Below are positions 1-64,000 of a DNA stretch of 64,000 bases, in pieces (positions within the stretch are counted from its first letter, which is position 1; each line of letters starts with the position of its first letter). The position numbers and the translations under genes were made by a program. This stretch comes from Halorarum salinum (GTDB lineage: Archaea; Halobacteriota; Halobacteria; Halobacteriales; Haloferacaceae), in the NCBI RefSeq assembly GCF_013402875.1, contig NZ_CP058580.1, positions 1 to 64,000 on the forward strand. The letters are read 5' to 3'. The notes under the pieces are model-generated. The model ran no database searches. It was not told the DNA's origin and saw nothing but the letters and a program-made list of their open reading frames with translations.

Positions 1-1393
1 AGCCCCTCCCCACCGTGTACAGCAGGTGGTCGGTGTCCCGCAGGTCGAGGACGTCCCGCCCGTCGACGACGACGAGCGGGCCGTCGAAGCCGTCCCAGTC
101 GATCCCGTCGAACTCAGGATGGTCGGTGACGAGCGCGACGGCGTCCACGTCCAGGTCGTGGATCCCCTCGAGCGGGACGCCCTCCGCGTCGAACCCCTCG
201 GCGTCGACGAGCGGGTCGGTCGCGAACACCTCGGCGCCGTTGTCCGCGAGCGTCCCGCAGACCCCGAGCGCGGGGCTCGCCCGCGTCTCCCGCACGCCGG
301 CGCGGTACGTCAGTCCGAGGACGAGCACCCGCGCGTCCGCGAGCGGGACCCCGCCCGCGTGGAGCTCCTCGTCCGCGCCGACGACCCCGTCCGCACGCAG
401 CCCCTCGGCCAGTTTCGCGGCGACGAAGCCGGGCATGGCGTCGTTCACGCCGCGGGCCGTCTCCAGCAGCGGCGCGGGCGACTCGAGCCAGTTGATGAGG
501 AAGTACGGGTAGTACGGGATGCAGTGTCCCCCGACGCCCGGGCCCGGCGTGTGGATGTCACAGAACGGCTGGGTGTTCGCCGTCTCGATGGCCTCGCGGG
601 TGTCGATCCCGAGTTCGTCGGTGAACCGGGCGAGCTCGTTCGCGAGCGCGATGTTCACGTCGCGGTAGAGCCCCTCGAACACCTTCACCGCCTCCGCCGT
701 CGTCGCGTCCGAGACGGGAAGCACGTCGTTGTCCACGAGTTCCTCGTAGAGGACCCGCGCACACGCGGTGCTCTCCCCGTCGATGCCGCCGACCACCTTC
801 GGGTGGGCGCCGCGGACGTCCCGGAGCGCCCGGCCGCTGGAGGTCCGCTCCGGGCAGAACGCGAGACCGAACTCGCCGCGGCGGAGGCCGCTCTCCCGCT
901 CGAGCAGCGGGAGCACCACGTCGTGGCACGTCCCCGGCGGGACCGTCGACTCCACGACGACGAGGTCGCCCGGGTGGAGCCCCTCGGCGATGCCCTCGAC
1001 CGCGGCCTCCAGCGTCGAGAGGTCGGGCTCGTTCGCCTCCGTGACGAGCGTGGGGACGATGACGACGTGGACGCTCGCGTCTCGGGCGGCCGCGGCCGGG
1101 TCGGCCATCGCCGTCAGCGCGCCGTCGTCGGTCACGGCCGCGACGGCCTCGGGGAGCCCCGGTTCGCGCTCGACGTGGCACTCGCCCGCGTTGACCGCCT
1201 CGACCACGTCGGGGTCGACGTCGACGCCGGTGACGTCGCCGCACGTCTCGGCGTACACCGTGGCGAGCGGGAGTCCCATCTTCCCGAGGCCGTACACCGC
1301 GACCGGCACCTCGCCGCGGGTGAACGCCGCGCGCCGGCCGTCCTCGTCGAGTTCGGAGCCGTACAGCGAGCGGACGTCGGTCCGGGTGGTCAC
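1..1393 (-). CDS. Nucleotide sugar dehydrogenase (UDP-GlcNAc/ManNAc 6-dehydrogenase, WbpA-like), C-terminus cut by window start
   Basis: The reading frame is open to the left edge of the window and codes about 464 residues, so at most a short C-terminus is missing. It starts with GTG at 1393, four bases into the stop of the upstream oxidoreductase gene (GTGA overlap). The N-terminus carries a Rossmann motif, GLGKMG, near residues 35-40. A GVGGHCIPYYP segment near residue 290 holds the catalytic cysteine expected in UDP-sugar 6-dehydrogenases. The family oxidises the C6 hydroxyl of UDP-GlcNAc or UDP-ManNAc to a carboxylate with two NAD+. It is the last gene of a four-gene overlapping cassette with oxidoreductase, aminotransferase and acyltransferase homologues, which points to a UDP-diacetamido uronic acid rather than plain UDP-glucuronate. 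Confidence 0.9.
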   Translation of the reverse strand, partial: MTTRTDVRSLYGSELDEDGRRAAFTRGEVPVAVYGLGKMGLPLATVYAETCGDVTGVDVDPDVVEAVNAGECHVEREPGLPEAVAAVTDDGALTAMADPAAAARDASVHVVIVPTLVTEANEPDLSTLEAAVEGIAEGLHPGDLVVVESTVPPGTCHDVVLPLLERESGLRRGEFGLAFCPERTSSGRALRDVRGAHPKVVGGIDGESTACARVLYEELVDNDVLPVSDATTAEAVKVFEGLYRDVNIALANELARFTDELGIDTREAIETANTQPFCDIHTPGPGVGGHCIPYYPYFLINWLESPAPLLETARGVNDAMPGFVAAKLAEGLRADGVVGADEELHAGGVPLADARVLVLGLTYRAGVRETRASPALGVCGTLADNGAEVFATDPLVDAEGFDAEGVPLEGIHDLDVDAVALVTDHPEFDGIDWDGFDGPLVVVDGRDVLDLRDTDHLLYTVGRG

Positions 1394-2367
1394 GAGACCA
1401 CCTCCGTCTCCCGCTCGGCGCGGTCGGCGGAGACGTCGTCGATCCGGCGGGCGACCTCGACGGCGCGGAGGCCGTCCTCGGCCGTGACGACGGGTTCTGT
1501 CCCGTGCCGGACCGAGGCGGCGAACGACTCCAGCTCCGCCTTCAGCGGCTCGCCGTTCTCGACGATGGGCCGCTCGACGACGCTCTCGACCCGCTCGCGC
1601 ACCGCGCCGTCGTCCTCGATGTACGCCGGCGCCGTGTGGCGGTGGATCTCCACGGACTGGTCCATGTAGTCCACGTGGATGCGGCACTCGCGCGCGGTGA
1701 TGCCGAGGGTCCGCACCTTCCGCTGGGTGACGCGGCTCGCCGTGAACGAGGCGACGACGCCGTCGTCGAACTCGCAGGTGGCGGCCGTGTAGTGGCCGTC
1801 CGCGGCGCCGGACGCGGTCACCGAGGTCGGGGCGCCGTCCAGCAGCGCACACACCACGTCGATGTCGTGGATCATCAGGTCGAAGACGGCCGAGTCTGCC
1901 ACCTCGCGGTCCCGCGGCGGGCCGAGCCGCTGGGCGTCGACCGCGAGCACCTCGACGTTCGGGACGACGTCGGCGAGCGCCCGGACCGCGGGGTTGAACC
2001 GCTCGATGTGTCCGACCTGGAGCACGAGCCCCGCGTCGCGGGCCCGGCGCGCGAGCTCCCGCCCGCGCGGGACGTCGTTCACGTACGGCTTCTCGACCAG
2101 CGCGTGGACGCCGGCGTCGATACAGCCGTCGAGCACCGACGGATGTGCGGCCGTCGGGACCGCGACGGAGACCAGGTCGGCGGCCGCGAGCAGCTCGTCG
2201 GTCCCGCGGGCGACCGTGCCGTAGTCGTTCGCGACCGAGCGGGCGGCGGACTCGTCGAGGTCGGAGACGCCGACGAGGTCCACGTCCGGGAGTTCGCTGT
2301 ACACCCGGGCGTGGTTTCGACCCATGCTGCCGACGCCGAGGACGCCGGCGGCGAGTGGCTCGGTCAT
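1390..2367 (-). CDS. Gfo/Idh/MocA-family oxidoreductase (WbpB-like sugar 3-dehydrogenase)
   Basis: This 325-residue protein has an N-terminal Rossmann fingerprint (GVGSMG, residues 11-16) and the family's conserved EKP motif at residues 92-94, in which the lysine is catalytic. In diacetamido uronic acid pathways the WbpB/WlbA homologue oxidises C3 of the UDP-GlcNAc uronate, giving the 3-keto substrate for the aminotransferase. Its stop overlaps the start of the dehydrogenase gene downstream and its start overlaps the stop of the aminotransferase gene upstream (ATGA), so translation is probably coupled. The substrate is inferred from the cassette. The protein alone could be read only as a family member. 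Confidence 0.85.
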   Translation of the reverse strand: MTEPLAAGVLGVGSMGRNHARVYSELPDVDLVGVSDLDESAARSVANDYGTVARGTDELLAAADLVSVAVPTAAHPSVLDGCIDAGVHALVEKPYVNDVPRGRELARRARDAGLVLQVGHIERFNPAVRALADVVPNVEVLAVDAQRLGPPRDREVADSAVFDLMIHDIDVVCALLDGAPTSVTASGAADGHYTAATCEFDDGVVASFTASRVTQRKVRTLGITARECRIHVDYMDQSVEIHRHTAPAYIEDDGAVRERVESVVERPIVENGEPLKAELESFAASVRHGTEPVVTAEDGLRAVEVARRIDDVSADRAERETEVVS

Positions 2368-3485
2368 GCGCTCTTGCGGCCGGTCTCGGCCGCGACCTCC
2401 GCGTTCGTCTCGGGGGCGTACGCCTCGACCGCGTCGGCGACCCGTCGGAGGTCGTCGGTCGAGAGCCCCGGGTGGACCGGCAGCGAGAGCACCTGCTCGG
2501 CGGCGCGCTCGGCGACCGGGCAGTCGGCGTCGACGCCCCCGTAGGCGGGCTGTCGGTGGATGGGGGTCGGGTAGTAGACGCCCGTGCCGACGCCCGCGTC
2601 CTCGAGGTGGTCGCGGAGGCCGTCGCGGTCGTCGGAGCGAACGGTGTACTGGTGGTAGACGTGCCGGGACCCCGGGGGCTCGTGGGGGGTGACGACGCCG
2701 GCGTCGTCGAGCCGCTTCGAGAGGTAGGCGGCGTTCCCCCGGCGCGCGATGGTCCAGTCGACGAGCTTCGGGAGCTGCGCCCGGCCGATGGCCGCACAGA
2801 GGCTCGTCATCCGGAAGTTGTGGCCGACCTCGGCGTGCTCGTACCCCGAGACGCGGCCGTGGTCGGCGAAGCGGGCGACCCGGTCGGCCAGGTCGGCCCG
2901 GTCGGTCGTCACCATCCCGCCCTCCCCCGTCGTCATGTTCTTCGTCGGGTAGAACGAGAAGCAGGCCGCGTCGCCCAGCGTGCCGACGCGCCGCCGGTCG
3001 TACTCGGCGCCGTGGGCCTGTGCGGCGTCCTCGACGAGCGCGAGGTCGTGCTCGTCGGCGATCTCGCGGAGACGGTCCATCTCGGCGGGGAGCCCGTAGA
3101 GGTGGACCGCGAGGATCGCCGCGACGTCGTCGCGCTCGCGGACGACCCGCTCGACCTCGCGCGGGTCGAGCGTGAACGTCGTGGGGTCGACGTCCGCGAA
3201 GACGGGTTCCGCGCCCGCGAGCCGGATCGCGTTCGCGCTCGCGACGAACGAGAACGGCGTCGTCACGACCGCGTCGCCCCCGCCGACGCCGAGCGCCTCG
3301 AAGGCCGCGTGGAGCGCGGTCGTGCCGTTCGTCGTCGCGACGCCGTGGTCCGCCCCGCAGAAGCCGGCGAACTCGTCCTCGAAGCGGCGGACCTCCTCGC
3401 CGTCCGCCAGCTGGCCGCTCTCGAGCACGCGCTCGACGCCCTCGTGCTCCTCCTCCCCGACCTGTGGGTTCGCGATGGGGATCAT
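2364..3485 (-). CDS. DegT/DnrJ/EryC1/StrS aminotransferase (WbpE-like)
   Basis: This 373-residue PLP enzyme starts at the ATG at 3485, which overlaps the stop of the acyltransferase gene (ATGA). The frame stays open far upstream, but that extension is arginine-rich shadow of the next gene. The PLP lysine lies in FYPTKNMTTGEGG (Lys182), the normal place for sugar aminotransferases, and the VEDAAQAHGA segment near 151 is also typical. The family transfers an amino group, usually from glutamate, onto a keto sugar nucleotide. Between WbpB-like and WbpD-like neighbours the expected product is the 3-amino-3-deoxy UDP-N-acetyl uronate. Confidence 0.9.
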   Translation of the reverse strand: MIPIANPQVGEEEHEGVERVLESGQLADGEEVRRFEDEFAGFCGADHGVATTNGTTALHAAFEALGVGGGDAVVTTPFSFVASANAIRLAGAEPVFADVDPTTFTLDPREVERVVRERDDVAAILAVHLYGLPAEMDRLREIADEHDLALVEDAAQAHGAEYDRRRVGTLGDAACFSFYPTKNMTTGEGGMVTTDRADLADRVARFADHGRVSGYEHAEVGHNFRMTSLCAAIGRAQLPKLVDWTIARRGNAAYLSKRLDDAGVVTPHEPPGSRHVYHQYTVRSDDRDGLRDHLEDAGVGTGVYYPTPIHRQPAYGGVDADCPVAERAAEQVLSLPVHPGLSTDDLRRVADAVEAYAPETNAEVAAETGRKSA

Positions 3486-4057
3486 CGGACCGTGTTTCCC
3501 CCTTGCAGCCGCTCGGGGAGCGGCTGGTGTTCGGCGGGCGCCCCGACGGCCAGCGTGTCCGCGGGCACGTCCTCCGTGACGACCGCGCCGGCGGCGACGA
3601 ACGCGCGCTCGCCCACCGTGACGCCCGGGAGGACGGTCGCGTTCGCGCCGACGGTCGCGTCGTCCTCGAGGGTCGGTCCCTCGAGGTCGACCTCCTGGCG
3701 CAGCGGGTAGTCGTCGTTCGTGAGCACCGCGCCCGGGCCGACGAACACGCGGTCGCCGACCGTGGTGTTCGTCGGGAGGTACGCGCCGGTCTGGATGCTC
3801 ACCTCGTCGCCGACGGTCGACCCGCCGTCGATGACCGCGCGGGTTCCCACGAGCACGCCGTCGCCGATGACCGTGTCCTCGCGGACCAGCGCGTCGTGGC
3901 CGGTGGTGAACCCCTCGCCGACGGTCACGTCGCCGTAGACGACGGTGCCCCGGCGGATGGTCGCCCCGCGCCCGATGGTCGGCATCGACCCGTCGGGGTC
4001 CCCGAGGGTCACGTCGGGGTGGACCTCGGCGCCGTCGCCGAGCGACGTGTTCGTCAC
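3482..4057 (-). CDS. Left-handed beta-helix (hexapeptide repeat) acyltransferase, WbpD-like N-acetyltransferase
   Basis: This 191-residue protein consists mostly of hexapeptide repeats (for example TIGRGATIRRGTVVYGDVTVG), the signature of left-handed beta-helix acyltransferases. A C-terminal VAAGAVVTEDVPADTLAVGAPA segment is typical of sugar O/N-acetyltransferases. I chose the GTG at 4057 because the family usually begins just before the repeats. The frame remains open to 4255 with residues unlike the family. It would acetylate the 3-amino group made by the aminotransferase. It is the first gene of the overlapping cassette, so its promoter should lie in 4058-4358. Confidence 0.85.
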   Translation of the reverse strand: MTNTSLGDGAEVHPDVTLGDPDGSMPTIGRGATIRRGTVVYGDVTVGEGFTTGHDALVREDTVIGDGVLVGTRAVIDGGSTVGDEVSIQTGAYLPTNTTVGDRVFVGPGAVLTNDDYPLRQEVDLEGPTLEDDATVGANATVLPGVTVGERAFVAAGAVVTEDVPADTLAVGAPAEHQPLPERLQGGNTVR

Positions 4058-4358
4058 TGTGGCCCCCCTGGGCGGCCAAGCGACCGCGGGACTGCACCGC
4101 CGTTCGGTCCGGTACGTCGGGTCTGTGAGTGTGTCGAAGACATGGATAGGAACTGCTCGGTCACTTTCCCGGCAGTGTCCGCCCTTGCCCGGTATCGAAC
4201 CATTGTTATGTGCGGCTTTGCCGTCGTTAATACACGGCTGCCGCCGCGGCGCCACCCCGGCGCGTGCGGTCGCCGCCTCGCCGCCGATACCGGCTCACGC
4301 CATCGCCTCCGGCGGTAGCACGTCCGGAACCGCGGCTCCAGTCGCCCCCGCGCCACCG
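4058..4358 (-). promoter_or_regulatory. Leader/promoter region of the UDP-sugar cassette
   Basis: This 301-nt stretch separates the methyltransferase stop from the acyltransferase start and I see no convincing gene in it. Read on the minus strand it has AT-rich TATA-like elements at about 4225-4234 (GTGTATTAAC) and 4201-4211 (ACATAACAATG). Either would give a leader of over 100 nt before the GTG at 4057, unlike the short leaders elsewhere in this window. An upstream in-frame start cannot be excluded. Confidence 0.4.
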
Positions 4359-5171
4359 TCAACGGCCCCCGTCCCCGCGCCCGGGGCGAGCGGAGTCGTC
4401 GTCCCCGCGTCGGCCGGCCGTCGACGGGCCCCGCTTGCGCGCGACGTAGTACACGGTCGGGCCGAACGCCCGCGAGAGCGCCCCGGATTTGCCGATGGTG
4501 GCGATCGGCTCGAAGCCGAACGCCCGGAGCTGGCGCCGCTGGGCCCGGGGGGTCGTCTGGTACGCCAGATACGTCTCGTCGCTGTTGGTGAAGCGCTTGT
4601 AGGGGGTCCCGACGAGCCCGTCGGCGGCGTTGCGCGCCCAGAAGCCGAGGGCGCCCAGGAACTCGGAGGCCGTCGGCGGATGGATCAGGAACTGCCGTCG
4701 GCTGTTGTGCGCGCTGAACACGAACCGGCCGTCGTCGGCGAGCACGCGGTTGATCTCGCCGAGTGCCGCGTGCCGCTTCCCCTCGGGGTACAGGTCGTCG
4801 AGGCCGTTGTACGAGAACAGGACGGTGCCGAACCGGCCGTCGGGGACCGGTATCCGGGTCGCATCGCCCCGGATGCACGGCGCGTCCACGGCGGCCGCGG
4901 TCTCCCGGATCATCGGGCCGCTTCGGTCCAGGGCGACGACGTCGTAGCCCCGTTCGACCAGGGCGACGGTCGTTCGACCGGCGCCGCAGCCGAGGTCGAG
5001 CACCGGCGCGTCGGGGTCGAAGAACCCCCGTTCGAGCGCCCGCCGTTCCTGTTCGAACAGGCCGCCAGCCCGGAGCGTCACGTACCTCCGCACTGCGTCC
5101 TCGCGCCGGTAATCGGCGGTGTCTCCGACGCCCGTCCCCCGTTCGTCCGCGCGCGTTCGACTCGATACCAT
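4359..5171 (-). CDS. Class I SAM-dependent methyltransferase
   Basis: This protein has about 270 residues with motif I DLGCGAGRTT at 59-68, the acidic end of beta-2 (VALDRS) near 80, and post-motif strands typical of class I Rossmann methyltransferases. I chose ATG 5171, because the extra 34 codons available upstream are arginine/proline-rich and unlikely to be coding. The C-terminal 20 residues are charged and probably disordered. It lies on the same strand as the UDP-sugar cassette but is separated from it by 301 nt. A sugar or small-molecule methyltransferase is possible, but nothing in the sequence fixes the substrate. Confidence 0.8.
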   Translation of the reverse strand: MVSSRTRADERGTGVGDTADYRREDAVRRYVTLRAGGLFEQERRALERGFFDPDAPVLDLGCGAGRTTVALVERGYDVVALDRSGPMIRETAAAVDAPCIRGDATRIPVPDGRFGTVLFSYNGLDDLYPEGKRHAALGEINRVLADDGRFVFSAHNSRRQFLIHPPTASEFLGALGFWARNAADGLVGTPYKRFTNSDETYLAYQTTPRAQRRQLRAFGFEPIATIGKSGALSRAFGPTVYYVARKRGPSTAGRRGDDDSARPGRGDGGR

Positions 5172-5269
5172 CGGCCCTGGCGTGGGTATCGACGTCGCAA
5201 CGGCGCCACGTCCGTTCGTGCGGCCGCGGCGGGGACGCGTCGACGCGACGAACCTCCCAGTGCGGCCAG

Positions 5270-6643
5270 TCATGTCCCACAGCCCCCCCGGGACCGGGCT
5301 CCGGACTCGCGGAGGCGCCGCACGGAGACGTCGGTCGTCTCGATGTTGGAGTTCGTGAAGCGGTACGGCCTGTCGGTGACCGCGAAGTGGGCGTCGCGGA
5401 TGGCGCCGTTCACCCGGGTCGCGCTGACGCCCGTGCGGTTCCGGCCGGTCTGGTGGACGCAGAGCCCCTCGAACACGCAGTCGTCGCGCTCATTCGCCTG
5501 GATCGCGGCGCCGGTCGCGGCCGACCCGGTGACCGTCACGTTCTCGACGCGGAAGGAGCCCCCGCGGCCGAAGAGGCCCCTGGACTCCTGCGCGTGCTTG
5601 ATGCGGATGGCGTTGACGCCGTCGGCGTCGACGTGGACGTGGCTGTCGCGCATCGTCGCCGACGTCAGTTCCGTGGAGAACGTCACTCCCCCGTCGCTCT
5701 CGGTCACCGCGAGCATCTCGACGAGACAGTCCTCGACGAGGACGTCGTCGCCGCCGCGGAGGCGGATGCCGCGCATGTTCTCGAACCTCTGACGGGGCTC
5801 GTCGCACCTGACGTGGACGCCGCGGACGATGCTGCCGGCGTCGGCGTTCACGCGCACGCTCGCGACGTCGTTGTTGGCGTAGTAGCCGCCGAGCACACGG
5901 ACGCGGCCCTCCGGGGGGTCGGCGTAGAGGCCGTTGTCCGAGAACCCCTCGACGTGACAGTCGGCGAACGTGAGATCCCCGCGCGTGTCGTCGCCCACCT
6001 CACAGCCGGTGATGCCCGGCCGCATCGCCACCGCGCCGTCGGGCAGACGGAGCCGTTCGATCCGCCCGACGCCGTCGGGACTCGCGACGTCCACGCGGAC
6101 GGTGTCCGTGTCGACGTCCTGTCGCCCGCTGACCGAGACGTCCCGCAGGAGGAGGTCGTCGTCGACGCGGGCGACGATCGGCCGGCCGCCCGTCCGGTCC
6201 GCGCGGAAGTCGAACCGGAGCCCCTCGACGAGCAGGCGGGAGGCGGTGCCGGGCGCCCCGAGTTCGATCACCTCGTCGTCGAACCCCTCCTCCGGGACGA
6301 CGGTCGCCCCGTCGGAGACGAGGCCGAACGAGTCGAACTCGGTGAACTCCCAGGTCTCCTCGAGCCGGTACCGGCCCGGCGGGAGATACAGGAGCCGGCC
6401 GTCGGCGGCGACCTCCTCCAGGGTCCCCTCGATGGGCTCCGTGCCGAACGGGTCGACCCCGTGCTCCTCGAGGTCGACCACCTCGTCGATCCCCCACGCG
6501 TCGGCGACGTCGTCCAGGTTCGGTCGGTCGGCGGGCGGCGGCTCCCCCCACGGCTCCGGCTCCGACTCCGGCTCCCTGCCGCCGCAGCCGGCGAGCCCGA
6601 CCGACGCTCCCGCGGCGGCCGCTAGCAGCGCTCGCCTCTTCAT
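5270..6643 (-). CDS. Secreted lipoprotein with right-handed parallel beta-helix (pectate-lyase-like fold)
   Basis: This 457-residue protein begins with a short signal ending in the lipobox GLAGC (Cys at about residue 20), followed by an acidic, proline-rich linker. The body has repeating short beta strands with asparagine/aspartate-rich turns (for example DVLVEDCLVEML, FADCHVEGFSDNGLYA), characteristic of PbH1 repeats. I cannot see a clear catalytic triad, so carbohydrate binding or lyase activity remains open. It should be anchored outside the membrane. A minus-strand TATA-like element (GTATAACAAT, about 6672-6681) lies about 30 nt upstream of the ATG, consistent with a leaderless transcript. 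The related beta-helix protein at 9457-10815 suggests a shared surface role. Confidence 0.8.
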   Translation of the reverse strand: MKRRALLAAAAGASVGLAGCGGREPESEPEPWGEPPPADRPNLDDVADAWGIDEVVDLEEHGVDPFGTEPIEGTLEEVAADGRLLYLPPGRYRLEETWEFTEFDSFGLVSDGATVVPEEGFDDEVIELGAPGTASRLLVEGLRFDFRADRTGGRPIVARVDDDLLLRDVSVSGRQDVDTDTVRVDVASPDGVGRIERLRLPDGAVAMRPGITGCEVGDDTRGDLTFADCHVEGFSDNGLYADPPEGRVRVLGGYYANNDVASVRVNADAGSIVRGVHVRCDEPRQRFENMRGIRLRGGDDVLVEDCLVEMLAVTESDGGVTFSTELTSATMRDSHVHVDADGVNAIRIKHAQESRGLFGRGGSFRVENVTVTGSAATGAAIQANERDDCVFEGLCVHQTGRNRTGVSATRVNGAIRDAHFAVTDRPYRFTNSNIETTDVSVRRLRESGARSRGGCGT

Positions 6644-6732
6644 GGTCGGTCAGGGGACCGTCGGCGGATTGTTATACGTCCCGTGTTCGCGGTACGGTCA
6701 CCCTGTCGTCCGGAGAGGGCGTCCACTTTCCC

Positions 6733-7839
6733 CTAGCGCGCGTCCAGTTCCGCGTACGAGAGCGCCCATCCGTTCGGGTCCCTGAGCGAGACGCCGCCGG
6801 CGCTCCACGGCGTCTCGTCCGGGCCGCCGAGGTCGTAGGCGACGAGGCCGGTCGGGCTCGCGACCGCCGAGAGCGGCGGGGCCGTGTCGGGGAGGAACCC
6901 CCGCTCCCGGAGCAGCGACGGCGGGATCGTGTCGCCGCTGTGGGCGACGATGTCGGCGTCCGACAGTTCGGGGAGCACCCCCGACAGCAGCGCGCGCAGC
7001 CCCGCCCGTCGATCCCGGCCGCCCGCGAGCGGGTAGACGTCGACGAGGTTGGCGGTGGTGACGCCCCCCTCAGTCGCCGTCCCCGTGACGAGCGCGGCGG
7101 CCGTCTCGCCCGCGACCTCCGCCGAGTAGACGGTGTAGTCCCACATCGGGTTCCGGTAGCGCCACTCGAGGAACGCCTCGTCCCGGACGGCGTGGACGCC
7201 GGCCGGGACCGCCCGCCCGTACAGCCGCGACAGCAGGCCGACCGGGACGTCGGCGTGTCTGAGAACCCGCGCGTCGTCCGGCACGCTCGCCCGCCGGTCG
7301 CACCTCCTCGCGTACGCCCGCGCGACCGGACCCGCGACGGACCCGGCGAGGCGCCCGAGTGCCCCCTCGCGGTCGCCGGCCAGCGCCGCCGGGTCCTGGA
7401 TCCGGTAGTACGACGGGAGCGTGGCCACCTCCTCGCCGCCCGCCTTCAGGAACCCGGGTCGCGAGAGGTCGTTCGGGCAGTTGAAGCAGAACCGCGGGGC
7501 CATGTCGCGGTAGTGGTCGAGGGCCCGCCCGGTGAGCCGGCTGAAGACGCCGCGACGGCGGTGGTCGGGGTGGACCATCGTGTCGCCGAAGCGGAGCGCG
7601 AGCGTCTCCTCGCCGCCGGCGCGCATCCGGAAGGGGACCTGCGGGCGAGCGCCCGCCAGTTCGCCCCCCGCGTCGGCGACGAGGACGGGGACGTGCGAGA
7701 CGTACGGGGTCTCGCGGTACTTCCAGTCGAACCACGCCTCGCTCCCGCCGCCGAACGCCTCGTCGTACATGTCGAGGAACCCCGCGAGGTCGTCGGGGTT
7801 GAACCACCGCAACTGGTACTGGTCCTCGGAGTCGGTCAT
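6733..7839 (-). CDS. GNAT-family N-acetyltransferase
   Basis: This 368-residue protein has an N-terminal GNAT core. GDTMVHPDHRRRGVFSRL near residues 85-102 matches motif A, with the acetyl-CoA pyrophosphate-binding loop (RRRGVF) after a beta strand. The C-terminal half is a second, weaker GNAT-like region (VYSAEVAGETAAALVTG), as in two-domain members. It probably acetylates an amine in a small molecule or glycan, with the substrate unknown. A TATA-like element (CTAACTATGG on the minus strand, about 7862-7871) sits about 28 nt before the start, suggesting its own promoter. It lies between envelope-related genes. Confidence 0.75.
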   Translation of the reverse strand: MTDSEDQYQLRWFNPDDLAGFLDMYDEAFGGGSEAWFDWKYRETPYVSHVPVLVADAGGELAGARPQVPFRMRAGGEETLALRFGDTMVHPDHRRRGVFSRLTGRALDHYRDMAPRFCFNCPNDLSRPGFLKAGGEEVATLPSYYRIQDPAALAGDREGALGRLAGSVAGPVARAYARRCDRRASVPDDARVLRHADVPVGLLSRLYGRAVPAGVHAVRDEAFLEWRYRNPMWDYTVYSAEVAGETAAALVTGTATEGGVTTANLVDVYPLAGGRDRRAGLRALLSGVLPELSDADIVAHSGDTIPPSLLRERGFLPDTAPPLSAVASPTGLVAYDLGGPDETPWSAGGVSLRDPNGWALSYAELDAR

Positions 7840-7896
7840 ACCGTCGACACGTGCGTGATCCCCATAGTTAGTCGCCGTGCCGCGGACGCGTCGGGG

Positions 7897-8112
7897 TCAG
7901 TCCTGCCCCTCCGCGAGCGGCGTCGCCGCCTCCCCGTCTTCCGCGTTCCGGAACACCTCGCAGTGGTCGCGGTGGTCGAAGTCGTACCTGTCGTTGCAGA
8001 TGTCCGCGCGCATGGGGGAGACGAACGACTCCTGGGCCCGGCAGAACGGGCGCTCGTGGTCGAACTCGAGTTCGCCGTCGTCGTCGCGGTACTCGAGGTA
8101 CGGGCAGGTCAT
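7897..8112 (-). CDS. Small cysteine-containing conserved-type haloarchaeal protein (71 aa)
   Basis: This 71-residue acidic protein has four cysteines (MTCPYLEYR, PFCRAQ, ADICNDRY, DHCEVF) and several histidines, spaced as might bind zinc or an Fe-S cluster. I do not recognise a named function. It has its own minus-strand TATA-like box (GTGATAACATTG, about 8136-8147) about 28 nt upstream. It starts 34 nt downstream of the stop of the BKACE gene on the same strand, so co-transcription is also possible. Confidence 0.75.
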   Translation of the reverse strand: MTCPYLEYRDDDGELEFDHERPFCRAQESFVSPMRADICNDRYDFDHRDHCEVFRNAEDGEAATPLAEGQD

Positions 8113-8146
8113 ACGGGGTACACCTCAGGGCGGGGGCTCAATGTTA

Positions 8147-9007
8147 TCACCCACTTATGGCTCGTTTGGTCCCGCCGATGCCCAGCATCTCGCGCGCCTC
8201 CGCCGGCGTCGCGAGCTCGCAGCCGAGCCCCTCGAGGACGTTCGCCGTGCGATCGACGAGCTGCGCGTTGCTCTCGACGGGGACGCCCCGCTCCAGGTAG
8301 AGGTTGTCCTCCATTCCGACCCGAACGTGCCCGCCCATGATGGCCGAGAGGGTCGTCAGCGGGAGCTGATGTCGGCCGACCGCGAGGAGGTTGAACTCCG
8401 CCCCCTCGGGGAGGTTCCGGATCATGTTGAGCACGTTCTCGGGCGAGGGCATCGTGAAGGTGCCGTGGCCGAAGATGATGTTGACGTAGTAGGGCTCCTC
8501 CAGCAGCCCCGTCTCGATGAGCCGGTGGACCTCGTTGAGGTGGCCGTTGTTGAAACACTCGAGTTCGGGCTTGATGCCCTTCTCCCGCATCTCCTCGGCG
8601 AGCGACTCGATGTTGTGCCGGTTGTGTTCGGTGATGATGTGCTGTTCGCGGTTGAACGGTCCCATGTCGAGGCTCGCCATCTCGGGGTACGGGTCCGTCC
8701 TGATCCCCTGTACCCGCTCCTCGTAGGTCGCCTGGCCGCCGGTCGTGTTCTGGACGACGATGTCCTCACAGCGGTCCCGAACCGCGTCGTTCACCGCCTG
8801 GAGCCGTCGCGCGCTGTTCTCGCCGTGCTCGTCCCGCCCGTGGAGGTGCGCGATGGCGGCGCCCCGCTCCTCGCAGGTGCGGACCTCCGCGGCGATCTCC
8901 TCGGGCTGTTCGGGAACGTTCGGGTTCGCGTCCTTGCCGTGGACTCCCCCCGTCGGCGCGACCGTGAGTACGACCTTCCGCCCGTCGAGGTACTCCTCGT
9001 AGGTCAT
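8147..9007 (-). CDS. Beta-keto acid cleavage enzyme (BKACE, DUF849)
   Basis: This protein of about 286 residues has the BKACE zinc-binding signature HLHGRDEHG and an ECFNNGH segment in the TIM-barrel second half. The family condenses a beta-keto acid with acetyl-CoA and splits it into acetoacetate and a new acyl-CoA. The founding member is 3-keto-5-aminohexanoate cleavage enzyme. I chose ATG 9007 because family members begin with strand one (KVVLTVAPTGG) soon after the start, because AGGGAGAG precedes it, and because an AT-rich element (9034-9043) lies 30 nt upstream. An in-frame ATG at 9088 would add 27 residues. The substrate cannot be told from sequence, and lysine, carnitine and other keto acids are all possible. 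Confidence 0.9.
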   Translation of the reverse strand: MTYEEYLDGRKVVLTVAPTGGVHGKDANPNVPEQPEEIAAEVRTCEERGAAIAHLHGRDEHGENSARRLQAVNDAVRDRCEDIVVQNTTGGQATYEERVQGIRTDPYPEMASLDMGPFNREQHIITEHNRHNIESLAEEMREKGIKPELECFNNGHLNEVHRLIETGLLEEPYYVNIIFGHGTFTMPSPENVLNMIRNLPEGAEFNLLAVGRHQLPLTTLSAIMGGHVRVGMEDNLYLERGVPVESNAQLVDRTANVLEGLGCELATPAEAREMLGIGGTKRAISG

Positions 9008-9236
9008 CTCTCCCTGGATACCTGTTCGCGGGTCGTATTGTTGTACTGGCCCTACAGTTTCGCCGAATGAGAATGGTCGATGTACCACGCCGTCGGGCGA
9101 TGCTTCAGGCGAGCTTACCGCCGGCAGATTCGCCGCGTGAGAGCGGACCGGATCCGAGAGAACCGGGCGAGCTGGAACCCGACGACGGAAGGATCGGGGA
9201 AAGGGAGCGGTAACGGGTCCGTGCCGTCCCGCTAGT

Positions 9237-9455
9237 TCACACCATCGTCTCCAGATCGCGGATCGAGTCGGGGTCGACGACCATGAAGGCGTTCTCGCGG
9301 AGCATGTTCTCGTCGGACGGGAGCACGAGGATGTGCTCGTCCGCGCCGTCGGACGACCGGAGCACGTCCAGCTCCAGGAGCTGATAGCCCAGGTCGGACT
9401 CGGGGTCCGGGTCGCGCGGCAGCCGGCCCCAGTCCCGATGGCTACCCGTACTCAT
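9237..9455 (-). CDS. Hypothetical acidic protein (72 aa)
   Basis: This 72-residue acidic protein begins at ATG 9455, one base past the stop of the upstream beta-helix gene, so the two are probably in one operon. An in-frame extension to 9632 is shadow of that gene. The sequence suggests mixed alpha/beta structure (LGYQLLELDVLRS, EHILVLPSDENML) with no cysteines or membrane segment. I do not recognise it. Being cotranscribed with an exported protein does not show that it is exported, and no signal peptide is visible. Confidence 0.6.
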   Translation of the reverse strand: MSTGSHRDWGRLPRDPDPESDLGYQLLELDVLRSSDGADEHILVLPSDENMLRENAFMVVDPDSIRDLETMV

Positions 9456-9456
9456 C

Positions 9457-10815
9457 TCAGACGCCACAGACGTTCTCGTCGTCCTCGTCCTCGGAGTCTT
9501 CGGAATCGGAATCGTCGCCCGACTCCTCGTCGTCCGCGCCGTCGCTGCCGGAGTCGCCCTCGTCGGAGTCCTCGGCGTCGCCGCTCGACTTCCCGTCGGA
9601 GCCGCCCTCGGATGCGTCTTCGGCGGTTTCACCCTCGGCGGATTCGCCCTCGGCGTCGCCGGCCGTCTCCTCGTCGGCCTGCGCCACGGAGACGGAGCCG
9701 TTCCACGGGCCGAGGCCGGACTCGACGCCCTCGATCTCGTCGGCGGCGGGGTTGCCCGTCACGTCCGAGGGGAGCGGGAACGAGACGTCCCCGTCGGCCG
9801 CGAGGTCGGACTCGCTCACGTCGGCGCCCTCGATAGTGAAGCTACCGGAGCCGACGGCGACGCAGTTCTCGACGGTGATGTCGGCCGAGCCGCCGGACTT
9901 GTCGCGGACGAGTTCCTGGTCGGTGTCGTTGTAGAACGTGCAGTTGCGGATCTCGACGGTCGCGCCGGCCGCCTCGTCGTGGACCTCGATGGGGTTGGCG
10001 GGGCCGTTGACGTCGAGATAGATGAAGTAGCAGTTCTCGATGACGATGTGGCCCGGGGCGCGCACCCGGATCCCGCGCGCGTTCGGGCTGTTGGTGTCGT
10101 CGCTGGGGATGTCGGCCGTGACGGCGACCAGCGAGTTGCGGACCTCGGTCGTCAGTCCCTCGCTCGTCCCCTCGCGGTGGCCGACGCGGATGCCGGCGAT
10201 GTTGTTGTTCACCGCGGCGCAGTTCTCCATCGTCACCGGCGGCTTGTCGACGTACGCGCCGTTGTTGGCCATCATGCCCCAGGCGGAGTTCCGGATGGTC
10301 AACCGCTCGTCGCCGCCCTCGGGCGTGTACAGCGCGCGGTCCTCGCTCTGCTGGCCCCCCTCGGGCCAGACGAAGCCGTCGACGGTCGCGCCGGGGTTGA
10401 CGTTGAGCCCGGCCTTCGCCTCGGGGTTCGCGCCGCGGACGACGACGTTCTCGAGGGTCCCCTCGACCTCGCCGTGCATCGTCCCGGACTCGAGGTTCAG
10501 GACGACGTCGCCGGGCGACCCGCCGCCGACGAGCGCGGCGTCCGGGCCGATCTGGATCTGGGAACCGTCCCACGAGTACTCGCCCGGCTCGAGCGTGACC
10601 TCGCCGTCCGGTTCGAGCGGCAGTTCGCCCTGTGCGGCGGCCCCGCCCGGGAGGCCCCCGACGGTCCCCACCGCGGCGGCCGCGGCGGCCACCCCCTTCA
10701 GCACCGAGCGTCGCGAGGAACCGCCGACCTCCCCGCCGGTAGGCGCGTCGTTATCGACGGATCGATCGGTAGCATCGTCCTTCTCGGCTCCGGCCTCGTT
10801 GTGGCGTTTCGCCAT
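9457..10815 (-). CDS. Tat-exported right-handed beta-helix protein with acidic Ser/Asp/Glu tail
   Basis: This 452-residue protein has a twin-arginine signal (SSRRSVLKG, near residue 35) followed by an alanine-rich hydrophobic stretch ending at AAAQG. The middle (about 70-360) is built of beta-helix repeats with asparagine ladders (NCAAVNNNIAGIRVG, IENCYFIYLDVNGP), as in pectate-lyase-like proteins. The last roughly 80 residues are low-complexity Glu/Asp/Ser/Gly, ending in NVCGV, likely an extended surface tail. A minus-strand TATA-like CTTTTCGG (about 10841-10850) lies about 30 nt before the ATG. No catalytic residues are obvious, so a glycan-binding or structural role on the surface is as likely as an enzyme. 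Confidence 0.8.
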   Translation of the reverse strand: MAKRHNEAGAEKDDATDRSVDNDAPTGGEVGGSSRRSVLKGVAAAAAAVGTVGGLPGGAAAQGELPLEPDGEVTLEPGEYSWDGSQIQIGPDAALVGGGSPGDVVLNLESGTMHGEVEGTLENVVVRGANPEAKAGLNVNPGATVDGFVWPEGGQQSEDRALYTPEGGDERLTIRNSAWGMMANNGAYVDKPPVTMENCAAVNNNIAGIRVGHREGTSEGLTTEVRNSLVAVTADIPSDDTNSPNARGIRVRAPGHIVIENCYFIYLDVNGPANPIEVHDEAAGATVEIRNCTFYNDTDQELVRDKSGGSADITVENCVAVGSGSFTIEGADVSESDLAADGDVSFPLPSDVTGNPAADEIEGVESGLGPWNGSVSVAQADEETAGDAEGESAEGETAEDASEGGSDGKSSGDAEDSDEGDSGSDGADDEESGDDSDSEDSEDEDDENVCGV

Positions 10816-11278
10816 GGACGCGTAGGATGGAGTTTACCGAAAAGTCGTTTCGACCAGTTCCGCCCGGATGATTGGTAACGGCTACCTACTGGTTACCGCT
10901 TGCCGGCGCGTGGTGACCAGGTGCGTACGGACTTCCGATGATAGTAGGTATCCGTCGCTTAATACCGCGCCCTCCGGCCTGACCGAAACTAACGACCCGA
11001 TACCGCGAGGTAGGACGATCCAACCCTGACGGCGCCGTCCACGGAGGCGGTGAAACGCCGCCCTAGCTGCGTTAGGAGGCTGCTACTCCGAACGATCGGG
11101 CGTTCATTCGTGGGTGCGACCGCGTTGGTACGCCCGACGACTCCCGCCGGGCGCCCATCCTCCGTCCCGAACCGTCGCGCCCGCCCCGCCAGGGGCCCCG
11201 GAGACGCCGGGCGGTTCCGCGGAGGCTACCCTCGACAATGCCTCCATAACAATTGTACCGGGTTCGGTGGGGACAGTC
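10816..11278. promoter_or_regulatory. Divergent intergenic region between the beta-helix gene and the phosphodiesterase gene
   Basis: No believable gene lies in these 463 nt. It holds the beta-helix promoter (minus strand, about 10841-10850), an inverted repeat GGTAAC-N12-GTTACC at 10874-10897, AT-rich patches near 10940-10970, and a plus-strand TATA-like CATAACAAT (11245-11253) about 30 nt before the GTG at 11279. The inverted repeat sits about 60-80 nt upstream of the beta-helix start, where an activator or repressor could bind. Confidence 0.5.
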
Positions 11279-12904
11279 GTGAGTCGAAATGACACGTCTT
11301 CCGGGTTGCGGACGCTTCTCGTCGGGCTCGACGGGGCCTGCCTACCCGTCCTCGACCCGCTCGTCGAGGAGGGGCGCGTCCCCGTGCTCGCGGATCTGCT
11401 GGAACGGGGGGTGTCGGGGCCGCTCGAGTCCCAGATTCCGCCGTGGACGCCGAGCGCCTGGCCCTCGCTGTACACCGGAACGAACCCCGGCCAGCACGGC
11501 GTCTTCGACTTCCTGACGTTCGACGGCTACGACTGGAGCGTGGTGAACCGCACGCACGTCCGCGAGCACGCGCTCTGGGAACTGCTCGCCGAGCAGGGTC
11601 GGACGAGCGTCGTGGTCAACGTCCCCGTGACGTCCCCCCCGCGCTCGTTCGACGGCGCGCTGGTCCCGGGGTACATCGGCCCCGAGTCGCCGCCGTGTCA
11701 CCCCGAGGGACTGCTCGAGGAGCTCCGCGCGGAACTCGGCGACTATCGGGTGTACGGCCCGCGGGGGGTCGAAGGGGACGAACAGGTCGAGTGGTACCGT
11801 CGGCTTACCCGGATGCGCGGGGCCGCGTTCCGCCACCTCACGGAGCGGTTCGACCCCGAGTTCGGCTTCCTCCAGTTCCAGCAGACCGACACCGTGTTCC
11901 ACGAGCGGCCGGAGGACGCCGCGGCCATCTCGGCCGTGTTCGAGGCGGTCGACGACGAACTCGGCTCCGTGCTCGACCGCTGTGATCCCGACACGGTGAT
12001 CGTGGCGAGCGACCACGGCATCGGCCCGTACGACCCCGACGAGTTCCGCGTCAACGAGTACCTCCGCGAGCGCGGGTTCGTCGAGACGACCCGCGGCGGC
12101 GGGATGCCCTCGTGGTCGACGATCGCGCCGGAGGACCGCGACGAGGGGACGCCGAGCGAGGACCGCACGCTCGCCGAGCGCCTGCTCTCGGCCGCGGCCG
12201 CGATCGGGCTCACGAGCCAGCGGATGGGGGCCGTGCTCTCGCGACTCGGCCTCGCGGAGTTCGTCCTGCGGTTCGTCCCCCGGGACGCGGTCCGCGCGGC
12301 GACCGAGAGCGTGGACTTCGAGCGCTCGACCGCCTACATGCGCTCCCGGACGGAACTGGGCGTCCGGATCAACCTCGCCGGGCGCGACCCCGACGGAACG
12401 GTCTCCCTGGCCGAGTATCCGAGCGTCCGGGACGACCTGGTCGAGGAACTGGCCGCCGCACGGACGCCCGACGGCGAGCCGGTGTTCGAGGAGGTCGCGC
12501 CCCGGGAGGAGTACTTCGAGGGGCCCCACGTCGACGACGCGGCCGACATCATCACCGTCCCCGCGGCGTTCGACACGTACCTCTCCGCCTCGCTCCGCGG
12601 GGGGACGTTCGGACCGGCCCCGGAGTCGTGGAACCACAAGCGCGACGGCATGTTCGCCGCCGCCGGCGCGGGCGTCGCCGCGGACGCGAGCCTCGACGGC
12701 GCCCACCTGTTCGACGTGGCCCCGACCGTGCTCTGCTCGCTCGGGGTCCCCCCGAGCGAGCGGATGGACGGGGAGCCGCTCCCGGTCGTCGACCCGCTCC
12801 CGCCCGACGCGTACCCCGCCTTCGACGCCCCCTCGACGCGCGAGACCGCCGACGCCGCGGTCGAACGGCGCCTGACCGACCTCGGCTACCTCGACGACAC
12901 ATGA
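11279..12904 (+). CDS. Alkaline-phosphatase-superfamily phosphodiesterase / nucleotide pyrophosphatase-like enzyme
   Basis: This protein has about 541 residues. It opens with LLVGLDGA (first metal-binding Asp), then WTPSAWPSLYTGTNPGQHG, where the catalytic Thr/Ser of type I phosphodiesterases is expected, and later VIVASDHGIG (Asp-His metal ligands). These features place it in the alkaline phosphatase superfamily, which hydrolyses phosphate mono- or diesters with two metal ions. I chose the GTG at 11279 because the conserved core begins 10 residues later and a TATA-like box lies about 30 nt upstream. The open frame from 11114 is proline-rich noise. No signal peptide is visible, so it is probably cytoplasmic. 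It overlaps the next gene by ATGA. Confidence 0.85.
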   Translation: MSRNDTSSGLRTLLVGLDGACLPVLDPLVEEGRVPVLADLLERGVSGPLESQIPPWTPSAWPSLYTGTNPGQHGVFDFLTFDGYDWSVVNRTHVREHALWELLAEQGRTSVVVNVPVTSPPRSFDGALVPGYIGPESPPCHPEGLLEELRAELGDYRVYGPRGVEGDEQVEWYRRLTRMRGAAFRHLTERFDPEFGFLQFQQTDTVFHERPEDAAAISAVFEAVDDELGSVLDRCDPDTVIVASDHGIGPYDPDEFRVNEYLRERGFVETTRGGGMPSWSTIAPEDRDEGTPSEDRTLAERLLSAAAAIGLTSQRMGAVLSRLGLAEFVLRFVPRDAVRAATESVDFERSTAYMRSRTELGVRINLAGRDPDGTVSLAEYPSVRDDLVEELAAARTPDGEPVFEEVAPREEYFEGPHVDDAADIITVPAAFDTYLSASLRGGTFGPAPESWNHKRDGMFAAAGAGVAADASLDGAHLFDVAPTVLCSLGVPPSERMDGEPLPVVDPLPPDAYPAFDAPSTRETADAAVERRLTDLGYLDDT

Positions 12905-13896
12905 GCGTCGACGTGCGCCCGGTCGACGAGGACGAGTGGAACGATCTCGTCGACCAGTCGTCGCAGGCGACCCCGTTCCACCGGGCGGAGGCGGTCGGCG
13001 TCGTCGCCGAGCACGCGGGCGCGACCGCCCACAGGCTGGTCGGGTTCAAGGGGAACGAGCCGGTCGGACTCTTCCCGGTGTTCACCATCTCGAAGGGCCC
13101 GGTGACGGCCGCCTTCTCCCCGCCGCCCGACCTGAAGGTCAACTACCTCGGCCCGGCGCTGCTCAACTCCGGGAAGCTGAAGCGGCGCAAGCGGGACCGC
13201 CGCCACCGGCGGTTCGTCGACGGCGTCCTCGACTGGGTCGAGGAGCGGGACTCGCCCAGCTACTGGCACGTCAGGACCTCGGTCGGCTACGACGACACCC
13301 GCCCGTTCCAGTGGCGCGGCTACGAGGTCGAGCCGAAGTACACGTACGTCGTCGACCTGGAGACGACGCCCGACGAACTCATCGGCAGGTTCACGGGCGA
13401 CCTCCGGAACAAGCTCCGGGGCGAGTACGACGTGACCTACGAGATCGGGGAGGAGGGACCCGACGCCATCGACAGCATCATCGAGCAGACGCACGAGCGA
13501 CACCGCGAGCAGGGGGAGTCGTTCCCGGTGACCGCGACGTTCGTGCGCGACCTCGCCGACCGGCTCCCGGACGGGGCCATCAGGCCGTACGTCTGCCGGG
13601 TCGACGGCGAGTTCGTGGGCGGGCTCGTCGACGTGGAGAGCGACGACTGCGCGAGCGCCTGGATCGGCGGCGTGAAGACGGACGCCCCCGTGCCGGTGAA
13701 CGACCTCGTCGAGTGGCAGCTGTGTCGGGACGCGATGGAACGCGGCCGGAGTTCCTTCGACATGTTCGGGGCGAACCACGAACGCATCTACTCGTACAAG
13801 GCGAAGTTCGCCCCCGACCTCGTCACCTACTACAGGCTACAGCGGGGATCGGCCGGGATGAACGTCGCGTCGAAGCTGTACAAGCGGTTCCGGTGA
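12901..13896 (+). CDS. FemAB/GNAT-like acyltransferase
   Basis: This 331-residue protein shares the FemAB-like layout of tandem GNAT folds. An N-terminal part (FHRAEAVGVVAEHAG...GLFPVFTI) is followed by LIGRFTGDLRNKLRG and a C-terminal GNAT core (RPYVCRVDGEFVGGLVDVE... MFGANHERIYSYKAKFAP). Related bacterial proteins transfer aminoacyl groups in cell-wall synthesis. In haloarchaea such genes lie in surface polysaccharide clusters. Its start overlaps the stop of the phosphodiesterase gene, implying coupled translation and a linked role, perhaps in modifying a lipid- or nucleotide-linked glycan. The donor and acceptor are unknown. Confidence 0.8.
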   Translation: MSVDVRPVDEDEWNDLVDQSSQATPFHRAEAVGVVAEHAGATAHRLVGFKGNEPVGLFPVFTISKGPVTAAFSPPPDLKVNYLGPALLNSGKLKRRKRDRRHRRFVDGVLDWVEERDSPSYWHVRTSVGYDDTRPFQWRGYEVEPKYTYVVDLETTPDELIGRFTGDLRNKLRGEYDVTYEIGEEGPDAIDSIIEQTHERHREQGESFPVTATFVRDLADRLPDGAIRPYVCRVDGEFVGGLVDVESDDCASAWIGGVKTDAPVPVNDLVEWQLCRDAMERGRSSFDMFGANHERIYSYKAKFAPDLVTYYRLQRGSAGMNVASKLYKRFR

Positions 13897-13902
13897 CCGC
13901 AT

Positions 13903-13916
13903 CCTGTCAGGACAGG
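13903..13916 (+). terminator. Short palindromic hairpin just after the FemAB-like gene
   Basis: CCTGTC-AG-GACAGG forms a perfect 6-bp stem 6 nt past the stop codon. The 2-nt loop is tight, and no T-run follows within a few bases, so a terminator or 3'-end stabilising role is only a guess. Confidence 0.3.
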
Positions 13917-14095
13917 GTGTCCCTACCGCACCCGCCGCGGCGGTACGGTCGCCTTTCGGCCCGAACGCGCGCTGCCACGGCTGCTTCGAGCCCGTCGGCC
14001 GAGCGGCCGCCGCCGTGTACGCGACGCCTTCGGACGTACCTACTCCGACGCACGTCGCACATACCAAAGGCCGAATCCGCCGTACTCGGGCGCAC

Positions 14096-14371
14096 ATGCG
14101 ACTCGAGCGACGACGTCTGTTGGAACTCGTGACGCCCGGACTGGCCGCCGGACTCGCGGGCTGTGGCGGCCCGCCGGAGGAGGAGGAGGGGACGAACCCG
14201 CTCGAGGTCGAGACGGCGACGGGAGAGGCGACGGAGGAGGACGCGGGGACGGGTCAGGGGGCCGCGACGGAGGCCGGTGACACGCCGGCGACCGGAACCG
14301 GAGACGACGCGCTCGGGAACGGGACGGCCACGGTCACCGACGCGCCCGGGAACGGGACCGGGTCCCCGTAA
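14096..14371 (+). CDS. Small putative lipoprotein (91 aa)
   Basis: This 91-residue protein has an N-terminal positively charged region (RLERRR), a short hydrophobic segment and the lipobox GLAGC at about residue 22. A Thr/Glu/Gly/Ala-rich low-complexity region follows to the end. It has no folded domain that I can recognise and is likely a surface-anchored disordered lipoprotein. A TATA-like ACATACCAAA lies at about 14059-14068, about 30 nt upstream of the ATG. The in-frame extension back to 14015 is unlikely because it would bury the signal. Confidence 0.6.
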   Translation: MRLERRRLLELVTPGLAAGLAGCGGPPEEEEGTNPLEVETATGEATEEDAGTGQGAATEAGDTPATGTGDDALGNGTATVTDAPGNGTGSP

Positions 14372-14762
14372 CCGCCGGCGTTCCCCGGGCCGTCGAGCCG
14401 ACCACGGCTCCGGCCGCCGGCTCGCGATCCGCGTCCACCAACGGAGTTCGTCCGGCCGAGATAGCTCGTACATATTTGATGGTTCGCACGTCAAAACCCT
14501 CAGCGACGTCGCCGTCCCGGCACGCGTGACGCGTTACCGTTAGCACGTGGCCCCTCCCGTCCGCGGCAGCCCGGACCGTGATCGGTGTCGTTCCGCGCGG
14601 GTTACTTTCGCAAGGATGCCTTCTAAGTCGAGCCGCCTCGGCCGACGCCGACCGGGCGTAACCGACGGACCGGCAGGGTGCGCCGTTCGGCGGCGGCGCG
14701 GACTGGCTTGAGAATCCGTGGCGCACGGTTATCGGCCGAACGACCGTCGGATACGCACTACG
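14372..14762 (+). promoter_or_regulatory. Intergenic region upstream of the cupredoxin-GSDH fusion gene
   Basis: There is no convincing gene in these 391 nt. An AT-rich patch, TACATATTTGA (14469-14479), could be a promoter for an unseen transcript. The plus-strand TATA-like ACGGTTATCGG (14725-14735) lies about 30 nt before the ATG at 14763 and is the best promoter candidate for the fusion gene. Confidence 0.45.
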
Positions 14763-16973
14763 ATGGCTAACCGAAACCGCGGACGACGCTCGAACCTCCC
14801 CCGACGGACGGTGCTCAAGGTCGCCGGCGGCGCCGCCGGGGCGGCGGGCCTGGTCGGCCTGACGACGGGACAGGAGTCGCAGTCGTTCCGGCTCGACGGG
14901 GAGTCCTCGGGCTGGGTCGGCCGGGAGCCGTCGTCCATCGAGGGCGACGTGAACCCGACGCTGACGCTCGAACCCGGGACGGAGTACGAGGTGGTGTGGG
15001 AGAACACCGACGGTGCGCCGCACAACTTCGCGATCCTCGACGCCGAGGGGAGCGAACTCGTCAGGAGCGAGATCGTCGAGGGACAGGGCGAGACGCAGAC
15101 GGTGACGTTCACGGCCGAGGAGGCGATGGCCGAGTACTACTGCGAGGTCCACCCGGTCGCGATGCGCGGCGAGGTGCAGGTCGGCGGGGGCGGCGGCGGG
15201 ACCGAGACGCCCGACGAGGGGGCGGAGTCGGTCGTCCCGCAGGGCCCCAGCGTGGGGCTCGAACCGGTCGCACAGGGGCTCACCAGCCCGGTCACGATGG
15301 AGTACGCCGAGGAGGACCGCGACCGCCGGTTCGTCGCCGACCAGACCGGCCAGATCTACGTCCACGACTCGGAGGGGCTCGCCGAGGAGCCCTTCCTCGA
15401 CGTCAGCGACCGGATGATCGAACTCCAGTCGACCTACGAGGGCGGGTTCGAGCCCGGCGACCTGCGGATGGACGAGCGGGGCCTGACCGGTCTGGCGTTC
15501 CACCCCGAGTTCGCGGACAACGGGCTGTTCTACGTCCACTACAGCTCCGAACCGCGGGACGGCACGCCGGACGGCTTCGACCACACGGAGGTGATCTCGG
15601 AGTTCCAGGCGGCCGACGACATGGAGTCGGGCGACCCGGAGTCCGAGCGCGTGCTGCTCGAGATCCCCCACCCGCAGTTCAACCACAACGCCGGCCCAAT
15701 CCTCTTCGGTCCGGACGGCTACCTCTACGTCACGATGGGGGACGGGGGCGGCGCCAACGACACCGGGACCGGCCACGTCGAGGACTGGTACGACGGGAAC
15801 GAGGGCGGCAACGGCCAGGACGTGACCGAGAACCTGCTCGGGAACGTCCTCCGCATCGACGTGGACTCCGAGGGGGAGGACACGCCGTACGGCATCCCGG
15901 AGGACAACCCCCTCGTCGGGGAGGACGGCCGGGACGAGATCTTCGCCTGGGGGCTCCGCAACCCCTGGCGGGCGACGTTCAACGACGGCACGCTCCTCGT
16001 CGCCGACGTCGGGCAGGCGCTGTACGAGGAGGTGAACGTCGTCGAGAACGGCGGCAACTACGGCTGGAACGTGAAGGAGGGGACCGTCTGCTTCGACGCC
16101 TCGAACCCGGGCCAGCCGATGGACGACTGCCCGTCGACGTCCGACCGCGGCGCCGAGTTCCGTGACCCGGTCGTGCAGTACCCCCACTCGCGCGACGGGA
16201 CGAGCGTCGGCGTCGCCGTCGTCGGAGGCTACGTCTACGACGGGGAGGCGATCCCGGACCTGCAGGGCCGGTACGTGTTCGGCGACTGGACGAGGGACCC
16301 GACGTTCCGCGAGGCCCGCGGGGTCATGTTCGCCGCGACGCCGCCCGAGGGGTGGGCCGACGGCGACGGGACGGGAACCGGCACCCCGACCGGGACGGAG
16401 ACCGGGACCGCGACGGAGTCCGGCACGCCGACCGAATCCGGCACGCCGACCGAGTCGACCACGGGGACGCCGACGGGGACGCCGTCCGGCGGAGGGGCCG
16501 AGACGTCGATCGACGCGTCCGATGGCGGCGACCTCTGGCCGATGGAGGAGCTGGTCGTCTCCGGCGGCGACGGCCTCGGCCGGTACGTCATCGCGTTCGC
16601 ACGCGACCGGGAGGGGGAGCTGTACGTCCTGACGAGCGGCCGGGCCGTCCCGGAGGGCGACACCGGCGAGGTCCTCAAACTCGTCCCCGGGGACGAGGGG
16701 GCCGGCGGGACCACCGGCACCGCGACCGGAACGGGCACGGCCGGGGGTACCGACGACGAACCGACCACCGAGGGGGAGGGCGGGACGCCGGCGGGCGAGG
16801 GCGAGACGACGACGGACGGGGACGAAACACCCGACGACGAGGGAGGGGCCCCGGCCGAGGGGGAGGAGACGACCGAGACGGACGGCCCGGGGTTCGGCGT
16901 GCTCGCCGCTCTCGGCGCGGCGGGCGCCGCCGGCTACCTCGCGACCCGACGGAGCGACGACGGCGAGGACTGA
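14763..16973 (+). CDS. Exported cupredoxin + glucose/sorbosone dehydrogenase (PQQ-type beta-propeller) fusion with PGF-CTERM tail
   Basis: This protein has about 736 residues. The order is a Tat signal (LPRRTVLK, Arg14-Arg15), then a plastocyanin-like domain at about 45-140 with a full type 1 copper set (His87, Cys127, His130, Met134). Next is a glucose/sorbosone dehydrogenase propeller (about 165-640), followed by a Thr/Gly/Glu-rich tail and a PGFGVLAALGAAGAAGYLATRR ending near 708. The propeller is interrupted at about 534-578 by a Thr/Pro/Gly/Ser low-complexity insert. The ending resembles PGF-CTERM archaeosortase targets, so the protein is probably lipid-anchored outside the cell. The likely reaction is oxidation of a sugar aldose with electrons passed to the built-in copper domain. 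The ATG at 14763 is chosen over one 15 codons upstream because of the promoter. Confidence 0.85.
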   Translation: MANRNRGRRSNLPRRTVLKVAGGAAGAAGLVGLTTGQESQSFRLDGESSGWVGREPSSIEGDVNPTLTLEPGTEYEVVWENTDGAPHNFAILDAEGSELVRSEIVEGQGETQTVTFTAEEAMAEYYCEVHPVAMRGEVQVGGGGGGTETPDEGAESVVPQGPSVGLEPVAQGLTSPVTMEYAEEDRDRRFVADQTGQIYVHDSEGLAEEPFLDVSDRMIELQSTYEGGFEPGDLRMDERGLTGLAFHPEFADNGLFYVHYSSEPRDGTPDGFDHTEVISEFQAADDMESGDPESERVLLEIPHPQFNHNAGPILFGPDGYLYVTMGDGGGANDTGTGHVEDWYDGNEGGNGQDVTENLLGNVLRIDVDSEGEDTPYGIPEDNPLVGEDGRDEIFAWGLRNPWRATFNDGTLLVADVGQALYEEVNVVENGGNYGWNVKEGTVCFDASNPGQPMDDCPSTSDRGAEFRDPVVQYPHSRDGTSVGVAVVGGYVYDGEAIPDLQGRYVFGDWTRDPTFREARGVMFAATPPEGWADGDGTGTGTPTGTETGTATESGTPTESGTPTESTTGTPTGTPSGGGAETSIDASDGGDLWPMEELVVSGGDGLGRYVIAFARDREGELYVLTSGRAVPEGDTGEVLKLVPGDEGAGGTTGTATGTGTAGGTDDEPTTEGEGGTPAGEGETTTDGDETPDDEGGAPAEGEETTETDGPGFGVLAALGAAGAAGYLATRRSDDGED

Positions 16974-17062
16974 GGCGGCGGCCGATCGCGGCCGACCGTC
17001 CGGCGAACGAACCGGTTCGCCGGCGGCGACGCTCCGCCGGGGCGACTAGCAACGGGAAAGTT

Positions 17063-17087
17063 ATAACATCCCGGTACCATATGTTAT
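17063..17087. repeat. Inverted repeat ATAACAT-N11-ATGTTAT
   Basis: There are perfect 7-bp arms (17063-17069 and 17081-17087) in an AT-rich patch, with GGTACC inside the spacer. It lies 90 nt after the stop of the GSDH fusion gene. It could be an operator or a 3'-end hairpin. Confidence 0.5.
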
Positions 17088-17264
17088 CGAACACGACCGT
17101 CGACCCGAGATGGTCGCTTTCTCCCCCGCCACGTGCCCGAGGGAACGCGAGGACGGAGCTTCCGAGATGACGACTAACTTTCCGATCGTACGTTCGATGA
17201 AGCCGGCTAAACTCGTTCGTACGACCATACTAGCGGAAATTCAGAGCCGGATCTAACTCGCTCG

Positions 17265-17310
17265 GATATATTTACCCAGGCACAGGATATTCGGAACGAC
17301 CACTTCCGAA
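17265..17310 (+). promoter_or_regulatory. TATA-like box followed by inverted repeat TTCGGAA-N7-TTCCGAA
   Basis: GATATATTTA (17265-17274) is one of the best TATA-like matches in the window. Perfect 7-bp arms at 17290-17296 and 17304-17310 cover the expected transcription start. This is the usual placing for a repressor operator in haloarchaea. An IclR-family dimer is one candidate, because such a regulator gene lies at 20356-21126. Confidence 0.5.
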
Positions 17311-17407
17311 CACTGAGTGCATTTCTTATGCTTCGTGGCCGATATGTCCCCCTCGTCCGATGGTTTCCCGACCGGCGACGGGCCCGGCGGGTCGTGCTCC
17401 AGACACG

Positions 17408-17414
17408 CTTATGG
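17408..17414 (+). promoter_or_regulatory. Proximal TATA-like box of the FAH hydrolase gene
   Basis: CTTATGG lies about 30 nt before the ATG at 17441, which would give an essentially leaderless mRNA. Confidence 0.5.
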
Positions 17415-17440
17415 TGCCACGTGCCAACCGGTGACTCGGA

Positions 17441-18214
17441 ATGCGAAAGGTACGATTCCGGGACCCGGCGGGGAGCGTACGCGTGGGCGAGTGGGCCGAC
17501 GGCGCCGTGGAGTTCGGCGGCCAGCGGTTCGACCTCGCGGACGTCTCGCTGCTCCCGCCGACGGACCCCTCGAAGATCGTCTGTATCGGCCTGAACTACG
17601 CGAACCACGCCGCCGAGACCGACTCGGACGTGCCCGAGCGCCCGCTGCTGTTCCTCAAGACGCCGAACACCCTCGCGGGCCACGGCGACACCGTCACGCT
17701 CCCCGAATCGAGGGAGCGCATCGACTTCGAGGGCGAGCTCGGCGTCGTCATCGGCGAGCAGTGTCGCAACGTCGCCGAGGATGACGCCGAGGAGGTCATC
17801 GCGGGCTACACCTGCGTCAACGACCTCTCGAACCGCGACGACCAGCGCGTCGAGCAGAACTGGGTACGGGGCAAGTCGTTCGACAACTCCGCGCCCGTCG
17901 GCCCCGTCCTCGCCACCCCGGAGCACCTCCCGGACGGCGCGAGCATCGAGACCCGGCAGAACGGCGAGGTGCGACAGTCCTCCTCCATCGACGATCTCAT
18001 CTTCGAGATCCCGGAACTGATCGCGGAGATCACCGAACTGATGACGCTGGAGGCGGGCGACGTGATCGCCACCGGGACGCCCGAGGGCGTCGGCCCCATC
18101 AGCGGCGGCGACGAGGTCGAGGTGGAGGTCGAGGGCGTGGGGACGCTGCGGAACGACTACGTCGCCGGCGAGTTCACCGGGGACGGGACGCACGACTTCG
18201 TCCCGAACCAGTAG
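17441..18214 (+). CDS. Fumarylacetoacetate hydrolase (FAH) family protein, copy 1
   Basis: This protein has 257 residues. The FAH core starts at KIVCIGLNYANHAAE and includes GHGDTV, the acidic metal-binding motif FEGELGVVIGEQ, YTCVNDLSNRDDQ with the third acidic ligand, and GDVIATGTPEGVGP near the C-terminus. The family cleaves C-C bonds in beta-diketo acids or decarboxylates/hydrates oxo acids with Mg2+ or Mn2+. It lies convergent to copy 2 and closely resembles copy 3 (24131-24928), sharing the first eight residues almost exactly. The substrate is not readable from sequence. Acylpyruvate or 2-keto-3-deoxy sugar acid derivatives are typical. Confidence 0.88.
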   Translation: MRKVRFRDPAGSVRVGEWADGAVEFGGQRFDLADVSLLPPTDPSKIVCIGLNYANHAAETDSDVPERPLLFLKTPNTLAGHGDTVTLPESRERIDFEGELGVVIGEQCRNVAEDDAEEVIAGYTCVNDLSNRDDQRVEQNWVRGKSFDNSAPVGPVLATPEHLPDGASIETRQNGEVRQSSSIDDLIFEIPELIAEITELMTLEAGDVIATGTPEGVGPISGGDEVEVEVEGVGTLRNDYVAGEFTGDGTHDFVPNQ

Positions 18215-18286
18215 CCGGCGGGTGACCCCGTCGGCCGTCCGCGGCGGGCGGATCGGCCGGCGTCCGTCGACGCTCCCGTCGGACGG

Positions 18287-19141
18287 CTACTCCACCCGCT
18301 CGACCACGTTCGTGAGGGTCCCGACCCCCTCCACGGTGACCGACACCTCGTCGCCGTCGGAGAGCGACACGTCCTGGAAGTGCCCGACGCCCTTCGGCGT
18401 CCCGGTGGCGATCACGTCGCCGGGCTGGAGTTCCACGCGGGTGGAGACGTACGACACCAGGTCGGCCACGTCGTAGATCATCAGGTGGGTGCCCTCGTCC
18501 TGGACGACGTCGCCGTCGTGGCGCGTCTCGATGTGGAGGTCGTTCGGGTCGCCCACCTCGTCGGCGGTGACGACGGCGGGGCCGACCGGGGTCGAACTCT
18601 GCAGCGCCTTCGAGGAGAACCAGTCGAGCCACTCGGCGTCCTTCGCCCGCACGTTCTGGAGGTCCCGGGCCGTGACGTCGTTCAGCACCGTGTAGCCCGC
18701 CACGTGGTCGAGCGCGTCCTCCCTCGCGACGTGCCTCCCCGGCCTGCCGACGACCGCGGCGAGTTCGCCTTCGTAGTCGAGGTCGGTCGTCACCCGGGTG
18801 TCGTACTCGATGGGGACGCCGTGGCCGACGAGGGCGCGCCGGGACTTGGTGAAGACGAGCGGCCGCTCGAACTCCTCCCGCGTCCGGTCGACCTCCTCGA
18901 TGTGGGAGCGGTAGTTCAGCGCGACGGCGAACGTCGTGTTCCGGCGCGTCGTCGGGGGGAGCCGCGTCACCTCGTCGGCGTCGTGCCCTTCTCCCCCGTC
19001 GCCGACGCCGTCGCCGCCCGTGACCGCCGCCAGCGCGTCGTCGAACCGGCCGACCGAGTCGGTGACGTCCCGGACCGTCCCGTCCGACTCGACGCCGACG
19101 CGTCGGTCGTCGCCGTCCGTGCTAAAGTGTACCAGCCGCAT
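18287..19141 (-). CDS. Fumarylacetoacetate hydrolase (FAH) family protein, copy 2
   Basis: This 284-residue protein has a longer N-terminal domain (MRLVHFSTDGDDRRVGVE) before the FAH core. The core carries LNYRSHIEEVD, GHGVPI, DYEGELAAVVGRP (metal ligands), YTVLNDVTARDLQ and GDVIATGTPKGVGHF. It is more divergent from copies 1 and 3 than those are from each other, so a different substrate is likely. A minus-strand TATA-like box (CCTTTATG, 19170-19177) is about 30 nt upstream. It ends 72 nt from the convergent copy 1, and the aldo/keto reductase gene lies upstream on the same strand. Confidence 0.88.
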   Translation of the reverse strand: MRLVHFSTDGDDRRVGVESDGTVRDVTDSVGRFDDALAAVTGGDGVGDGGEGHDADEVTRLPPTTRRNTTFAVALNYRSHIEEVDRTREEFERPLVFTKSRRALVGHGVPIEYDTRVTTDLDYEGELAAVVGRPGRHVAREDALDHVAGYTVLNDVTARDLQNVRAKDAEWLDWFSSKALQSSTPVGPAVVTADEVGDPNDLHIETRHDGDVVQDEGTHLMIYDVADLVSYVSTRVELQPGDVIATGTPKGVGHFQDVSLSDGDEVSVTVEGVGTLTNVVERVE

Positions 19142-19250
19142 GATCCCCTGAACCGGGGCGTCGTTCCGGCATAAAGGTTCCCGTCGCGGCGGCGACGCCG
19201 GGCGCCCGGGCGAGGAGGGGCGGTCCCCGGCGCTCGCGGGCCGATCCGCC

Positions 19251-20066
19251 TCACCAGTCGGGGGCGTAGTCCGGCGAGTACTGGCGTTCCGTCCCGTCGA
19301 TGGCGTCGATCCGCTCGACTTCGGCGTCCGTGAGGTCCAGTTCCCGGGCGCGCCAGTTGTCCTCGATGTGGTCCCGTCCGGTCGCCTTCGGGATGGGGAC
19401 GACGCCCTTCGCCAGGCACCACGCCACGCTCACGCGGGCGGGGCTGACTCCCCGCTCGTCGGCGATCTCCCGGACCTCGGACACCTCCAGCACCCGGCCG
19501 TTGCCGAGCGGCGCGTACGCGACGAGGTCGATGCCGGCGTCCTCGCAGTGCTCCCGGAGCTCCCGCTGTGGGAGCAGCGGGTGCATCTCCACCTGGAGCG
19601 CCGTGATCGGGACGCCCGAGGCCTCGCGCGCCTCCTCGATCCCGTCGACGGTCACGTTACAGACGCCGAGGCGGTCGAACAGCCCCTCGTCGTGGAGCCT
19701 CGCGCAGACCTCGAACGTCGTCCCGGGGTCGTAGTCGCCCGCGGGCCAGTGGACGCCGTACAGCAGGTCGACCGAGTCGACGTCGAGTCGCTCGAGACAC
19801 GAGCGGACGTTCGCCTCGATGCCCGCCGCCGAGTAGTCGTCGGTGAACCGGGGGTGGAGCACCTTCGTCGCCAGGAACACGTCGTCCACGTCGACGTCCG
19901 CCGCCGCGATTCCCTCGCCCACGGCCGCCTCGTTGCCGTACGCTTCCGCGGTGTCGACGTGGCGGTAGCCCACCTCCAGGGCGGTCCGTACGCTCCCGAC
20001 GCACTCGTCGTGGTCCGTGTTCCGGTACGTTCCGAGCCCCGGTGCAGGGGTGCCCTGGGTCGTCAT
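19251..20066 (-). CDS. Aldo/keto reductase
   Basis: This 271-residue protein contains the aldo/keto reductase tetrad: Asp and Tyr in DTAEAYGNE, Lys in FLATKV, and His in YGVHWP. A C-terminal PIPKATGRDHI segment binds the NADPH phosphate. The family reduces aldehydes or ketones to alcohols. ATG 20066 is chosen because residue 1 then precedes the usual GLGTYRN strand and a TATA-like box (CCGTTATG, 20096-20103) lies about 30 nt upstream. The longer frame to 20171 adds atypical residues. With nearby FAH hydrolases and an IclR regulator, a role in sugar or keto-acid catabolism is plausible. Confidence 0.88.
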   Translation of the reverse strand: MTTQGTPAPGLGTYRNTDHDECVGSVRTALEVGYRHVDTAEAYGNEAAVGEGIAAADVDVDDVFLATKVLHPRFTDDYSAAGIEANVRSCLERLDVDSVDLLYGVHWPAGDYDPGTTFEVCARLHDEGLFDRLGVCNVTVDGIEEAREASGVPITALQVEMHPLLPQRELREHCEDAGIDLVAYAPLGNGRVLEVSEVREIADERGVSPARVSVAWCLAKGVVPIPKATGRDHIEDNWRARELDLTDAEVERIDAIDGTERQYSPDYAPDW

Positions 20067-20355
20067 GGGTCGATGTACATCTCCGATGCCACCGGCATAA
20101 CGGTTCCCCCGCGACCGAGGGGCGTTACGGCCGAACTCGTTCGGAGACGCCGCCGCCCGGACGTTCGGCATCGCTGAACGGGTCGGGCGGCCTGACCGGC
20201 GCCGATCGCCCGTTTCCGCCCCGCGCTCCCGCTTCGTCCTCCCCGCGTCGAACCGGGGATCCGACGAAACGGTGGCGAACCCGTTCCGCGGTCACGCGTC
20301 GGATTACACACGTAGGTCTGTCACGCTGTTTGCCGTTCGCGATGGCGGAACGGGG

Positions 20356-21126
20356 TCAGGCGTACCGGACGTTCAGTTCCAGTTCGTTGGCCACGGCGAG
20401 GAGCAGGTCCGGGAGCTCGGACCGGACGCGCTCGCCCTTCATGCGCTGGCCGGGGGCCGAGACGCTCAGCGCCCCGAGGACGCTCCCGTCCGGGGCCCTG
20501 ACGGGGGCGCCGACCGCCCAGAGGCTGTTGGTGCTCTCGCCCCGGTTGTCCGCGTACCCCCGGTCGCGGATCAGCGCCAGTTCCTCACGGAGTTCGGCCT
20601 CGTCGGTGATCGTCCGGTCGGTGTACCGCTCCAGTCCGTGCCGCTCGACGATCGAGTCGACGCGCGACTCGGGGAGCGCCGAGAGGATGGCCTTGCCTGC
20701 GGAGGTCGCGTGCAGCGGGATCCGCTTGCCGATCTCGGAGTCGGTCTGGACGGCGTCGCTCCCGAACTCGCGGAACATGTAGACGCCGCGCCCGTGTTCC
20801 TCGACGATGAACTGGGAGCGTTCGCCCGTCTGCTCCGCGAGCTTCGTCACCTTGTCGTGTGCCAGTTGGTAGGCCGGGAGCCGCGTTCTGACCCGCTGTC
20901 CGAGGTGCAGGAACCGGAGGCTGAGCCGGTACTCGTCGCCGTCCTGTACGACGTAGCCACGCCGACGGAGCGTCTGCAGGTGGTTGTGGACGGTGCTCTT
21001 CGCCAGCCCGAGTTCGCCGGCCAGTTCGGTGACCCGCGCCTCGCCGTCCTCCCCGATGCGTTCGACGACGTCGAACGTCGTGTCCGTCGCCCCTACCCCG
21101 CCGACTCCCCCCTCTCGCGATTTCAT
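20356..21126 (-). CDS. IclR-family transcriptional regulator, copy A
   Basis: This protein has about 256 residues. An N-terminal winged helix-turn-helix (VTELAGELGLAKSTVHNHLQTLRRRGYV, about 30-60) is followed by the IclR effector domain with HATSAGKAILSALPE and SLWAVGAPVRAPDGSVLGALSVSAP. IclR proteins bind small catabolic effectors and repress or activate nearby operons. I chose ATG 21126 over 21141 because TATA-like AATACTTATAC (21148-21158, read on the minus strand) is 27 nt upstream of it. Likely targets are the surrounding FAH, reductase, dehydrogenase or amidase genes. Confidence 0.9.
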   Translation of the reverse strand: MKSREGGVGGVGATDTTFDVVERIGEDGEARVTELAGELGLAKSTVHNHLQTLRRRGYVVQDGDEYRLSLRFLHLGQRVRTRLPAYQLAHDKVTKLAEQTGERSQFIVEEHGRGVYMFREFGSDAVQTDSEIGKRIPLHATSAGKAILSALPESRVDSIVERHGLERYTDRTITDEAELREELALIRDRGYADNRGESTNSLWAVGAPVRAPDGSVLGALSVSAPGQRMKGERVRSELPDLLLAVANELELNVRYA

Positions 21127-21147
21127 GGTGGATGATACCAATCAACA

Positions 21148-21158
21148 ATACTTATACT
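21148..21158 (-). promoter_or_regulatory. TATA-like box of IclR regulator A
   Basis: GTATAAGTATT on the minus strand is centred 27 nt from the ATG at 21126. It supports that start and a leaderless mRNA. Confidence 0.6.
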
Positions 21159-21257
21159 CGTCGTTCACGAGGACCGAACGCGCCCCGGGGTAGGCCCGGC
21201 GCCGAGCGATCGAAGCGGCCGGTCCCGCCGTCCGACCGGGTGGCGACGCCGCCGCGG

Positions 21258-22463
21258 TCAGTACGACCGGGGCAGGTCGAGCACCGTCTCGGCGACGTAG
21301 TTGAGCGCGAGCTGCTGGGTGACGGGGACGAGCCGCGTCAGCCGCGCCTCCCGGAGGTACCGCTCGACGTCGAACTCCCGGGCGACGCCGCGGCCGCCGT
21401 GGGCCTGGACGGCGGCGTCGGCGGCGTCGAAGCAGGCCTCCGCGGCGAGGTACTTCGCGGTGTTCGCGCGGGCGCCCAGTTCCCGCCGGGGGAGTTCGTC
21501 CGCCATCCGTGCGGACGCGTACGTGAACTCCCTGGCCGCCTGCACGCGGGCGTGGGCCGCGGCCAGCGGGTGCTGGACCGCCTGGTTGGTCCCGATGGGC
21601 CGGCCGAACACCTCGCGCTCGCGGGCGTACGCGGCTCCCCGCTCGACGGCGAGTTCGCCCAGGCCGACGCACTCGGCGGCGACGACGAGTCGCTCCTCGT
21701 TGAGCCCGTCGAGCACGTGGTAGAACCCCTCGTCCGCGGTGCCGACGAGGTCGTCGACGGGGATCCGGAGGCCGTCGAACGCCAGTTCGAAGGAGGTGAC
21801 GAACTCCCCCGCGGTCTTCGCGATCGGCTCCATCGTCAGCGCGCCCTGCCCCTCGGCGTCCTCGAGGTCGACGAGCAGCAGCGACAGCCCGCGGGTCGGC
21901 TTCTCGACGTCCTCCCTGGGGGTGGTCCGGGCGACGAGGAGGAGGTAGTCGGAGACGTCGACGCGGGAGGTCCACAGCTTCCGGCCGTCGACGACGTACT
22001 CGTCGCCCTCCCGGGTGGCGGTCGTCCGGATCGCCGTCGACTCCGAGCCGGCGGCCGGTTCGGTCAGCCCCAGCGCCTGGATCGAGACCTCGCCGGCGGC
22101 GACCTTCGGGAGCAACTCGGCCTTCGTCTCCGGGTCGGCGTACTTCACGAGCGGGACGGAGTTGTACAGGCCGCCGTGGACCGCCTGCGCGGCGCCGAAG
22201 CCGCCGCCGTTCGCCGCGATCTCCTCCATCATGATCACCGCCTCCACCGTCGAGCGGCCTGCGCCGCCGTACTCCTCCGGGACGAGCAGGCCGAGCAGCC
22301 CTGCGTCGGCGAGCGCGTCGACGAACTCGTGGGGGTACTCGCCGGCGGCGGCGCGCTCGCGCCAGTAGGCGTCGTCGAACCCCGAACAGAGCTCCCGGAC
22401 GTCCCGGCGGAACGCCCGCTGTCGCTCGGTTACCTCGACGCTACCCCGTACGGGATGGACCAT
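21258..22463 (-). CDS. Acyl-CoA dehydrogenase
   Basis: This 401-residue protein has the full ACAD layout: an alpha-helical N-terminal domain, ALGLTEPAAGSES (FAD and substrate contact), a beta domain with LWTSRVDVSDYLLLVART, then the C-terminal helical domain with GRPIGTNQAVQHPLA and QAHGGRGVAREFDVERYLREAR. The catalytic base could not be assigned with certainty. It oxidises an acyl-CoA at alpha-beta, passing electrons to ETF. The divergent amidase gene starts 124 nt away, and a minus-strand TATA-like AACTATATG (22490-22498) precedes the ATG at 22463. The in-frame extension towards 23237 is shadow of the amidase. Confidence 0.92.
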   Translation of the reverse strand: MVHPVRGSVEVTERQRAFRRDVRELCSGFDDAYWRERAAAGEYPHEFVDALADAGLLGLLVPEEYGGAGRSTVEAVIMMEEIAANGGGFGAAQAVHGGLYNSVPLVKYADPETKAELLPKVAAGEVSIQALGLTEPAAGSESTAIRTTATREGDEYVVDGRKLWTSRVDVSDYLLLVARTTPREDVEKPTRGLSLLLVDLEDAEGQGALTMEPIAKTAGEFVTSFELAFDGLRIPVDDLVGTADEGFYHVLDGLNEERLVVAAECVGLGELAVERGAAYAREREVFGRPIGTNQAVQHPLAAAHARVQAAREFTYASARMADELPRRELGARANTAKYLAAEACFDAADAAVQAHGGRGVAREFDVERYLREARLTRLVPVTQQLALNYVAETVLDLPRSY

Positions 22464-22489
22464 CTGGCGTGTGTGGGGGCGCCCAGCCC

Positions 22490-22564
22490 ATATAGTTCCA
22501 CCTGTCACTCGCAACCACCGAACGCCCGGGCGACGCCCCGGGTCGGGCGCAGGAACCTTTTTGA
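22490..22564. promoter_or_regulatory. Divergent promoter pair (acyl-CoA dehydrogenase and amidase)
   Basis: The minus-strand TATA-like box is at 22490-22498. The plus-strand box, CCTTTTTGA, is at 22556-22564. Each is about 28-31 nt from its start codon. The 124-nt gap could carry a shared regulator site, though I see no clear palindrome. Confidence 0.5.
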
Positions 22565-22587
22565 CCCGGTCGCCCGCCCCTACGGTC

Positions 22588-24027
22588 GTGACGGACGTAC
22601 ACGTACTCTCCGCCGCCAGACTCGTCCGCGAGATCCGCGACGGCGACCGCTCGCCGGTCGTGGTCGTCGACGCGCTGCTCGACCGCATCGAGGCCCGCAA
22701 CGACCGGACGAACGCGTTCGTGACCGTCACCGCCGACCGGGCCCGTGCGGCCGCCCGCGAGGCCGGGCGCGCCGTCGAGGAGGGACGGTCGCTCGGCCCG
22801 CTCCACGGCGTCCCGGTCGCGGTGAAGGACCTCGACGACGTCGCCGGCGTGCGAACGACGTTCGGCTCCCGGCTGTTCGAGGACGACGTCGCCGACGAGG
22901 ACGACGAGTTCGTGCGACGGCTGGAGGCGGCCGGCGCCATCGTCGTCGGCAAGACGAACACGCCCGAGTTCGGCCTCGGCTGTACGACGGACAACCTCGT
23001 CGTCGGGCCGACCGGCACCCCGTTCGACCCCTCGCGGATCGCCGGCGGCTCCTCGGGCGGCGCGGCCGCGGCGCTGGCCGACCGACTCGTCCCGCTCGCG
23101 CAGGGGTCGGACACCGGCGGCTCGATCCGAACGCCCGCGTCCTGCTGTGGCGTGTTCGGCCTCAAGCCCTCGTTCGGGCGCGTCCCCCGCATGAACCGGC
23201 CGAACGCCTTCGCCGACCACACGCCCTTCTCGCACACCGGTCCGATGGCCAGGACGGTCGCGGACGCGGCGCTGATGCTCGACGTGATGGCCGGCCCGGA
23301 CCCCGGGGACCCGTTCAGCCTCCCGTCCGACGACGCCGACTACGTCGCTGCCACGGAGCGACCGGTGGACGGAATGCGTGTGGCCTACAGCCCCGACCTG
23401 GGCATCTACCCGGTGGAACCGGCCGTCCGGGAGGTCGTGGACGAGGCGGTCGGGGCGCTGGCGGACGCGGGCGCGACCGTCGAGCGTGCGGATCCGGACG
23501 TCGACTGCGAGCGGGGGGACGTCCTCGACGCCTTCTACGCGTTCGCCAAGGTGCGCTGGGAGTCGCTGTTCGACCACCTGGAGGAGCAGGGGCTGGACCC
23601 GCGGGGGGCGGACCGGGAGAAACTCCGGCCGGTCACCGTCGAGACCATCCTCGAGAGCGACCCGGTGACGACCCGCGAGTACAAGCGCGCGGACGTGACC
23701 CGGACGACGGTGTACGAGGGCGTCGTCGACCTCCTCCGGGAGTACGACCTGCTCGTGACCCCGACGCTCGGCGTCGAGCCGTTCCCGCACGGCGAGCACC
23801 CGACCGAGGTGGACGGCGTCGCGGTCGAACCGCTCCGGGGCTGGCTGCTCACCCAGCCGTTCAACTTCTCCGGCCATCCGGTCGGGGCGGTCCCGGCGGG
23901 GCTCTCCGCGGACGGCCTCCCGGTCGGGATGCAGGTCGTGGGCCGCCGGCACGCGGACGCGGACGTGCTGGCGGCGAGCGCGGCGGTGGAGCGGGAGCGC
24001 CCCTGGGCGGACGACTACCCGGCCTGA
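22588..24027 (+). CDS. Amidase (amidase signature family)
   Basis: This protein has about 479 residues. It has the Ser-cisSer-Lys triad of the amidase signature family: Lys in VAVKDLDDV, the Gly/Ser-rich GGSSGGAAAA segment, and the serine in GSDTGGSIRTPA. It hydrolyses a carboxylic amide to acid and ammonia. GatA is another member type, but no GatB/GatC neighbours are present, so a catabolic amidase is more likely. I chose the GTG at 22588 because the family N-terminus (LSAARLVREI) follows at once and a TATA-like box lies about 28 nt upstream. The gene diverges from an acyl-CoA dehydrogenase and is followed by FAH copy 3. Confidence 0.9.
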   Translation: MTDVHVLSAARLVREIRDGDRSPVVVVDALLDRIEARNDRTNAFVTVTADRARAAAREAGRAVEEGRSLGPLHGVPVAVKDLDDVAGVRTTFGSRLFEDDVADEDDEFVRRLEAAGAIVVGKTNTPEFGLGCTTDNLVVGPTGTPFDPSRIAGGSSGGAAAALADRLVPLAQGSDTGGSIRTPASCCGVFGLKPSFGRVPRMNRPNAFADHTPFSHTGPMARTVADAALMLDVMAGPDPGDPFSLPSDDADYVAATERPVDGMRVAYSPDLGIYPVEPAVREVVDEAVGALADAGATVERADPDVDCERGDVLDAFYAFAKVRWESLFDHLEEQGLDPRGADREKLRPVTVETILESDPVTTREYKRADVTRTTVYEGVVDLLREYDLLVTPTLGVEPFPHGEHPTEVDGVAVEPLRGWLLTQPFNFSGHPVGAVPAGLSADGLPVGMQVVGRRHADADVLAASAAVERERPWADDYPA

Positions 24028-24130
24028 GTCGTCGACTCCCGGACGTTCCTCGCCGCAGTTCCGGCCCTCGACTGCGCCGACGCAAAGCTATATGCCGGCT
24101 CGCACCTCCGGTCCGGGCGAGGTACCCGAG

Positions 24131-24928
24131 ATGCGACGAGTCCGATTCAGGGACGACGGTGGATCAGTACGACGGGGCGAGTGGACCGACGACGACGTGA
24201 TCGAGTTCGGGGGCGAGGCGTACGACCCCGGATCGGTCGACGTCCTCCCCCCGGTCGAACCGACGAAGATCGTCTGCGTGGCCGCGAACTACGTCGAGCA
24301 CATCAAGGAGGCCGGCCGGAGCATCCCCGAGGACCTCCCGCCGCGCCCCGGCTTCTTTCTCAAGGGCCCGAACGCGGTCGCGGGCCACGGCGACACGGTG
24401 AAGCTCCCGACCCCCGCGGTGACGCCCGAGGAACTGGCCGGCCGCGAGAAGGGCGACATCGAACTCGGGCGGGGACGAATCGACTACGAGGGCGAGTTCG
24501 GCGTCGTCATCGGCGAGCAGTGCCGGAACGTCCCCGAGGAGGACTACATGGACGTGGTCGCCGGGTACACCTGCGTGAACGACGTGTCGAACCGCGACGA
24601 CCAGGACGCGGAGCGGAACTGGGTGCGCGGGAAGGCGTTCGACACCTCCGCGCCCCTCGGCCCGGTGCTCGCGACGCCCGACGAGGTGCCCGAGCAGCCG
24701 CGGGTTCGGCTCTGGCTGAACGGGGAGAAGCGGCAGGACTCGGACGACGACGAACTCGTCTTCCCCGTCGGCCGGGCCGTCAGCGACGTCTCCCGGTTCC
24801 TCACGCTGGAACCCGGCGACGTCGTCGCCATGGGCACCACCGTCGGGGTCGGGCCGCTGAGCGACGGCGACCGCGTCGAGATCGAGGTGGAGGGCGTCGG
24901 ACGGCTCGAACACGACGTCGAGGCCTGA
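24131..24928 (+). CDS. Fumarylacetoacetate hydrolase (FAH) family protein, copy 3
   Basis: This 265-residue protein is closely related to copy 1. The N-terminus MRRVRFRDDGGSVRRGEW parallels it, followed by the core KIVCVAANYVEHIKEAG, GHGDTV, YEGEFGVVIGEQ, YTCVNDVSNRDDQ and GDVVAMGTTVGVGPL. An extra segment of about 20 residues (PAVTPEELAGREKGDIELG) is inserted before the metal-binding strand. An alternative ATG lies 13 codons upstream, but the start at 24131 matches copy 1. A TATA-like GCTATATGC (24087-24095) lies about 40 nt upstream, giving a short leader. The shared DDQ loop suggests copies 1 and 3 act on similar substrates. Confidence 0.88.
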   Translation: MRRVRFRDDGGSVRRGEWTDDDVIEFGGEAYDPGSVDVLPPVEPTKIVCVAANYVEHIKEAGRSIPEDLPPRPGFFLKGPNAVAGHGDTVKLPTPAVTPEELAGREKGDIELGRGRIDYEGEFGVVIGEQCRNVPEEDYMDVVAGYTCVNDVSNRDDQDAERNWVRGKAFDTSAPLGPVLATPDEVPEQPRVRLWLNGEKRQDSDDDELVFPVGRAVSDVSRFLTLEPGDVVAMGTTVGVGPLSDGDRVEIEVEGVGRLEHDVEA

Positions 24929-25041
24929 CGGCGGCGCGGGGAACCCGGATTCGGCCGCGGCAACCCCCGTTCGTCCCGCCCGTTCCGTCCGGGCGTTGCC
25001 GACGTGCAAACGCTTTATCCGACCGTGTGCTAGGGTGACCC

Positions 25042-25779
25042 ATGAACGATGGCGCGGACGGCGAGGCGCTGTTCACGAGCGGGGTACTGGCCGCGGCGGA
25101 CGGCGTGGCGACGACGTCGGCTGACTTCGAGTCGGCCGTCGACGGCTACCTCGATGAGGTGGCGGGGCTAGACCGCGGGGGTCTCGCCGACCTCGTCGGC
25201 GGCCGGGTCGACCGGCCGGCGGTCGTCGACCCGCTCGCGGCGCTCGGCGCCGAGGATCCCCGGACCGTCGCGGAACTGTGCGCGCTCGCCGACTTCCTGA
25301 CCACGGAACCGACCCCGGAGGGGGACGACGCCGGTCGGTCGTCCGCCGACGCCGGGGGCCCGCCCCGCGACTGGCTGTCGCTGCTCCCCGTGTTGCGGCT
25401 GTTCCGCCCCGTCGAGACGCCGACCGAGGGGGTCCCCGACCCGTTCGTCCCGGTGCCTGCCGCCCACGTCCCCCACCTCACCCGGGTCTTCTCGCCCGCC
25501 GTCGTCTACGTCTGGCTGGACGACTGCGACCCCTGCGAGACGGTGAAGGCCGACCTCGAGTCGGTCTTCGAGTCGCCGCGCGAGGTGATGCCGTTCGCCG
25601 TGTACGGCCCCGACCACCGGGAGTTCCTCGCCGAGGAGTACGAGGTGACCGCCGGGCCGGTCGTGCTGTTCGTGCGCGACGGCGCCGTCGACTCCCGGCT
25701 CTACGGCGCCCAGGGCCCACGGAGCATCGAGACCGAGCTGGACGTTCTCCGGGAGTCGACCCCTCGACCGGCGCGATAG
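25042..25779 (+). CDS. Thioredoxin-like protein with CxxC (CDPC)
   Basis: This protein has 245 residues. The C-terminal third is a thioredoxin fold: AVVYVWLDDCDPCETVKADLE carries a CxxC pair near residue 167, and VTAGPVVLFVRDG contains the cis-proline region. The first roughly 130 residues are acidic, helical and unrecognised. No signal peptide is seen, so it is probably a cytosolic disulfide reductase or chaperone-like protein. The TATA-like CGCTTTATCC (25011-25020) sits about 27 nt before the ATG. It precedes the ABC transporter operon but ends 162 nt before it. Confidence 0.75.
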   Translation: MNDGADGEALFTSGVLAAADGVATTSADFESAVDGYLDEVAGLDRGGLADLVGGRVDRPAVVDPLAALGAEDPRTVAELCALADFLTTEPTPEGDDAGRSSADAGGPPRDWLSLLPVLRLFRPVETPTEGVPDPFVPVPAAHVPHLTRVFSPAVVYVWLDDCDPCETVKADLESVFESPREVMPFAVYGPDHREFLAEEYEVTAGPVVLFVRDGAVDSRLYGAQGPRSIETELDVLRESTPRPAR

Positions 25780-25820
25780 CGGACTCCGGCGGGGACGATC
25801 CCACCCCTCTCATCGAAACC

Positions 25821-25830
25821 CTTAATATAG
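25821..25830 (+). promoter_or_regulatory. Probable promoter of the peptide-type ABC operon
   Basis: CTTAATATAG is the best TATA-like element before the permease gene. It would start RNA near 25852, about 90 nt before the permease ATG and just before the 26-codon ORF at 25864. Confidence 0.45.
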
Positions 25831-25863
25831 CAGCTGGGCTGGTGATTGTTGACATACGACTCT

Positions 25864-25944
25864 ATGACCATCGCAGACGCCAGTATCTACGGTTTCCCCG
25901 ACGGACGTGAACGAAACGGTGCCGGCCGCCACCGAACCAGATGA
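25864..25944 (+). CDS. Possible 26-residue leader ORF coupled to the ABC permease gene
   Basis: An ATG at 25864 opens a short frame (MTIADASIYGFPDG, then an arginine-rich end) whose TGA overlaps the permease ATG exactly as ATGA. It lies about 12 nt after the predicted transcription start. I recognise no family. It may be a leader peptide that couples translation to the permease, or chance. Coding cannot be proved from this sequence. Confidence 0.35.
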   Translation: MTIADASIYGFPDGRERNGAGRHRTR

Positions 25945-26846
25945 GCGTCGCGAACAGACTCCGGAACGTCGGCGACGGCGACTTCGGCGTCGTGGTCAGG
26001 CGGACCATGCGGAACCTGCTCCGCGAGCGGATCACGAAGGTCGCGTTCGTCTGCCTGCTCCTCGTCCTCCTCACCGGGCTCGTGGGGCCGGCGATCGCGC
26101 CGTACGACTACACGGAACAACAGCGGACCGACGACGGACAGCTGAACAGGTACGCCCAGCCGTCGCTCGACCACCCGCTCGGAACCAACGACCGCGGCGA
26201 GGACGTGCTCTCGCGGCTGCTCGTCGGGGCGCGGATGACGCTCATCACGGGGCTGCTGGCGGGGAGTCTCATGCTCACGATCGGCCTGTTCGTCGGCGTG
26301 ACGGCCGGCTACGTCGGCGGGCGGACCGAGAGCCTGCTGATGCGCTTCGTCGACTTCATCTACGGCATCCCGTTCATCCCGTTCGCCATCGTGCTCATCA
26401 CGTTCTTCGGGGCGGGCTTCTACACGACGATCGCCATCATCGGGCTGGTGCTGTGGCGGTTCATCGCGCGGGTCATCCGGTCGCAGGTGCTCCAGATCAA
26501 GCAGCGGCCGTACATCATGGCGGCGAAGGCGTCGGGCGCCAGCACGCCATGGATCATCCGCAAGCACATCCTACCAAACATCGCCAACATGGCCGCGCTG
26601 TTCTTCGCCATGGGCGTGGGGCTGGCCATCCTCGAACAGGCCGGCCTCTCGTTCATCGGCGTCACCGACCCGTTCACGCCGACGTGGGGGATCATGATCC
26701 GCAACGCCCACCAGTCCGGCCGGGTCGCCGAGGCGTGGTGGTGGTCGTTCCCGCCGGGGATCATGATCTCGCTGACCGTGCTGTCGCTGTACCTGCTCGG
26801 CCGGGGCTACGAGGGCGCCGGCGGGGAGGACGAGGTGGTGGTCTGA
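25941..26846 (+). CDS. dppC: Peptide/nickel-type ABC transporter permease (DppC-like)
   Basis: This 301-residue membrane protein begins with a cytoplasmic helix and TM1 (VAFVCLLLVLLTGLVGPAIAP), followed by an extracellular loop and HPLGTNDRGEDVLSRLLVGARMTL, which is characteristic of DppC/OppC. Four or five more hydrophobic spans follow. The EAA loop that contacts the ATPases is MAAKASGASTPWIIRKHILPN. It pairs with the DppB-like permease at 29024-30025. The gene order here, C-D-F-B-A, differs from the usual A-B-C-D-F. One base separates it from the ATPase gene downstream. The substrate is not predictable. Confidence 0.9.
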   Translation: MSVANRLRNVGDGDFGVVVRRTMRNLLRERITKVAFVCLLLVLLTGLVGPAIAPYDYTEQQRTDDGQLNRYAQPSLDHPLGTNDRGEDVLSRLLVGARMTLITGLLAGSLMLTIGLFVGVTAGYVGGRTESLLMRFVDFIYGIPFIPFAIVLITFFGAGFYTTIAIIGLVLWRFIARVIRSQVLQIKQRPYIMAAKASGASTPWIIRKHILPNIANMAALFFAMGVGLAILEQAGLSFIGVTDPFTPTWGIMIRNAHQSGRVAEAWWWSFPPGIMISLTVLSLYLLGRGYEGAGGEDEVVV

Positions 26847-26847
26847 G

Positions 26848-27891
26848 ATGACCGAACCGATACTGGAGTTCGACGGGGTCGACGTCGAGTACGAGACGCG
26901 CGGCGGCACCGCCGTCCACGCGGTCAACGACGCGACGTTCGCGATCGAGGAGGGCGACTACTTCGGGCTGGTCGGCGAGAGCGGCTGCGGGAAGAGCACC
27001 ATCGCCGACGCCGTCGTCGGCGGCCTCGACGAGAACGGCGCCGTGACCGGCGGGACGATCCGGTTCAAGGGGACGGAGATCCAGGACTACTCCGAGAAGC
27101 AGTTCAACAGGGAGATCCGCTGGAAGGAGATCTCGGTCATCCCCCAGTCGTCGATGAACAGCCTCGACCCGGTGATGAAGCTGAGCCAGCAGGCCGCCGA
27201 GATGGCGAAGTACCACACCGACCTCTCGAAGGCCGAGGCGGTGGACCGCCTCCGGGAGCTGTTCGACGTGGTGGGCCTGTCCGAGTCGCGCATCCACGAC
27301 TACCCCCACCAGTTCTCCGGCGGGATGCAACAGCGGGCCATCATCGCGTTCTCGCTGTTCCTCCGGCCCAGCCTCATCATCGCGGACGAGCCGACGACGG
27401 CGCTGGACGTCATCATGCAGGACCAGATCCTCGACCACATCAACGAGCTGAAGGACGACTGGGACATCAGCATGCTGCTGATCACCCACGACATCTCGGT
27501 CGTCTTCGAGAACTGCGACTCGATGGCGGTGATGCACGGCGGGCAGGTCGCCGAGGCGGGCGACGTCGTGGAGCTGTTCGACCGACCGCGCCACCCGTAC
27601 GCAATCCTGCTCCAGAAGGCGTTCCCCGACGTTCGCTACCCCGACCGCGAACTGGCCGTCATCGACGGCCACCCGCCACAGCTCCGGGAGAAGCCGGACT
27701 TCTGCACGTTCGCGGACCGGTGCCCGTGGTCGACCGCGGAGTGCTACGACGGCGCCCCCGACCCCCGACCGGTCGAGGGCGACGACGACCACCTGGCGTG
27801 GTGTGTCAGGGCCGACGAGATGGAGGAACTGGCCGCCGAACACCTGCGGAAGCCGCCCGAGGAGACGAGCATCCTGAAGGGGGGACGATGA
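26848..27891 (+). CDS. dppD: Peptide/nickel-type ABC transporter ATPase (DppD-like)
   Basis: This 347-residue protein has a Walker A motif GESGCGKST at about 45-53, a QxxxS-containing segment with PQSSMNSLDPV, signature FSGGMQQR, Walker B LIIADEPTTALD and switch histidine ITHD. The C-terminus has the oligopeptide-transporter extension with a cysteine-containing motif (DFCTFADRCPW... WCVRADE), typical of DppD/OppD and sometimes bound to Fe-S. Its stop overlaps the start of the second ATPase (ATGA). The two ATPases would form a heterodimer that powers import. Confidence 0.93.
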   Translation: MTEPILEFDGVDVEYETRGGTAVHAVNDATFAIEEGDYFGLVGESGCGKSTIADAVVGGLDENGAVTGGTIRFKGTEIQDYSEKQFNREIRWKEISVIPQSSMNSLDPVMKLSQQAAEMAKYHTDLSKAEAVDRLRELFDVVGLSESRIHDYPHQFSGGMQQRAIIAFSLFLRPSLIIADEPTTALDVIMQDQILDHINELKDDWDISMLLITHDISVVFENCDSMAVMHGGQVAEAGDVVELFDRPRHPYAILLQKAFPDVRYPDRELAVIDGHPPQLREKPDFCTFADRCPWSTAECYDGAPDPRPVEGDDDHLAWCVRADEMEELAAEHLRKPPEETSILKGGR

Positions 27892-29027
27892 GCGACGACG
27901 CGCCGGTCCTGGAACTCCGCGGGCTCGAGAAGCACTTCGACACCTCGACCGGCCTGGTCGACGTCGTCAGAACCCGGCTCGCCGGGGGGGACCCGTCGTA
28001 CGTGAAGGCCGTCGACGGCGTGGACATGCAGTTACGGGAGAACCAGGTCCAGGGCGTCATCGGCGAGTCGGGCTGCGGGAAGACGACGCTGCTCCGGACG
28101 CTCATCGGGCTCTACGAGCCCACGGACGGCGAACTGCTGTTCCACGGCCGGCCGACCTCGGAGTTCACGAAAGAGGAGTGGACGGAGTTCCGCCGCCAGG
28201 TCGGCATCGTCTTCCAGGACCCGTTCAACTCGCTGGACCCGAAGTTCAGCGTCCGCCGGACGCTCGCGGAACCGCTCGAGATCCACGGGATCGACTACGA
28301 CCTGGCTCGGATCGAGGAGATGCTGGAGTCGGTCGGGCTGACTCCGGCCGGGAAGTACGTCGGCCGGTTCCCGAACCAGCTCTCCGGGGGCGAGAAACAG
28401 CGCGTGGCCATCGCCCGCGGGCTCATCACCGAGCCGGACGTCGTCCTGGCCGACGAGCCGGCGTCGATGCTGGACGTCTCGACCCAGGCGGAGATCCTGA
28501 ACCTGCTGAACCGGCTCACCGACGAGTTCGGCGTCTCGATGGTGTACATCTCCCATGACCTCTCGACGGTGTCGTACATCTGCGACCGGATCAACGTGAT
28601 GTACCTCGGCCGGGTCGTCGAGGAGGCGCCGACGCGACGCCTGCTGGCCGAGCCGAAACATCCCTACACGCGAGCGCTCATCCAGTCCATCCCCATCCCG
28701 GACCCGCACTACGAGCGCGAGCGGGCGGTCATCGGGGGCGAACCCGGCGACCCGATCAACATGCCGACGGGCTGTCGGTTCAAGAACCGTTGCCCCGAGC
28801 GGATGGACGTGTGCGACCACACGCCGTACGACGTCTCGACGGAGGGAGACGAGGACCGGACGGTGGCGTGTCACCTGTACTACGACCACCCGACCGACGG
28901 GACCGACGCGTCGGCGTCGGCGGACGGGACGGCTGCGGACGGCGGAACGACGCCCGCCGGGGGCGGACCCCCGGCGGGCGACCACTCACCGGCCGTGTCC
29001 GGAACCACCGGAGGTGGGTCAGAATGA
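27888..29027 (+). CDS. dppF: Peptide/nickel-type ABC transporter ATPase (DppF-like)
   Basis: This 379-residue protein has Walker A GESGCGKTT, the FQDPFNSLDP segment, signature LSGGEKQR, Walker B VLADEPASMLD and switch YISHD. It then has the DppF-type C-terminal extension GCRFKNRCPERMDVCDHTPY with spaced cysteines. The last roughly 40 residues are a Gly/Ala/Ser/Asp-rich low-complexity tail, unusual for the family. The ATG at 27888 overlaps the preceding stop. The start codon of the next permease overlaps its TGA, and a GGAGGTG site inside its last codons would serve that permease. Confidence 0.93.
   Translation: MSDDAPVLELRGLEKHFDTSTGLVDVVRTRLAGGDPSYVKAVDGVDMQLRENQVQGVIGESGCGKTTLLRTLIGLYEPTDGELLFHGRPTSEFTKEEWTEFRRQVGIVFQDPFNSLDPKFSVRRTLAEPLEIHGIDYDLARIEEMLESVGLTPAGKYVGRFPNQLSGGEKQRVAIARGLITEPDVVLADEPASMLDVSTQAEILNLLNRLTDEFGVSMVYISHDLSTVSYICDRINVMYLGRVVEEAPTRRLLAEPKHPYTRALIQSIPIPDPHYERERAVIGGEPGDPINMPTGCRFKNRCPERMDVCDHTPYDVSTEGDEDRTVACHLYYDHPTDGTDASASADGTAADGGTTPAGGGPPAGDHSPAVSGTTGGGSE
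29010..29016 (+). promoter_or_regulatory. Shine-Dalgarno site for the DppB-like permease
   Basis: GGAGGTG lies 7 nt before the ATG at 29024, inside the end of the ATPase gene. It supports re-initiation on a polycistronic mRNA. Confidence 0.6.
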
Positions 29028-30025
29028 GCCGACTCCGTTACTTCGCCCGGCGCACGGTCATCACGGCCGTGCTCATCTTCCTCGTGGCGTCGGCGCTGTT
29101 CGTGTTCTTCCGGCTGATGCCGGGCGACTACTCGTCGCTGCTCGTCCAGCAGGGGATGACCGCCGAACAGGTCGCTCGCCAGGAGGCGAAGTGGGGGCTG
29201 AACGAACCGTTCCACCAGCAGTACATCAACTACGTAACCAACTTGTTGACGGCCGACGCCGGCGTGTCGTTCCGGCACGGCACCCCCGTCTGGGCGCTCG
29301 TGAAGCCGCGCATCATCAACTCCGCCATCCTCGTGTTCCCGGCGATCACGGCGACGTACGTGATCGGGAGCCTGCTCGGCGCCGTCATCGGCCGCTACCG
29401 CGGGGGGCTCTTCGAGAAGTCCAGCATCGTCACCGTCTCGGCGTTCCACTCGATCCCGGACTTCTTCCTCGGCATCCTGCTGATCGCGGCGTTCTCCTCG
29501 ACGCTGGGCATCTTCCCCACCTCGGGGATGCTCTCGACCCAGACGTCGATCATGATCCAGGACGAACCGTTCTGGCACCGGTTCCTCCTGAAGGAGTTCT
29601 GGATGCACTACGCGCTGCCGTTCGCGACCATCACGCTGTACTTCATGCAGTACCCGGCGCTCATCATGCGCAACAGCGTCGTCGAGGTGAGCGACCAGGA
29701 GTTCCTCCACTACCACCGCCTGAAGGGGCTCCCGCGCGGGAAGCTGCTCCGAAAGCTGATGCGGCACGCGTCGCTTCCCGTCGTGACGCTGTACCCCATC
29801 TCGCTGGCGACCTCGATCAGCGGGCTCGTCCTCATCGAGATCGTGTTCAACTGGCCCGGCATCGGGCGCCTGCTCGTGGACTCCGTGCTGGCCCGCGACT
29901 TCCCGGTCATCCAGTTCGTGTTCCTCGTGGCGGCCGTCTGGGTCATCCTCGGGAACTTCGCCGTGGACCTGCTCTACGGCGTCATCGACCCCCGCGTCTC
30001 CGTCGCCGGCGACGAGGGGGAGTAA
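29024..30025 (+). CDS. dppB: Peptide/nickel-type ABC transporter permease (DppB-like)
   Basis: This 333-residue membrane protein has a first TM (TVITAVLIFLVASALFVFFRLMPGDY) carrying the DppB hallmark after which RLMPGD occurs. The EAA loop is HYHRLKGLPRGKLLRKLMRHASLP, and the C-terminus ends with LLYGVIDPRV, as in family members. About six TM segments are visible. It partners the DppC-like protein encoded at the start of the operon, while the two ATPases lie between them. The binding protein follows after 176 nt with its own promoter. Confidence 0.92.
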   Translation: MSRLRYFARRTVITAVLIFLVASALFVFFRLMPGDYSSLLVQQGMTAEQVARQEAKWGLNEPFHQQYINYVTNLLTADAGVSFRHGTPVWALVKPRIINSAILVFPAITATYVIGSLLGAVIGRYRGGLFEKSSIVTVSAFHSIPDFFLGILLIAAFSSTLGIFPTSGMLSTQTSIMIQDEPFWHRFLLKEFWMHYALPFATITLYFMQYPALIMRNSVVEVSDQEFLHYHRLKGLPRGKLLRKLMRHASLPVVTLYPISLATSISGLVLIEIVFNWPGIGRLLVDSVLARDFPVIQFVFLVAAVWVILGNFAVDLLYGVIDPRVSVAGDEGE

Positions 30026-30171
30026 CGGGCCTCCACGTCGGACCGGCCCACGCCGGACCGCACCTCGTCGCCCCGGGACGTCGCCGACCGCCTCGAACCG
30101 CGTTCGATGGGCTGCGTACCGACGGGCTCATCGCTGGATAGACGGCCTCAGCCCCTTCCTTTCACCGAAAG

Positions 30172-30179
30172 CCTTTTCG
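30172..30179 (+). promoter_or_regulatory. Promoter of the binding-protein gene
   Basis: CCTTTTCG lies about 27 nt before the ATG at 30202 in a 176-nt gap. The abundant binding protein could therefore be transcribed apart from the transporter genes. Confidence 0.45.
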
Positions 30180-30201
30180 TTACCGGTGGGAACAGTGGGG
30201 T

Positions 30202-32016
30202 ATGCCATCAAGTGGCAGAGAGAGCGGCGACCGTCGGGTCGACCGGCGGCGAGTGTTACAGACGATCGGCGTGGCGTCCGCCGCGGCCCTCGCGGGGTGT
30301 GGCGGCGGCGGCGGGAACGGCGACGGAAACGGGGGCGACGACACCGACACCCCCGGCGGCGCGGCGGACCTCGGCGAGCGCGTGCCCACGCTCACGTTCC
30401 AGTACTGGTCCGACCAGGGGCCGCCGACGGTGCTGTTCGAGGAGACGATCTCGAACGTCCAGGCCCGCACCGGCGAGATGGGGTTCGACATCGAGACGAT
30501 GCCGATGACGACGGCGGAGGGGCTCGATTCGGTGGCCAACGACAACCGTGATTTCCACATCGCAGTGAACAGCCACGGGCCGTCGCCGGGTCGACTCGAC
30601 CCGAACGAGCTGTTGACCAACTACAGCATCGACTTCGCGGGCGCCGACGGCAACTACAACCCCGCGAACTACGCGAGCTGTGAGTTCTCCGACCCCGCCG
30701 CGCGGCAGGCGACGGTGGGCGACCCCGACGAGCGGCGTCAGGTGGTCGGCGAGGCCATGAGCGTCTTCTCGGAGGACCTCGCGTTCATCCCGACGATCGA
30801 GCGGCCGACGACAGCGGCCATCAACACCGACCAGATCCAGTCGATCGAGGCCGGCGCGGCGGGGCTGACGGACACACACTGGGCGGCGCTCGTCGAAGCC
30901 GGCGTGAGCGCGCAGAGCGGCACCGACGCGGTCGTCGCGAACCTGCCGTCCGAGCACCTGACGAGCAGCTTCTACCCGACCGTCGCCGACGGCGACTCGA
31001 TGGGGCTGTACACGAGCCTGACCCACTCGCCCCTGCTCATGTACGACTCCAACTACGAGCTAACCCCCGTCCTCGCGGAGGACTGGGAGACGTCCGACGA
31101 CGGGACGTCCACGACGTTCAACCTCCGTCAGGCGACCTTCCACAACGGCGACCCGGTGACGCCTGAGGACGTCAAGTGGACGTACGAGTTCCTGAGCGAG
31201 CAGTACCACGCGGGTAACTACCAGTGGACCAACCTCCCGGAGGACCTCACCGTCGAGATCGTCGACGATAGCACGGTCAGCTTCAACACGGAGAACCCGG
31301 CGCCGACGCTGTTGACCGCGAGCCTCTCGATCTACGGCGTCCTGCCGCGGGACCCGTACGTGAACGCCGGCATCGAGGACAGCCCGACCGACTTCGAGGA
31401 CCCGATGATCGGCGCGGGGCCCTACCGGATCACCGCGTACAACAACCAGCAGAACATGCAGCTCGAACCGCACGACGGCCACCCGGTCTACAGCCCGGAC
31501 ACCCAGATCCTGCTGCAGCTGTACGACAGCACGGACGGCGTGACGCGGGCGTTCCAGAACGGGGAACTCAACGTCGCGGTGGCGATCCACCCCGAGGCCG
31601 GCCAGCAGCTCCAGGACAACATGGGCGGGAACGTCCAGATCATCTCGGGCGTGGCCCACCTCCCGTTCGGGATCATGCCCCAGCAGTCGTTCGCGCCGGG
31701 GATGTTCCCCGAGTTCCGACAGGCGCTCTCGCACATGGTCGACCGGCAGAACCTCAACGAGACGTACGCGTTCGGGGAGTCGCAGGTCGTCACCCACGCG
31801 ACGTTCAACTCTCAGGAACACCCCTGGTACAACGAGGAGGTCCTCACACAGATCGCCGGCGAGAGCGCCGACGTCGAGCAGGCGAAGCAGGTGCTCGAGG
31901 ACGCAGGCTGGGGCTGGGACGACGCCGGCAACCTCCACTACCCCCAGGACGCCAGCATGGAGGCCTGGCCGCAGGGGGAGGAGCCGAGCCCCGACGACTT
32001 CCCCTGCCTCGGCTGA
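30202..32016 (+). CDS. dppA: Family 5 extracellular solute-binding lipoprotein (DppA-like), apparently circularly permuted
   Basis: This 604-residue protein has a Tat-type signal (RRVDRRRVLQ) ending in lipobox ALAGC with Cys33, and a Gly/Asp-rich linker to about residue 55. Residues 61-235 look like the C-terminal part of ordinary DppA proteins: MGFDIETMPMTTAEG, DFHIAVNSHG, and DERRQVVGEAMSVFSEDLAFIPTIE. Residues 241-583 look like the N-terminal and middle parts: LTPVLAEDWETSDDGTSTTFNLR, ATFHNGDPVTPEDVKWTYEF, IGAGPYRI, ALSHMVDRQNL. The protein stops at EQAKQVLEDAGW, just where a normal family member would continue into the segment found here at the N-terminus. This is read from known family order, without alignment. 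Function should be substrate capture for the DppBCDF-like importer. Confidence 0.85.
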   Translation: MPSSGRESGDRRVDRRRVLQTIGVASAAALAGCGGGGGNGDGNGGDDTDTPGGAADLGERVPTLTFQYWSDQGPPTVLFEETISNVQARTGEMGFDIETMPMTTAEGLDSVANDNRDFHIAVNSHGPSPGRLDPNELLTNYSIDFAGADGNYNPANYASCEFSDPAARQATVGDPDERRQVVGEAMSVFSEDLAFIPTIERPTTAAINTDQIQSIEAGAAGLTDTHWAALVEAGVSAQSGTDAVVANLPSEHLTSSFYPTVADGDSMGLYTSLTHSPLLMYDSNYELTPVLAEDWETSDDGTSTTFNLRQATFHNGDPVTPEDVKWTYEFLSEQYHAGNYQWTNLPEDLTVEIVDDSTVSFNTENPAPTLLTASLSIYGVLPRDPYVNAGIEDSPTDFEDPMIGAGPYRITAYNNQQNMQLEPHDGHPVYSPDTQILLQLYDSTDGVTRAFQNGELNVAVAIHPEAGQQLQDNMGGNVQIISGVAHLPFGIMPQQSFAPGMFPEFRQALSHMVDRQNLNETYAFGESQVVTHATFNSQEHPWYNEEVLTQIAGESADVEQAKQVLEDAGWGWDDAGNLHYPQDASMEAWPQGEEPSPDDFPCLG

Positions 32017-32372
32017 GCGGGCCTTCGGGACGGGAACGGCACCCGGTCGTCGCGACGGGATCGGCCCGACTCCCGCCGCTAGCCGCCCGCCTGCTACCGG
32101 TCACACGGGAAGGCGGCTGTCGGGAACCGCTCGACTGCGGGCCCACACGACCCTCGCTCGCGCGGTGAACCGCCTCGGGCGCGGAGGGGGCTGCGAGGGG
32201 GCATTTGATATAGCGACATGAGATTCATCCGTCGGAGATTGGCCGTGAACGGCGGTGTCGGGTCCCAACGAGGCCGATATCGGCCGTTCGCGCCACCGCG
32301 CCAGTTCACCCGGTTGTAATCGAATACAACCAAGTGGTTATTTGTGGGTCGCCGCCCTCGGGGGAGCACGAC
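32017..32372. promoter_or_regulatory. Intergenic region between the binding protein and the recombinase gene
   Basis: No gene is credible in these 356 nt. An AT-rich element TTTGATATAG (about 32203-32212) could be a promoter with no evident gene. A near-perfect palindrome at 32312-32331 and a TATA-like GGTTATTT (32336-32343) form the recombinase promoter region. Confidence 0.5.
32312..32331. promoter_or_regulatory. Palindromic operator candidate overlapping the recombinase promoter
   Basis: GGTTGTAATCGAATACAACC pairs at nine of ten positions around its centre. It ends five bases before the TATA-like box at 32336-32343, so a bound protein would block or recruit TFB. The ATG lies 41 nt downstream of it. 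Confidence 0.55.
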
Positions 32373-33545
32373 ATGGCCACCTCGGACACGAACGGCCCGG
32401 ACCAGGGGGAACCCGCCATCCGGCGGCTGGTCGACGACTTCCTCGCCTCGAAGGAGGAGCGGGGCTCGGGGGCCTACGCCGCGAGCGCGGCCTCGGTGCT
32501 CGATCGGTTCGTCGACTGGCTGGGGGCACGCGACCGGACCCTCGCGGACCTGGACGACGACCGCCGCGGCCCGCAGGTCATGCGCGCGTACGCGAAGCAC
32601 CTCCGTCGCCGGGCGACCGCCGAGGACGGCATCTCCGCGTCGACGGCCAACACCTACTACGCGTACGTGTCGGGCTGTCTCGGGTACGGGGTGCGGGACG
32701 TGGCGCTCTCGCGCAACCCCGCGCGGACCGAGGCGGCGCGCGAGGAGCTCCCGGCCATCGAGGGAAAACGCTCGGACCAGCAGTTCTGGTCCCGAGAGCA
32801 GCGCGAATCGCTCCTCGATCACGCCCGGGCGCGCGCCGGTGACGCCATAGTGGCCGAACCGTTCGAGGCGTACGCGGAGACGCGGGACCACGCGCTCGTG
32901 GCCGTGCTCGCGTTCGCGGGCGTCAGGGGTGCCGAAGTGCTCCGCCACCGGAAGGACGACCGCCGGGGGAGGGACGGCCTCCGGTGGTCCCGCGTGGACC
33001 TCGAAGCCGGCACGATGGAGGTGCTCGGCAAGTCGAAGACCGAGGGGAAGCGGTGGCAGCACGCCTCCCTGCCGGGCCCGGCGCGGGAGGCGCTCGGGAC
33101 GCTCTACCGGGTCCAGCGCCCGCCCGTCGACGACTGGCCGGTGTTCGAGTCGAGCCACGCCCCCTCGCTGTGGGCTCGCGCGCGCGAGGAACTGGAAGGT
33201 CGCGGCGAGTCGGTGGAGACGCTGGTGGCGGCACGCGGTGACGTCCGCGAACTGCTCCGGGCCGAGCGCGTCGCCCCGCCCGCGCTCACGACCGACGGCG
33301 GGCGATCCGTCCTCCGCAGGCTCACGGGGGGGGCGGACGTCGACCCCCCGGACGGCGCCGACTACCTCGAGCCGCACGGCGCCCGTCGGGGCATCGGCGA
33401 GGAGCTCTACCGGATCGACCGGGGGCTCGCACAGGACCTGCTCCGCCACGAGGAACTGTCGACGACGCGGGACCACTACCAGCACATCGACGCGGCCGAG
33501 CGCACGCGCGAGATCGACGCCGAACTGGAACGGATCGGGGAGTAA
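32373..33545 (+). CDS. Tyrosine recombinase / integrase (XerC/D-like)
   Basis: This 390-residue protein has an N-terminal SAM-like core-binding domain (AIRRLVDDFLASKEERGSG, STANTYYAYVSGCLGYG) and a catalytic domain. Candidate active-site residues are Arg in FAGVRGAEVLR, Lys in GKSKTEGKR, the HxxR motif in EPHGARRG, His in LRHEELS and the nucleophile Tyr in TRDHYQHID. All six positions look present, so it should be active. The ATG at 32373 is favoured by the TATA-like box about 33 nt upstream. It stands alone, with no visible att repeats or tRNA gene beside it, so it may act in chromosome maintenance or be left from an element. Confidence 0.85.
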   Translation: MATSDTNGPDQGEPAIRRLVDDFLASKEERGSGAYAASAASVLDRFVDWLGARDRTLADLDDDRRGPQVMRAYAKHLRRRATAEDGISASTANTYYAYVSGCLGYGVRDVALSRNPARTEAAREELPAIEGKRSDQQFWSREQRESLLDHARARAGDAIVAEPFEAYAETRDHALVAVLAFAGVRGAEVLRHRKDDRRGRDGLRWSRVDLEAGTMEVLGKSKTEGKRWQHASLPGPAREALGTLYRVQRPPVDDWPVFESSHAPSLWARAREELEGRGESVETLVAARGDVRELLRAERVAPPALTTDGGRSVLRRLTGGADVDPPDGADYLEPHGARRGIGEELYRIDRGLAQDLLRHEELSTTRDHYQHIDAAERTREIDAELERIGE

Positions 33546-33652
33546 AGCGGATCAAGGGGGAGGCGGAGCCGACCGGGTCGCTACCCGTCGGGCGACTCCT
33601 CGGTCCGCCGTCCGACGGTCACGGACGCGTCGGTCCCGGGACGGCCGCCCCG

Positions 33653-34249
33653 TCAGGTGTCGAGGCTCGTGTCCCGGAACCGTTCCCCGTCCTCGTCGCG
33701 CAACATCACCCCGGCGTTGGGGTGCTGGTCGGCGTCCTCGACGAGTTCCCCGCTCTTCCGCAGGTCCTGGAGCCGTGCTCGCGCCTCCTCGCGACTGATC
33801 CGGCCGACGACGGCGACGACGTCGACCAGCAACTGCTCGGGGACCCCCGGTCCGGCGCCGCCGCGGGCGACGTCGTCCACGGCCCCGTCGGCGTCCCCCT
33901 GCAGGAACTCGACGTACTCCTGGACGTCGGTCGAGCCGCCGAATCGCTCGTGCCACTCCGCCGGGAACAGGCTGATCCGATCGTCCTCCAGCCGATAGAG
34001 GTGGCCGTCGCCCGCCCACGTCTCGCTGTCCGTGAGGCTGTCGTCCAGTTCCTCGAGGAACGTGTCGAGGTCGACGCTCGCCTCGGGATCGGTTTCGAGC
34101 GCCTCCGCGTACGCCTCGACCGTCCCGCGCGGGACGCCCGGGCGGTCGTCGTCGTGGCTCCGCTCCACGAGCGAGACGACGTCCTCGATCAGCATCGTCC
34201 GGCCGCCGTGGCGGATCTCCTCCAGGACGTTCGCGTCGAGTTCGACCAT
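33653..34249 (-). CDS. Hypothetical acidic protein (198 aa)
   Basis: This 198-residue protein is highly acidic and mostly helical in the first half (LIEDVVSLVERSHDDDRPG, VEAYAEALETDPEASVDLDTFLEELD). In the second half PEQLLVDVVAVVGRISREEARARLQDLRKSGELV could form a winged-helix-like unit. No cysteines, signal peptide or membrane span are seen. It is convergent with the recombinase gene, and a minus-strand TATA-like CGTTTATTGA (34271-34280) lies about 27 nt before the ATG. I do not recognise a family. A DNA-binding role is only a suggestion. Confidence 0.65.
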   Translation of the reverse strand: MVELDANVLEEIRHGGRTMLIEDVVSLVERSHDDDRPGVPRGTVEAYAEALETDPEASVDLDTFLEELDDSLTDSETWAGDGHLYRLEDDRISLFPAEWHERFGGSTDVQEYVEFLQGDADGAVDDVARGGAGPGVPEQLLVDVVAVVGRISREEARARLQDLRKSGELVEDADQHPNAGVMLRDEDGERFRDTSLDT

Positions 34250-34637
34250 GGTGGCGGTACGGTCGTGACCTCAATAAACGACGGGTCGACGTTCGTATCG
34301 CATGGTGATCGTATCACGACGGATTGGTGACCGGGCCGGACGTGGATCGAAACCGGACGCCGAACGGGGAGAACGGAGTCGTACGAGGCAAAACACCGGA
34401 ATCGCGTGGGACGTTCGGATCGCTCATCGTTCCGGGACGAGCACTCGCCGATCGGATACGTCCACCTGACATGACTACCACACCTATATATAAGGTATAT
34501 GTCATCAGGGCGGACGTCGCCCGGCGTCGACGGTTCGGACTGCGGGTCGATCGACGCGGGCGCGAGCCATGTCGCTGTCGAACCCTTTACCACCTCGCGG
34601 GTGTCAGGGTTCCACAACTGACTCGAGTGAAACACAC
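34250..34637. promoter_or_regulatory. Divergent intergenic region with AT-rich promoter core
   Basis: No credible gene is present in these 388 nt. The minus-strand promoter of the hypothetical gene is at 34271-34280. The plus strand has an exceptional AT run CTATATATAAGGTATAT (34484-34500) flanked by inverted CCTGA/TCAGG arms, and a second TATA-like CCCTTTAC (34583-34590) about 50 nt before the GTG at 34638. Two stacked promoters for the FAD/Fe-S gene are likely. Confidence 0.5.
34465..34509. promoter_or_regulatory. TATA-like core framed by inverted repeat
   Basis: CCTGA...TGAC (34465-34475) and GTCATCAGG (34501-34509) are imperfect inverted arms on either side of the AT run 34484-34500. The left arm has two extra bases between its half motifs. 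A regulator dimer spanning a promoter core would look like this. Confidence 0.4.
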
Positions 34638-37600
34638 GTGACGGCAAGCGAACGACACTCCCCGTTCGAGGAGGAGCACGACGACCCGGCGACCGACGCA
34701 CGCGCGAACTACGACTACGCGGGCGAGACCGTCGAGCGACCGGCGCTCGTGGCCGACATCGAGGGACTCGTCGACGGCGAGGTCCGCTTCGACGAGTACA
34801 CCCGCCAACTGTACGCCACCGACGCGAGCATCTACGAGGTGACGCCGGTCGGCGTCGTCTTCCCGCGGGACACCGCCGACGTGAGCGCGACCGTCGAGTA
34901 CTGTGCCGAGCGGGAGATCCCCGTGCTCCCCCGGGGGGGCGGCACCAGCCTCGCCGGCCAGGCCGTCAACGAGGCGGTCGTCCTCGATCTGGCCCGCCAC
35001 ATGGACGACGTCGTCGAGGTCGACCCCGACGCCCGACGCGCGCGCACCCAGGCCGGCGCCGTGCTGGCCGACGTCAACGCGGAACTGGCCCCGCACGGGC
35101 TGAAGTTCGCGCCCGACCCGGCCGCAGGCAACCGGAGCGTCATCGGCGGCGCCATCGGCAACAACTCGACGGGCGCCCACTCGCTGAAGTACGGCAAGAC
35201 CGACGCCTACGTCGAGTCCTGTGAAGTCGTCCTCGCGGACGGCACGGTCACGACGTTCGGCGAACTCACGCTCGCGGAACTCCGCGACCGCGCGGACCCC
35301 GGGGGCGACCTCGAGGCCCGCATCCACGCCGAGGTCGCCCGGATCGTCGACGAGGACGCCGACGAGGTGGTGGCGCGCTACCCCGACATGAAGCGGAACG
35401 TCTCGGGGTACAACCTCGACGTGCTGATCGAGGAGGCGCGCGAGGGATCGGTGAACCTGGCGCGCCTGCTGGCCGGCAGCGAGGGGACGCTCGCGGTCGT
35501 CACGGAGGCCGAGGTGTCGCTCGAACCCGTGCCGGAGACGAAGTCGCTCGCGTTCCTGACCTACCGGAGCGTCGTCGACGCGATGGAGGACGTGCCCCGC
35601 ATCCTCGAACACGACGCGGCCGCCGTCGAACTCATCGACGACGTGCTGCTCGACCTCGCGCGCGACACCGCCGAGTTCGAGGAGGTCGCGGGGATGCTCC
35701 CCGACGGGACCGAAGCGGCGCTGCTGGTCGAGTTCTACGCCGAGACGGACGCGGCCGGCGAGCGGAAGGTCGCCGACCTGATCGCCGACCACGTGCCCGA
35801 CGGGGGTGGGGACGCGGGCGCCGAGGGCACCGACGACACGCCCGCGTTCGCGGCGCTCGAGGCCCACGACGACGCCGAGCGGGCGGCGTTCTGGAAGCTC
35901 CGCAAGTCGGGGCTCCCCATCCTGCTGGGCCGGACCTCGGACGCGAAGCACGCCTCGTTCATCGAGGACTGCGCCGTGCCGCCCGAGCACCTGGCCGAGT
36001 ACGTCCAGGGGTTCCAGGAGATCCTCGCCGAGCACGACACGTTCGCGTCCTTCTACGCGCACGCGGGCCCGGGGGTCCTCCACGTCCGCCCGCTCGTGAA
36101 CACCAAGGAACCCATCGAGGTCGAGGCGATGGAGTCCATCGCGGACGCGGTCACCGACCTGGTCGTCGAGTACGGCGGGTCGGTGTCCGGGGAACACGGC
36201 GACGGGCGCGCCCGGACCCAGTGGAACCGGAAGCTGTACGGCGACGCGCTCTGGGAGACGTTCCGCGACCTGAAGGCAGCGTTCGACCCGGACTGGCTGC
36301 TCAACCCCGGGCAGGTCTGTGGCGACGCGAGGATGACCGAGAACCTCCGGTTCGACCCCGAGTACGAGTTCGACGCCGGCCTCGACCCCGCGCTCGAGTG
36401 GGACAACGAGAACGGCTTCCGGGGGATGGCGGAACTCTGTCACGGCTGTGGCGGCTGTCGGGGCAAGCAGGACACGACCGGCGGCGTCATGTGTCCGACC
36501 TACCGGGCCGCCAACGAGGAGATGCTCTCGACCAGGGGGCGGGCGAACATGCTGCGGCAGGCGATGAGCGGCGACCTCCCGGAGGGCGAGCAGTTCGACG
36601 TGGAGTTCATGCACGAGGTGTTGGAGCTCTGCATCGGCTGCAAGGGCTGTTCGCGCGACTGTCCCAGCGAGGTCGACATGGCGAAGCTGAAGGCCGAGGT
36701 GACCCACGAGTACCACGAGCGCAACGGGTCGAGCCTCCGCGACCGCCTGTTCGCGAACGTGGACACGTTCGCCGCGCTCGGGAGCGCGACCGCCCCCGTC
36801 TCGAACTGGGCGACGAAGGTGCCCGGCGCCCGCCGCGCGCTGGAGGCGGCCGTGGGGATCAGCCGCGACCGCGAACTGCCGGCGTTCGAGCGCGAGACGC
36901 TGCTCGACTGGTGGGCCGACCGGGGGCCCCGGGTCCCCGAGTCCGACGCGGCCCGGAAGGCGGTGCTGTTCCCGGACACGTTCACGAACTACGCGAACCC
37001 GGCGCTCGGGAGGGCGGCGGTCCGCGTGCTCGAGGCCGCCGGCGTCCACGTGGACGTGGCGGAGCAGACGGACTCCGGGCGGCCCGCCCACTCGAAGGGG
37101 TTCCTCGACCGGTCGCGGGCGGCCGCGGCGGCGAACGTCGAGGCGCTCGAACCGCGAGTCGCGGACGGCTGGGACGTCGTGCTCGTCGAGCCCTCCGACG
37201 CCGTGATGTTCCAGTCGGACTACCGCGACCTGCTCGGCGAGGAAGCCGACCCGCTCGCGAGCAACACGTACGGCGCGTGCGAGTACGTCGATACGTTCCG
37301 GCTGGACGAGGGAGTGGACTGGGCGGCCCCGGCGGAGTCGGACCCGCTGGTGTACCACGGCCACTGCCACCAGAAGTCCACGAAGAAGGATCACCACGCG
37401 GTCGGCGTGCTCCGGCGGGCCGGCTACGAGGTGGCTCCGCTCGACTCCGGATGCTGTGGGATGGCGGGGACGTTCGGCTACGAGGCCGAGCACGACTCGC
37501 TCAGCCGCGCCATCGGGGGCATCCTCGGCGATCAGATCGCGGACGCACCGGACGGGACGGTGGTCGCGCCGGGCGAGTCCTGTCGCTCGCAATTGGAAGA

Positions 37601-37661
37601 CGTCGTGGGCGAGCGGGAGCCGCCCCACCCCGTCGAGGCGTTGGCGGCCGCGCTGGACTGA
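34638..37661 (+). CDS. FAD-linked oxidase / Fe-S / CCG-domain fusion (D-lactate or D-2-hydroxyacid dehydrogenase type)
   Basis: This protein has about 1007 residues. The order is an FAD-binding PCMH domain (VLPRGGGTSLAGQAV, IGGAIGNNSTGAHS), an FAD-linked oxidase C-terminal domain with GSVSGEHGDGRART, a di-cluster 4Fe-4S domain (LCHGCGGCRG...CPTY and LCIGCKGCSRDCPSEVD), then a CCG domain (HGHCHQKS, DSGCCGMAGTFGYE). This is the GlpC-fused Dld/GlcD-type architecture that oxidises D-2-hydroxy acids and passes electrons to the quinone pool or another carrier. I chose the GTG at 34638 because the ATG at 34569 adds residues unlike the family and lies before the proximal TATA box. The substrate is uncertain: D-lactate, glycolate and D-2-hydroxyglutarate are options. 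Confidence 0.88.
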   Translation: MTASERHSPFEEEHDDPATDARANYDYAGETVERPALVADIEGLVDGEVRFDEYTRQLYATDASIYEVTPVGVVFPRDTADVSATVEYCAEREIPVLPRGGGTSLAGQAVNEAVVLDLARHMDDVVEVDPDARRARTQAGAVLADVNAELAPHGLKFAPDPAAGNRSVIGGAIGNNSTGAHSLKYGKTDAYVESCEVVLADGTVTTFGELTLAELRDRADPGGDLEARIHAEVARIVDEDADEVVARYPDMKRNVSGYNLDVLIEEAREGSVNLARLLAGSEGTLAVVTEAEVSLEPVPETKSLAFLTYRSVVDAMEDVPRILEHDAAAVELIDDVLLDLARDTAEFEEVAGMLPDGTEAALLVEFYAETDAAGERKVADLIADHVPDGGGDAGAEGTDDTPAFAALEAHDDAERAAFWKLRKSGLPILLGRTSDAKHASFIEDCAVPPEHLAEYVQGFQEILAEHDTFASFYAHAGPGVLHVRPLVNTKEPIEVEAMESIADAVTDLVVEYGGSVSGEHGDGRARTQWNRKLYGDALWETFRDLKAAFDPDWLLNPGQVCGDARMTENLRFDPEYEFDAGLDPALEWDNENGFRGMAELCHGCGGCRGKQDTTGGVMCPTYRAANEEMLSTRGRANMLRQAMSGDLPEGEQFDVEFMHEVLELCIGCKGCSRDCPSEVDMAKLKAEVTHEYHERNGSSLRDRLFANVDTFAALGSATAPVSNWATKVPGARRALEAAVGISRDRELPAFERETLLDWWADRGPRVPESDAARKAVLFPDTFTNYANPALGRAAVRVLEAAGVHVDVAEQTDSGRPAHSKGFLDRSRAAAAANVEALEPRVADGWDVVLVEPSDAVMFQSDYRDLLGEEADPLASNTYGACEYVDTFRLDEGVDWAAPAESDPLVYHGHCHQKSTKKDHHAVGVLRRAGYEVAPLDSGCCGMAGTFGYEAEHDSLSRAIGGILGDQIADAPDGTVVAPGESCRSQLEDVVGEREPPHPVEALAAALD

Positions 37662-37738
37662 TCGGTGCGGTCGTACGGTCTGCCGGGCCGGCCCCGTCGC
37701 GTCCCGGCCGCGTTCCTCGGCGGAAGCCTGCCGGCCGT

Positions 37739-38965
37739 TCAGTACCGGCCGACGTTCGCGATCGGCGGGCCGCCCCGCGGCCCGTACGGCGCGTCGTCGA
37801 GCCACTCGCCGGCGTCCTCCCAGTAGTCGGACAGCCCCGCGGCGGCCCGCTTCTTGAACTTCGTCACGACGCCGTCGCCCTGGAGGTACTCGAGCGCCTC
37901 GCCGGCGGCGTTCTTGTTGTACTCGGCGGCCGTCTCGCGCCGGGAGGCGTACAGTTCGACCTCGGCGCGGGCGACGCCGCGGCTCCTGGCCCGCGAGGCG
38001 ACCGCGATGGCCGAGGCCGCCTCGTCGGCGTCGGCGATGCCGGAGTTCATCCCCCGGGCGCCGAACGGCGCGAACAGGTGGCCGGCCTCGCCCGCGAGCA
38101 GCACCCGCCGGTGCTCGTCGACGAACGTGTCCGCGGTGACCTGCTTGAACTGGTAGGAGGAGACCCACGCGACGCGGTCGCGGTAGCGCTCGCCGAGCGT
38201 CGTCGCGACCATGTCGCTCACGGCCTCGTCGCTGGCGAGGCGCTCGGGGTCGTCGGTCACCTTGCACTGGATGTCGACGCGCCACCCGCCCGTGAACGGG
38301 ACGAGCAGGACGTTCCGGCCGTCCAGGTCCGGGTGGTCGTAGTGGAACACGCGCTCGTGGTCGCGCGGGTTCTCGGGGTCCTCGTCGACGTCTGCGATGA
38401 TGAACGAGTTCTCCGACTGGCTCCCGTCGAACTCGGAGCCGATCTCCTTGCGGACCGTCGAGCCGGCGCCGTCGGCGCCGACGACGTACGGCGACTCCCA
38501 CTCCTCGCCGTCCTCGGTCACGACGCGGACGCCGTCGGCGCTCGACTCGACCGTCTCGACCGTCGAGTCCCAGTGGACGTCGACGCCGACCTCCTCGAGC
38601 GTCTCGAGGAGGAAGTCCTCGGTGTCGACCTGCGGCAGGCTGGTGAAGTGGGGCAGGTCGCCGCTGCCGCCGGGGGTGGAGTAGGTGCGCGAGAACACCT
38701 CCTTGCCCCGCCACAGCGTCCGCCGGGTGGGCCACACGAGGCCGGCGTCGGCGAGCCGCTTCCCCAGCCCATCGTGGTTGCGTTCGAGGGTGTGGAGCGT
38801 CGAGCCGTGCACGTAGATCGCCCGGCTTCCCGGCCGTTCACGGTCCTCCGACTCCGCCTCGAGGACGACGGCCGGAACGCCCCGCGCCTCCAGCGCGAGC
38901 GCGGCGGTCATCCCGGTCGGCCCGGCACCGGCGACGACGACGGGTTCGTCGTGACTCTCGGACAT
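37739..38965 (-). CDS. FAD-dependent aromatic-type monooxygenase
   Basis: This 408-residue protein has an N-terminal Rossmann motif VVVAGAGPTGMTAALALEARG (GxGxxG), the middle strand YVVGADGAGSTVRKEIG (DG motif for FAD and NADPH), and VLLAGEAGHLFAPFGARGMNSGI (GD-type FAD motif with Glu in place of Asp). This is the flavoprotein hydroxylase family that hydroxylates phenolic acids or their CoA esters. ATG 38965 is chosen because the motif follows within 10 residues. It diverges from an aldehyde dehydrogenase and lies near gentisate dioxygenase, so hydroxylation giving gentisate or gentisyl-CoA is plausible. That assignment is inferred. Confidence 0.85.
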   Translation of the reverse strand: MSESHDEPVVVAGAGPTGMTAALALEARGVPAVVLEAESEDRERPGSRAIYVHGSTLHTLERNHDGLGKRLADAGLVWPTRRTLWRGKEVFSRTYSTPGGSGDLPHFTSLPQVDTEDFLLETLEEVGVDVHWDSTVETVESSADGVRVVTEDGEEWESPYVVGADGAGSTVRKEIGSEFDGSQSENSFIIADVDEDPENPRDHERVFHYDHPDLDGRNVLLVPFTGGWRVDIQCKVTDDPERLASDEAVSDMVATTLGERYRDRVAWVSSYQFKQVTADTFVDEHRRVLLAGEAGHLFAPFGARGMNSGIADADEAASAIAVASRARSRGVARAEVELYASRRETAAEYNKNAAGEALEYLQGDGVVTKFKKRAAAGLSDYWEDAGEWLDDAPYGPRGGPPIANVGRY

Positions 38966-38980
38966 ACACCGGGCTTTCGA

Positions 38981-39084
38981 GGGTGCACCCAAAGCGGTTT
39001 TGGTTACCACACCACGTCCTCGCCGTCGCGAGCGCCGTTCGTGTTATCTCACCCCAAGGTTGAATAGCCAGTTTGCGAAGGTGC
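38981..39084. promoter_or_regulatory. Divergent promoter with repeated GTGCAC element
   Basis: The palindrome GGGTGCACCC (38981-38990) lies 16 nt before the monooxygenase ATG. A related AAGGTGCAC (39076-39084) lies just before the aldehyde dehydrogenase ATG at 39089. Both are preceded by a TTT(G)CGA stretch. A TATA-like GTTGAATAGCC (39059-39069) serves the dehydrogenase. Matching elements close to both starts suggest a shared regulator. Confidence 0.4.
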
Positions 39085-39088
39085 ACGC

Positions 39089-40567
39089 ATGGCGCAGGAA
39101 GCCGCGGAGAGCCTCGGAATCGGCGGGAACTGGGATCGCATGTACGTCGACGGGGAGTGGCGCGAGACGTCCGATCGACGACGGCTGAGCGTGGAGAACC
39201 CCGCGACGCGAGAGGAGATTGCCACCGTCCCCGAGGGGAGACCCGAGGACGTGGACGAGGCGTTCGAGGCGGCGCTCGCCGCCCAGGAGGGGTGGGCGGC
39301 CCGGCCCCCGCAGGCGCGCGCGGAGGTCGTCCAGGCGGCGATGCACGTGATGGACGAGCACGGGGACGAACTGTCGGAGGTGCTCATCGCCGAGGGCGGG
39401 AGCACCCACGTGAAGGCCCACACCGAACTCGACGTCCTCGCACCCGGGATGATGGCCGAGGCGGCCGGTTTCCCGACGCGCTCGCAGGGGACCCACTCCG
39501 ACTCGGTCATCCCCGGCAAGGAGAACGAGGTCCGGCGGGTGCCGAAGGGCGTCGTCGGCGTCATCACGCCGTGGAACGTCCCGTTCCACCTGTCGATGCG
39601 CGCGGTCGCGCCCGCCATCGCGCTCGGCAACGCGGTCGTGCTGAAGCCGGCGCCCGAGACGCCCATCGGCGGCGGCCTCGCGCTCGCGAAGGTGTTCGAG
39701 GAGGCGGGGCTCCCGCCGGGCGTGCTCAACGTGGTCCCGGGCGGGGCCGACCCCGGCGACGCCGTCGCCTCCCACCCCGACGCGGACGTCGTCTCGTTCA
39801 CCGGCTCCTCGGAGGTCGGGAAGCTCGTCGCACGGAACGCGGGCGAGAACCTCTCGCTGCCGGCGCTCGAACTCGGCGGCAACAACCCCCACGTCGTGCT
39901 GGAGGACGCGGACCTCGACCTGGCGGTCGACACGGCCGTTTTCGGCTCGTTCTTCCACCAGGGGCAGATCTGCATCTCCATCAACCGCCACCTCGTCCAC
40001 GAGTCGCTGTACGACGAGTACGTCGACGGGCTGGCCGAGCGCGCGGCGGCGCTGGAGGTCGGCGACCCCGCCGAGGGCGCGGACGTGGGGCCGATCATCA
40101 ACGAGCAACAGCGCGACCAGATGGTCCAGTTCGTCGAGGAGAGCGTCGACGCCGGCGCCCGCGTCGTCGCCGGCGGCGGCCACGAGGACCTGTTCGTCGA
40201 GCCGACGGTGCTCGCGGACGTGACGAACGACATGCCGACCGCGTGTAACGAGCACTTCGGCCCCATCGCGCCGGTCATCCCCTTCTCGGACGAGGAGGAG
40301 GCCCTCGAGATCGCCAACGACACCGAGTACGGGCTCACCGGCTCGGTCGTCTCGGAGGACCTGGGGCGGGCGAAGGCGGTCGCCCGCCGCATCGACGCGG
40401 GGATGGTCCACGTCAACGACCAGCCGATCAACGACGAGCCCCACGTCCCGTTCGGCGGCGTGAAGGCGTCCGGGATGGGCCGCTACAACGGCGAGGCCAT
40501 CCTGCGCGAGCTCACCGAGGAGCGCTGGATCTCCGTCCAGCACGAGCCGCGGGAGTTCCCGATCTGA
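39089..40567 (+). CDS. NAD(P)+-dependent aldehyde dehydrogenase
   Basis: This 492-residue protein has the ALDH superfamily set: Asn in TPWNVPFHL, the cofactor Gly motif FTGSSEVGK, the general base Glu261 in LELGGNNP, and the catalytic Cys295 in FHQGQICISINRH. It oxidises an aldehyde to a carboxylic acid. The TATA-like box at 39059-39069 is about 27 nt from the ATG. Divergent pairing with a flavin monooxygenase and the nearby gentisate dioxygenase suggest an aromatic aldehyde, such as a hydroxybenzaldehyde, but the active site does not show it. Confidence 0.93.
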   Translation: MAQEAAESLGIGGNWDRMYVDGEWRETSDRRRLSVENPATREEIATVPEGRPEDVDEAFEAALAAQEGWAARPPQARAEVVQAAMHVMDEHGDELSEVLIAEGGSTHVKAHTELDVLAPGMMAEAAGFPTRSQGTHSDSVIPGKENEVRRVPKGVVGVITPWNVPFHLSMRAVAPAIALGNAVVLKPAPETPIGGGLALAKVFEEAGLPPGVLNVVPGGADPGDAVASHPDADVVSFTGSSEVGKLVARNAGENLSLPALELGGNNPHVVLEDADLDLAVDTAVFGSFFHQGQICISINRHLVHESLYDEYVDGLAERAAALEVGDPAEGADVGPIINEQQRDQMVQFVEESVDAGARVVAGGGHEDLFVEPTVLADVTNDMPTACNEHFGPIAPVIPFSDEEEALEIANDTEYGLTGSVVSEDLGRAKAVARRIDAGMVHVNDQPINDEPHVPFGGVKASGMGRYNGEAILRELTEERWISVQHEPREFPI

Positions 40568-40894
40568 CTGGCGGTTCGACGGGCGGATTCCCACGGCGCG
40601 TGCCGGCGCAGACGGAGCCGCGCCGGATGCGAGCGGGGGATGAGTGACCGACCGAGTGCCAGCGAGGGAGGGGCGAATCGGACGGAGAGGGCGAGGTGCG
40701 GTCGGGCGGGACTGAAAGGGGCCGCGGCTGTCGGGAACTTCGTCGCGACGCCCGAACGGATTCAGGAGCCGACCCGCACACGAGCTTTCGAGGTCGTCCC
40801 TGTCGCACCCTGACCGCGACCGCACCTCCGATCGACCCGGCAACACGAGGACCGATGGGCATGTTTTATGGTCGCACTCCCCCCACGACCTCCC
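40568..40894 (+). other. GC-rich intergenic stretch ending in the FAH copy 4 promoter
   Basis: I see nothing gene-like in most of these 327 nt. The last part contains TATA-like ATGTTTTATGG (40861-40871), about 29 nt before the ATG at 40895. Confidence 0.5.
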
Positions 40895-41767
40895 ATGCGA
40901 TTCGTCCACTTCGACGAGGGACGTCTGGGGCTGTTGACCGACGACGGCGTCGTCGACCTGACCGACCGCCTCGGCATCGACGCAGAGGACCCCCTCATCG
41001 AGTACATGGAGGGGGACTACGACGCGAGCGAGTACGCGGACGCCGACCCCGACTTCGACCGCGAGGAGGTCGACCTCCGCTCGCCCGTCCAGCGGCCGGG
41101 CAAGGTGATCGCCGCGCCGCTCAACTACGAGAAGCACATCGAGGAGGCCATCTCCGACAGGGACATCACCACCGAGGAGTGGTTCTCCATCGAGGACAAG
41201 GGCTACTTCCTGAAGGCGCCCTCGAGCGTCGTCGGCCCGGACCACGGCGTCGAACTCCCGTTCTCGGACCGCCGGACGGACCACGAGATCGAACTCGCGT
41301 TCGTGATGGGCAAGGAGGCCAAGGACGTCCCCGCCGAGGAGGCGTGGGACCACATCTTCGGCTACACGATCCTGCTCGACATCTCGGTGCGGGGCGACCA
41401 GGACCGCTCGAACCGGAAGTCCTACGACACGTTCACGGTGATCGGCCCGTGCGTCGTCACCGCCGACGAGATCGACGACCCGCAGGACCTCGAGATGGAG
41501 CTGCAGCTCAACGGCGAGACGCGCCAGCAGGAGAACACCGGCGACATGGTGTACACCTGCGCGGACGTCGTCCAGTACGCCTCCATCGGCGCCACCGTCG
41601 AGGTCGGCGACGTCATCACCACGGGCACGCCCGAGGGCGTGAGCGAACTCCACGACGGCGACGTCATCGACGCCGAGATCGAGGACGTCGGCTCGATGAC
41701 CGTCGACGTGACCGGGGGGGACGTGGCGTTCGCGGACGTCGACGTGGCCAAGGGCGGCCAGGAGTAG
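40895..41767 (+). CDS. Fumarylacetoacetate hydrolase (FAH) family protein, copy 4 (candidate acylpyruvate hydrolase of the gentisate route)
   Basis: This 290-residue protein has an N-terminal domain MRFVHFDEGRLGLLTDDG and a FAH core: KVIAAPLNYEKHIEEA, KAPSSVVGPDHGVEL, DHEIELAFVMGKEA (metal ligands), YTILLDISVRGDQDRS and GDVITTGTPEGVSEL. It has the longest copy-specific N-terminus and diverges from the other three in this window. In the gentisate pathway, maleylpyruvate or fumarylpyruvate is cleaved by a FAH-family hydrolase. This copy is the closest of the four to gentisate dioxygenase, so it is the best candidate by position. The shared fold alone does not prove the substrate. Confidence 0.88.
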   Translation: MRFVHFDEGRLGLLTDDGVVDLTDRLGIDAEDPLIEYMEGDYDASEYADADPDFDREEVDLRSPVQRPGKVIAAPLNYEKHIEEAISDRDITTEEWFSIEDKGYFLKAPSSVVGPDHGVELPFSDRRTDHEIELAFVMGKEAKDVPAEEAWDHIFGYTILLDISVRGDQDRSNRKSYDTFTVIGPCVVTADEIDDPQDLEMELQLNGETRQQENTGDMVYTCADVVQYASIGATVEVGDVITTGTPEGVSELHDGDVIDAEIEDVGSMTVDVTGGDVAFADVDVAKGGQE

Positions 41768-41790
41768 GTCGGGACTCGGTTCGGGTGTCG

Positions 41791-41795
41791 TTTTT
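41791..41795 (+). terminator. Oligo-T after FAH copy 4
   Basis: TTTTT preceded by GTGTCG occurs 24 nt after the stop. Archaeal RNA polymerase can terminate on such U-rich stretches without a hairpin. The run is short, so confidence is low. Confidence 0.35.
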
Positions 41796-42035
41796 CCGTT
41801 CGGTGATGGTCCGTCGTGAGCGGAAGCGGTACGGTTCGGCTCCGTGAACAAGGCGTACGGTCCGGTGAACGCCTCGAAAGCCCCCGCACTCACAGCCGCG
41901 CGCCAACCGGCTGATTCACCACCGGACGTCAGGAGAAGCCGTCACGCGAACCCCTCGAACCGACGTCGCCTCACGCGCCACGACCGATCCCGACGCGAAT
42001 CTTTTAGCCGCGCTCGGGCGAAGAGGCACGACACC

Positions 42036-43574
42036 GTGTCATCTCACTCCGACGCCCGACTCGACGACCTCGACGACCTCGTCGACCGCCTGCTCGTCCG
42101 CGACGCCGACGAGCACGCGGCGGCGGTCGAGGAACTCGCCGAGGCGGGCGACGAGCGGGTCGTCCCCCACCTGCTCGAACTCCTCGTGATCGACGCCATC
42201 GCGAACGACTGGGAGCGGTTCGGCTTCCCCGAGGTGCTCCGCAAGCACTCGCCGCCGCGCTACCTCGAACTCCCGGAGGTGCGCTGGCCGGGCGTCCGGG
42301 ACGCGCTCGCCGCCCTGGCGGAGCCGGACTTCGACTCGCCCCACGCCTGGGTCGAGTGGGAGTCGTGGTACTCGCAGCAGGGGATCGAGCCGCTGGCGGG
42401 CTTCGACGAGTGGAAGCTGCGGCTCTACAGGTCGTACCTCCCGCCCGTCGGCGGCCTCCTCGACGCGGAGCCGCGGTCGTTCGACCTCCAGGACGTCAGG
42501 TGGGGCAACTGCGACCGGTCGTTCCTCGCGGCGCTGAACGCGCCCGACTTCGTCCCCGGCGACGCGGTGGACGCGTCGGGCGGCGACGCGTCCGCGGACG
42601 GCGACGGAACGGACGACGCGACCGCCGCCGAGCACGACGGATCGACCGACGACGCAGCGGGTACGGGCGACGAGTACGAGCGCTACCTGAAGGACGGCGA
42701 CACGGTCTTCGGCTTCGAACTCGGCGGCGTCGCCTACGCGGTGCCGCGCTGGGTGCTGTTCCCGCACGAACTCCTGAACGCCGTGCTGGAAGGGGTCCCC
42801 GTGAGCCTCACCTACTGCACGCTGTGTAACGCGCCCATCCTCTACGACCGGCGCGTCGGCGGCTCCACCGCCGCCGGCGGCGACGACGACCGGGACGTCC
42901 TCACCTTCGGCAGTTCGGGGATGCTCGCGTCGGGCAACAAGGTGATGTACGACGAGGAGACCGAGACGCTGTGGGACCAGCACGCGGGCGTCCCCATCGC
43001 CGGCGACTACCTCGCCGAGGACCCGGACCTCGTGCTCGACGTGCTGTCGGTCACCCAGACCACGTGGGGCGAGTGGAAGGACGAGTACCCCGACACGCTG
43101 GCGCTCGACGTCGACACCGGCTACGACTTCGACTACTCCCACTACGACGGCGAACTCGGCATCTTCCGGCACTACTGGGAGAACGGGGACGTCGTCCAGC
43201 CCGGGGTCCGCCGGGAGGAGGGCGAACTCCCCGAGAAGGCCGAGGTGTACGGCGTCGTCGGAGACGAGGCGAGCGAGGTGTGGGTCGTCCCGCGCGACGC
43301 GCTGGCCGACATGAACGTCGTGACCGGCGAGGCGGCGGGTCGCGAGGTGGTCGCGTTCCTCGACGCGACCGACGACGTGGCCGTCTACGAGGCGCCGCCG
43401 ACGCCCGTGGAGCTGGTCGCGGACGGGCTCCGGGACGCCGAGGGGGACCTCTGGGCCGTACACCGGAACGAACTGCACAGCCAGGACGGCGAGACCCGCG
43501 AGCGCGTCGTCGGCCGACACGGCCTCTGGTTCGCCTTCCGGACCCACTACGACCGGGCCACGGTCCTCCGGTGA
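42036..43574 (+). CDS. DUF3179-domain protein with N-terminal HEAT-like helices
   Basis: This protein has about 512 residues. The first 70 residues look like helical repeat units (AAAVEELAEAGDERVVPHLLELLV). The C-terminal two thirds match the DUF3179 pattern: VAYAVPRWVLFPHELLNAVLEGVPVSLTYCTLCNAPILYDRRV, then FGSSGMLASGNKVMYDEETETLWDQHAGVPI. The YCTLC motif is conserved in the family, whose function is unknown. A 45-residue acidic low-complexity insert (about 180-225) splits the two parts. The GTG at 42036 is chosen because a TATA-like AATCTTTTAG (41998-42007) lies about 30 nt upstream. No signal peptide is visible. Confidence 0.8.
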   Translation: MSSHSDARLDDLDDLVDRLLVRDADEHAAAVEELAEAGDERVVPHLLELLVIDAIANDWERFGFPEVLRKHSPPRYLELPEVRWPGVRDALAALAEPDFDSPHAWVEWESWYSQQGIEPLAGFDEWKLRLYRSYLPPVGGLLDAEPRSFDLQDVRWGNCDRSFLAALNAPDFVPGDAVDASGGDASADGDGTDDATAAEHDGSTDDAAGTGDEYERYLKDGDTVFGFELGGVAYAVPRWVLFPHELLNAVLEGVPVSLTYCTLCNAPILYDRRVGGSTAAGGDDDRDVLTFGSSGMLASGNKVMYDEETETLWDQHAGVPIAGDYLAEDPDLVLDVLSVTQTTWGEWKDEYPDTLALDVDTGYDFDYSHYDGELGIFRHYWENGDVVQPGVRREEGELPEKAEVYGVVGDEASEVWVVPRDALADMNVVTGEAAGREVVAFLDATDDVAVYEAPPTPVELVADGLRDAEGDLWAVHRNELHSQDGETRERVVGRHGLWFAFRTHYDRATVLR

Positions 43575-43617
43575 GCCGGAACCCCATTTCGTGGTCGCGA
43601 CCGCCCGTAGGGGGCGA

Positions 43618-44700
43618 TCAGGACGACGGCTCGGCCTCGGCGTAGAAGTTGAACGCCTCGAACACCGGCCGGTCGGTCATGCCCAGCAGGATCGCCTCGC
43701 CGTCCGGTTCGTGGTGGTGGACCCCGTCCGGGGGGACCACGAAGACGTCCCACTGGCCCCACTCGAGCGCCTCGTCGCCGACGTGGGTGACGCCCTCGCC
43801 CTCGATGACGAAGTACACCTCCGTCGCGTTGTGGAAGTGCGGGTCCGTCGGCTCGGTCAGGAGCTGGGCCCGGAACGACATCGTCGGGAACAGCGGCTCC
43901 TTCCCCGTCGCCGGGTTGACGTACGCGAGGCTGTAGCCGTCGTGCGGGTCGGGTTCATCGTTGTCGGACCGCTGGCGCAGCGACTCGAGCATCTCGTCCC
44001 AGCCGAAGCGGTACGGCGGCGTCGCCTCCCGGACCCCCTCGAACGGGCCCGGAATCTCGCCGTCGGACCGCTCGTTGGCGGGTCGCCCCCGCCCGTACTG
44101 GGAGTCCCAGTAGCCCTGGGTCTTCGTCACCGGCTGGCGCTCGAGTTCGTGGTTCTCGAACACCTGTCGCTTGTTGAGCGAGTCGAGGAACAGCGGCAGG
44201 TCGAGCACGTCGAGCCACGCGGCCGTCTCGTCCGAGTCGTTGACGTGGTCGTGCCACTCCCACTGTGGCGTCGTGACGAGGTCGTTGTCCCGCATCGGGA
44301 ACTCCTCGCCCGCGACGACCGTCTTCATCTCCTCGTGCCCGTCGATGGTGAAGCGGAGGGCGTTCGCCGAGTGCCGGTGTGACGGGGCGGTCTCGCCGGG
44401 CGAGACGGTCTGGACGCCGACGTAGATGGTGTTCGAGATGGCGTTCCCGAGCGAGGTGTTGATCGGGACCGCGACCCGCCGCTGGAACCCCGGCGGCAAC
44501 TCGGCGATGGGGACGTCCGCCTCGATGCCGTCGATGGCGGCCTGGATGTCGTCCCAGTGCCAGACGTCCGCCTCGGGGTCGTCCATCACGTTCCCGAAGT
44601 CGTCCTCCACCTCCCACAGCGGGCGGAGGCCGTGCTCGTCGAGGAGATCTCGGGTGTCCGAGCTCATCTCCAGGAGCTCCTCCGGCTCTTGCTGGGCCAT
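43618..44700 (-). CDS. Gentisate 1,2-dioxygenase (bicupin)
   Basis: This 360-residue bicupin has a first cupin with PSHRHSANALRFTIDGHEE (Fe(II)-binding His-x-His and Glu-like positions) and a second with DPHFHNATEVYFVIEGEGVTHVGDE. It also carries TPQWEWHDHVN and the GYWDSQYGRGRPANE segment found in gentisate/1-hydroxy-2-naphthoate dioxygenases. It cleaves gentisate (2,5-dihydroxybenzoate) with O2 to maleylpyruvate. ATG 44700 follows a TATA-like box on the minus strand (44725-44732). An in-frame ATG nine codons upstream is too near that box. No maleylpyruvate isomerase is visible in the window, so an isomerase may be elsewhere or unnecessary. Confidence 0.9.
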   Translation of the reverse strand: MAQQEPEELLEMSSDTRDLLDEHGLRPLWEVEDDFGNVMDDPEADVWHWDDIQAAIDGIEADVPIAELPPGFQRRVAVPINTSLGNAISNTIYVGVQTVSPGETAPSHRHSANALRFTIDGHEEMKTVVAGEEFPMRDNDLVTTPQWEWHDHVNDSDETAAWLDVLDLPLFLDSLNKRQVFENHELERQPVTKTQGYWDSQYGRGRPANERSDGEIPGPFEGVREATPPYRFGWDEMLESLRQRSDNDEPDPHDGYSLAYVNPATGKEPLFPTMSFRAQLLTEPTDPHFHNATEVYFVIEGEGVTHVGDEALEWGQWDVFVVPPDGVHHHEPDGEAILLGMTDRPVFEAFNFYAEAEPSS

Positions 44701-44724
44701 GGACAAAGGTTGGCACAGATTCAT

Positions 44725-44732
44725 CATAAGTG
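44725..44732 (-). promoter_or_regulatory. TATA-like box of gentisate dioxygenase
   Basis: ACTTATGA on the minus strand is centred 28 nt from the ATG at 44700 and supports that start. Confidence 0.5.
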
Positions 44733-44856
44733 TACTGGACGCGTACCCCCGCCGGTCGCCTCCGTCGTCGGATCTGCTCGCTCGCCCCCGGCGATGAGGT
44801 CGGTCGGCCGCGACGCCACCCGGCGAGCTGCCACGTCGTTTCCGCCGTCCTCGGGG

Positions 44857-45027
44857 CTACACCTGCGCGTCGAATATCTCGCCCGAGGGGAACACGGACC
44901 GGCAGTCCTCACAGACCATCTGCCCCTGGATGGCGTACTCCCAGAGCTTCCCGCCGCAGCTCAGGCAGTCGAAGTGCGCCCGGACGAACGGGTTCGACTC
45001 CGCGTAGATGTTGTCGAAATCGGCCAT
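44857..45027 (-). CDS. Zinc-ribbon microprotein (56 aa)
   Basis: This is a 56-residue protein. Two CxxC pairs (DCLSCGGK and VCEDCRSV), about 20 residues apart, form a classic zinc ribbon, with aromatic residues between them. It starts MADFDNIYAES and ends FDAQV. A strong TATA-like ATTTTTATG (minus strand, 45050-45060) lies about 28 nt upstream, supporting a real leaderless gene. It sits between the thioesterase and gentisate dioxygenase genes on the same strand. It may be a small regulatory or protein-binding zinc protein. I know of no assigned function. Confidence 0.75.
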   Translation of the reverse strand: MADFDNIYAESNPFVRAHFDCLSCGGKLWEYAIQGQMVCEDCRSVFPSGEIFDAQV

Positions 45028-45049
45028 GTCCGTACGTGGCGGCGGGAGC

Positions 45050-45060
45050 CATAAAAATCA
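45050..45060 (-). promoter_or_regulatory. TATA-like box of the zinc-ribbon microprotein
   Basis: TGATTTTTATG on the minus strand is 28 nt from the ATG at 45027. It is one of the clearest promoter elements in the window. Confidence 0.55.
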
Positions 45061-45085
45061 TGTCGCCCCCGGCGACGCGGACGGC

Positions 45086-45496
45086 TCAGTCGGCGGCGTA
45101 CGGCTCCATCGCCGCCCGGAGGTCGTCGGGCAGGTCCATCGATCCGTCGCCGCCCCGGCGGGCACACACCCGCTGTTCGTACCCCGAGAACGCCACCTCG
45201 CCGTCGTTCCGCGCGACGTACTCGAAGCGGACGCTGCGGGTCCCGAGGCTCGGCGTCAGTTCGACGGTCACGTCGTCGCCCGCCTCCACCGGCCGCTCGA
45301 ACTCGAAGTTCATCTCGACGAGCGGCAGCCCGAACCCCCGCTCCCGGGAGATCTCCCAGAACGGGAAGCCGATCTCCTGGACGAACATGTCCGAGGTCTC
45401 GTGGATGGCGTCGACGATGCGCGGGTAGTGCGCGATGCCGAACGGGTCCGTGTCCGAGAAGCGGACCGTCCAGACGCGCTCGAACGACCGGCTCAT
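45086..45496 (-). CDS. Hotdog-fold acyl-CoA thioesterase (4-hydroxybenzoyl-CoA thioesterase family)
   Basis: This 136-residue protein has the YbgC/4HBT pattern. VRFSDTDPFGIAHYPRI near residues 11-27 carries the catalytic Asp and the following Pro-Phe-Gly. A long helix (VDAIHETSDMFVQEIGF) and beta strands with VTVELTPSLGTRSVRFEY follow. It hydrolyses an acyl-CoA to the acid and CoA. Its start overlaps the stop of the synthetase beta subunit (ATGA), which puts a CoA-ester maker and a CoA-ester hydrolase in one operon. This makes sense only if the acyl group is changed in between, for example by hydroxylation. Confidence 0.88.
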   Translation of the reverse strand: MSRSFERVWTVRFSDTDPFGIAHYPRIVDAIHETSDMFVQEIGFPFWEISRERGFGLPLVEMNFEFERPVEAGDDVTVELTPSLGTRSVRFEYVARNDGEVAFSGYEQRVCARRGGDGSMDLPDDLRAAMEPYAAD

Positions 45497-46206
45497 CGCT
45501 CACCGTCCTCCAGCAGGACGAGCGCGTCGAGTGCCACCGCGCCACCTGCGCCCGCCAGCACGGGGTTCACGTCGACCTCGGCGATCCCCTCGCGTTCGAC
45601 CAGCAGATCGCCGACCGCACACACCACGTCCGCGAGCGCGTCCACGTCCGCGGCCGGCCCGCCGCGGTATCCCGCGAGCAACTTCGCCGCGGTCAGTTCC
45701 TCGATGGCCTCGCGCGCTTCCCCGCGGTCGAGGGGCGCCAGCCGGTGGCTCGTGTCCTCGTACACCTCCGTGAAGACGCCGCCGAGCCCCGTCAGCACGA
45801 CCGGGCCGAACGAGGGGTCCCGCAGCCCCCCGACGATGACCTCGGTCCCGGCGTCCACGTCGCGGGCCTCCTCGACGAGCACCTCGGCGTCGATCCCCTC
45901 CGCGTCCGCGGCGTCGAACACGCGCTCGGCGGCCGTCTCGACCGCATCGCGGTCCGCGAGGCCGAGCGCGACGCCCGCGCCGTCGGCCCACTCGCTCTTG
46001 TGGGCCACCGACGGCGAGGAAACCTTCAGGACGACCGGGAAGCCGATATCGGCTGCCGCGTCGGCGGCCGCTGCCGGGTCGTCGGCGACGGCGAACTCGG
46101 TCGTCGCCACGCCCGCGTTCGCGAGCAACGCCTTCGCCTCGGCCTCCGTGAGCGTCGTCCGCCCGTCCGCCCGGGCCGCGGCGACGGGGTCGTCGGACTC
46201 AGACAT
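45493..46206 (-). CDS. ADP-forming acyl-CoA synthetase, beta (ATP-grasp) subunit
   Basis: This 237-residue protein is an ATP-grasp domain with FPVVLKVSSPSVAHKSEWADG (His-Lys motif), EEARDVDAGTEVIVGGLRDPSFGPVVLTGLGG and a late VDVNPVLA. These mark the beta subunit of acetate/acyl-CoA ligase (ADP-forming). The enzyme turns acid + CoA + ATP into acyl-CoA + ADP + phosphate, through a phosphohistidine in the alpha subunit. The gene overlaps alpha by 8 bases upstream and the thioesterase by 4 bases downstream. As I recall, many haloarchaea encode alpha and beta as one fused chain, so split subunits are notable. Confidence 0.9.
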   Translation of the reverse strand: MSESDDPVAAARADGRTTLTEAEAKALLANAGVATTEFAVADDPAAAADAAADIGFPVVLKVSSPSVAHKSEWADGAGVALGLADRDAVETAAERVFDAADAEGIDAEVLVEEARDVDAGTEVIVGGLRDPSFGPVVLTGLGGVFTEVYEDTSHRLAPLDRGEAREAIEELTAAKLLAGYRGGPAADVDALADVVCAVGDLLVEREGIAEVDVNPVLAGAGGAVALDALVLLEDGER

Positions 46207-47575
46207 CGGCGCTCACCTCCGCCTCCGCGGCGCCGTCCCCCAGCCCCGCGTACCGCGCGAGGAGCGCGGTCGCCTCGGCCGCCCGTTCGGGCGAGGTGAA
46301 CGTCGGCACGCCCGCCTCGCGCAGCGCCGCGAGTTCGTCGTCCATCGCCCCCGGCGGCCCCTCCGAGGCGAACAGGACCGGCTTGCCGACGCGCTCGGCC
46401 AGGCCGTCGAGCGCGTCGACGGGGAAGCCGAGCGCCTCCTCGAACAGTTCGTACACGAGGACGACGTCGACGGCGTCGTCGGCCGCGACGGTCTCGATCA
46501 ACTCGCCGAACTCGGGCATCGGCCGGCCCGTGTCGACCGGGTTGTCCGCGAACGTGATCCCCGGGAGCACCTCCTCGACGCGCTCCTGGGTGTCCTCGGA
46601 GAGTTCTGGGAGCGTCGCGCCGGCGCGCTGGAGGCGGTCGGCGACGATGATTCCGGGCCCGGCCTGGGCGGTCACGACGCCCACGTTCGCTCCCCCGGGC
46701 GCGGGCGAGTTCGCCAGCGCGAGGCCCGCGTCGAGCAGCGCGGAGGTCGAACCGACCGTGGGGACGCCGTACTGGGCGAACCCCGCCGTGTAGAGGTCGT
46801 GATCGCCCGTGAGCGCCCCGGTGTGCGACTCGGCGAACTCGCCGACGTCGGACTGGCCGACCTTGTACGCGACGACGGGCGTCTCGGCAGCGCGGCACGT
46901 TTCGAGCAGCGAGCGACCGTCGTCGGTCCCCTCCACGTGGAGGACGATGGCGCCGGTGGCCGCGTCGCCGTCGAAGTAATCGATCGCCTCCTCGAAGCCG
47001 ACGTTCGCTCGGTTGCCCAGTCCCACCATCGCCGAGATCCCGCGCCCCTCCCGCAGCGCCTGGAAGGCGAGTTGATGGGCCACACCGCCGCTCTGGGCGA
47101 GTATGGCGACGTTGCCGGGGCGGAACCCCTCGACGCCGCTGGCAAAGGAGGCGAGCAGGTTCGACCGCGGCACGACGAAGCCGCTCGTGTTCGGGCCCAG
47201 CAGCGCCACGTCGCCGGCGGCGGCCACCTCGACGATGCGCTCCTGGAGCGCCTCGCCCTCCTCGCCGGCCTCGGCGAAGCCGCCGGCGTAGATGACTGCG
47301 CCGCCGACGTCCGCCTCGCCGCACTCCTCGAGCACGTCGGGGACGACCGGGCCGGGCACGCAAAGCAGCGCGAGGTCGACGGGTTCGTCGACGTCGGCCA
47401 CCGAGGGGACGAACTCCTCGCCGAGGACGCTGCCCTCGGCGGACGGGTTGACGGGGTAGACCCGGCCGTCGAACTCGACGGCGTTGGCCATCGCCTCGTA
47501 GCCGATCTTCCGCTCGTCGGTGGAGGCGCCGACGACCGCCACGGTCCCCGGATCGAACAGGCGTGTCAGGTTCAC
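46199..47575 (-). CDS. ADP-forming acyl-CoA synthetase, alpha (CoA-binding) subunit
   Basis: This 458-residue protein opens with the CoA-binding Rossmann domain (VAVVGASTDERKIGYEAMANAV, YPVNP), then two ligase-CoA domains with NVAILAQSGGVAHQLAFQA and the phosphorylated histidine in SHTGALTGDH. It works with the beta subunit encoded downstream to make an acyl-CoA from ATP. The operon promoter is a minus-strand TATA-like CGATTTAGCC (about 47596-47607), about 27 nt upstream. The acid used is not visible from sequence, and the thioesterase and gentisate dioxygenase nearby suggest an aromatic acid. Confidence 0.92.
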   Translation of the reverse strand: MNLTRLFDPGTVAVVGASTDERKIGYEAMANAVEFDGRVYPVNPSAEGSVLGEEFVPSVADVDEPVDLALLCVPGPVVPDVLEECGEADVGGAVIYAGGFAEAGEEGEALQERIVEVAAAGDVALLGPNTSGFVVPRSNLLASFASGVEGFRPGNVAILAQSGGVAHQLAFQALREGRGISAMVGLGNRANVGFEEAIDYFDGDAATGAIVLHVEGTDDGRSLLETCRAAETPVVAYKVGQSDVGEFAESHTGALTGDHDLYTAGFAQYGVPTVGSTSALLDAGLALANSPAPGGANVGVVTAQAGPGIIVADRLQRAGATLPELSEDTQERVEEVLPGITFADNPVDTGRPMPEFGELIETVAADDAVDVVLVYELFEEALGFPVDALDGLAERVGKPVLFASEGPPGAMDDELAALREAGVPTFTSPERAAEATALLARYAGLGDGAAEAEVSADV

Positions 47576-47595
47576 ACAGGCACGTCGGGTGAACC

Positions 47596-47607
47596 GGCTA
47601 AATCGTT
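47596..47607 (-). promoter_or_regulatory. Promoter of the acyl-CoA synthetase/thioesterase operon
   Basis: CGATTTAGCC on the minus strand is centred about 27 nt from the ATG at 47575. All three downstream genes overlap, so it should drive them together. Confidence 0.45.
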
Positions 47608-47659
47608 TTCCCTAGCGGGTGGTGGTACGCCGATCAGGACCGGAACGCGGGAACCGACT

Positions 47660-48289
47660 CTACGACGGCTTCCCGGCGAAGTTCACGAACCGGTCGAGCG
47701 CCCCGCTCGCGTCGGTCGTGACGCTGGAGCCGTGGTAGACGAGGCCGACGTCGAACTCGTACCCGAGGAGCCGTTCGAGGTTCGCGTCCGCCGCGTCGAG
47801 GTCGGCCGAGAAGAACGCCGGCGGGAGCACGAACCCGCCCGCCGGCAGGCCGCGGGCGTCCGAGCCGAACGCGGCGTCCCCGAGGACGGCGACGCCCGCC
47901 GACTCGTCGACGAGCGCGTGGTGGTCGGCGGTGTGGCCGGGCACGTGGACGGCGACGAACGGTCCGATCTCCGCGCCGTCGCCGTACCGGTGGGTCGGGC
48001 TGTACCTCCCGTCGATATCGGTCCCCTCGGGAACCCACGTCTCGAGGTCGTACCGCTCGGCGAGGGTCGCCAGCCCGCCCACGTGGTCGGGGTCGCCGTG
48101 GGTGACGACGAGCCGCTCCGGCTCGACGCCGAGTTCGTCGAGCCGCTCGGCCGCCGCGTCGGTCGTGTCCTCGAGGCCGGCGTCGACGAGCGTCGGCACG
48201 TCGCCGTCGAACAGGAAGACGCGGTACCGGCCGCCGTTCAGCTCCGTCAGGGTCAGGTCGTACACGTCGGGTGCGATCTCCTCGATCAT
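47660..48289 (-). CDS. MBL-fold metallohydrolase
   Basis: This 209-residue protein has the metallo-beta-lactamase fold with THGDPDHVGG near residue 63, HVPGHTADHHAL (third zinc His) and GDAAFG (bridging Asp). The motif is HxDxDH instead of the usual HxHxDH, so the second histidine is replaced by aspartate. C-terminal YHGSS holds the last His. Such enzymes hydrolyse thioesters, lactones or phosphoesters. I chose ATG 48289 because a TATA-like AACACCTTTG on the minus strand lies about 30 nt upstream. The extension to 49888 is shadow of the transporter gene. Placed in the aromatic-acid region, it might be a glyoxalase-II-like thioesterase or lactonase. Confidence 0.82.
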   Translation of the reverse strand: MIEEIAPDVYDLTLTELNGGRYRVFLFDGDVPTLVDAGLEDTTDAAAERLDELGVEPERLVVTHGDPDHVGGLATLAERYDLETWVPEGTDIDGRYSPTHRYGDGAEIGPFVAVHVPGHTADHHALVDESAGVAVLGDAAFGSDARGLPAGGFVLPPAFFSADLDAADANLERLLGYEFDVGLVYHGSSVTTDASGALDRFVNFAGKPS

Positions 48290-48505
48290 CGCTGATGACG
48301 TCTCCTCGCGGACGCGGCAAAGGTGTTTCCGCCGGACCGGCGTCCCCGTCGGGCGGCCGGCCCTCCGCCGCCCCGCGCCGTCCGCGTTCCGCCGGGTCCT
48401 CGCCCCGCCGTCGGCGCCGCGCCGCGGTCCTCGGCGGGAACCGTCCGCCGCCGGTTCCGAAACACACATGCCACGAACGTCCGTGGCCGGAGGTACCACG
48501 TCACC

Positions 48506-49915
48506 ATGACGGACCACCCCGACCTCCGCGCCCGGATCCCGGCGGCCGTCGACCCGTCGTGGCTCTCGGTGCCCGCGGGCCTGCTCGCGGCCGCCGGGGC
48601 GTTCGCGTACGCGCCGGTCGGCCGGGACGCGGCCGTCATGCTCGCCATCACGCTGTTCTGTGTCGCCCTCTGGATCGGTTCGCCGGTCGAGCCGTGGTTC
48701 ACCGGGCTCGTCTGTCTCGGCCTCGTCGGCGTGACGTTCTCCTCGGAGCTCGCGCTCGTCGGGTTCCGCTCGCCCGCGACGTGGCTCGTCGTGCTCGGCA
48801 TCCTGCTCGGCGAGGCGACCCGGCAGAGCGGGCTCGCGAACCTCGTCGAGCGCCGGGTGCTCCACGCGATGCCGGGCGCCGGAACGATGACCGCCACGGG
48901 GACGTACCGGTTCCTCCTCCTCGCCCTGTCGGCGGCCGCCCTGGGCTTCGTCGTGCTCGTCCCCTCCGCGCTCGTCCGCGTGCTCATCCTCGGGCCCATC
49001 CTCGTCTCGGTCGGCGACGTGTTCGCCGAGCGCCGGCCGAAGGTCGGCCTGTTCCTCGGCCCGCTGTTCGTCACCTACTACGGCGGCACCGGGATCCTCA
49101 CCGGCTCGCTCGCGAACATCATCATCACCGGCCTCGTCGAACCGGCCGGGCTCTCCATCGGCTGGGTCGAGTGGGCGACGTGGCTCGGACCGGTGATGAC
49201 CGTCGGCAGGTCGCTGGCCGTCGTCGCGGTCGCCTACGTCCTCTACCGGCCGCGCGAGTCGGCCGCGCTCGACCCCGCGGCCGGGTCGGCCGAGCGCCCC
49301 GGCGTCTCCCCGACCGAGCGCCGGATGCTGGCGTTCCTGCTCGTCGGCGTCGCCGTCTGGGCGACCGACTCGATCCACGGGCTCCACCCGCTGTACGGCG
49401 CGCTGGTCGTCGCGCTGCTCGCGTTCGCCCCCCGGATCGGCGTCGTCGGCTCGGAGGCGGTGGCCGAGGCGGACTTCTCCATCGTCTTCTTCCTCGGGGC
49501 CATCTTCGCCATCGCGGAGGGGCTCCAGCGGACCGCGTTCACCGCCGTCGCGGCCGAAGCCGTCCTCTCGCGGATGCCCGCGGACGCGTCGCTCCCGCTC
49601 GTCCTCGTCTTCGTCGTCGCCGCCGCCATCGCGCTCACGTTCGTGATGGAGGGACTCGCGGTCGCGAGCGTGCTGACGCCCGTGCTCGTCCCGTTCGCCG
49701 CGAGCGCGGGCATCCCGCTGCTCCCGGTCGCGCTGACCGAGGCGGTCGCGCTCAACACCTACTTCTTCCCGTACCAGTCGGCCGTGCTCGTCGCCATCCT
49801 GGGGCTGGACGTGGTCGACTCGATGGAACTGGTCAGGATGACGGCCGTCTGCTCGCTCGTCACGCTCGTCGTCCTCCTCCCGATCCAACTCGCGATCTTC
49901 GCGGTCGCGTTCTGA
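48506..49915 (+). CDS. SLC13/DASS-type anion transporter
   Basis: This 469-residue polytopic membrane protein has about 10-12 hydrophobic spans, with GGTGILTGSLANIIITGL near the middle and a C-terminal partner region (VALTEAVALNTYFFPYQSAVLV). These resemble the SNT-type sodium- and substrate-binding repeats of the divalent-anion:Na+ symporter family. The likely substrate is a dicarboxylate or other organic anion. The ATG at 48506 follows a GGAGGT site at 48489-48494, 11 nt upstream. It is divergent from the MBL hydrolase gene and lies near aromatic-acid genes, so uptake of an acid intermediate is plausible but unproven. Confidence 0.8.
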   Translation: MTDHPDLRARIPAAVDPSWLSVPAGLLAAAGAFAYAPVGRDAAVMLAITLFCVALWIGSPVEPWFTGLVCLGLVGVTFSSELALVGFRSPATWLVVLGILLGEATRQSGLANLVERRVLHAMPGAGTMTATGTYRFLLLALSAAALGFVVLVPSALVRVLILGPILVSVGDVFAERRPKVGLFLGPLFVTYYGGTGILTGSLANIIITGLVEPAGLSIGWVEWATWLGPVMTVGRSLAVVAVAYVLYRPRESAALDPAAGSAERPGVSPTERRMLAFLLVGVAVWATDSIHGLHPLYGALVVALLAFAPRIGVVGSEAVAEADFSIVFFLGAIFAIAEGLQRTAFTAVAAEAVLSRMPADASLPLVLVFVVAAAIALTFVMEGLAVASVLTPVLVPFAASAGIPLLPVALTEAVALNTYFFPYQSAVLVAILGLDVVDSMELVRMTAVCSLVTLVVLLPIQLAIFAVAF

Positions 49916-49937
49916 CCCGGTCGGGGTCGCGACGGTC

Positions 49938-50002
49938 GGACGGGGGCGGACCGGGACGAACCGGGCGGATCGGAACGAATTGGGGCGGACGGGGGCGGAC
50001 CG
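49938..50002. repeat. G-rich direct repeat between convergent genes
   Basis: GGACGGGGGCGGACCG occurs twice, at 49938-49953 and 49987-50002, in the 168-nt gap between the transporter and ligase stops. Runs of G might form a quadruplex. Function unknown. Confidence 0.5.
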
Positions 50003-50083
50003 AGCAGGGCCGGGACGGCGTTCGACGCTCCCGGACGCGGGTCACCCGGACCGGCGGGCGGTCGCCCGTGGCGGCTCGTCGGC

Positions 50084-51625
50084 TCAGCCGAAGTGATCGT
50101 CGATGACCCGCCCGCGCTCGACCGTGCCGGTGTCGGTGCGCGGCAGCGGCTCCGTGCGGACGGCGTACGTCCGCGGGCGCTTGTAGTTCGCCAGCGAGCC
50201 GTGCTCTCGACAGAACTCGTCGAGGTCCTCCCCGTCCACCGAGCCGTCGGCGACCACCACCGCGGTGACCTTCCGGCCCCAGTGGTCGTCCTCGAGGCCG
50301 AACACGAGCGCCTCCTCGACGGCCTCGTGTCCGCCCAGCGCGTGCTCGACCTCGGCGGGGTAGACGTTCTCGCCGCCGCAGGTGAACATGTTGTCCACGC
50401 GGTCGACGACGTAGAGGTAACCGTCCTCGTCGACCCTGGCGACGTCGCGCGTCCGGAGCCACTCGCCGAAGTAGCTCTTCCGCTGTGCGGCCTCGTTGTC
50501 GATGTAGCCGTCCGACTTGCCCGGTCCGCGGGCGATGATCTCGCCCCGCTCGCCCGGGTCGACGGTCGCCTCCGGGTCGGGGTGTTCGTCCACCGGCGCG
50601 GGCTCGACGACCCGGAGCTCCCACGTGAACGCCTCCTTTCCGATGGTCCCCGGGTGCTCGTCCTGGGCCGACGGGTGCGCGAACGTGAGGTCGGGCCCCG
50701 CCTCCGTCATGCCGTAGGTGTTGTAGAGCCCCTCGGAGAGCAGCGATCGGGTCCGCTCGACGAGCTCCTCGGTAACGATGGCGCCGCCGGTCCGGACGTA
50801 CTCGAGCGACCCCGTGTCGTAGCCGACCTCCGCCTGGACGTCGTTCAGGGCGTCGAGCTGCGTCGGCACGGCGAGCAGCCCGGTCGCGTCGTGCTCCTCG
50901 ACGAGTTCGAGCGCCTCGGCCGGGTCGAAGCTCTCGTGGAGCACGACCGTCGCCCCGGCGAGGAAGTGCGGGTAGAGCCACGCGTCGGAGGTGACCATGT
51001 GGTACCACGGCGTCGTAACGATCGCCGTGTCGGTCTCGTCGACGCCGTGCTCCATGACGACCTGGACCGCGCCGTACCACATGTCCTCGCCGTCGAACGG
51101 CACCGCCTTCGGCCGGCTCGTCGTCCCGCTCGTGTAGAACACGGTGCACTCCTCGCCCGCGGGGAGGTCGGCGTGGAGCGTGTCGGCCGCCCCGTCGAGC
51201 ACGTCCTCGTACGACTCGACCCCGTCGGCGTCGAGCTCCCGGTCGCCGACGTGGATCGCCGTCCCGAACTCGCCCCGATCGAGCATCTCCAGCGCGGTGT
51301 CGGCGTTCGCGTCGTCGAAGACCAGCCCCTCTGCGTCCGCGTTCTCCGCCATCCGGACGAGCTCCTCCGCCATCCCCCGGAAGGAGAGCTGTACCGTCGC
51401 GGACCCCCGCTTGTGGCCGGCGATCATCGACTCGACCGCCGCGGGCCCGTTCAAGGCGAGGACGGCACACCGACCGCCGCCGAGCCTGTCGGAGAGGGCG
51501 TTCGCGAGCCGCGTGCTCCGCCGGTCGAACTCGTCGTAGGTGAACTCCCTGCCGTCGTCGGTGACGACGGCGGTCTCGTCGCCGTAACACCGGACCGTGC
51601 GCTCGAACGCCGATAAGTAGTTCAT
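50084..51625 (-). CDS. AMP-forming acyl/aryl-CoA ligase lacking the conserved C-terminal lysine
   Basis: This 513-residue protein is an ANL-family enzyme: P-loop YTSGTTSRPKAVPF (about 164-177), LYNTYGMTEAG, the hinge region RDVARVDEDGYLYVVDRVDNMF and GGENVYPAEVE. The C-terminal motif that normally reads PxxxxGK reads LPRTDTGTVERGR (Thr501), so the lysine that helps adenylate formation is absent. It may still work with another residue, carry only the thioester step, or be altered in activity. Its TATA-like CGTTAATATC (51658-51668, minus strand) lies about 35 nt upstream. It is a candidate 4-hydroxybenzoate-CoA ligase by context only. Confidence 0.88.
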   Translation of the reverse strand: MNYLSAFERTVRCYGDETAVVTDDGREFTYDEFDRRSTRLANALSDRLGGGRCAVLALNGPAAVESMIAGHKRGSATVQLSFRGMAEELVRMAENADAEGLVFDDANADTALEMLDRGEFGTAIHVGDRELDADGVESYEDVLDGAADTLHADLPAGEECTVFYTSGTTSRPKAVPFDGEDMWYGAVQVVMEHGVDETDTAIVTTPWYHMVTSDAWLYPHFLAGATVVLHESFDPAEALELVEEHDATGLLAVPTQLDALNDVQAEVGYDTGSLEYVRTGGAIVTEELVERTRSLLSEGLYNTYGMTEAGPDLTFAHPSAQDEHPGTIGKEAFTWELRVVEPAPVDEHPDPEATVDPGERGEIIARGPGKSDGYIDNEAAQRKSYFGEWLRTRDVARVDEDGYLYVVDRVDNMFTCGGENVYPAEVEHALGGHEAVEEALVFGLEDDHWGRKVTAVVVADGSVDGEDLDEFCREHGSLANYKRPRTYAVRTEPLPRTDTGTVERGRVIDDHFG

Positions 51626-51855
51626 AGATGATGCGGTATGCTACTACAGCCCATTCGCAGATATTAACGGTTGCGGTCGCGCCACGACGCAGTCGCGCGA
51701 TTCGGCGGCCGTCCGGACGGGGGTCCGGGGCGACGGCAGGTCGCGTCCCCGCTCGCCGCGATCCCGTTTCACGCCCGCCCGGCGTGACCGGGCGCCGCGC
51801 GGCGGGACGGATCGGCGGACTCCGATTCGGTGTCATCGAACGCCCGACCCGACGG

Positions 51856-52623
51856 TCACCGGTAGGCGAGGTTCAGTTCGACGTCGTTCGCCGCGGCCCG
51901 GAGGTGGTCGACGAGTTCGTCCTCGCACCGCTCCCTGCTGACGCGGTGGGCGGGACCGGCGATCGCGAGCGCGCCGTGGACCTCCTCCTCGAACAGCAGG
52001 GGGGCGGCGACGGCGTGGATCCCCTCGAGGTCCTCGCCCATGTTCAGGGCGTACCCCCGTTCGCGGATCGCCGTCAGGTCCTCGCGGAGCGCGTCGGCGT
52101 CCGTGACGGTGTTCGGGGTGCGGGCCGGCAGCCCGTGGCTGTCGACGACGTCCTCGACCGCCCCGTCCGGGAGGTGTGCGAGGATCGCCTTCCCCCCCGA
52201 GTTGCAGTGCATGTAGGCCCACGAGCCGACGAGCGTGTTCGCGTTGACGTTCGTCCTGCCCGCCCGCCCGTAGAGGTACATCACCCGTCCGTTCTGGTGG
52301 GTCAACAGCCAGACCATCTCGCCGGTCGTCCCCTCGAGCTCGTCGACGATGGGTTTCGCCGCCCCGCACACGTCGTACTGGTTCCGGACGTACTGGCCGT
52401 GGCTGAAGAACTGGAGCCCCAGGTGGTAGCTCGCCCCCCGCTTGACCACGAAGTCGTGGGCCTCCATCGACGCGAGGTGGTCGTGGACAGTGCTCTTCGC
52501 GAGTCCCGTCCGATCGGCCAGCTCCGTCACCCCCGCCCCGTCGACCTCCCGAAGGTGTTCGACGATGGAGAACAGCGTCTCGTCCGACTTCACCCCGCCG
52601 CCGCGCGCCCGGTCCCCGGTCAT
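51856..52623 (-). CDS. IclR-family transcriptional regulator, copy B
   Basis: This 255-residue protein has an N-terminal winged helix (VTELADRTGLAKSTVHDHLASMEAHDFV) followed by the IclR effector domain with MHCNSGGKAILAHLPDG and IHAVAAPLLFEEEVHGALAIAGP. ATG 52623 is favoured because a minus-strand TATA-like GAGTTTAGTAG (52648-52658) lies about 30 nt upstream. The in-frame ATG at 52704 would precede it. It lies upstream of the AMP-forming ligase on the same strand, making that gene and the gentisate cluster candidate targets. It is a paralogue of the regulator at 20356. Confidence 0.9.
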   Translation of the reverse strand: MTGDRARGGGVKSDETLFSIVEHLREVDGAGVTELADRTGLAKSTVHDHLASMEAHDFVVKRGASYHLGLQFFSHGQYVRNQYDVCGAAKPIVDELEGTTGEMVWLLTHQNGRVMYLYGRAGRTNVNANTLVGSWAYMHCNSGGKAILAHLPDGAVEDVVDSHGLPARTPNTVTDADALREDLTAIRERGYALNMGEDLEGIHAVAAPLLFEEEVHGALAIAGPAHRVSRERCEDELVDHLRAAANDVELNLAYR

Positions 52624-52947
52624 GTGGGGTGCTACTTCGCCCCGGCTACTAAACTCTTCAGCTCCCCGCCCTCGCCCGGGCGACGGAACCGAGCGATCCC
52701 GCACGAGCGGGCCGCCGCGACGCCCGTTTCGGTCTCACCGAACGCGACCCGCTCGCCACGGCGACTGCGGTGATTATTCGTGGCAGTTCGTCCGTTCGGC
52801 TATCCGTCGTCGGAGAACGGGCGAAATTTTCGGATTCGTTCGACGAGAGGGAACGGGTGTGGGGACGGAGGGCGTTACGCCGATAAGCGTGTAACGTTTC
52901 GCGGCGAACGCGCGGGTCGTCCGACGCGCTCGCGCCCGGTCCGGGGG
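52624..52947. other. Intergenic region between IclR regulator B and the SMC-related gene
   Basis: No gene is credible in these 324 nt. It holds the IclR promoter (52648-52658), scattered TATA-like elements such as TGATTATTCG near 52771-52780, and a stem candidate at 52873-52896. Confidence 0.45.
52873..52896. repeat. Inverted repeat CGTTAC-N12-GTAACG
   Basis: Perfect 6-bp arms enclose a nested ACGC/GCGT pair. On the minus strand this lies about 52 nt beyond the stop of the SMC-related gene, so it may be a 3'-end hairpin. The lack of a T-run argues against a simple terminator. Confidence 0.4.
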
Positions 52948-54903
52948 CTACCCCGCGAACTCCTCGACGTAGCTCCGGTCGGCCGCGAGCGCGTCGGCGT
53001 CCTCCGGCAACAGCGCGACGACGAAGTACTCGGCGTACTCCTCGAGGTAGTCGACGATCCGCGCGATGCGGTCGGAGTCGATCGCCTCGAGCGAGTCGAG
53101 GACGATGAACGGGAGATCCTCGTGGACGTCGTGGACGAGGTAGCCCGCGAGCGCGAACACGAGGCCGGTCACCTCGCGCTCGCTCTCGGAGAGGTGGTCG
53201 ATCGTGTCCCGGTAGGACTCGCCGCCGGCCGTGGTGCGGATGATGTGGAGGTCGAACTCGGGGCGGGTCACCTTCCGACGGCCCTCCCGGACCTCGCGTT
53301 CGCGCCGTTCGATCCAGATGCGGTCGATGTTGTCGTACTGGAGGATGTCGAGCACGGCGTCCATGTGCTCGTTGAACGACTCGACGGCGTCGGCCTCGAT
53401 GCGATCGACGCGGGTCCGGAGTTCGGTGAGCTGGTCGGCGACCTGCTCGCGCTCGTCGGCCAGCCGGGACCGGTCGTCGATGGCCTCCTCGCGCTCCTCG
53501 ATGCGCGCGTCCACGTCGGCGAGGTCGGACTCGAGCCGCTCGACCCTGAGCTCCAGTTCGTTCGCCTCCCGGTGGCGCTCGAGCACCTCGTCGTAGTCGC
53601 CCTCGCCGACCCGCTCGGTCTCGGCCTCCAGTTCCTCGACGGCCTCGGCCTGCTCGTCGCGGTCGTCCTCGAGCCCCTCGATCCGCTCCTCGGTCGCCTC
53701 GATCTCGGCCTCGACGTCCTCGAGCCGGGACTCCGCCCGTTCGACCTCCCGGCGGGCCTGCTGGAGCTCCGAGCGCTCGGTCGAGAGCTCGTCGATCCGG
53801 TTCCGCAGTTCGTTCCGCTCGTCGAGCTTCTCCGCCCGGATCTTCCCGAGCAGGTCGAGCGTCTCGTCGATGCGGTCGCGCTCGACCTCGGAGCCGCACG
53901 TCCAGCACACCGTCCGCTCGGTGTCCTCCACCAGCTTGTCGGTGACGTCGCCGCCGGTTCCGGCCGACGACGTGCCGTCGAGATCGAGGTCCAGGCCGTC
54001 GCCCTCCAGCATCTCCTCGTTGAAGCTGATGACGCTTTGGAGCTCGCTGAGCGTGTCGTCCAGCTCACGTTTCCGCCGCCGGGCGTCGGCGATGCGCTCC
54101 GCGATCGCCTCGGGATCGGAGTCGGACGGCTCGGCGCGCTCGAGCGTCTCCTCCAGCTCGTCGCGTTCCTCGCGCAACTCCGCGAGCGTCGCGCGCTCGG
54201 CCTCGATGTCGAACTCGACGTCCTCGAGCTCCGACCGGGCCTCGCGCAGGCGCTGGAACGCCGCCTCGATGTCCTCCTTGCGCGACCGGCTCTCCTCGAG
54301 GTCAGCGTCGAGGTCGTCGATCTCCGCCTGGACGTCGGCCAGCTCCTCGCGGGCCCCCTCGAGCTCCTCGCGCACCTCCCGCCGCTCCGCCTCGAGGTCG
54401 GGGAGCTCCGTCTCGAGCCGTTCGAGCTCCTCGATCCTGTCGTCGATGTCGTCCTTCTCGCGCTCGAGTTCGGCGATCTCGGCCTCGATGCTGTCGGTGT
54501 CGATGGGGCGCATGATGATCTCCCGGAGGTCGTCGCCCCGCTCGACGGCCCGCCGGACCTCGTTGTTCTCCAGGAGGAACGCGAACATGTCCGCCAGCTG
54601 CGGGTCGTCGAGGAACGGGTCGCCGTCGAACGACACCGCCTCGCCGTGTCGCGTCAGCGTCCGCGTCCAGGTCCGGTCGCCGATCTCCAGTTCCACGTGC
54701 CCCTCGTCCGCGTCGGCCTTGAGCGAGGGTTGCTCGCTTCCCAGCCCCGCCATGAGCGCCTGCAGGAACGACGTGCGGTTCGTGGCGTTCCGGCCGCTAA
54801 GCACCGTCACGCCCGGAGGGAGCGTCACGTCGGCCTCGTCGATGCCGCCGATGTTTCGTGCGCGGACGTGGACGTCTTTCGCCGTCTGATCCGTCGTATT
54901 CAT
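52948..54903 (-). CDS. Archaea-specific SMC-related (Sph-type) coiled-coil ATPase
   Basis: This 651-residue protein has a short N-terminal ATPase head with Walker A-like SGRNATNRTSFLQAL (about 35-50) and long coiled coils at about 125-300 and 355-520. A hinge region holds CWTCGS, which looks like half of a zinc hook. The C-terminal head has LSESERE (signature-like), FALAGYL and IVLDSLEAIDSDR (Walker B-like). This is the archaea-specific SMC-related layout, Rad50-like but lacking the full size. The gene lies 153 nt downstream of the rdfA start-strand neighbour, on the same strand, with its own TATA-like box (54927-54934). It is probably involved in chromosome or cell-shape-linked processes, and the exact role is uncertain. 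Confidence 0.88.
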   Translation of the reverse strand: MNTTDQTAKDVHVRARNIGGIDEADVTLPPGVTVLSGRNATNRTSFLQALMAGLGSEQPSLKADADEGHVELEIGDRTWTRTLTRHGEAVSFDGDPFLDDPQLADMFAFLLENNEVRRAVERGDDLREIIMRPIDTDSIEAEIAELEREKDDIDDRIEELERLETELPDLEAERREVREELEGAREELADVQAEIDDLDADLEESRSRKEDIEAAFQRLREARSELEDVEFDIEAERATLAELREERDELEETLERAEPSDSDPEAIAERIADARRRKRELDDTLSELQSVISFNEEMLEGDGLDLDLDGTSSAGTGGDVTDKLVEDTERTVCWTCGSEVERDRIDETLDLLGKIRAEKLDERNELRNRIDELSTERSELQQARREVERAESRLEDVEAEIEATEERIEGLEDDRDEQAEAVEELEAETERVGEGDYDEVLERHREANELELRVERLESDLADVDARIEEREEAIDDRSRLADEREQVADQLTELRTRVDRIEADAVESFNEHMDAVLDILQYDNIDRIWIERREREVREGRRKVTRPEFDLHIIRTTAGGESYRDTIDHLSESEREVTGLVFALAGYLVHDVHEDLPFIVLDSLEAIDSDRIARIVDYLEEYAEYFVVALLPEDADALAADRSYVEEFAG

Positions 54904-54926
54904 CGTTTCGAGTTTATGTCTTCACG

Positions 54927-54934
54927 ACTTAACT
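54927..54934 (-). promoter_or_regulatory. TATA-like box of the SMC-related gene
   Basis: AGTTAAGT on the minus strand is centred 27 nt from the ATG at 54903. Confidence 0.5.
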
Positions 54935-55056
54935 GTTGCCGTCTCGGACTGCGGGAACGCACGACCGCCCGCCGCCGAGGGGTGCGCCGCCCGCGAGTCC
55001 CGGACGGGTCGCCGGAGCGTACGCCCGCCGCGGCCCGGGTCGGACTGCCGGCGGGT

Positions 55057-55659
55057 TCAACAGTCGCACCCGCCCTGGCGGATGAGCTCGCCGATGGGAT
55101 ACCCGGTGCCGCACTCGCTACAGACCACCTGCACGTCGACGAACACCTCGTACCCCCGCTCCGTGAGGTCCCCGGAGGCGACCAGCCCGTCGATGGTCGA
55201 CTCCGCGACCACCGATGTCCGGCCCTGCAGGCGCTCCATCGTCTCGACCTTCCTGTCGACCCGGTCCGCCGACCGGTCCGGGAGCTCCGCCTCCCGGTAC
55301 TCCGTGAGATACGTGTGGATCGCCTGGTGGGTGACGAAGTCGCCCCGGAGCGACTCGACGTCGACGTCCTGGCGCTCGAGTTCGCGACGCTTCCGCATCC
55401 TGTCGGCCTCGGACACGTCGTCGTCCGTGAGCACCCGGTAGGTGGTCTCGACGTCGCTCGAGACGGCGGTCGCGCCGGCCCCGTCGAGCGCCGCCTCCAG
55501 CACTGCCCGGTTGAACTGCTCGGCGAGGTCCCGGAGGCTCGTCCGCTCGCCGCCCTCGCCGGTCCATCTGGACTCGAGTCGTTCCCCCATGTCGGTCAGC
55601 CCGTACTCGTCGATGACGCGCGCCACCTTGCTGTTCGGCCGTCCCTCGGTCGTCGTCAT
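55057..55659 (-). CDS. rdfA: Rod-determining factor RdfA
   Basis: This 200-residue protein matches the RdfA pattern. The N-terminus PNSKVARVIDEYGLTDMGERLESRWTGE is followed by TSLRDLAEQFNRAVLEAAL, and a DVESLRGDFVTHQAIHTYL segment comes next. The protein ends with a zinc-ribbon-like VCSECGTGYPIGELIRQGGCDC. In Haloferax this gene is required for rod-shaped cells. The neighbouring SMC-related gene fits the known linkage as I recall it. A TATA-like element (CCAATATATTTG on the minus strand, 55684-55695) lies about 30 nt before the ATG. There is no membrane span, so it should be cytoplasmic and probably regulatory. Confidence 0.85.
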   Translation of the reverse strand: MTTTEGRPNSKVARVIDEYGLTDMGERLESRWTGEGGERTSLRDLAEQFNRAVLEAALDGAGATAVSSDVETTYRVLTDDDVSEADRMRKRRELERQDVDVESLRGDFVTHQAIHTYLTEYREAELPDRSADRVDRKVETMERLQGRTSVVAESTIDGLVASGDLTERGYEVFVDVQVVCSECGTGYPIGELIRQGGCDC

Positions 55660-55683
55660 GGGCGGACGTAGGCCCCTCCATTA

Positions 55684-55695
55684 CAAATATATTGG
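55684..55695 (-). promoter_or_regulatory. TATA-like box of rdfA
   Basis: CCAATATATTTG on the minus strand is about 30 nt from the ATG at 55659. Confidence 0.55.
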
Positions 55696-55860
55696 TGTAA
55701 CCTCTTCGTGCCGGCGTCGACGGGGTCGAGCGCCGGCCCTGTTAGCAGGTTCGACGAGGGGTGCGAAGTTCGAGAACGGGTACGACGGCCGTACCCGCCC
55801 GTCACGTGCGACTAACAATGCCCGAGCCGGCCGTACGGGCGCAGTCGGAGGTCGACACTC

Positions 55861-56061
55861 ATGGCCGAATCCCGAAGCCTGACCGACTGGATCGCGTGGC
55901 TGAGCCCCGGCGTACTCGTGCTCGTCGGACTGGCGCTGTTCTTCCTCCCCGTCCCGCCGACGTCGATGATCGGCATCGCGCTGATCGTCGTCGGCGTGGC
56001 CCTCTGGGTGCTCGACTACGTGGGCGTCCGCGGTGCGGGCGGCGGAGGGGACGAGACGTAG
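55861..56061 (+). CDS. Two-helix small membrane protein (66 aa)
   Basis: This 66-residue protein has two hydrophobic segments (VLVLVGLALFFLPV and MIGIALIVVGVALWVLDYV) joined by a short PPTS turn and ends in a charged Gly-rich tail. A GGAGGT site at 55847-55852 precedes the ATG by 8 nt. I do not recognise a named family. It is divergent from rdfA, so a link to cell shape or envelope is possible but not shown. Confidence 0.65.
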   Translation: MAESRSLTDWIAWLSPGVLVLVGLALFFLPVPPTSMIGIALIVVGVALWVLDYVGVRGAGGGGDET

Positions 56062-56139
56062 TCGGGACCCACACTCACGGACGGGTCGTCGGCGATCGCG
56101 CCGCAAGGGACAACTCCCTCGAGCGCCTCCTGACGCCCG

Positions 56140-56298
56140 ATGCCCCACCGCCGACACCACCGCTGCAACCTGTGTGGCCGCGACTTCGAGACGGGCCCCG
56201 AGCTCGAGGACCACGTGGACCGCCGCCATCCGAAGGCCGACGTCCGCTGGTGGATGGTCGCGGAGGACCCGGAGAAGGACCTGCGGTTCGAACGGTGA
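56140..56298 (+). CDS. C2H2-type zinc-finger microprotein (52 aa)
   Basis: This 52-residue protein has Cys9, Cys12, His25 and His30 in a C-x2-C-x12-H-x4-H arrangement (CNLCGRDFETGPELEDHVDRRH). This is a canonical single zinc finger with the usual aromatic (Phe16) and Leu positions. A basic N-terminus precedes it and an acidic stretch follows. The codon choice matches neighbouring genes. Such tiny C2H2 proteins may bind DNA, RNA or a partner protein. It lies 78 nt after the small membrane gene, so an operon with it is possible. Confidence 0.7.
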   Translation: MPHRRHHRCNLCGRDFETGPELEDHVDRRHPKADVRWWMVAEDPEKDLRFER

Positions 56299-56427
56299 CC
56301 CGGGCCCGATCCGAACGACGGACCGGCGCCCGGCCGCGGACGGGAGACGTGACGGAATCGAACGTATGACAACTGCCGTACACCAGCCGGCGGACCGACC
56401 CCGCGACCGTCCGGCGATCGGGGTCGA

Positions 56428-56916
56428 TCACCGCCGGGGTTCGGGGACCAGCGCCGCGCTCGCCCGGTAGAGCGCGACGTTCACGATCGCGAACAGGACC
56501 CCGACGGCCGCACCCACGACGCTTCCCGCCGCAGCACCGAGCGACAGGAGGAGGACGAACGCCGGGACGTCGACCATCCCGTCGAGCACGTTGACGGCCG
56601 CGACGACGACCGCGATGCCCGCGACGAACCCCATCCCGACCAGCGCGCCGCCGACCGTCCCGCGGACGAGGAGGCGCCCGGTTTCTCCCGCCGCGGACCG
56701 CGCGAGGCCGCCCTCGGCGAGCACCCAGCGGGTCGTCACCCAGAGGAGCAGCCACAGGTAGCCGAACAGGAGGAGGCCGGGGAGCGTCCCCAGCGAGGGG
56801 AGCGTATCGCTCAGCGCCCCGCTCGCGTGCCCGAGCAGGACGAGCGGCAGGCCGAAGGCGACGAGGTCGAACGTCGTCACGATCCACGTCTCCGCGGCGC
56901 CGGCGGCCTCACCCAT
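56428..56916 (-). CDS. Polytopic membrane protein (162 aa), unknown
   Basis: This 162-residue protein has about four hydrophobic spans (for example LPGLLLFGYLWLLLWVTTRWVL and GMGFVAGIAVVVAAVNVL) and no clear motif. I chose ATG 56916 because it overlaps the stop of the CopD-like gene by 8 bases, giving translational coupling. The frame extension to 57081 is shadow. It probably assists the CopD-like partner, but I do not recognise a family. Confidence 0.65.
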   Translation of the reverse strand: MGEAAGAAETWIVTTFDLVAFGLPLVLLGHASGALSDTLPSLGTLPGLLLFGYLWLLLWVTTRWVLAEGGLARSAAGETGRLLVRGTVGGALVGMGFVAGIAVVVAAVNVLDGMVDVPAFVLLLSLGAAAGSVVGAAVGVLFAIVNVALYRASAALVPEPRR

Positions 56917-57337
56917 GCGCGAGCACCTCCGCGAGCGCGACGAGCAGTAGCAGCGTCGCCGCCGTCGCGCCGTACGCCCGTTCGAGTGTAGCGCCGCCGC
57001 GGTCCGGGACCGTCGCGTCGGCCGGCAACCGGAGGACGGCCAGCGACCGGAGGAACGACCCGACGACGAACGCGAGCGCAACCAGCAGTTTGGCCGTGAG
57101 CACCGACCCCCACCGCGTGCCCGGCCCGGGCGCGCCGACGGCGCCGAGGTTCCCGACGCCCGTCGCGAGCACGAGTCCCAGCAGCGCCCAGAACCACAGT
57201 TCGAACCGCAGCAGTCGGGCGCTCGGAACCCGGTCGGCGGTTCGGAGGCCGTGCCACGCGAGGGCGCTTCCGCCGACGAGCGCGACCATCCCGAGCAGGT
57301 GGACCGTTCTGACGGCGAGGTGGAGGGCCGACGACAT
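56909..57337 (-). CDS. CopD-like membrane protein (142 aa)
   Basis: This 142-residue protein has about four TM spans. The N-terminus ALHLAVRTVHLLGMVALVGGSALAWHGLR contains His in the first span, and RFELWFWALLGLVLATGVGNL follows. This resembles the CopD-family core, though the metal ligands of true CopD cannot be fully confirmed. The TATA-like CGTTATTTGTC (57361-57371, minus strand) sits about 28 nt before the ATG. Copper or heme-linked membrane roles are possible. It begins an overlapping pair with the membrane gene downstream. Confidence 0.7.
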   Translation of the reverse strand: MSSALHLAVRTVHLLGMVALVGGSALAWHGLRTADRVPSARLLRFELWFWALLGLVLATGVGNLGAVGAPGPGTRWGSVLTAKLLVALAFVVGSFLRSLAVLRLPADATVPDRGGATLERAYGATAATLLLLVALAEVLAHG

Positions 57338-57432
57338 CACGCCGCCCTTCTCGGTCGGGTGACAAATAACGACCGGTGGGCGTCGCCCGACGGGTCGGGA
57401 CCGTCCGGGTCGCCGTGGGGTGCGGTCCGGAT

Positions 57433-57837
57433 TCAGGTGGGACTCGGCGCCCGCGAGCGCGAGACGTACGCCGCGAGGTCGGTCGTCGTCACGATGCCGA
57501 TGACGCCCTCGGTCTCGGAGACGACGGGGATGTGGTGGACGCCGTGTTCGAGCATCGCGTCGGCGACGTCGTGGACGGGGTCCTGGGCGCTCGCCGTCAC
57601 GACGCCGGTGCTCATGTACGATGAGACGGGCGTCTCGTCCTTCGGCCGCCGCTCCGCGACGATCCGGACGAAGTCGGTCGTGGTGAGGATGCCGGCGAGG
57701 TCGCCGTCCCCGTCGGTGACGACGACCGAGCCGATGTCGTTCTCGAGCATCGTCGCGGCGGCGTCCTCGACGAGCGTGTCGGCGGTCACCGTGATCGGGT
57801 CGGGGGACATGATCCGTGCGACGAAGATGTCGTCCAT
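57433..57837 (-). CDS. Tandem CBS-domain protein
   Basis: This 134-residue protein is a Bateman pair. The first CBS (IMSPDPITVTADTLVEDAAATMLENDIGSVVVTD) and the second (YMSTGVVTASAQDPVHDVADAMLEHGVHHIPVV) each end in a GIVTTTDL-like strand. Such modules bind adenosyl ligands (AMP, ATP, SAM) and sense energy state. It stands alone with a minus-strand TATA-like CCTTATC at 57861-57870, about 28 nt upstream. The partner or regulated enzyme is not shown. Confidence 0.9.
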   Translation of the reverse strand: MDDIFVARIMSPDPITVTADTLVEDAAATMLENDIGSVVVTDGDGDLAGILTTTDFVRIVAERRPKDETPVSSYMSTGVVTASAQDPVHDVADAMLEHGVHHIPVVSETEGVIGIVTTTDLAAYVSRSRAPSPT

Positions 57838-58142
57838 GCGCCACAGTTCGGCGGTCGAGTGATAAGGGTTGTCGTACGTTCAGCGGTACCTCCCGGAACG
57901 TCGACGATCGTCACGAAACGCCCGTTCCCGGACGACGTAATTGACCGTTCATTGTTGATACACCATTTAGGAGTGAGAGATTTCCCCCTATACCCACAAT
58001 TAGGGAAAATTCTTCCAGTAATTATCCCACTGTTAGGACGATTCAGGAACAGCCTTTTGCCCACGACCATGCACCGATTGGACCGAAACGGCTGGCATTT
58101 GGGCACGATTCGGCCCAGGAATCACCCGTTCACCCACGGACA
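57838..58142 (+). promoter_or_regulatory. AT-rich leader of the nitrate assimilation operon
   Basis: These 305 nt divide the CBS gene (minus) from the nitrite reductase gene (plus). From about 57940 to 58060 the GC content drops strikingly, to well under half. TATA-like elements include CCTATACCC (57987-57995), CATTTGGG (about 58094-58101) and CCTTTTGCC (58055-58063). TTTCCC (57981-57986) and GGGAAA (58003-58008) form inverted arms. Short ORFs crossing here resemble no known protein. Nitrogen-responsive control is expected for this operon. Confidence 0.5.
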
Positions 58143-59909
58143 ATGGTACACGAAAAGGAGGAGTGGAAGGACGAGTCGTACGGCGACGAACTCAGGGAAC
58201 GGATCGAGTCGTTCGCGGCGGAGGGGTGGGAGTCCATCCCCGAGGACGAGCGCGAGGAGTGGTTCTCCCGGTTCAAGTTCTGGGGCGTCTTCCACCAGCG
58301 GAGCGGCCAGGAGAGCTACTTCATGCTCCGGCTGACGAACTGCGGCGGCGTCCTCGAACCGGGACAGCTCCGGGCCATCGGCGAGGTGGCCCGGGAGTAC
58401 GCCGGCGGGCCGGTGGAGAACCCCGAGTTCGGCGACGCCTGGATCGACCTCACGACCCGCCAGTCGGTGCAGCTCCACTGGCTCAAGCTCGAGGACGTCC
58501 CGGCGGTGTGGGAGAAACTGGAGGCCGTCGGCGTCTCATCGCGCTCGGCGGGCGGGGACGCGATGCGGAACGTCTCCGGCTGCCCGGTCGCGGGCAAGGA
58601 CGAACACGAGCACGTCGAGACGCGCTCGCTCCTGGACCGCATCCAGCGCGAACTCCGCGGGGACGACGCGCTCTCGAACATGCCCCGAAAGTTCAACATC
58701 TCCGTCACCGGCTGCCGGGAGGGCTGCGCGCAGGACTCCATCAACGACGTCGCGCTCGAGCCCGCCCGGAAGCTCGCAGGGGGCGAGGAGGTCAGGGGGT
58801 TCAACGTCCGCGCCGGCGGCGGCCTCGGGGGACGCGAACCCCGCCGCGCCCGGTCGGTCGACGCGTTCGTGACGCCCGAGCACGCCTACGAGGTGGTGCG
58901 GGCGTTCGTCGAACTGTACCACGAGGAGGGCGACCGGACCAACCGGAGTAGGAACCGCGCGCGCTTCTTCGTCGACGACTGGGGGACGGGGGCGATCCGC
59001 GAGGAACTCGCCGACAGGGTCGACTTCGAACTCCAGCACGCCGGAACGAGCTTCCGGACGGAGTACACCTACAACGCCGGCCGAAAGCCCGAACGCGGGA
59101 AGCACGACCACGTCGGCGTCCACGAGCAGCCCGACGGGCGCCACTACGTGGGGCTTAGCGTCCCCGTCGGTCGAATGGGCGCCGAGGAGGCGATCGAACT
59201 GGCCGACCTCGCGGACGAGTACGGGGGCGGCGAGGTGCGGCTCACCCGCCGGCAGAACCCGATCCTGATGGACGTGCCCGAGGGGAACCTCGACGACCTG
59301 CTCGCGGAGCCGCTCCTGGAGACGCACACGCCGGAGCCGGGCGCGTTCGGCCGGGGCGCGATCGCCTGCACCGGGACGGAGTTCTGCTCGCTCGCGCTGA
59401 CCGAGACGAAGGCCCGGACGGCCGCGATGCTGCGCTGGTTCCGGCGCAACGTCGAGGTGCCCGACGACGTCTCGCAGCTGAAGCTCCACTTCTCGGGCTG
59501 TACCGCCGACTGCGGGCAGGCGATGACCGCGGACATCGGGTTGCAGGGGATGCGCGCCCGCAAGGACGGCGAGATGGTCGAGGCGATGGACGTCGGCGTC
59601 GGCGGCGGCGTCGGCGCGGAGCCGTCGTTCATCGAGTGGACGCGCCAGCGCGTCCCGGCCGACGAGGTGCCGGGGATGATACGGAACCTCGTGGAGGCGT
59701 TCGCCGCGCTCCGCGAGGACGGACAGACGTTCCGCGAGTGGGTCGACGCGACGGGCCACGAGACGCTCATCGAACTGGCGGAGCCGGAGGAGACCTCCTA
59801 CGAGGACCCCTGCCTCCACGACGCCAAGCAGTCGTGGTACCCCTTCGCCGACGGCGAGAGCCCGGCCCCGACCGACGCGACCGGCGAACCCCTCCCGAGC
59901 GATGACTGA
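58143..59909 (+). CDS. nasD: Ferredoxin-dependent assimilatory nitrite reductase (siroheme/4Fe-4S)
   Basis: This 588-residue protein has two nitrite/sulfite reductase half domains. The first half carries MPRKFNISVTGCREGCAQDS. The second carries ACTGTEFCSLALTETK and HFSGCTADCGQ, giving the C-x5-C and C-x3-C cysteines that bind the coupled 4Fe-4S and siroheme. It reduces nitrite to ammonium with six electrons from ferredoxin. Sulfite reductase is the alternative family member, but nitrate reductase and NarK genes follow in the same operon. ATG at 58143 begins MVHEKEEW. The downstream small ORF starts inside its last codons. Confidence 0.92.
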   Translation: MVHEKEEWKDESYGDELRERIESFAAEGWESIPEDEREEWFSRFKFWGVFHQRSGQESYFMLRLTNCGGVLEPGQLRAIGEVAREYAGGPVENPEFGDAWIDLTTRQSVQLHWLKLEDVPAVWEKLEAVGVSSRSAGGDAMRNVSGCPVAGKDEHEHVETRSLLDRIQRELRGDDALSNMPRKFNISVTGCREGCAQDSINDVALEPARKLAGGEEVRGFNVRAGGGLGGREPRRARSVDAFVTPEHAYEVVRAFVELYHEEGDRTNRSRNRARFFVDDWGTGAIREELADRVDFELQHAGTSFRTEYTYNAGRKPERGKHDHVGVHEQPDGRHYVGLSVPVGRMGAEEAIELADLADEYGGGEVRLTRRQNPILMDVPEGNLDDLLAEPLLETHTPEPGAFGRGAIACTGTEFCSLALTETKARTAAMLRWFRRNVEVPDDVSQLKLHFSGCTADCGQAMTADIGLQGMRARKDGEMVEAMDVGVGGGVGAEPSFIEWTRQRVPADEVPGMIRNLVEAFAALREDGQTFREWVDATGHETLIELAEPEETSYEDPCLHDAKQSWYPFADGESPAPTDATGEPLPSDD

Positions 59910-60066
59910 AGGGGACCGCCCGCGGTCGGCCGGCGATCCGAACGCCCCGATGGACGCCGCGCCGGAGCTGTTCCCGGCAGATTCCGGGGTGGCTCCGGCC
60001 GGGGCGCTTCCGGCCACCGGATCCGACCCCGACCCGACGCCGTCACCGGAGGTGTGCGACCGGTGA
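59902..60066 (+). CDS. Small ORF bridging nitrite and nitrate reductase genes (54 aa)
   Basis: This 54-codon frame begins at ATG 59902, overlapping the nitrite reductase stop by 8 bases. It ends in a TGA that overlaps the nitrate reductase GTG (GTGA). It is proline/aspartate-rich (FPADSGVAPAGALPATGS) with no domain I recognise. Overlap at both ends is what a translationally coupled gene would show, but chance is possible in high-GC DNA. It could be a small disordered partner or only a coupling spacer. Confidence 0.4.
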   Translation: MTEGDRPRSAGDPNAPMDAAPELFPADSGVAPAGALPATGSDPDPTPSPEVCDR

Positions 60067-62189
60067 CCGACCCGGTCCCGACGACCTGCATGCGGTGTGC
60101 CGTCGGCTGTGGCCACCTCCAGGGTCGGGTCGACACCGGCTACGGCATCGCCTCGGTGCGCGGCGACGTCTCCCACCCGGTGAACCGGGGGCTCGCCTGC
60201 CAGCGCGGCATCCGGGAGACGGCCGACCCGGCGGGCGAGTGGCTCACCCGCCCGCTGATCCGCGAGGGGGACGAACTCCTCCCGACGACGTGGGACGTCG
60301 CGCTCGATCGGGTCGTCGAGGCGTTCTCGACGGCCGTCGACGGGAACCGCGACGGCGTGGCCGTGCTCGGCAGCGGCCAGCAGACCAACGAGGCCGCCTA
60401 CGCGCTCGGGAAACTCGCCCGCGGCGGCTTCGGCACCCGGTACTACGACGCCAACACGACGCTGTGCATGGCCAGCGCGGTGACGGCCTACTACGACGCG
60501 TTCGGCAGCGACGCCCCGCCGTGCACGTACGACGACGTCGACGACGCGCGGACGCACGTCGTCTGGGGCGCGAACCCGGCCGTCGCCCATCCCGTGATGT
60601 TCCGCTGGATCGAGGAGAGCGCCCGCGGGGACGGGAGTCGGCTCGTCGTCGTCGACCCCGTCGAGACGAAGACCGCGAGCGTCGCCGACGATCACGTCGC
60701 CCTCGACCCGGGAACGGACCTCGCGCTCGCCCGCGCCGTGCTCGCGCGACTCGTCGAGCGCGACGACCTCGACCGGGAATTCGTCGCCGAGTCGACGACG
60801 GGGTTCGACGACCTGGAGGCCGCCCTCCCGGCGGTCGAGGCGGCCGCCGGGACCGCCGGCGTCGACCCGGAGACCGTCGACGCGCTCGCGGCGGCGTTCG
60901 CCGACCCCACCCTGGTCTACTGGGGGATGGGCGTGAACCAGAGCACGCAGGGGACGAACACCGCGGCGGCGCTGGTCGACCTCTGTCTCGCGACGGGGAA
61001 CCTCGGCCCCGGAACCGGCCCGTTCTCGCTGACCGGCCAGGCGAACTCCATGGGAACGCGCGTCGTCTCCTCGAAGGGGTCCTGGCCGGGCCAGCGCCCG
61101 TTCGAGGATCCGGACGAGCGCCGGATCGTCGCCGAGGCGTGGTCGGTCCCCCTCGACCGCCTCCCCGACGACGCCGGCCCCGGCCCGGTCGGAACCGTGG
61201 AGGCCGTCGAGGACGGCCCCGTGGAGGCCGTGTGGGCCGTCGCGACGAACCCCGTCGCCGGCATGCCCGACGGGTCGACCGTCCGCGAGCGTCTCGAGGA
61301 CGCGTTCCTCGTCGTGCAGGACGCCTTCCGGACCGAGACGGTCGAGGTCGCCGACGTGGTGCTCCCGGCGGCGACGTGGGGCGAGTCCGACGGCACGACG
61401 ACGAACATGGAGCGCCGGGTGTCGCGCGTCCGGCCGGCGATGGACCTCCCGCCGGGGATCCGGACGGATCTGGACGTGATTACGACGATCGGGAACCGCG
61501 TCGCTCCTGGACTGTTCGACCGCACCGAGCCCGAACCCGTGTTCGAGGAACTCGCCGCGCTCACGGCCGGGACGCCCGCGGACCTCTCGGGGATCAGCTA
61601 CGGCCGGCTCGACGCGGAGGGCGCGGTCCGCTGGCCCGCGCCCGACGCCGTCTCGGAGGGCGGCTACCGCTACCTCGCCGACGGCGAGTGGGCGTTCGAG
61701 ACGCCCTCCGGTCGGGCGCGCTTTTCGACGGCCCGCCACGAGGGAGTGCCCGAACCGGTCGACGACGACTACCCGCTGACGCTGACGACCGGCCGCGAGG
61801 TCGACGGCTACAACACCGGGGTCCGCTCGCGCGACGCGGGGACGCCGGACGCGCCGCTCGCCCGCGTCCACCCGGCGACGATCGACGGGACGGATCTCGG
61901 GTTCGAGTCGGCCCCGGCGAAACTCGGGACGGATGAGGACGGTTCCGCCGACGCGGCGATCGAATCGCGCCGCGGGGCTGTCCCGGTCCGCGTCGAGGCC
62001 GACCCGGCGGTCCCCGAGGGGCTCGTCTGGCTCCCCATCCACCACCCGCGGACGAACGAGCTCACGCTGCCGGAGACCGACCCGCGCTCGGACGAGCCGA
62101 ACTTCAAGCAGTGCGCGGTCCGGCTGTGCCCGGCGGACGCGAACCGGGCTGACCCCGTCGCCGACGCGGAGGTGATCCGCGGTGACTAA
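60063..62189 (+). CDS. nasA: Assimilatory nitrate reductase, molybdopterin oxidoreductase subunit
   Basis: This protein has about 708 residues. The N-terminus has the 4Fe-4S motif CMRCAVGCGHLQ...LACQRG (C-x2-C-x3-C-xn-C), then molybdopterin oxidoreductase domains (ANTTLCMASAVTAYYDAFGSD; YWGMGVNQSTQGTNTA) and the C-terminal molydopterin-binding domain (LTLTTGREVDGYNTG; WLPIHHPRTNELTLP). It reduces nitrate to nitrite in the cytoplasm. I chose the GTG at 60063, because it overlaps the previous TGA, over the GTG at 60054. The gene overlaps narK by 8 bases. It fits the nas assimilation operons known from haloarchaea. Confidence 0.92.
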   Translation: MTDPVPTTCMRCAVGCGHLQGRVDTGYGIASVRGDVSHPVNRGLACQRGIRETADPAGEWLTRPLIREGDELLPTTWDVALDRVVEAFSTAVDGNRDGVAVLGSGQQTNEAAYALGKLARGGFGTRYYDANTTLCMASAVTAYYDAFGSDAPPCTYDDVDDARTHVVWGANPAVAHPVMFRWIEESARGDGSRLVVVDPVETKTASVADDHVALDPGTDLALARAVLARLVERDDLDREFVAESTTGFDDLEAALPAVEAAAGTAGVDPETVDALAAAFADPTLVYWGMGVNQSTQGTNTAAALVDLCLATGNLGPGTGPFSLTGQANSMGTRVVSSKGSWPGQRPFEDPDERRIVAEAWSVPLDRLPDDAGPGPVGTVEAVEDGPVEAVWAVATNPVAGMPDGSTVRERLEDAFLVVQDAFRTETVEVADVVLPAATWGESDGTTTNMERRVSRVRPAMDLPPGIRTDLDVITTIGNRVAPGLFDRTEPEPVFEELAALTAGTPADLSGISYGRLDAEGAVRWPAPDAVSEGGYRYLADGEWAFETPSGRARFSTARHEGVPEPVDDDYPLTLTTGREVDGYNTGVRSRDAGTPDAPLARVHPATIDGTDLGFESAPAKLGTDEDGSADAAIESRRGAVPVRVEADPAVPEGLVWLPIHHPRTNELTLPETDPRSDEPNFKQCAVRLCPADANRADPVADAEVIRGD

Positions 62190-63510
62190 CAAGGTCGAGC
62201 AGCTCTGTCTCGCGACGCTCGGGTTCTTCTGGGCGTTCCTGATGTGGTTCTCGACGGCCGCGTTCAGCCCGAGCATCGGCGCCGCGTTCGACCTCACGAC
62301 GGGCGAACTCGCGCTGCTGGCGAGTTCGGCCATCTGGCTCGCCCCGCCGGGTCGCGTGCTGGCCGGCTGGGCCGCCGACCGCGTCGGCGCCCACACCACC
62401 TTCACGGTCATCCTCGCCGTGACGGGGCTGGTGAGCATCGCCTCCTCGTTCGCCTCGAGCTACGAGGTGCTGTTCCTCGAACGGCTGATCGTCGCCTCCG
62501 CCGGCATCAGTTTCGTCGTCGGCATCCAGCACGTCGCCCAGTGGTTCGACGAGCACGAGATGGGCACCGCCGAGGGGCTGTACGCCGGCACCGGCAACGT
62601 CGGCGCCGGCGTCGGCGCGCTGGTGCTGCCCCGGGTGTATGGCGTGAACTTCGGCGACGCGTTCCTCCACCTCGGCGTCGGGGCGGTGCTGGTCGCCGGC
62701 CTCTACTGGTGGCGCGGCGTCCCGGCGAAGGACGCCGCGTCGGCGGAGGTCGCCCGCTCGAACGCCTCGCTGAAGGACACCCTGTTCGTCTGGACGCGCT
62801 ACTCGGCCATCGCGCTCATGCTGGCGTACGCGATGTCGTTCGGCCTCGAGATCGCGATGAACTCGTGGCTCCCGAGCTACTACGCGACGGGGTTCGCGGG
62901 CGACATCGAGGCGCTCGGCTTCGAGGGCGTCGCCGCCGTCCAGACGGCCGCCGGGACGTTCGCGGCCGTCCAGTCGTTCAACGCCTCGCTGTGGCGGCCG
63001 TTCTCGGGGTACATGTCCGACCTCTGGCAGCGCAAGGGGTGGACGCCGTACCCGATGCTCGCGGACGACCGGCCGTACTCGCCGCGGGTCCACTGGCTGC
63101 TGACTGCGCTCGTCTGCATCACGGTCCTGATGGTCGCGCTCACCGTCGTCGGGATGCTGGGGCTCCTGCCCGCCTCCGTCGTCGTCCTGGCGGCGTTCGG
63201 CGTCGCCGTCAGCTTCGGCACCGGCGGCGTGTTCGCCATCGTCCCCGTCCTGTTCCCCGACCGTCCGGGCACCGCCTCGGGGTTCGTCGGGGGGGTCTCC
63301 ACGGCCGGCGGCATCGTCTACCCGGTCATCTACGGCGGCGTCCCGAACATCCACGCCGGCTACGCCGTCGTCGCGATCGGTTGCTTCGTTCCGATCATCG
63401 GCTTCTTCCTGTGGGTGATGGGGCGCGAGGACGGCGTCGCGGACCGCGGGGTCGGCAGCAGGGAACGCTGGCTCGGCGGAAACCGGACCGTCACGGGGGG
63501 TGACGACTGA
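62182..63510 (+). CDS. narK: NarK-type nitrate/nitrite MFS transporter
   Basis: This 442-residue membrane protein has about 12 TM spans. The GRVLAGWAADRVGAHTTFTVIL segment is the MFS motif A region. GLYAGTGNVGAGVGALVLPRVYG and ASGFVGGVSTAGGIVYPVIYG are the two nitrate-signature-like glycine stretches of the NNP family. It should bring nitrate into the cell, and export of nitrite is possible. It begins with a GTG at 62182 inside the nasA end (8-base overlap), and its TGA overlaps the ATG of the next small gene. Confidence 0.93.
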   Translation: MTNKVEQLCLATLGFFWAFLMWFSTAAFSPSIGAAFDLTTGELALLASSAIWLAPPGRVLAGWAADRVGAHTTFTVILAVTGLVSIASSFASSYEVLFLERLIVASAGISFVVGIQHVAQWFDEHEMGTAEGLYAGTGNVGAGVGALVLPRVYGVNFGDAFLHLGVGAVLVAGLYWWRGVPAKDAASAEVARSNASLKDTLFVWTRYSAIALMLAYAMSFGLEIAMNSWLPSYYATGFAGDIEALGFEGVAAVQTAAGTFAAVQSFNASLWRPFSGYMSDLWQRKGWTPYPMLADDRPYSPRVHWLLTALVCITVLMVALTVVGMLGLLPASVVVLAAFGVAVSFGTGGVFAIVPVLFPDRPGTASGFVGGVSTAGGIVYPVIYGGVPNIHAGYAVVAIGCFVPIIGFFLWVMGREDGVADRGVGSRERWLGGNRTVTGGDD

Positions 63511-63680
63511 TGCCGGGGAGCGGGGCGACGCCGGACGTGGAGCGCGACGACGTCCCCGGACCCGGCGGCTGGTACCGCTGGGGACGGGCGGTCCTCTACG
63601 CCGAGATGGCGCTCGCGGTGCTCGTCACCGCGTTCTCGCTGTACATGGCGTTCACGGGCCGGGCGGGGTTCCTGACGTGA
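63510..63680 (+). CDS. Single-helix membrane protein in the nas operon (56 aa)
   Basis: This 56-residue protein has an acidic, proline/glycine-rich N-terminus, then WYRWGRAVLYAEMALAVLVTAFSLYMAFTG, a single likely TM helix. Its ATG overlaps the narK TGA by one base, and its TGA overlaps the mobA GTG start (GTGA). It may be a helper of NarK, but I know of no assigned function. Confidence 0.7.
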   Translation: MPGSGATPDVERDDVPGPGGWYRWGRAVLYAEMALAVLVTAFSLYMAFTGRAGFLT

Positions 63681-64000
63681 CGCGCTCTCTGGTCGTCCTC
63701 GCCGGCGGTCGCTCGACGCGCTTCGGCGCGACCGACAAGGCGCTCGCGGACGTCGCCGGCCGCCCGATGCTCGCGTGGAGCCTCGATCGACTCGAACCCG
63801 TCGTCGACGACCTCGTGGTCAACTGTCGGGCGAACCAGCGGCGGTCGCTCGCGGCCGCGCTCGGCGATCGCCCCGTCCGGTTCGCCGTCGACCCGGTTCC
63901 GGACCGCGGACCCGTCGCCGGAACGTGTGCCGGCCTGGCCGTCGCGGACGACGGCCCGACCCTCGTCGTGGGCTGTGACATGCCGTTCTTCGACGCCGCC
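63677..64000 (+). CDS. mobA: Molybdenum cofactor guanylyltransferase MobA (cut by window end)
   Basis: The 5' 108 codons are present. The start is MTRSLVVLAGGRSTRFGATDKALADVAGRPML, the nucleotidyltransferase signature LAGGxSxRxGxDK of MobA, followed by VVGCDMPFFD. MobA adds GMP to molybdopterin to form the guanine dinucleotide cofactor, which the upstream nitrate reductase needs. It starts with GTG overlapping the previous stop. The C-terminus lies beyond position 64000. Confidence 0.9.
   Translation, partial: MTRSLVVLAGGRSTRFGATDKALADVAGRPMLAWSLDRLEPVVDDLVVNCRANQRRSLAAALGDRPVRFAVDPVPDRGPVAGTCAGLAVADDGPTLVVGCDMPFFDAA

Follow-up and report, generated by a model that had tools for sequence, protein, structure and literature searches.

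A haloarchaeal family 5 solute-binding protein with its two parts in circularly permuted order

Does the gene at 30202-32016 (plus strand) of the window, the 64,000-nucleotide stretch of Halorarum salinum DNA analyzed here, encode a working importer receptor whose chain has been cut and rejoined in another order? Its product is a lipoprotein of 604 aa, homologous to the family 5 solute-binding proteins (SBPs; SBP_bac_5, DppA-like), which rank with the commonest importer receptors of prokaryotes. The initial annotation had proposed that the usual C-terminal segment (residues 61-235) stands at the N-terminus of this protein, that the usual N-terminal segment (residues 241-583) follows it, and that the result is a functional permutation and not debris.

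The chain has the following layout, all on the plus strand. The protein starts with a Tat-like signal peptide and a lipobox (RRRVLQ...AALAGC with Cys 33; 30202..30300; RRRVLQTIGVASAAALAGC), which stay N-terminal despite the permutation. A low-complexity Gly/Asp spacer (aa 34-56; 30301..30369) connects the lipid anchor to the folded domain. The first segment (aa ~57-236; 30370..30909) is the homologue of the last third of a normal family 5 SBP, the second (aa ~243-585; 30928..31956) that of its first two thirds, and the boundary between the two homologous stretches (aa 237-242; 30910..30927) marks the junction of the old C-terminus with the old N-terminus. The second segment ends after the helix EQAKQVLEDAGWGWDDAGNLHYP, and a short tail of residues 586-604, with the stop codon (31957..32016), provides the new C-terminus. 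Along the chain, the lipobox is followed by MGFDIETMPMTTAEG and DERRQVVGEAM within the first 240 residues, and then by LTPVLAEDWE and FHNGDPVTPEDV. The motifs quoted in the initial annotation, including the lipobox, thus occur in the order given there, and its segment boundaries agree with the junctions found here at residues ~57, 236/243 and ~585.

Searching the whole protein with Pfam yielded SBP_bac_5 at 161.8 bits (gathering cut-off 32.4), covering only profile positions 1-285 of 368, at aa 286-577. The second segment matches the start of the profile, as expected, whereas the first segment, which when searched alone should have matched its end, gave no match at E<=1. As Pfam is blind to the first segment of this member, a profile of normal order and profile-profile comparison were required. 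The former was built from 37 family 5 members of normal order and spans 522 positions. In the whole protein, positions 7-43 of this profile matched the signal peptide region at aa 13-49, 379-499 at aa 81-209 (37.5 bits) and 53-364 at aa 251-575 (163.8 bits), so that 379-499 comes before 53-364, the reverse of the canonical N-to-C order. The first segment alone scored 41.5 bits (E 3.6e-15, taken as a single comparison), compared to a maximum of 4.7 bits among 500 shuffled plus reversed controls, and the second scored 165.7 bits. Correspondingly, hhalign aligned 78 N-terminal segments to positions 377-524 of the normal-family template, which has 540 positions (probability 99.7%, E 9e-27). For two sister genes in the H. 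salinum genome, the swap is visible with Pfam alone, as profile positions 287-366 and 287-362 lie upstream of 3-288 and 5-287, respectively. The C-terminal third of the SBP_bac_5 fold is accordingly present in the window protein, at its N-terminus, and the chain ends, as had been claimed, at the junction where a normal member would continue, shortly after the Pfam match stops at profile position 285. Judged by sequence, the order is permuted beyond chance, the two pieces are complementary, and the window protein is a permuted homologue rather than a canonical member of SBP_bac_5. Neither a normal order of the parts nor an unrelated origin of the N-terminal segment, the two outcomes that would have spoken against the proposal, was found.

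Structure prediction was in line with the expected fold. The full-length model is compact (pTM 0.75, mean pLDDT 76), with pLDDT <50 for residues 1-53. Its residues ~235-585 matched residues 1-~345 of AppA, NikZ, DppA, NikA and many other family 5 SBPs (Z 20-23), and all structural matches of this core, among those listed, were family 5 SBPs. Compared with DppA, the second segment covered residues 1-344 (Z 20). The first segment folded alone (pLDDT 69, pTM 0.61) matched NikZ 326-459 (Z 7.5), DppA 339-505 (Z 6.0) and AppA 347-516 (Z 5.6); the alignment used as input for this model contained normal C-terminal segments, and Z scores of 5.5-7.5 are middling. In these models, the two segments together are predicted to cover DppA almost fully and nearly without overlap, the first alone matching family 5 SBPs at about residues 326-505. 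A mixed alignment that contained split normal proteins misplaced the C-terminal pieces and was for this reason left out of structure prediction. Among the best 60 PDB sequence matches for a bacterial homologue, there was no permuted member with a solved structure. The sequence evidence for the permutation is independent of both structure models.

The missing Pfam match of the first segment would also be expected if a truncated SBP had been fused behind an independent domain or behind the degenerate remains of another SBP copy. Against such a fusion, the profile, hhalign and structure matches all assign the segment to just the C-terminal stretch that the core lacks, and the pieces are complementary in the members classified as type-1, none of which carries both ends. 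We regard a domain fusion as highly improbable.

We also considered the surroundings of the gene. Directly upstream, and on the same strand, lie genes for a DppC-type permease (25941..26846; Pfam BPD_transp_1 and OppC_N), a DppD-type ATPase (26848..27891; ABC_tran and oligo_HPY), a DppF-type ATPase (27888..29027; ABC_tran and oligo_HPY) and a DppB-type permease (29024..30025; BPD_transp_1 and BPD_transp_1_N), and the claim of a complete adjoining Dpp set thus holds. Further upstream of the importer, an amidase (22471..24027; Pfam Amidase), an enzyme of the fumarylacetoacetate (FAA) hydrolase family (24092..24928; Pfam FAA_hydrolase) and a thioredoxin-like gene form a block on the plus strand (22471-25779). 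The thioredoxin-like gene, which precedes the Dpp genes, was named from the annotation of its Halobaculum halophilum counterpart, as its product had no Pfam match. A similar cluster, in which the amidase, the FAA hydrolase and the thioredoxin-like gene are kept, surrounds the 79% identical orthologue on an H. halophilum plasmid. This block may point to uptake and breakdown of an amide-type compound. The window protein reached only 26.9 bits with the NCBIfam equivalog DppA_dipep (cut-off 1005); no substrate is therefore assigned to it, and 'DppA-like' is a description of its fold only. Importer genes also adjoin the permutants of Maritalea and Nitratireductor and two sister genes in the H. salinum genome.

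Compared to its orthologues in Halobaculum, Halorussus and Halorubrum, the gene has dN/dS ratios that range from 0.17 to 0.33 over the first segment and from 0.17 to 0.51 over the core, and both pieces are under purifying selection. This bears on the reading as a local rearrangement or pseudogene, in which two fragments of a broken SBP came into frame by chance. The window protein is indeed longer than a normal member and odd in its order, and an integrase gene lies 300 bases downstream (32334-33545). Against chance breakage stand the purifying selection on both pieces, an unchanged order in proteins from Halorussus, Halorubrum, Halobaculum and Haloprofundus that are 65-79% identical, and the identical breakpoint of bacterial members at ~25% identity. 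Since the order is conserved across phyla, we consider a pseudogene refuted, with next to no probability left to it. The conserved order and the selection on both pieces support the proposal of a functional permutation, and the topology of the window gene is an old and inherited one.

The explanation we favor, with a probability of roughly 90%, is that the window protein is a working, circularly permuted SBP, an importer receptor with relocated termini. It would serve as the membrane-tethered ligand receptor of the adjoining Dpp-type ABC importer and would adopt the fold usual for family 5 (cluster C) SBPs, with the old ends of the mature domain fused to each other. The new termini would have arisen in the loop that follows the AKxxLExAG helix, at about residue 340 of DppA, which we take to lie inside domain III in the textbook numbering. 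Export, lipid anchoring, capture of the solute between the lobes, closure and docking on DppB/DppC would presumably proceed as in normal SBPs, and in haloarchaea the lipid tether would extend from the lobe bearing the new N-terminus. Duplication, fusion and trimming are the standard route to circular permutations; here, a tandem gene duplication may have been followed by fusion and by loss of the flanking regions, while the signal peptide stayed in place. No tandem-fused intermediate with both ends was found among the classified members.

How far is this cut shared? The genome of H. salinum has ten SBP_bac_5 genes: four with this cut (the window gene, L002, L003 and L010), one with another cut (L043) and five of normal order. 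A permuted match spanning both segments occurred in at least 94 of the 194 Halobacteria genomes sampled. In the rest of the phylum, the matches listed cover the core only, the pattern of a normally ordered protein, and L085 alone clearly departs from it. The permuted form was also present in 12 of 385 Alphaproteobacteria, in 4 of 300 Bacilli genomes (the other six listed match the core only) and in 2 of 296 Actinomycetota (a third match being core only). When the retrieved permutants were re-examined with the normal-order profile, every permuted call held, and normal controls, e.g. from Roseovarius, were read as normal order. The viral contigs searched contained no relative. Many Halobacteria have this cut; in Bacteria it is rare but real and occurs in three phyla. 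The initial annotation had asked whether the order is shared and how old the change is; the answer is partial and concerns the sharing, which is wide among Halobacteria and reaches these phyla.

Did all permuted family 5 SBPs descend from a single event? Trees were built on the core region and are thus blind to the order of the parts. In the FastTree tree, the window protein, the bacterial permutants and other permuted proteins, 70 in all, formed a clade without any normal member (support 0.94). A haloarchaeal group of eight members of ~650 aa stood apart in this tree; joining it to the main clade was not rejected (AU p 0.58), it shares the motif HGPxPxR(G)LDPN with the window protein, and it was counted in the main clade on both grounds. 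A quick unconstrained IQ-TREE tree placed the long-branched normal protein L050 inside the main permuted clade. Constraining the main clade gave a better tree under the same model (p 0.94; a later test, with p 0.33, did not reject it either); as the quick search had missed better trees, the analysis went straight to constrained searches and AU tests. The tree groups were named after the first trees had been seen, so all AU p-values given here are only indicative.

Two further sets of permutants bear on the number of events. L085 (4821-6563, minus strand) comes from a non-haloarchaeal archaeon of the same phylum and is permuted in a similar way. It lies in a DppBCDF operon of its own, and in place of a lipobox it has a membrane anchor at the C-terminus (PGF...RRRR). 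The four haloarchaeal SBPs at L071:2959-4629 (minus strand), L084:2962-4605, L086:2959-4617 and L090:2959-4713 (minus strand) are cut ~25 residues earlier, such that an AKxLLEEG helix lies at the new N-terminus. A single event, with cuts that differ through later shifts, would fit the ~650-aa group, whose joining is not rejected, and the four earlier-cut proteins, whose joining with the main clade is borderline (p 0.077). It fits poorly with the tests in which one clade of all type-1 permutants (p 0.0002) and the grouping of L085 with the main clade (p 0.005) were rejected, and with a permutant of only the last 50 residues that nests among normal-order orthologues at 57-64% identity. One event for all permutants is improbable: the trees reject a single origin, and family 5 has been permuted more than once. 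The four earlier-cut proteins possibly represent a third independent permutation.

The last-mentioned permutant, L043 (= L182; C1:3065358-3067229, or L043:787-2658), resides in the same genome as the window gene. It keeps the lipobox, directly after whose spacer the last ~50 residues (REGYLQRANLHVHEQAPWGFLNRQYSVYGQSDDIEWEPRVDERI) follow, and its chain ends where they would start. This second cut was found in 13 haloarchaeal proteins (L182 to L193, plus L209). In L194, L195 and other close orthologues (57-64% identity), the same piece of ~50 residues is C-terminal, i.e. in normal order, and permease and ATPase genes adjoin the second-cut and the normal-order orthologues alike. The tree of this group needs four topology changes, at least two of which are forced by strongly supported branches. 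L209 groups with the normal-order L211 (100/98 support), and a single clade of second-cut proteins was rejected when L209 was included (p 0.002), but not without it (p 0.138). These findings suggest that this one site has been permuted repeatedly, has reverted or has recombined. Taken together, circular permutation in family 5 is probably recurrent, tolerated and perhaps adaptive, with at least three independent events at two or more, and likely three, cut sites, of which one would be old and span Archaea and Bacteria and another would have arisen within one haloarchaeal orthologue group.

The known receptors set this case in context. As in DppA, OppA, AppA and NikA (SBP_bac_5, PF00496), both chain parts of the window protein are homologous to the family and the predicted lobes match, and the signal peptide, the lipobox and the Dpp-type permease and ATPase partners are likewise those of family 5 (cluster C) SBPs. 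In contrast to these, its C-terminal third stands in front, the former ends are linked and the new ones lie at about DppA residue 340. L043 resembles the window protein in being a permuted family 5 SBP with a retained lipobox and an adjoining importer operon; it differs in that only the last ~50 residues have moved and in that permuted and normal forms coexist at ~57-64% identity. Circular permutation of an SBP is already known from TpMglB-2 (Tp0684) of Treponema pallidum and its relatives, glucose-binding SBPs for which the label 'cluster Bc' was proposed and which still bind their ligand despite the permutation (PMC4990184). Like the window protein, TpMglB-2 is a natural permutation of an ABC-importer SBP that is common to a clade. 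Unlike it, TpMglB-2 is by description a bacterial protein with a cluster B, MglB-like fold, and different parts have moved, as strands of the MglB N-terminal region lie near its C-terminus. TpMglB-2 is thus the nearest precedent, albeit from another fold cluster; the family 5 case is apparently new, as searches of the open-licence literature yielded no earlier report of permuted family 5 SBPs, though subscription journals may hold one.

The authors of the TpMglB-2 study linked its permutation possibly to tethering (PMC4990184). By the same reasoning, the permutation studied here could have been selected because it moves the lipid anchor to another lobe, and a lipobox is indeed kept at the new N-terminus of the haloarchaeal and Bacilli members. 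Such selection is unlikely in view of several alphaproteobacterial members, which have a plain signal peptide without a lipobox, and of L085, which is anchored C-terminally; these unanchored bacterial members and the C-terminal anchor of L085 indicate that tethering is not a shared requirement.

For the working permuted receptor that we favor, a practical consequence lies in annotation. The profiles for family 5 assume one order, and since the Pfam and NCBIfam models match mainly the second part of the permutants, which are labelled simply 'ABC transporter substrate-binding protein', annotation does not show their topology. The natural permutants, which differ in their cuts and include orthologues at ~60% identity in both topologies, permit tests of which loops in a two-lobe receptor tolerate the termini, of whether the position of the anchor matters for docking and of how circular permutation arises and becomes fixed. 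They also offer natural templates for biosensors made from permuted binding proteins. A very common nutrient-binding protein has apparently been re-cut several times by evolution, with no sign of breakage.

Two minor observations concern the gene and its relatives. The gene 300 bases downstream of the SBP (32334-33545, plus strand) is tyrosine-recombinase-like, its Pfam Phage_integrase match falling just below the cut-off, and an integrase also lies downstream of the H. halophilum orthologue, two genes after the SBP. Furthermore, a comparison that drew on L001, L002, L121, L178 and L066-L088 showed an RxDP-type motif (e.g. RLDPN or RLDPD) in most of the main-clade permutants inspected, at a place that in some normal members reads DxGDPD. 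In the permutants, the motif sits in the first segment, and it may be the mark of a different ligand.

Follow-up and report, generated by a model that had tools for sequence, protein, structure and literature searches.

Why should genes for making and hydrolysing a CoA ester adjoin a gene for the cleavage of gentisate? The question is raised by a cluster in a 64,000-nucleotide stretch of Halorarum salinum DNA (the window), in which the initial annotation described overlapping acdA, acdB and thioesterase genes with a gentisate dioxygenase gene nearby, an arrangement confirmed here by the open reading frames and their Pfam domains. On the minus strand, acdA (positions 46199-47575; 458 aa; Succ_CoA_lig and CoA_binding_2, PF13607/PF13380) and acdB (45493-46206; 237 aa; ATP-grasp_5, PF13549) are predicted to encode the alpha and beta (ATP-grasp) subunits of a split ADP-forming acyl-CoA synthetase. 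According to the ORF list they overlap by 8 bp, and acdB overlaps by 4 bp the gene for a 4HBT (hotdog) acyl-CoA thioesterase (TE; 45086-45496, minus strand; 136 aa; PF13279/PF03061), a candidate gentisyl-CoA thioesterase. The motif SHTGAL in AcdA and HKSE in AcdB, which we take to be both phospho-histidine motifs of ADP-forming synthetases and to hold the catalytic histidines, assign AcdAB together with its domains to that enzyme class. The gene for a zinc-ribbon-like protein of 56 aa (44857-45027, minus strand) with a CxxC...CxxC pattern separates TE from the predicted gentisate 1,2-dioxygenase (GDO; 43618-44727, minus strand; 369 aa; Cupin_2), a bicupin that scores 202.9 bits against the gentisate dioxygenase model TIGR02272, under its curated cut-off of 442.1, and that is nearest, among solved structures, to gentisate 1,2-dioxygenases (PDB 2d40, at 1.4e-46, 3bu7 and 4fag). 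The gene for a FAD monooxygenase (MO; 37739-38965, minus strand; FAD_binding_3) lies further along.

Acyl-CoA ligase, FAD monooxygenase, 4HBT thioesterase and GDO thus occur together in the window, as in a PhgABC-type gene set. In the PhgABC route, 4-hydroxybenzoate is converted to gentisate via a CoA ligase, a flavin monooxygenase and a thioesterase (Zhao et al., 2018; PMC7862547). These three activities feeding gentisate are shared with the window, which differs in that its synthetase is ADP-forming and operonic with the thioesterase.

The genes of the window are associated well beyond this genome. Across 293 genomes of the host's order, MO (49 genomes), GDO (47), TE (40) and the clade of the window's acdA (clade 1; 39) co-occur almost perfectly, all four being found in 35 genomes; MO and GDO are together in 46, MO is alone in three and GDO in one. 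TE matches below 50% identity and acdA matches below 64% are left out of these counts, limits that were chosen after the tables had been seen, and the TE limit removed 15 of 55 TE genomes, including two (G129 and G170) with TEs of 44%, so that the 40 are orthologs of at least 50%. Fisher p values for the co-occurrence of clade 1 acdA, TE and GDO run from 2e-42 to 4e-38 and overstate the number of independent events because the genomes are related. In the 47 genomes with GDO, TE tends to accompany acdA (both in 36, TE only in four, acdA only in three, neither in four; p=0.011). The order acdA-acdB-TE-zinc ribbon-GDO is conserved across loci, as judged from 41 neighborhoods.

Phylogeny places the window's acdA in a clade apart from generic ADP-forming synthetases with support of 100/100, and this clade takes in bacteria, whose members lie in gentisate-type clusters in all eight cases examined. 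A generic or acetate-type synthetase was rejected on this ground. The concern of the initial annotation that the synthetase might cluster with acetate/isobutyrate enzymes, and the thioesterase with unrelated YbgC proteins, was therefore not borne out: acdA joins the gentisate-linked clade, and TE scores 22.2 bits against the YbgC/FadM model TIGR00051, failing its cut-off of 68.7, so a YbgC-type enzyme was discarded as well. The weak PDB matches of TE include 4-hydroxybenzoyl-CoA thioesterases. The solved ADP-forming acyl-CoA synthetases (PDB 2csu, 4xyl, 8wzu and 9y43) have the same domains and phospho-histidine motifs as AcdAB; unlike them, the window's acdA belongs to the separate clade tied to gentisate clusters. 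Two of these structures, 8wzu and 9y43, are named 4-hydroxybutyrate-CoA or 3-hydroxypropionate-CoA ligases, which are activating enzymes.

The MO family is separated from its outgroup at 100/100, in a tree of 64 rows that only a hand-picked 26 of 80 bacterial loci entered, and a single haloarchaeal clade and its absence differ by two changes on that tree. MO homologs of about 47-53% identity occur in phg-like clusters of the Bacilli Brevibacillus, Geobacillus and Alicyclobacillus, in the order MO-TE-GDO-FAH-AMP ligase in Brevibacillus and PaaK-type ligase-MO-TE-FAH-GDO in Geobacillus, FAH being a fumarylacetoacetate-hydrolase family gene. Brevibacillus is reportedly the host of PhgABC, and the comparison, made with these cluster members rather than with PhgB, places the window's MO in the same family as theirs. 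The other large bacterial branch, which adjoins pabB and AMP ligases, makes up 66 of the best 80 of 262 loci, a proportion biased by their ranking on likeness to a Streptomyces protein; ADC lyase is present in those pabB-linked, actinobacterial loci that were inspected. These pabB and AMP-ligase neighbors suggest a para-substituted benzoyl thioester as the substrate. By both sequence and fold, the nearest solved structure is PnpA, p-nitrophenol 4-monooxygenase (6ain); the structure comparison confirms the fold and adds nothing further. PnpA, about 25% identical to MO, acts without a CoA substrate and attacks the substituted carbon para to the hydroxyl.

Ligase genes also vary in a regular way. 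A PaaK-type ligase is found in six of seven MO genomes lacking an acd-clade gene versus one of 42 possessing one (p=3e-6), a pattern that rests on about three independent events, the swap requiring three switches on the MO tree. The window's cluster contains no PaaK-type ligase, and the best match in its own genome to the haloarchaeal PaaK-type ligase, at 36%, is on the chromosome. The cluster does include, conserved with acdA-acdB-TE-GDO, a candidate AMP-forming aryl/hydroxycinnamoyl CoA ligase (50084-51625, minus strand; 23/41 loci), for which feruloyl-CoA synthetase 8wev is the best PDB match and a 4-chlorobenzoate-CoA ligase is within the top ten.

Taken together, the gene set probably serves to degrade an aromatic acid of plant origin through a CoA ester, migration of the side group and ring opening, and it is fairly likely that a CoA-ester route involving the window's MO family feeds GDO. 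For the complete scheme, a haloarchaeal pathway of the PhgABC kind with AcdAB as the activator, we would put the probability at about 0.4. AcdAB would, most likely, convert 4-hydroxybenzoate to 4-hydroxybenzoyl-CoA, the AMP-forming ligase more likely feeding hydroxycinnamates or similar acids. MO, as a candidate PhgB-like 4-hydroxybenzoyl-CoA 1-hydroxylase, would then hydroxylate C1, para to the phenol hydroxyl, so that the acyl-CoA group migrates to C2 by an NIH shift and gentisyl-CoA is formed; TE would release gentisate and so pull the near-equilibrium AcdAB step. GDO would open the ring, and the FAH-family hydrolase (40868-41767, plus strand; PF01557; 27/41 loci) may finish the pathway as a post-ring-cleavage step. 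This scheme is favored because of the co-occurrence, the conserved order and the bacterial MO homologs in gentisate clusters, and also because of the likeness to PnpA, the PaaK/acd ligase swap and the association of TE with acdA.

The overall reaction has a precedent in haloarchaea. According to a 2013 paper (PMC3572157), labelling showed that Haloarcula D1 converts 4-hydroxybenzoate to gentisate with migration of the carboxyl group (Fairley et al., 2002), and the 1-hydroxylase still lacked a gene sequence as of 2013. This is the same conversion in a haloarchaeon, as an isotope result with no gene attached. The literature searched, a weak guide as subscription papers were mostly outside its scope, contained no haloarchaeal 4-hydroxybenzoyl-CoA hydroxylase gene, and the window's MO family offers a specific candidate, open to testing, for the archaeal 1-hydroxylase gene of the 2002 reaction.

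A less welcome precedent is work of 2006 in which Fairley and colleagues are said to have already reported acdB-TE-gdoA, with gdoA, acdB and tieA genes in Haloarcula D1 and Haloferax D1227 and the monooxygenase not identified. By gene names rather than sequences, these strains share acdB, thioesterase and gentisate dioxygenase with the window. In Haloferax D1227, acdB and tieA were reportedly tied to benzoate, cinnamate and phenylpropionate, and in Haloarcula D1 they were reportedly unexpressed on 4-hydroxybenzoate, a pattern that differs from the substrate proposed here. Of the initial proposal, the CoA-dependent route to gentisate is well supported by co-occurrence, the acdA clade and the MO family, whereas the reported expression counts against 4-hydroxybenzoate as its substrate and fits benzoate better. 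Benzoate, cinnamate or phenylpropionate would reach gentisate if benzoyl-CoA were hydroxylated twice, as proposed for Haloferax D1227, which is reported to grow on all three through gentisate. We regard this as unlikely for the window, because benzoate requires two hydroxylations and no second oxygenase was recognized in the families shared across the 41 neighborhoods, whose small families are partly annotated; the bacterial MO family is, moreover, linked to ligases and PABA-type clusters. Salicylate would need a single hydroxylation and a CoA ester, salicyl-CoA being 5-hydroxylated to gentisyl-CoA as in the SdgABC salicylate route of Streptomyces, and plasmids in Rhodococcus sp. p52 and in Pseudarthrobacter do carry acd-clade clusters, in which the FAD monooxygenase is of another family. 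The monooxygenase of those clusters, however, matches a member of the window's family at best at 22% over 167 aa, and the window's MO has PRK08132 as its best NCBIfam match with no salicylyl-CoA hydroxylase model among the best 25 of 68, which makes salicylate quite improbable. Broad product names of the type "acetate--CoA ligase family protein" or "acyl-CoA thioesterase" would suit chance neighbors, with acdAB-TE serving short-chain acids and GDO a CoA-free gentisate route; co-occurrence in 293 genomes, the conserved order and an acdA clade that is gentisate-linked in bacteria as well leave very little room for this.

The direction of AcdAB is a closer question. An AMP-forming or PaaK-type ligase could activate the acid and MO make gentisyl-CoA, which AcdAB would convert with ADP and Pi to gentisate, CoA and ATP; TE would be a parallel, dissipating outlet, and in bacteria AcdAB would replace a PhgC-type thioesterase. 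Eight bacterial loci with fused acd were examined, of which FAH adjoins all, GDO seven and an AMP-forming ligase seven; a 4HBT thioesterase was undetected at all eight, and the hydroxylase family varies among them and differs from the window's MO family. Since FAH, GDO and the AMP ligase persist without TE while the hydroxylase changes, gentisyl-CoA rather than the starting acid would be the shared partner of acd, which fits release better than activation. In haloarchaea, clade 1 acdA is never without GDO (39/39 genomes), whereas MO can be (3/49). Three genomes, all of one genus (g4), have acdA without TE, and the two examined (G076 and G222) carry AMP ligase, acdAB, MO and GDO; both haloarchaea tested that lack an AMP ligase near the locus have an ortholog elsewhere in the genome. 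The bacterial pattern, the genomes with acdA and no TE and these distant orthologs all disfavor AcdAB as the activator. Release is in turn opposed by the place of TE in the acdA operon and its positive association with acdA in genomes that have GDO, by the near confinement of PaaK to genomes without acd, and by the activating role of the named solved family members. We therefore entertain release tentatively, and somewhat doubt that the gentisate-linked AcdAB clade, which spans haloarchaea, actinobacteria and proteobacteria, functions in vivo as a gentisyl-CoA synthetase run in reverse. If it were, the thioester energy would be recovered as ATP and CoA-dependent ring hydroxylation would not be wasteful; the clade makes the energy question testable, namely whether one ATP is paid for the CoA ester or one is regained.

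Several further genes accompany the cluster. The zinc-ribbon family occurs at 30 of 41 loci, mostly adjoining GDO, and retains both CxxC motifs in 30/30. Its gene, the AMP-forming ligase and an IclR-family regulator of the same conserved cluster (51856-52704, minus strand; PF01614/PF09339; family in 30/41 loci) were absent from the initial annotation. An aldehyde dehydrogenase (39089-40567, plus strand; PF00171) is found at 11/41 loci and a putative SLC13-type permease (48323-49915, plus strand) at 19/41, the latter named after its positional counterpart in Halobaculum halophilum, which is annotated as an SLC13 family permease. A second acdA paralog, which stands solo, is about 49-56% identical to the acdA of the window.

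The gentisate cluster of the window, which comprises the first 64 kb of a haloarchaeon's second contig (239,483 bases), is real, conserved and CoA-linked. The initial annotation had proposed a CoA-dependent route from 4-hydroxybenzoate via 4-hydroxybenzoyl-CoA and gentisyl-CoA. This frame is largely right; added here are the monooxygenase family with its setting in bacteria, a dedicated synthetase clade, a ligase swap and the question of the synthetase's direction. The four genes claimed proved to be real open reading frames with the expected domains, overlapping as described: acdA (46199-47575) and acdB (45493-46206), encoding the α and β subunits of a split ADP-forming acyl-CoA synthetase (AcdAB), and those for a 4HBT thioesterase (TE; 45086-45496) and gentisate dioxygenase (GDO; 43618-44727), all on the minus strand. 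The phospho-histidine motifs are SHTGAL in acdA and HKSE in acdB, and the His-Lys pair of the β subunit is retained in 30/30 aligned rows. Between TE and GDO lies a gene for a 56-aa zinc-ribbon-like protein (CxxC...CxxC; 44857-45027). A comparison of 41 loci, the window among them and the other 40 fetched, finds its family in 30, mostly adjoining GDO. Counts for the other families are GDO 34, TE 32, acdA 31, IclR (51856-52704, minus) 30, FAH (40868-41767, plus) 27, acdB 23, AMP ligase (50084-51625, minus) 23, SLC13 (48323-49915, plus) 19 and the FAD monooxygenase (MO; 37739-38965, minus) 15, MO often being outside the 20-kb stretch compared. A frequent gene order is IclR, UbiA, AMP ligase, SLC13, MBL, acdA-acdB-TE-zinc ribbon-GDO, in many cases followed by a Liv-type ABC transporter and FAH.

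Among 293 genomes of the order, MO is found in 49 and GDO in 47; 46 have both, three MO only and one GDO only. TE (at least 50% identity; 40 genomes, of 55 at E≤1e-10) and window-type acdA (clade 1, at least 64% identity; 39 genomes) occur only where GDO is present (40/40 and 39/39); an acdA homolog of any kind is present in 271. All four genes are present in 35/293 genomes. Fisher values for this co-occurrence exaggerate independence, since the genomes are related to each other.

In the tree, window acdA groups with a second haloarchaeal clade and with every bacterial fused acd gene found next to gentisate genes, in a single clade (100/100) separate from generic synthetases. The second haloarchaeal paralog, present in 16 genomes, every one with MO, is a solo α subunit of ~442 aa with an HTAAP-like motif in place of HTGAL; no β gene is annotated alongside in the two loci read (L097, 16076-17401; L096, 7938-9272). 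The eight bacterial loci are from Kibdelosporangium (L146), a MAG (L171), Pseudarthrobacter (L219), Rhodococcus p52 (L220), Massilia (L221), Rhizobium (L222), Streptomyces (L223; initially labelled generic, its gentisate neighbours being found afterwards) and Glutamicibacter (L225). FAH is present in all eight and GDO in seven, with calls in L219, L220 and L225 made partly from the annotation "cupin domain-containing protein"; GDO is absent from the 11.3 kb of L222. L146 and L171 carry a hydroxylase of the window's MO family. Sequence comparison places the hydroxylases of L219 and L223 in a different FAD family, with a 37% relative in L222; L220 and L225 are assigned there by an FAD monooxygenase at the same place, that of L220 giving no match to window MO. 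No hydroxylase was seen in L221.

A scan of genome contigs yielded 262 MO relatives. Among the 80 of these most similar to a Streptomyces query, 66 adjoin pabB and AMP ligases, nine GDO, and five an AMP ligase only. The GDO-bearing loci among these 80 come from Bacilli (Brevibacillus, Geobacillus, Alicyclobacillus), from Kibdelosporangium and from a gammaproteobacterial MAG. In the classes of Brevibacillus and of the MAG, MO occurs in 8/299 genomes and, among 229, in the MAG itself only. The MO tree separates the family from two outgroup rows (100/100) and recovers a Bacilli clade (100/99) and a pabB-linked clade (100/98); haloarchaea require two changes. The 66 pabB loci (within L098-L177) are actinobacterial clusters of pabB, AMP ligases and an MO homolog, with an ADC lyase homolog in those printed. 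They likely make a p-aminobenzoate-derived product using the MO-family hydroxylase, and this branch suggests that the family may act on para-substituted benzoyl thioesters. Among solved proteins, PnpA lies closest to MO both in sequence and in predicted fold (mean pLDDT 88.1); its attack is directed at the carbon para to a phenol hydroxyl. Conversion of 4-hydroxybenzoate to gentisate in one hydroxylation would be possible only via PnpA-like attack with migration.

The published phgABC genes are reportedly from Brevibacillus. The Brevibacillus panacihumi cluster runs 3-hydroxyacyl-CoA dehydrogenase, MO, 4HBT, an unknown protein, GDO, FAH, thiolase and AMP ligase, with one called ORF without Pfam match ahead of MO; that of Geobacillus runs PaaK-type ligase, MO, TE, FAH and GDO. 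The 195-aa protein between TE and GDO in a Brevibacillus locus (L132, 11696-12283) also lacks a Pfam match and has homologs in three more Bacilli loci (L118, L145, L150). In the phgABC route, 4-hydroxybenzoate is made into its CoA ester, hydroxylated with a 1,2-shift and hydrolyzed to yield gentisate (PMC7862547).

In which direction does AcdAB work? We favor activation, at a probability of about 0.4. TE shares an operon with acdA in haloarchaea. The two are positively associated among the 47 GDO genomes (36 both, four TE only, three acdA only, four neither; p=0.011), and a PaaK-type ligase is present in 6/7 MO genomes with neither clade 1 nor the paralog vs 1/42 with either (p=3e-6). The swap amounts to three switches on the MO tree (31 labelled rows). 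Release with ATP recovery, a somewhat less probable reading, can explain part of the PaaK pattern, since G114 and G227, among those six genomes with the PaaK-type ligase, have no GDO at all and a third, G133, is only 77% complete. It also draws on the bacterial acd loci, where an AMP ligase is present in 7/8 (missing from L171), TE in 0/8, and the hydroxylase differs. In three genomes with acdA (G076, G153, G222) no TE reaches E≤1e-10, and the two of them fetched both carry AMP ligase, GDO, acdAB and MO. The AMP ligase, at at least 50% identity in 26/49 rows of the neighbour table, has orthologs (73%, 59%) elsewhere in 2/2 tested genomes without a nearby copy, which likewise favors release.

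The 2006 gdoA paper is said also to cover acdB and tieA: in Haloferax D1227 both were reportedly induced on benzoate, cinnamate and phenylpropionate, and in Haloarcula D1 neither was reportedly expressed on 4-hydroxybenzoate. Should this hold, the acdB-TE-GDO cluster was already known, and the case for acdAB serving 4-hydroxybenzoate is weaker. According to reviews, which cite that paper by title, benzoate, 3-hydroxybenzoate, cinnamate and phenylpropionate are broken down via gentisate in Haloferax D1227, and Haloarcula D1 degrades 4-hydroxybenzoate using a related dioxygenase.

In many relatives, a small acidic protein of ~106 aa (L039, 17446-17955) is encoded head to head with MO; it was not found near MO in the window. 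A large FAD/Fe-S oxidoreductase (GlcD plus GlpC-like) is encoded at 34569-37661, and its family occurs in 12/41 compared loci. Of the named relatives seen, a Halobaculum halophilum plasmid is closest (MO 90.4%, GDO 91.1% identity). The cluster region may be mobile: an ORF at 32334-33545 resembles, as judged by eye, a site-specific integrase, and the H. halophilum cluster has an annotated integrase on that flank.
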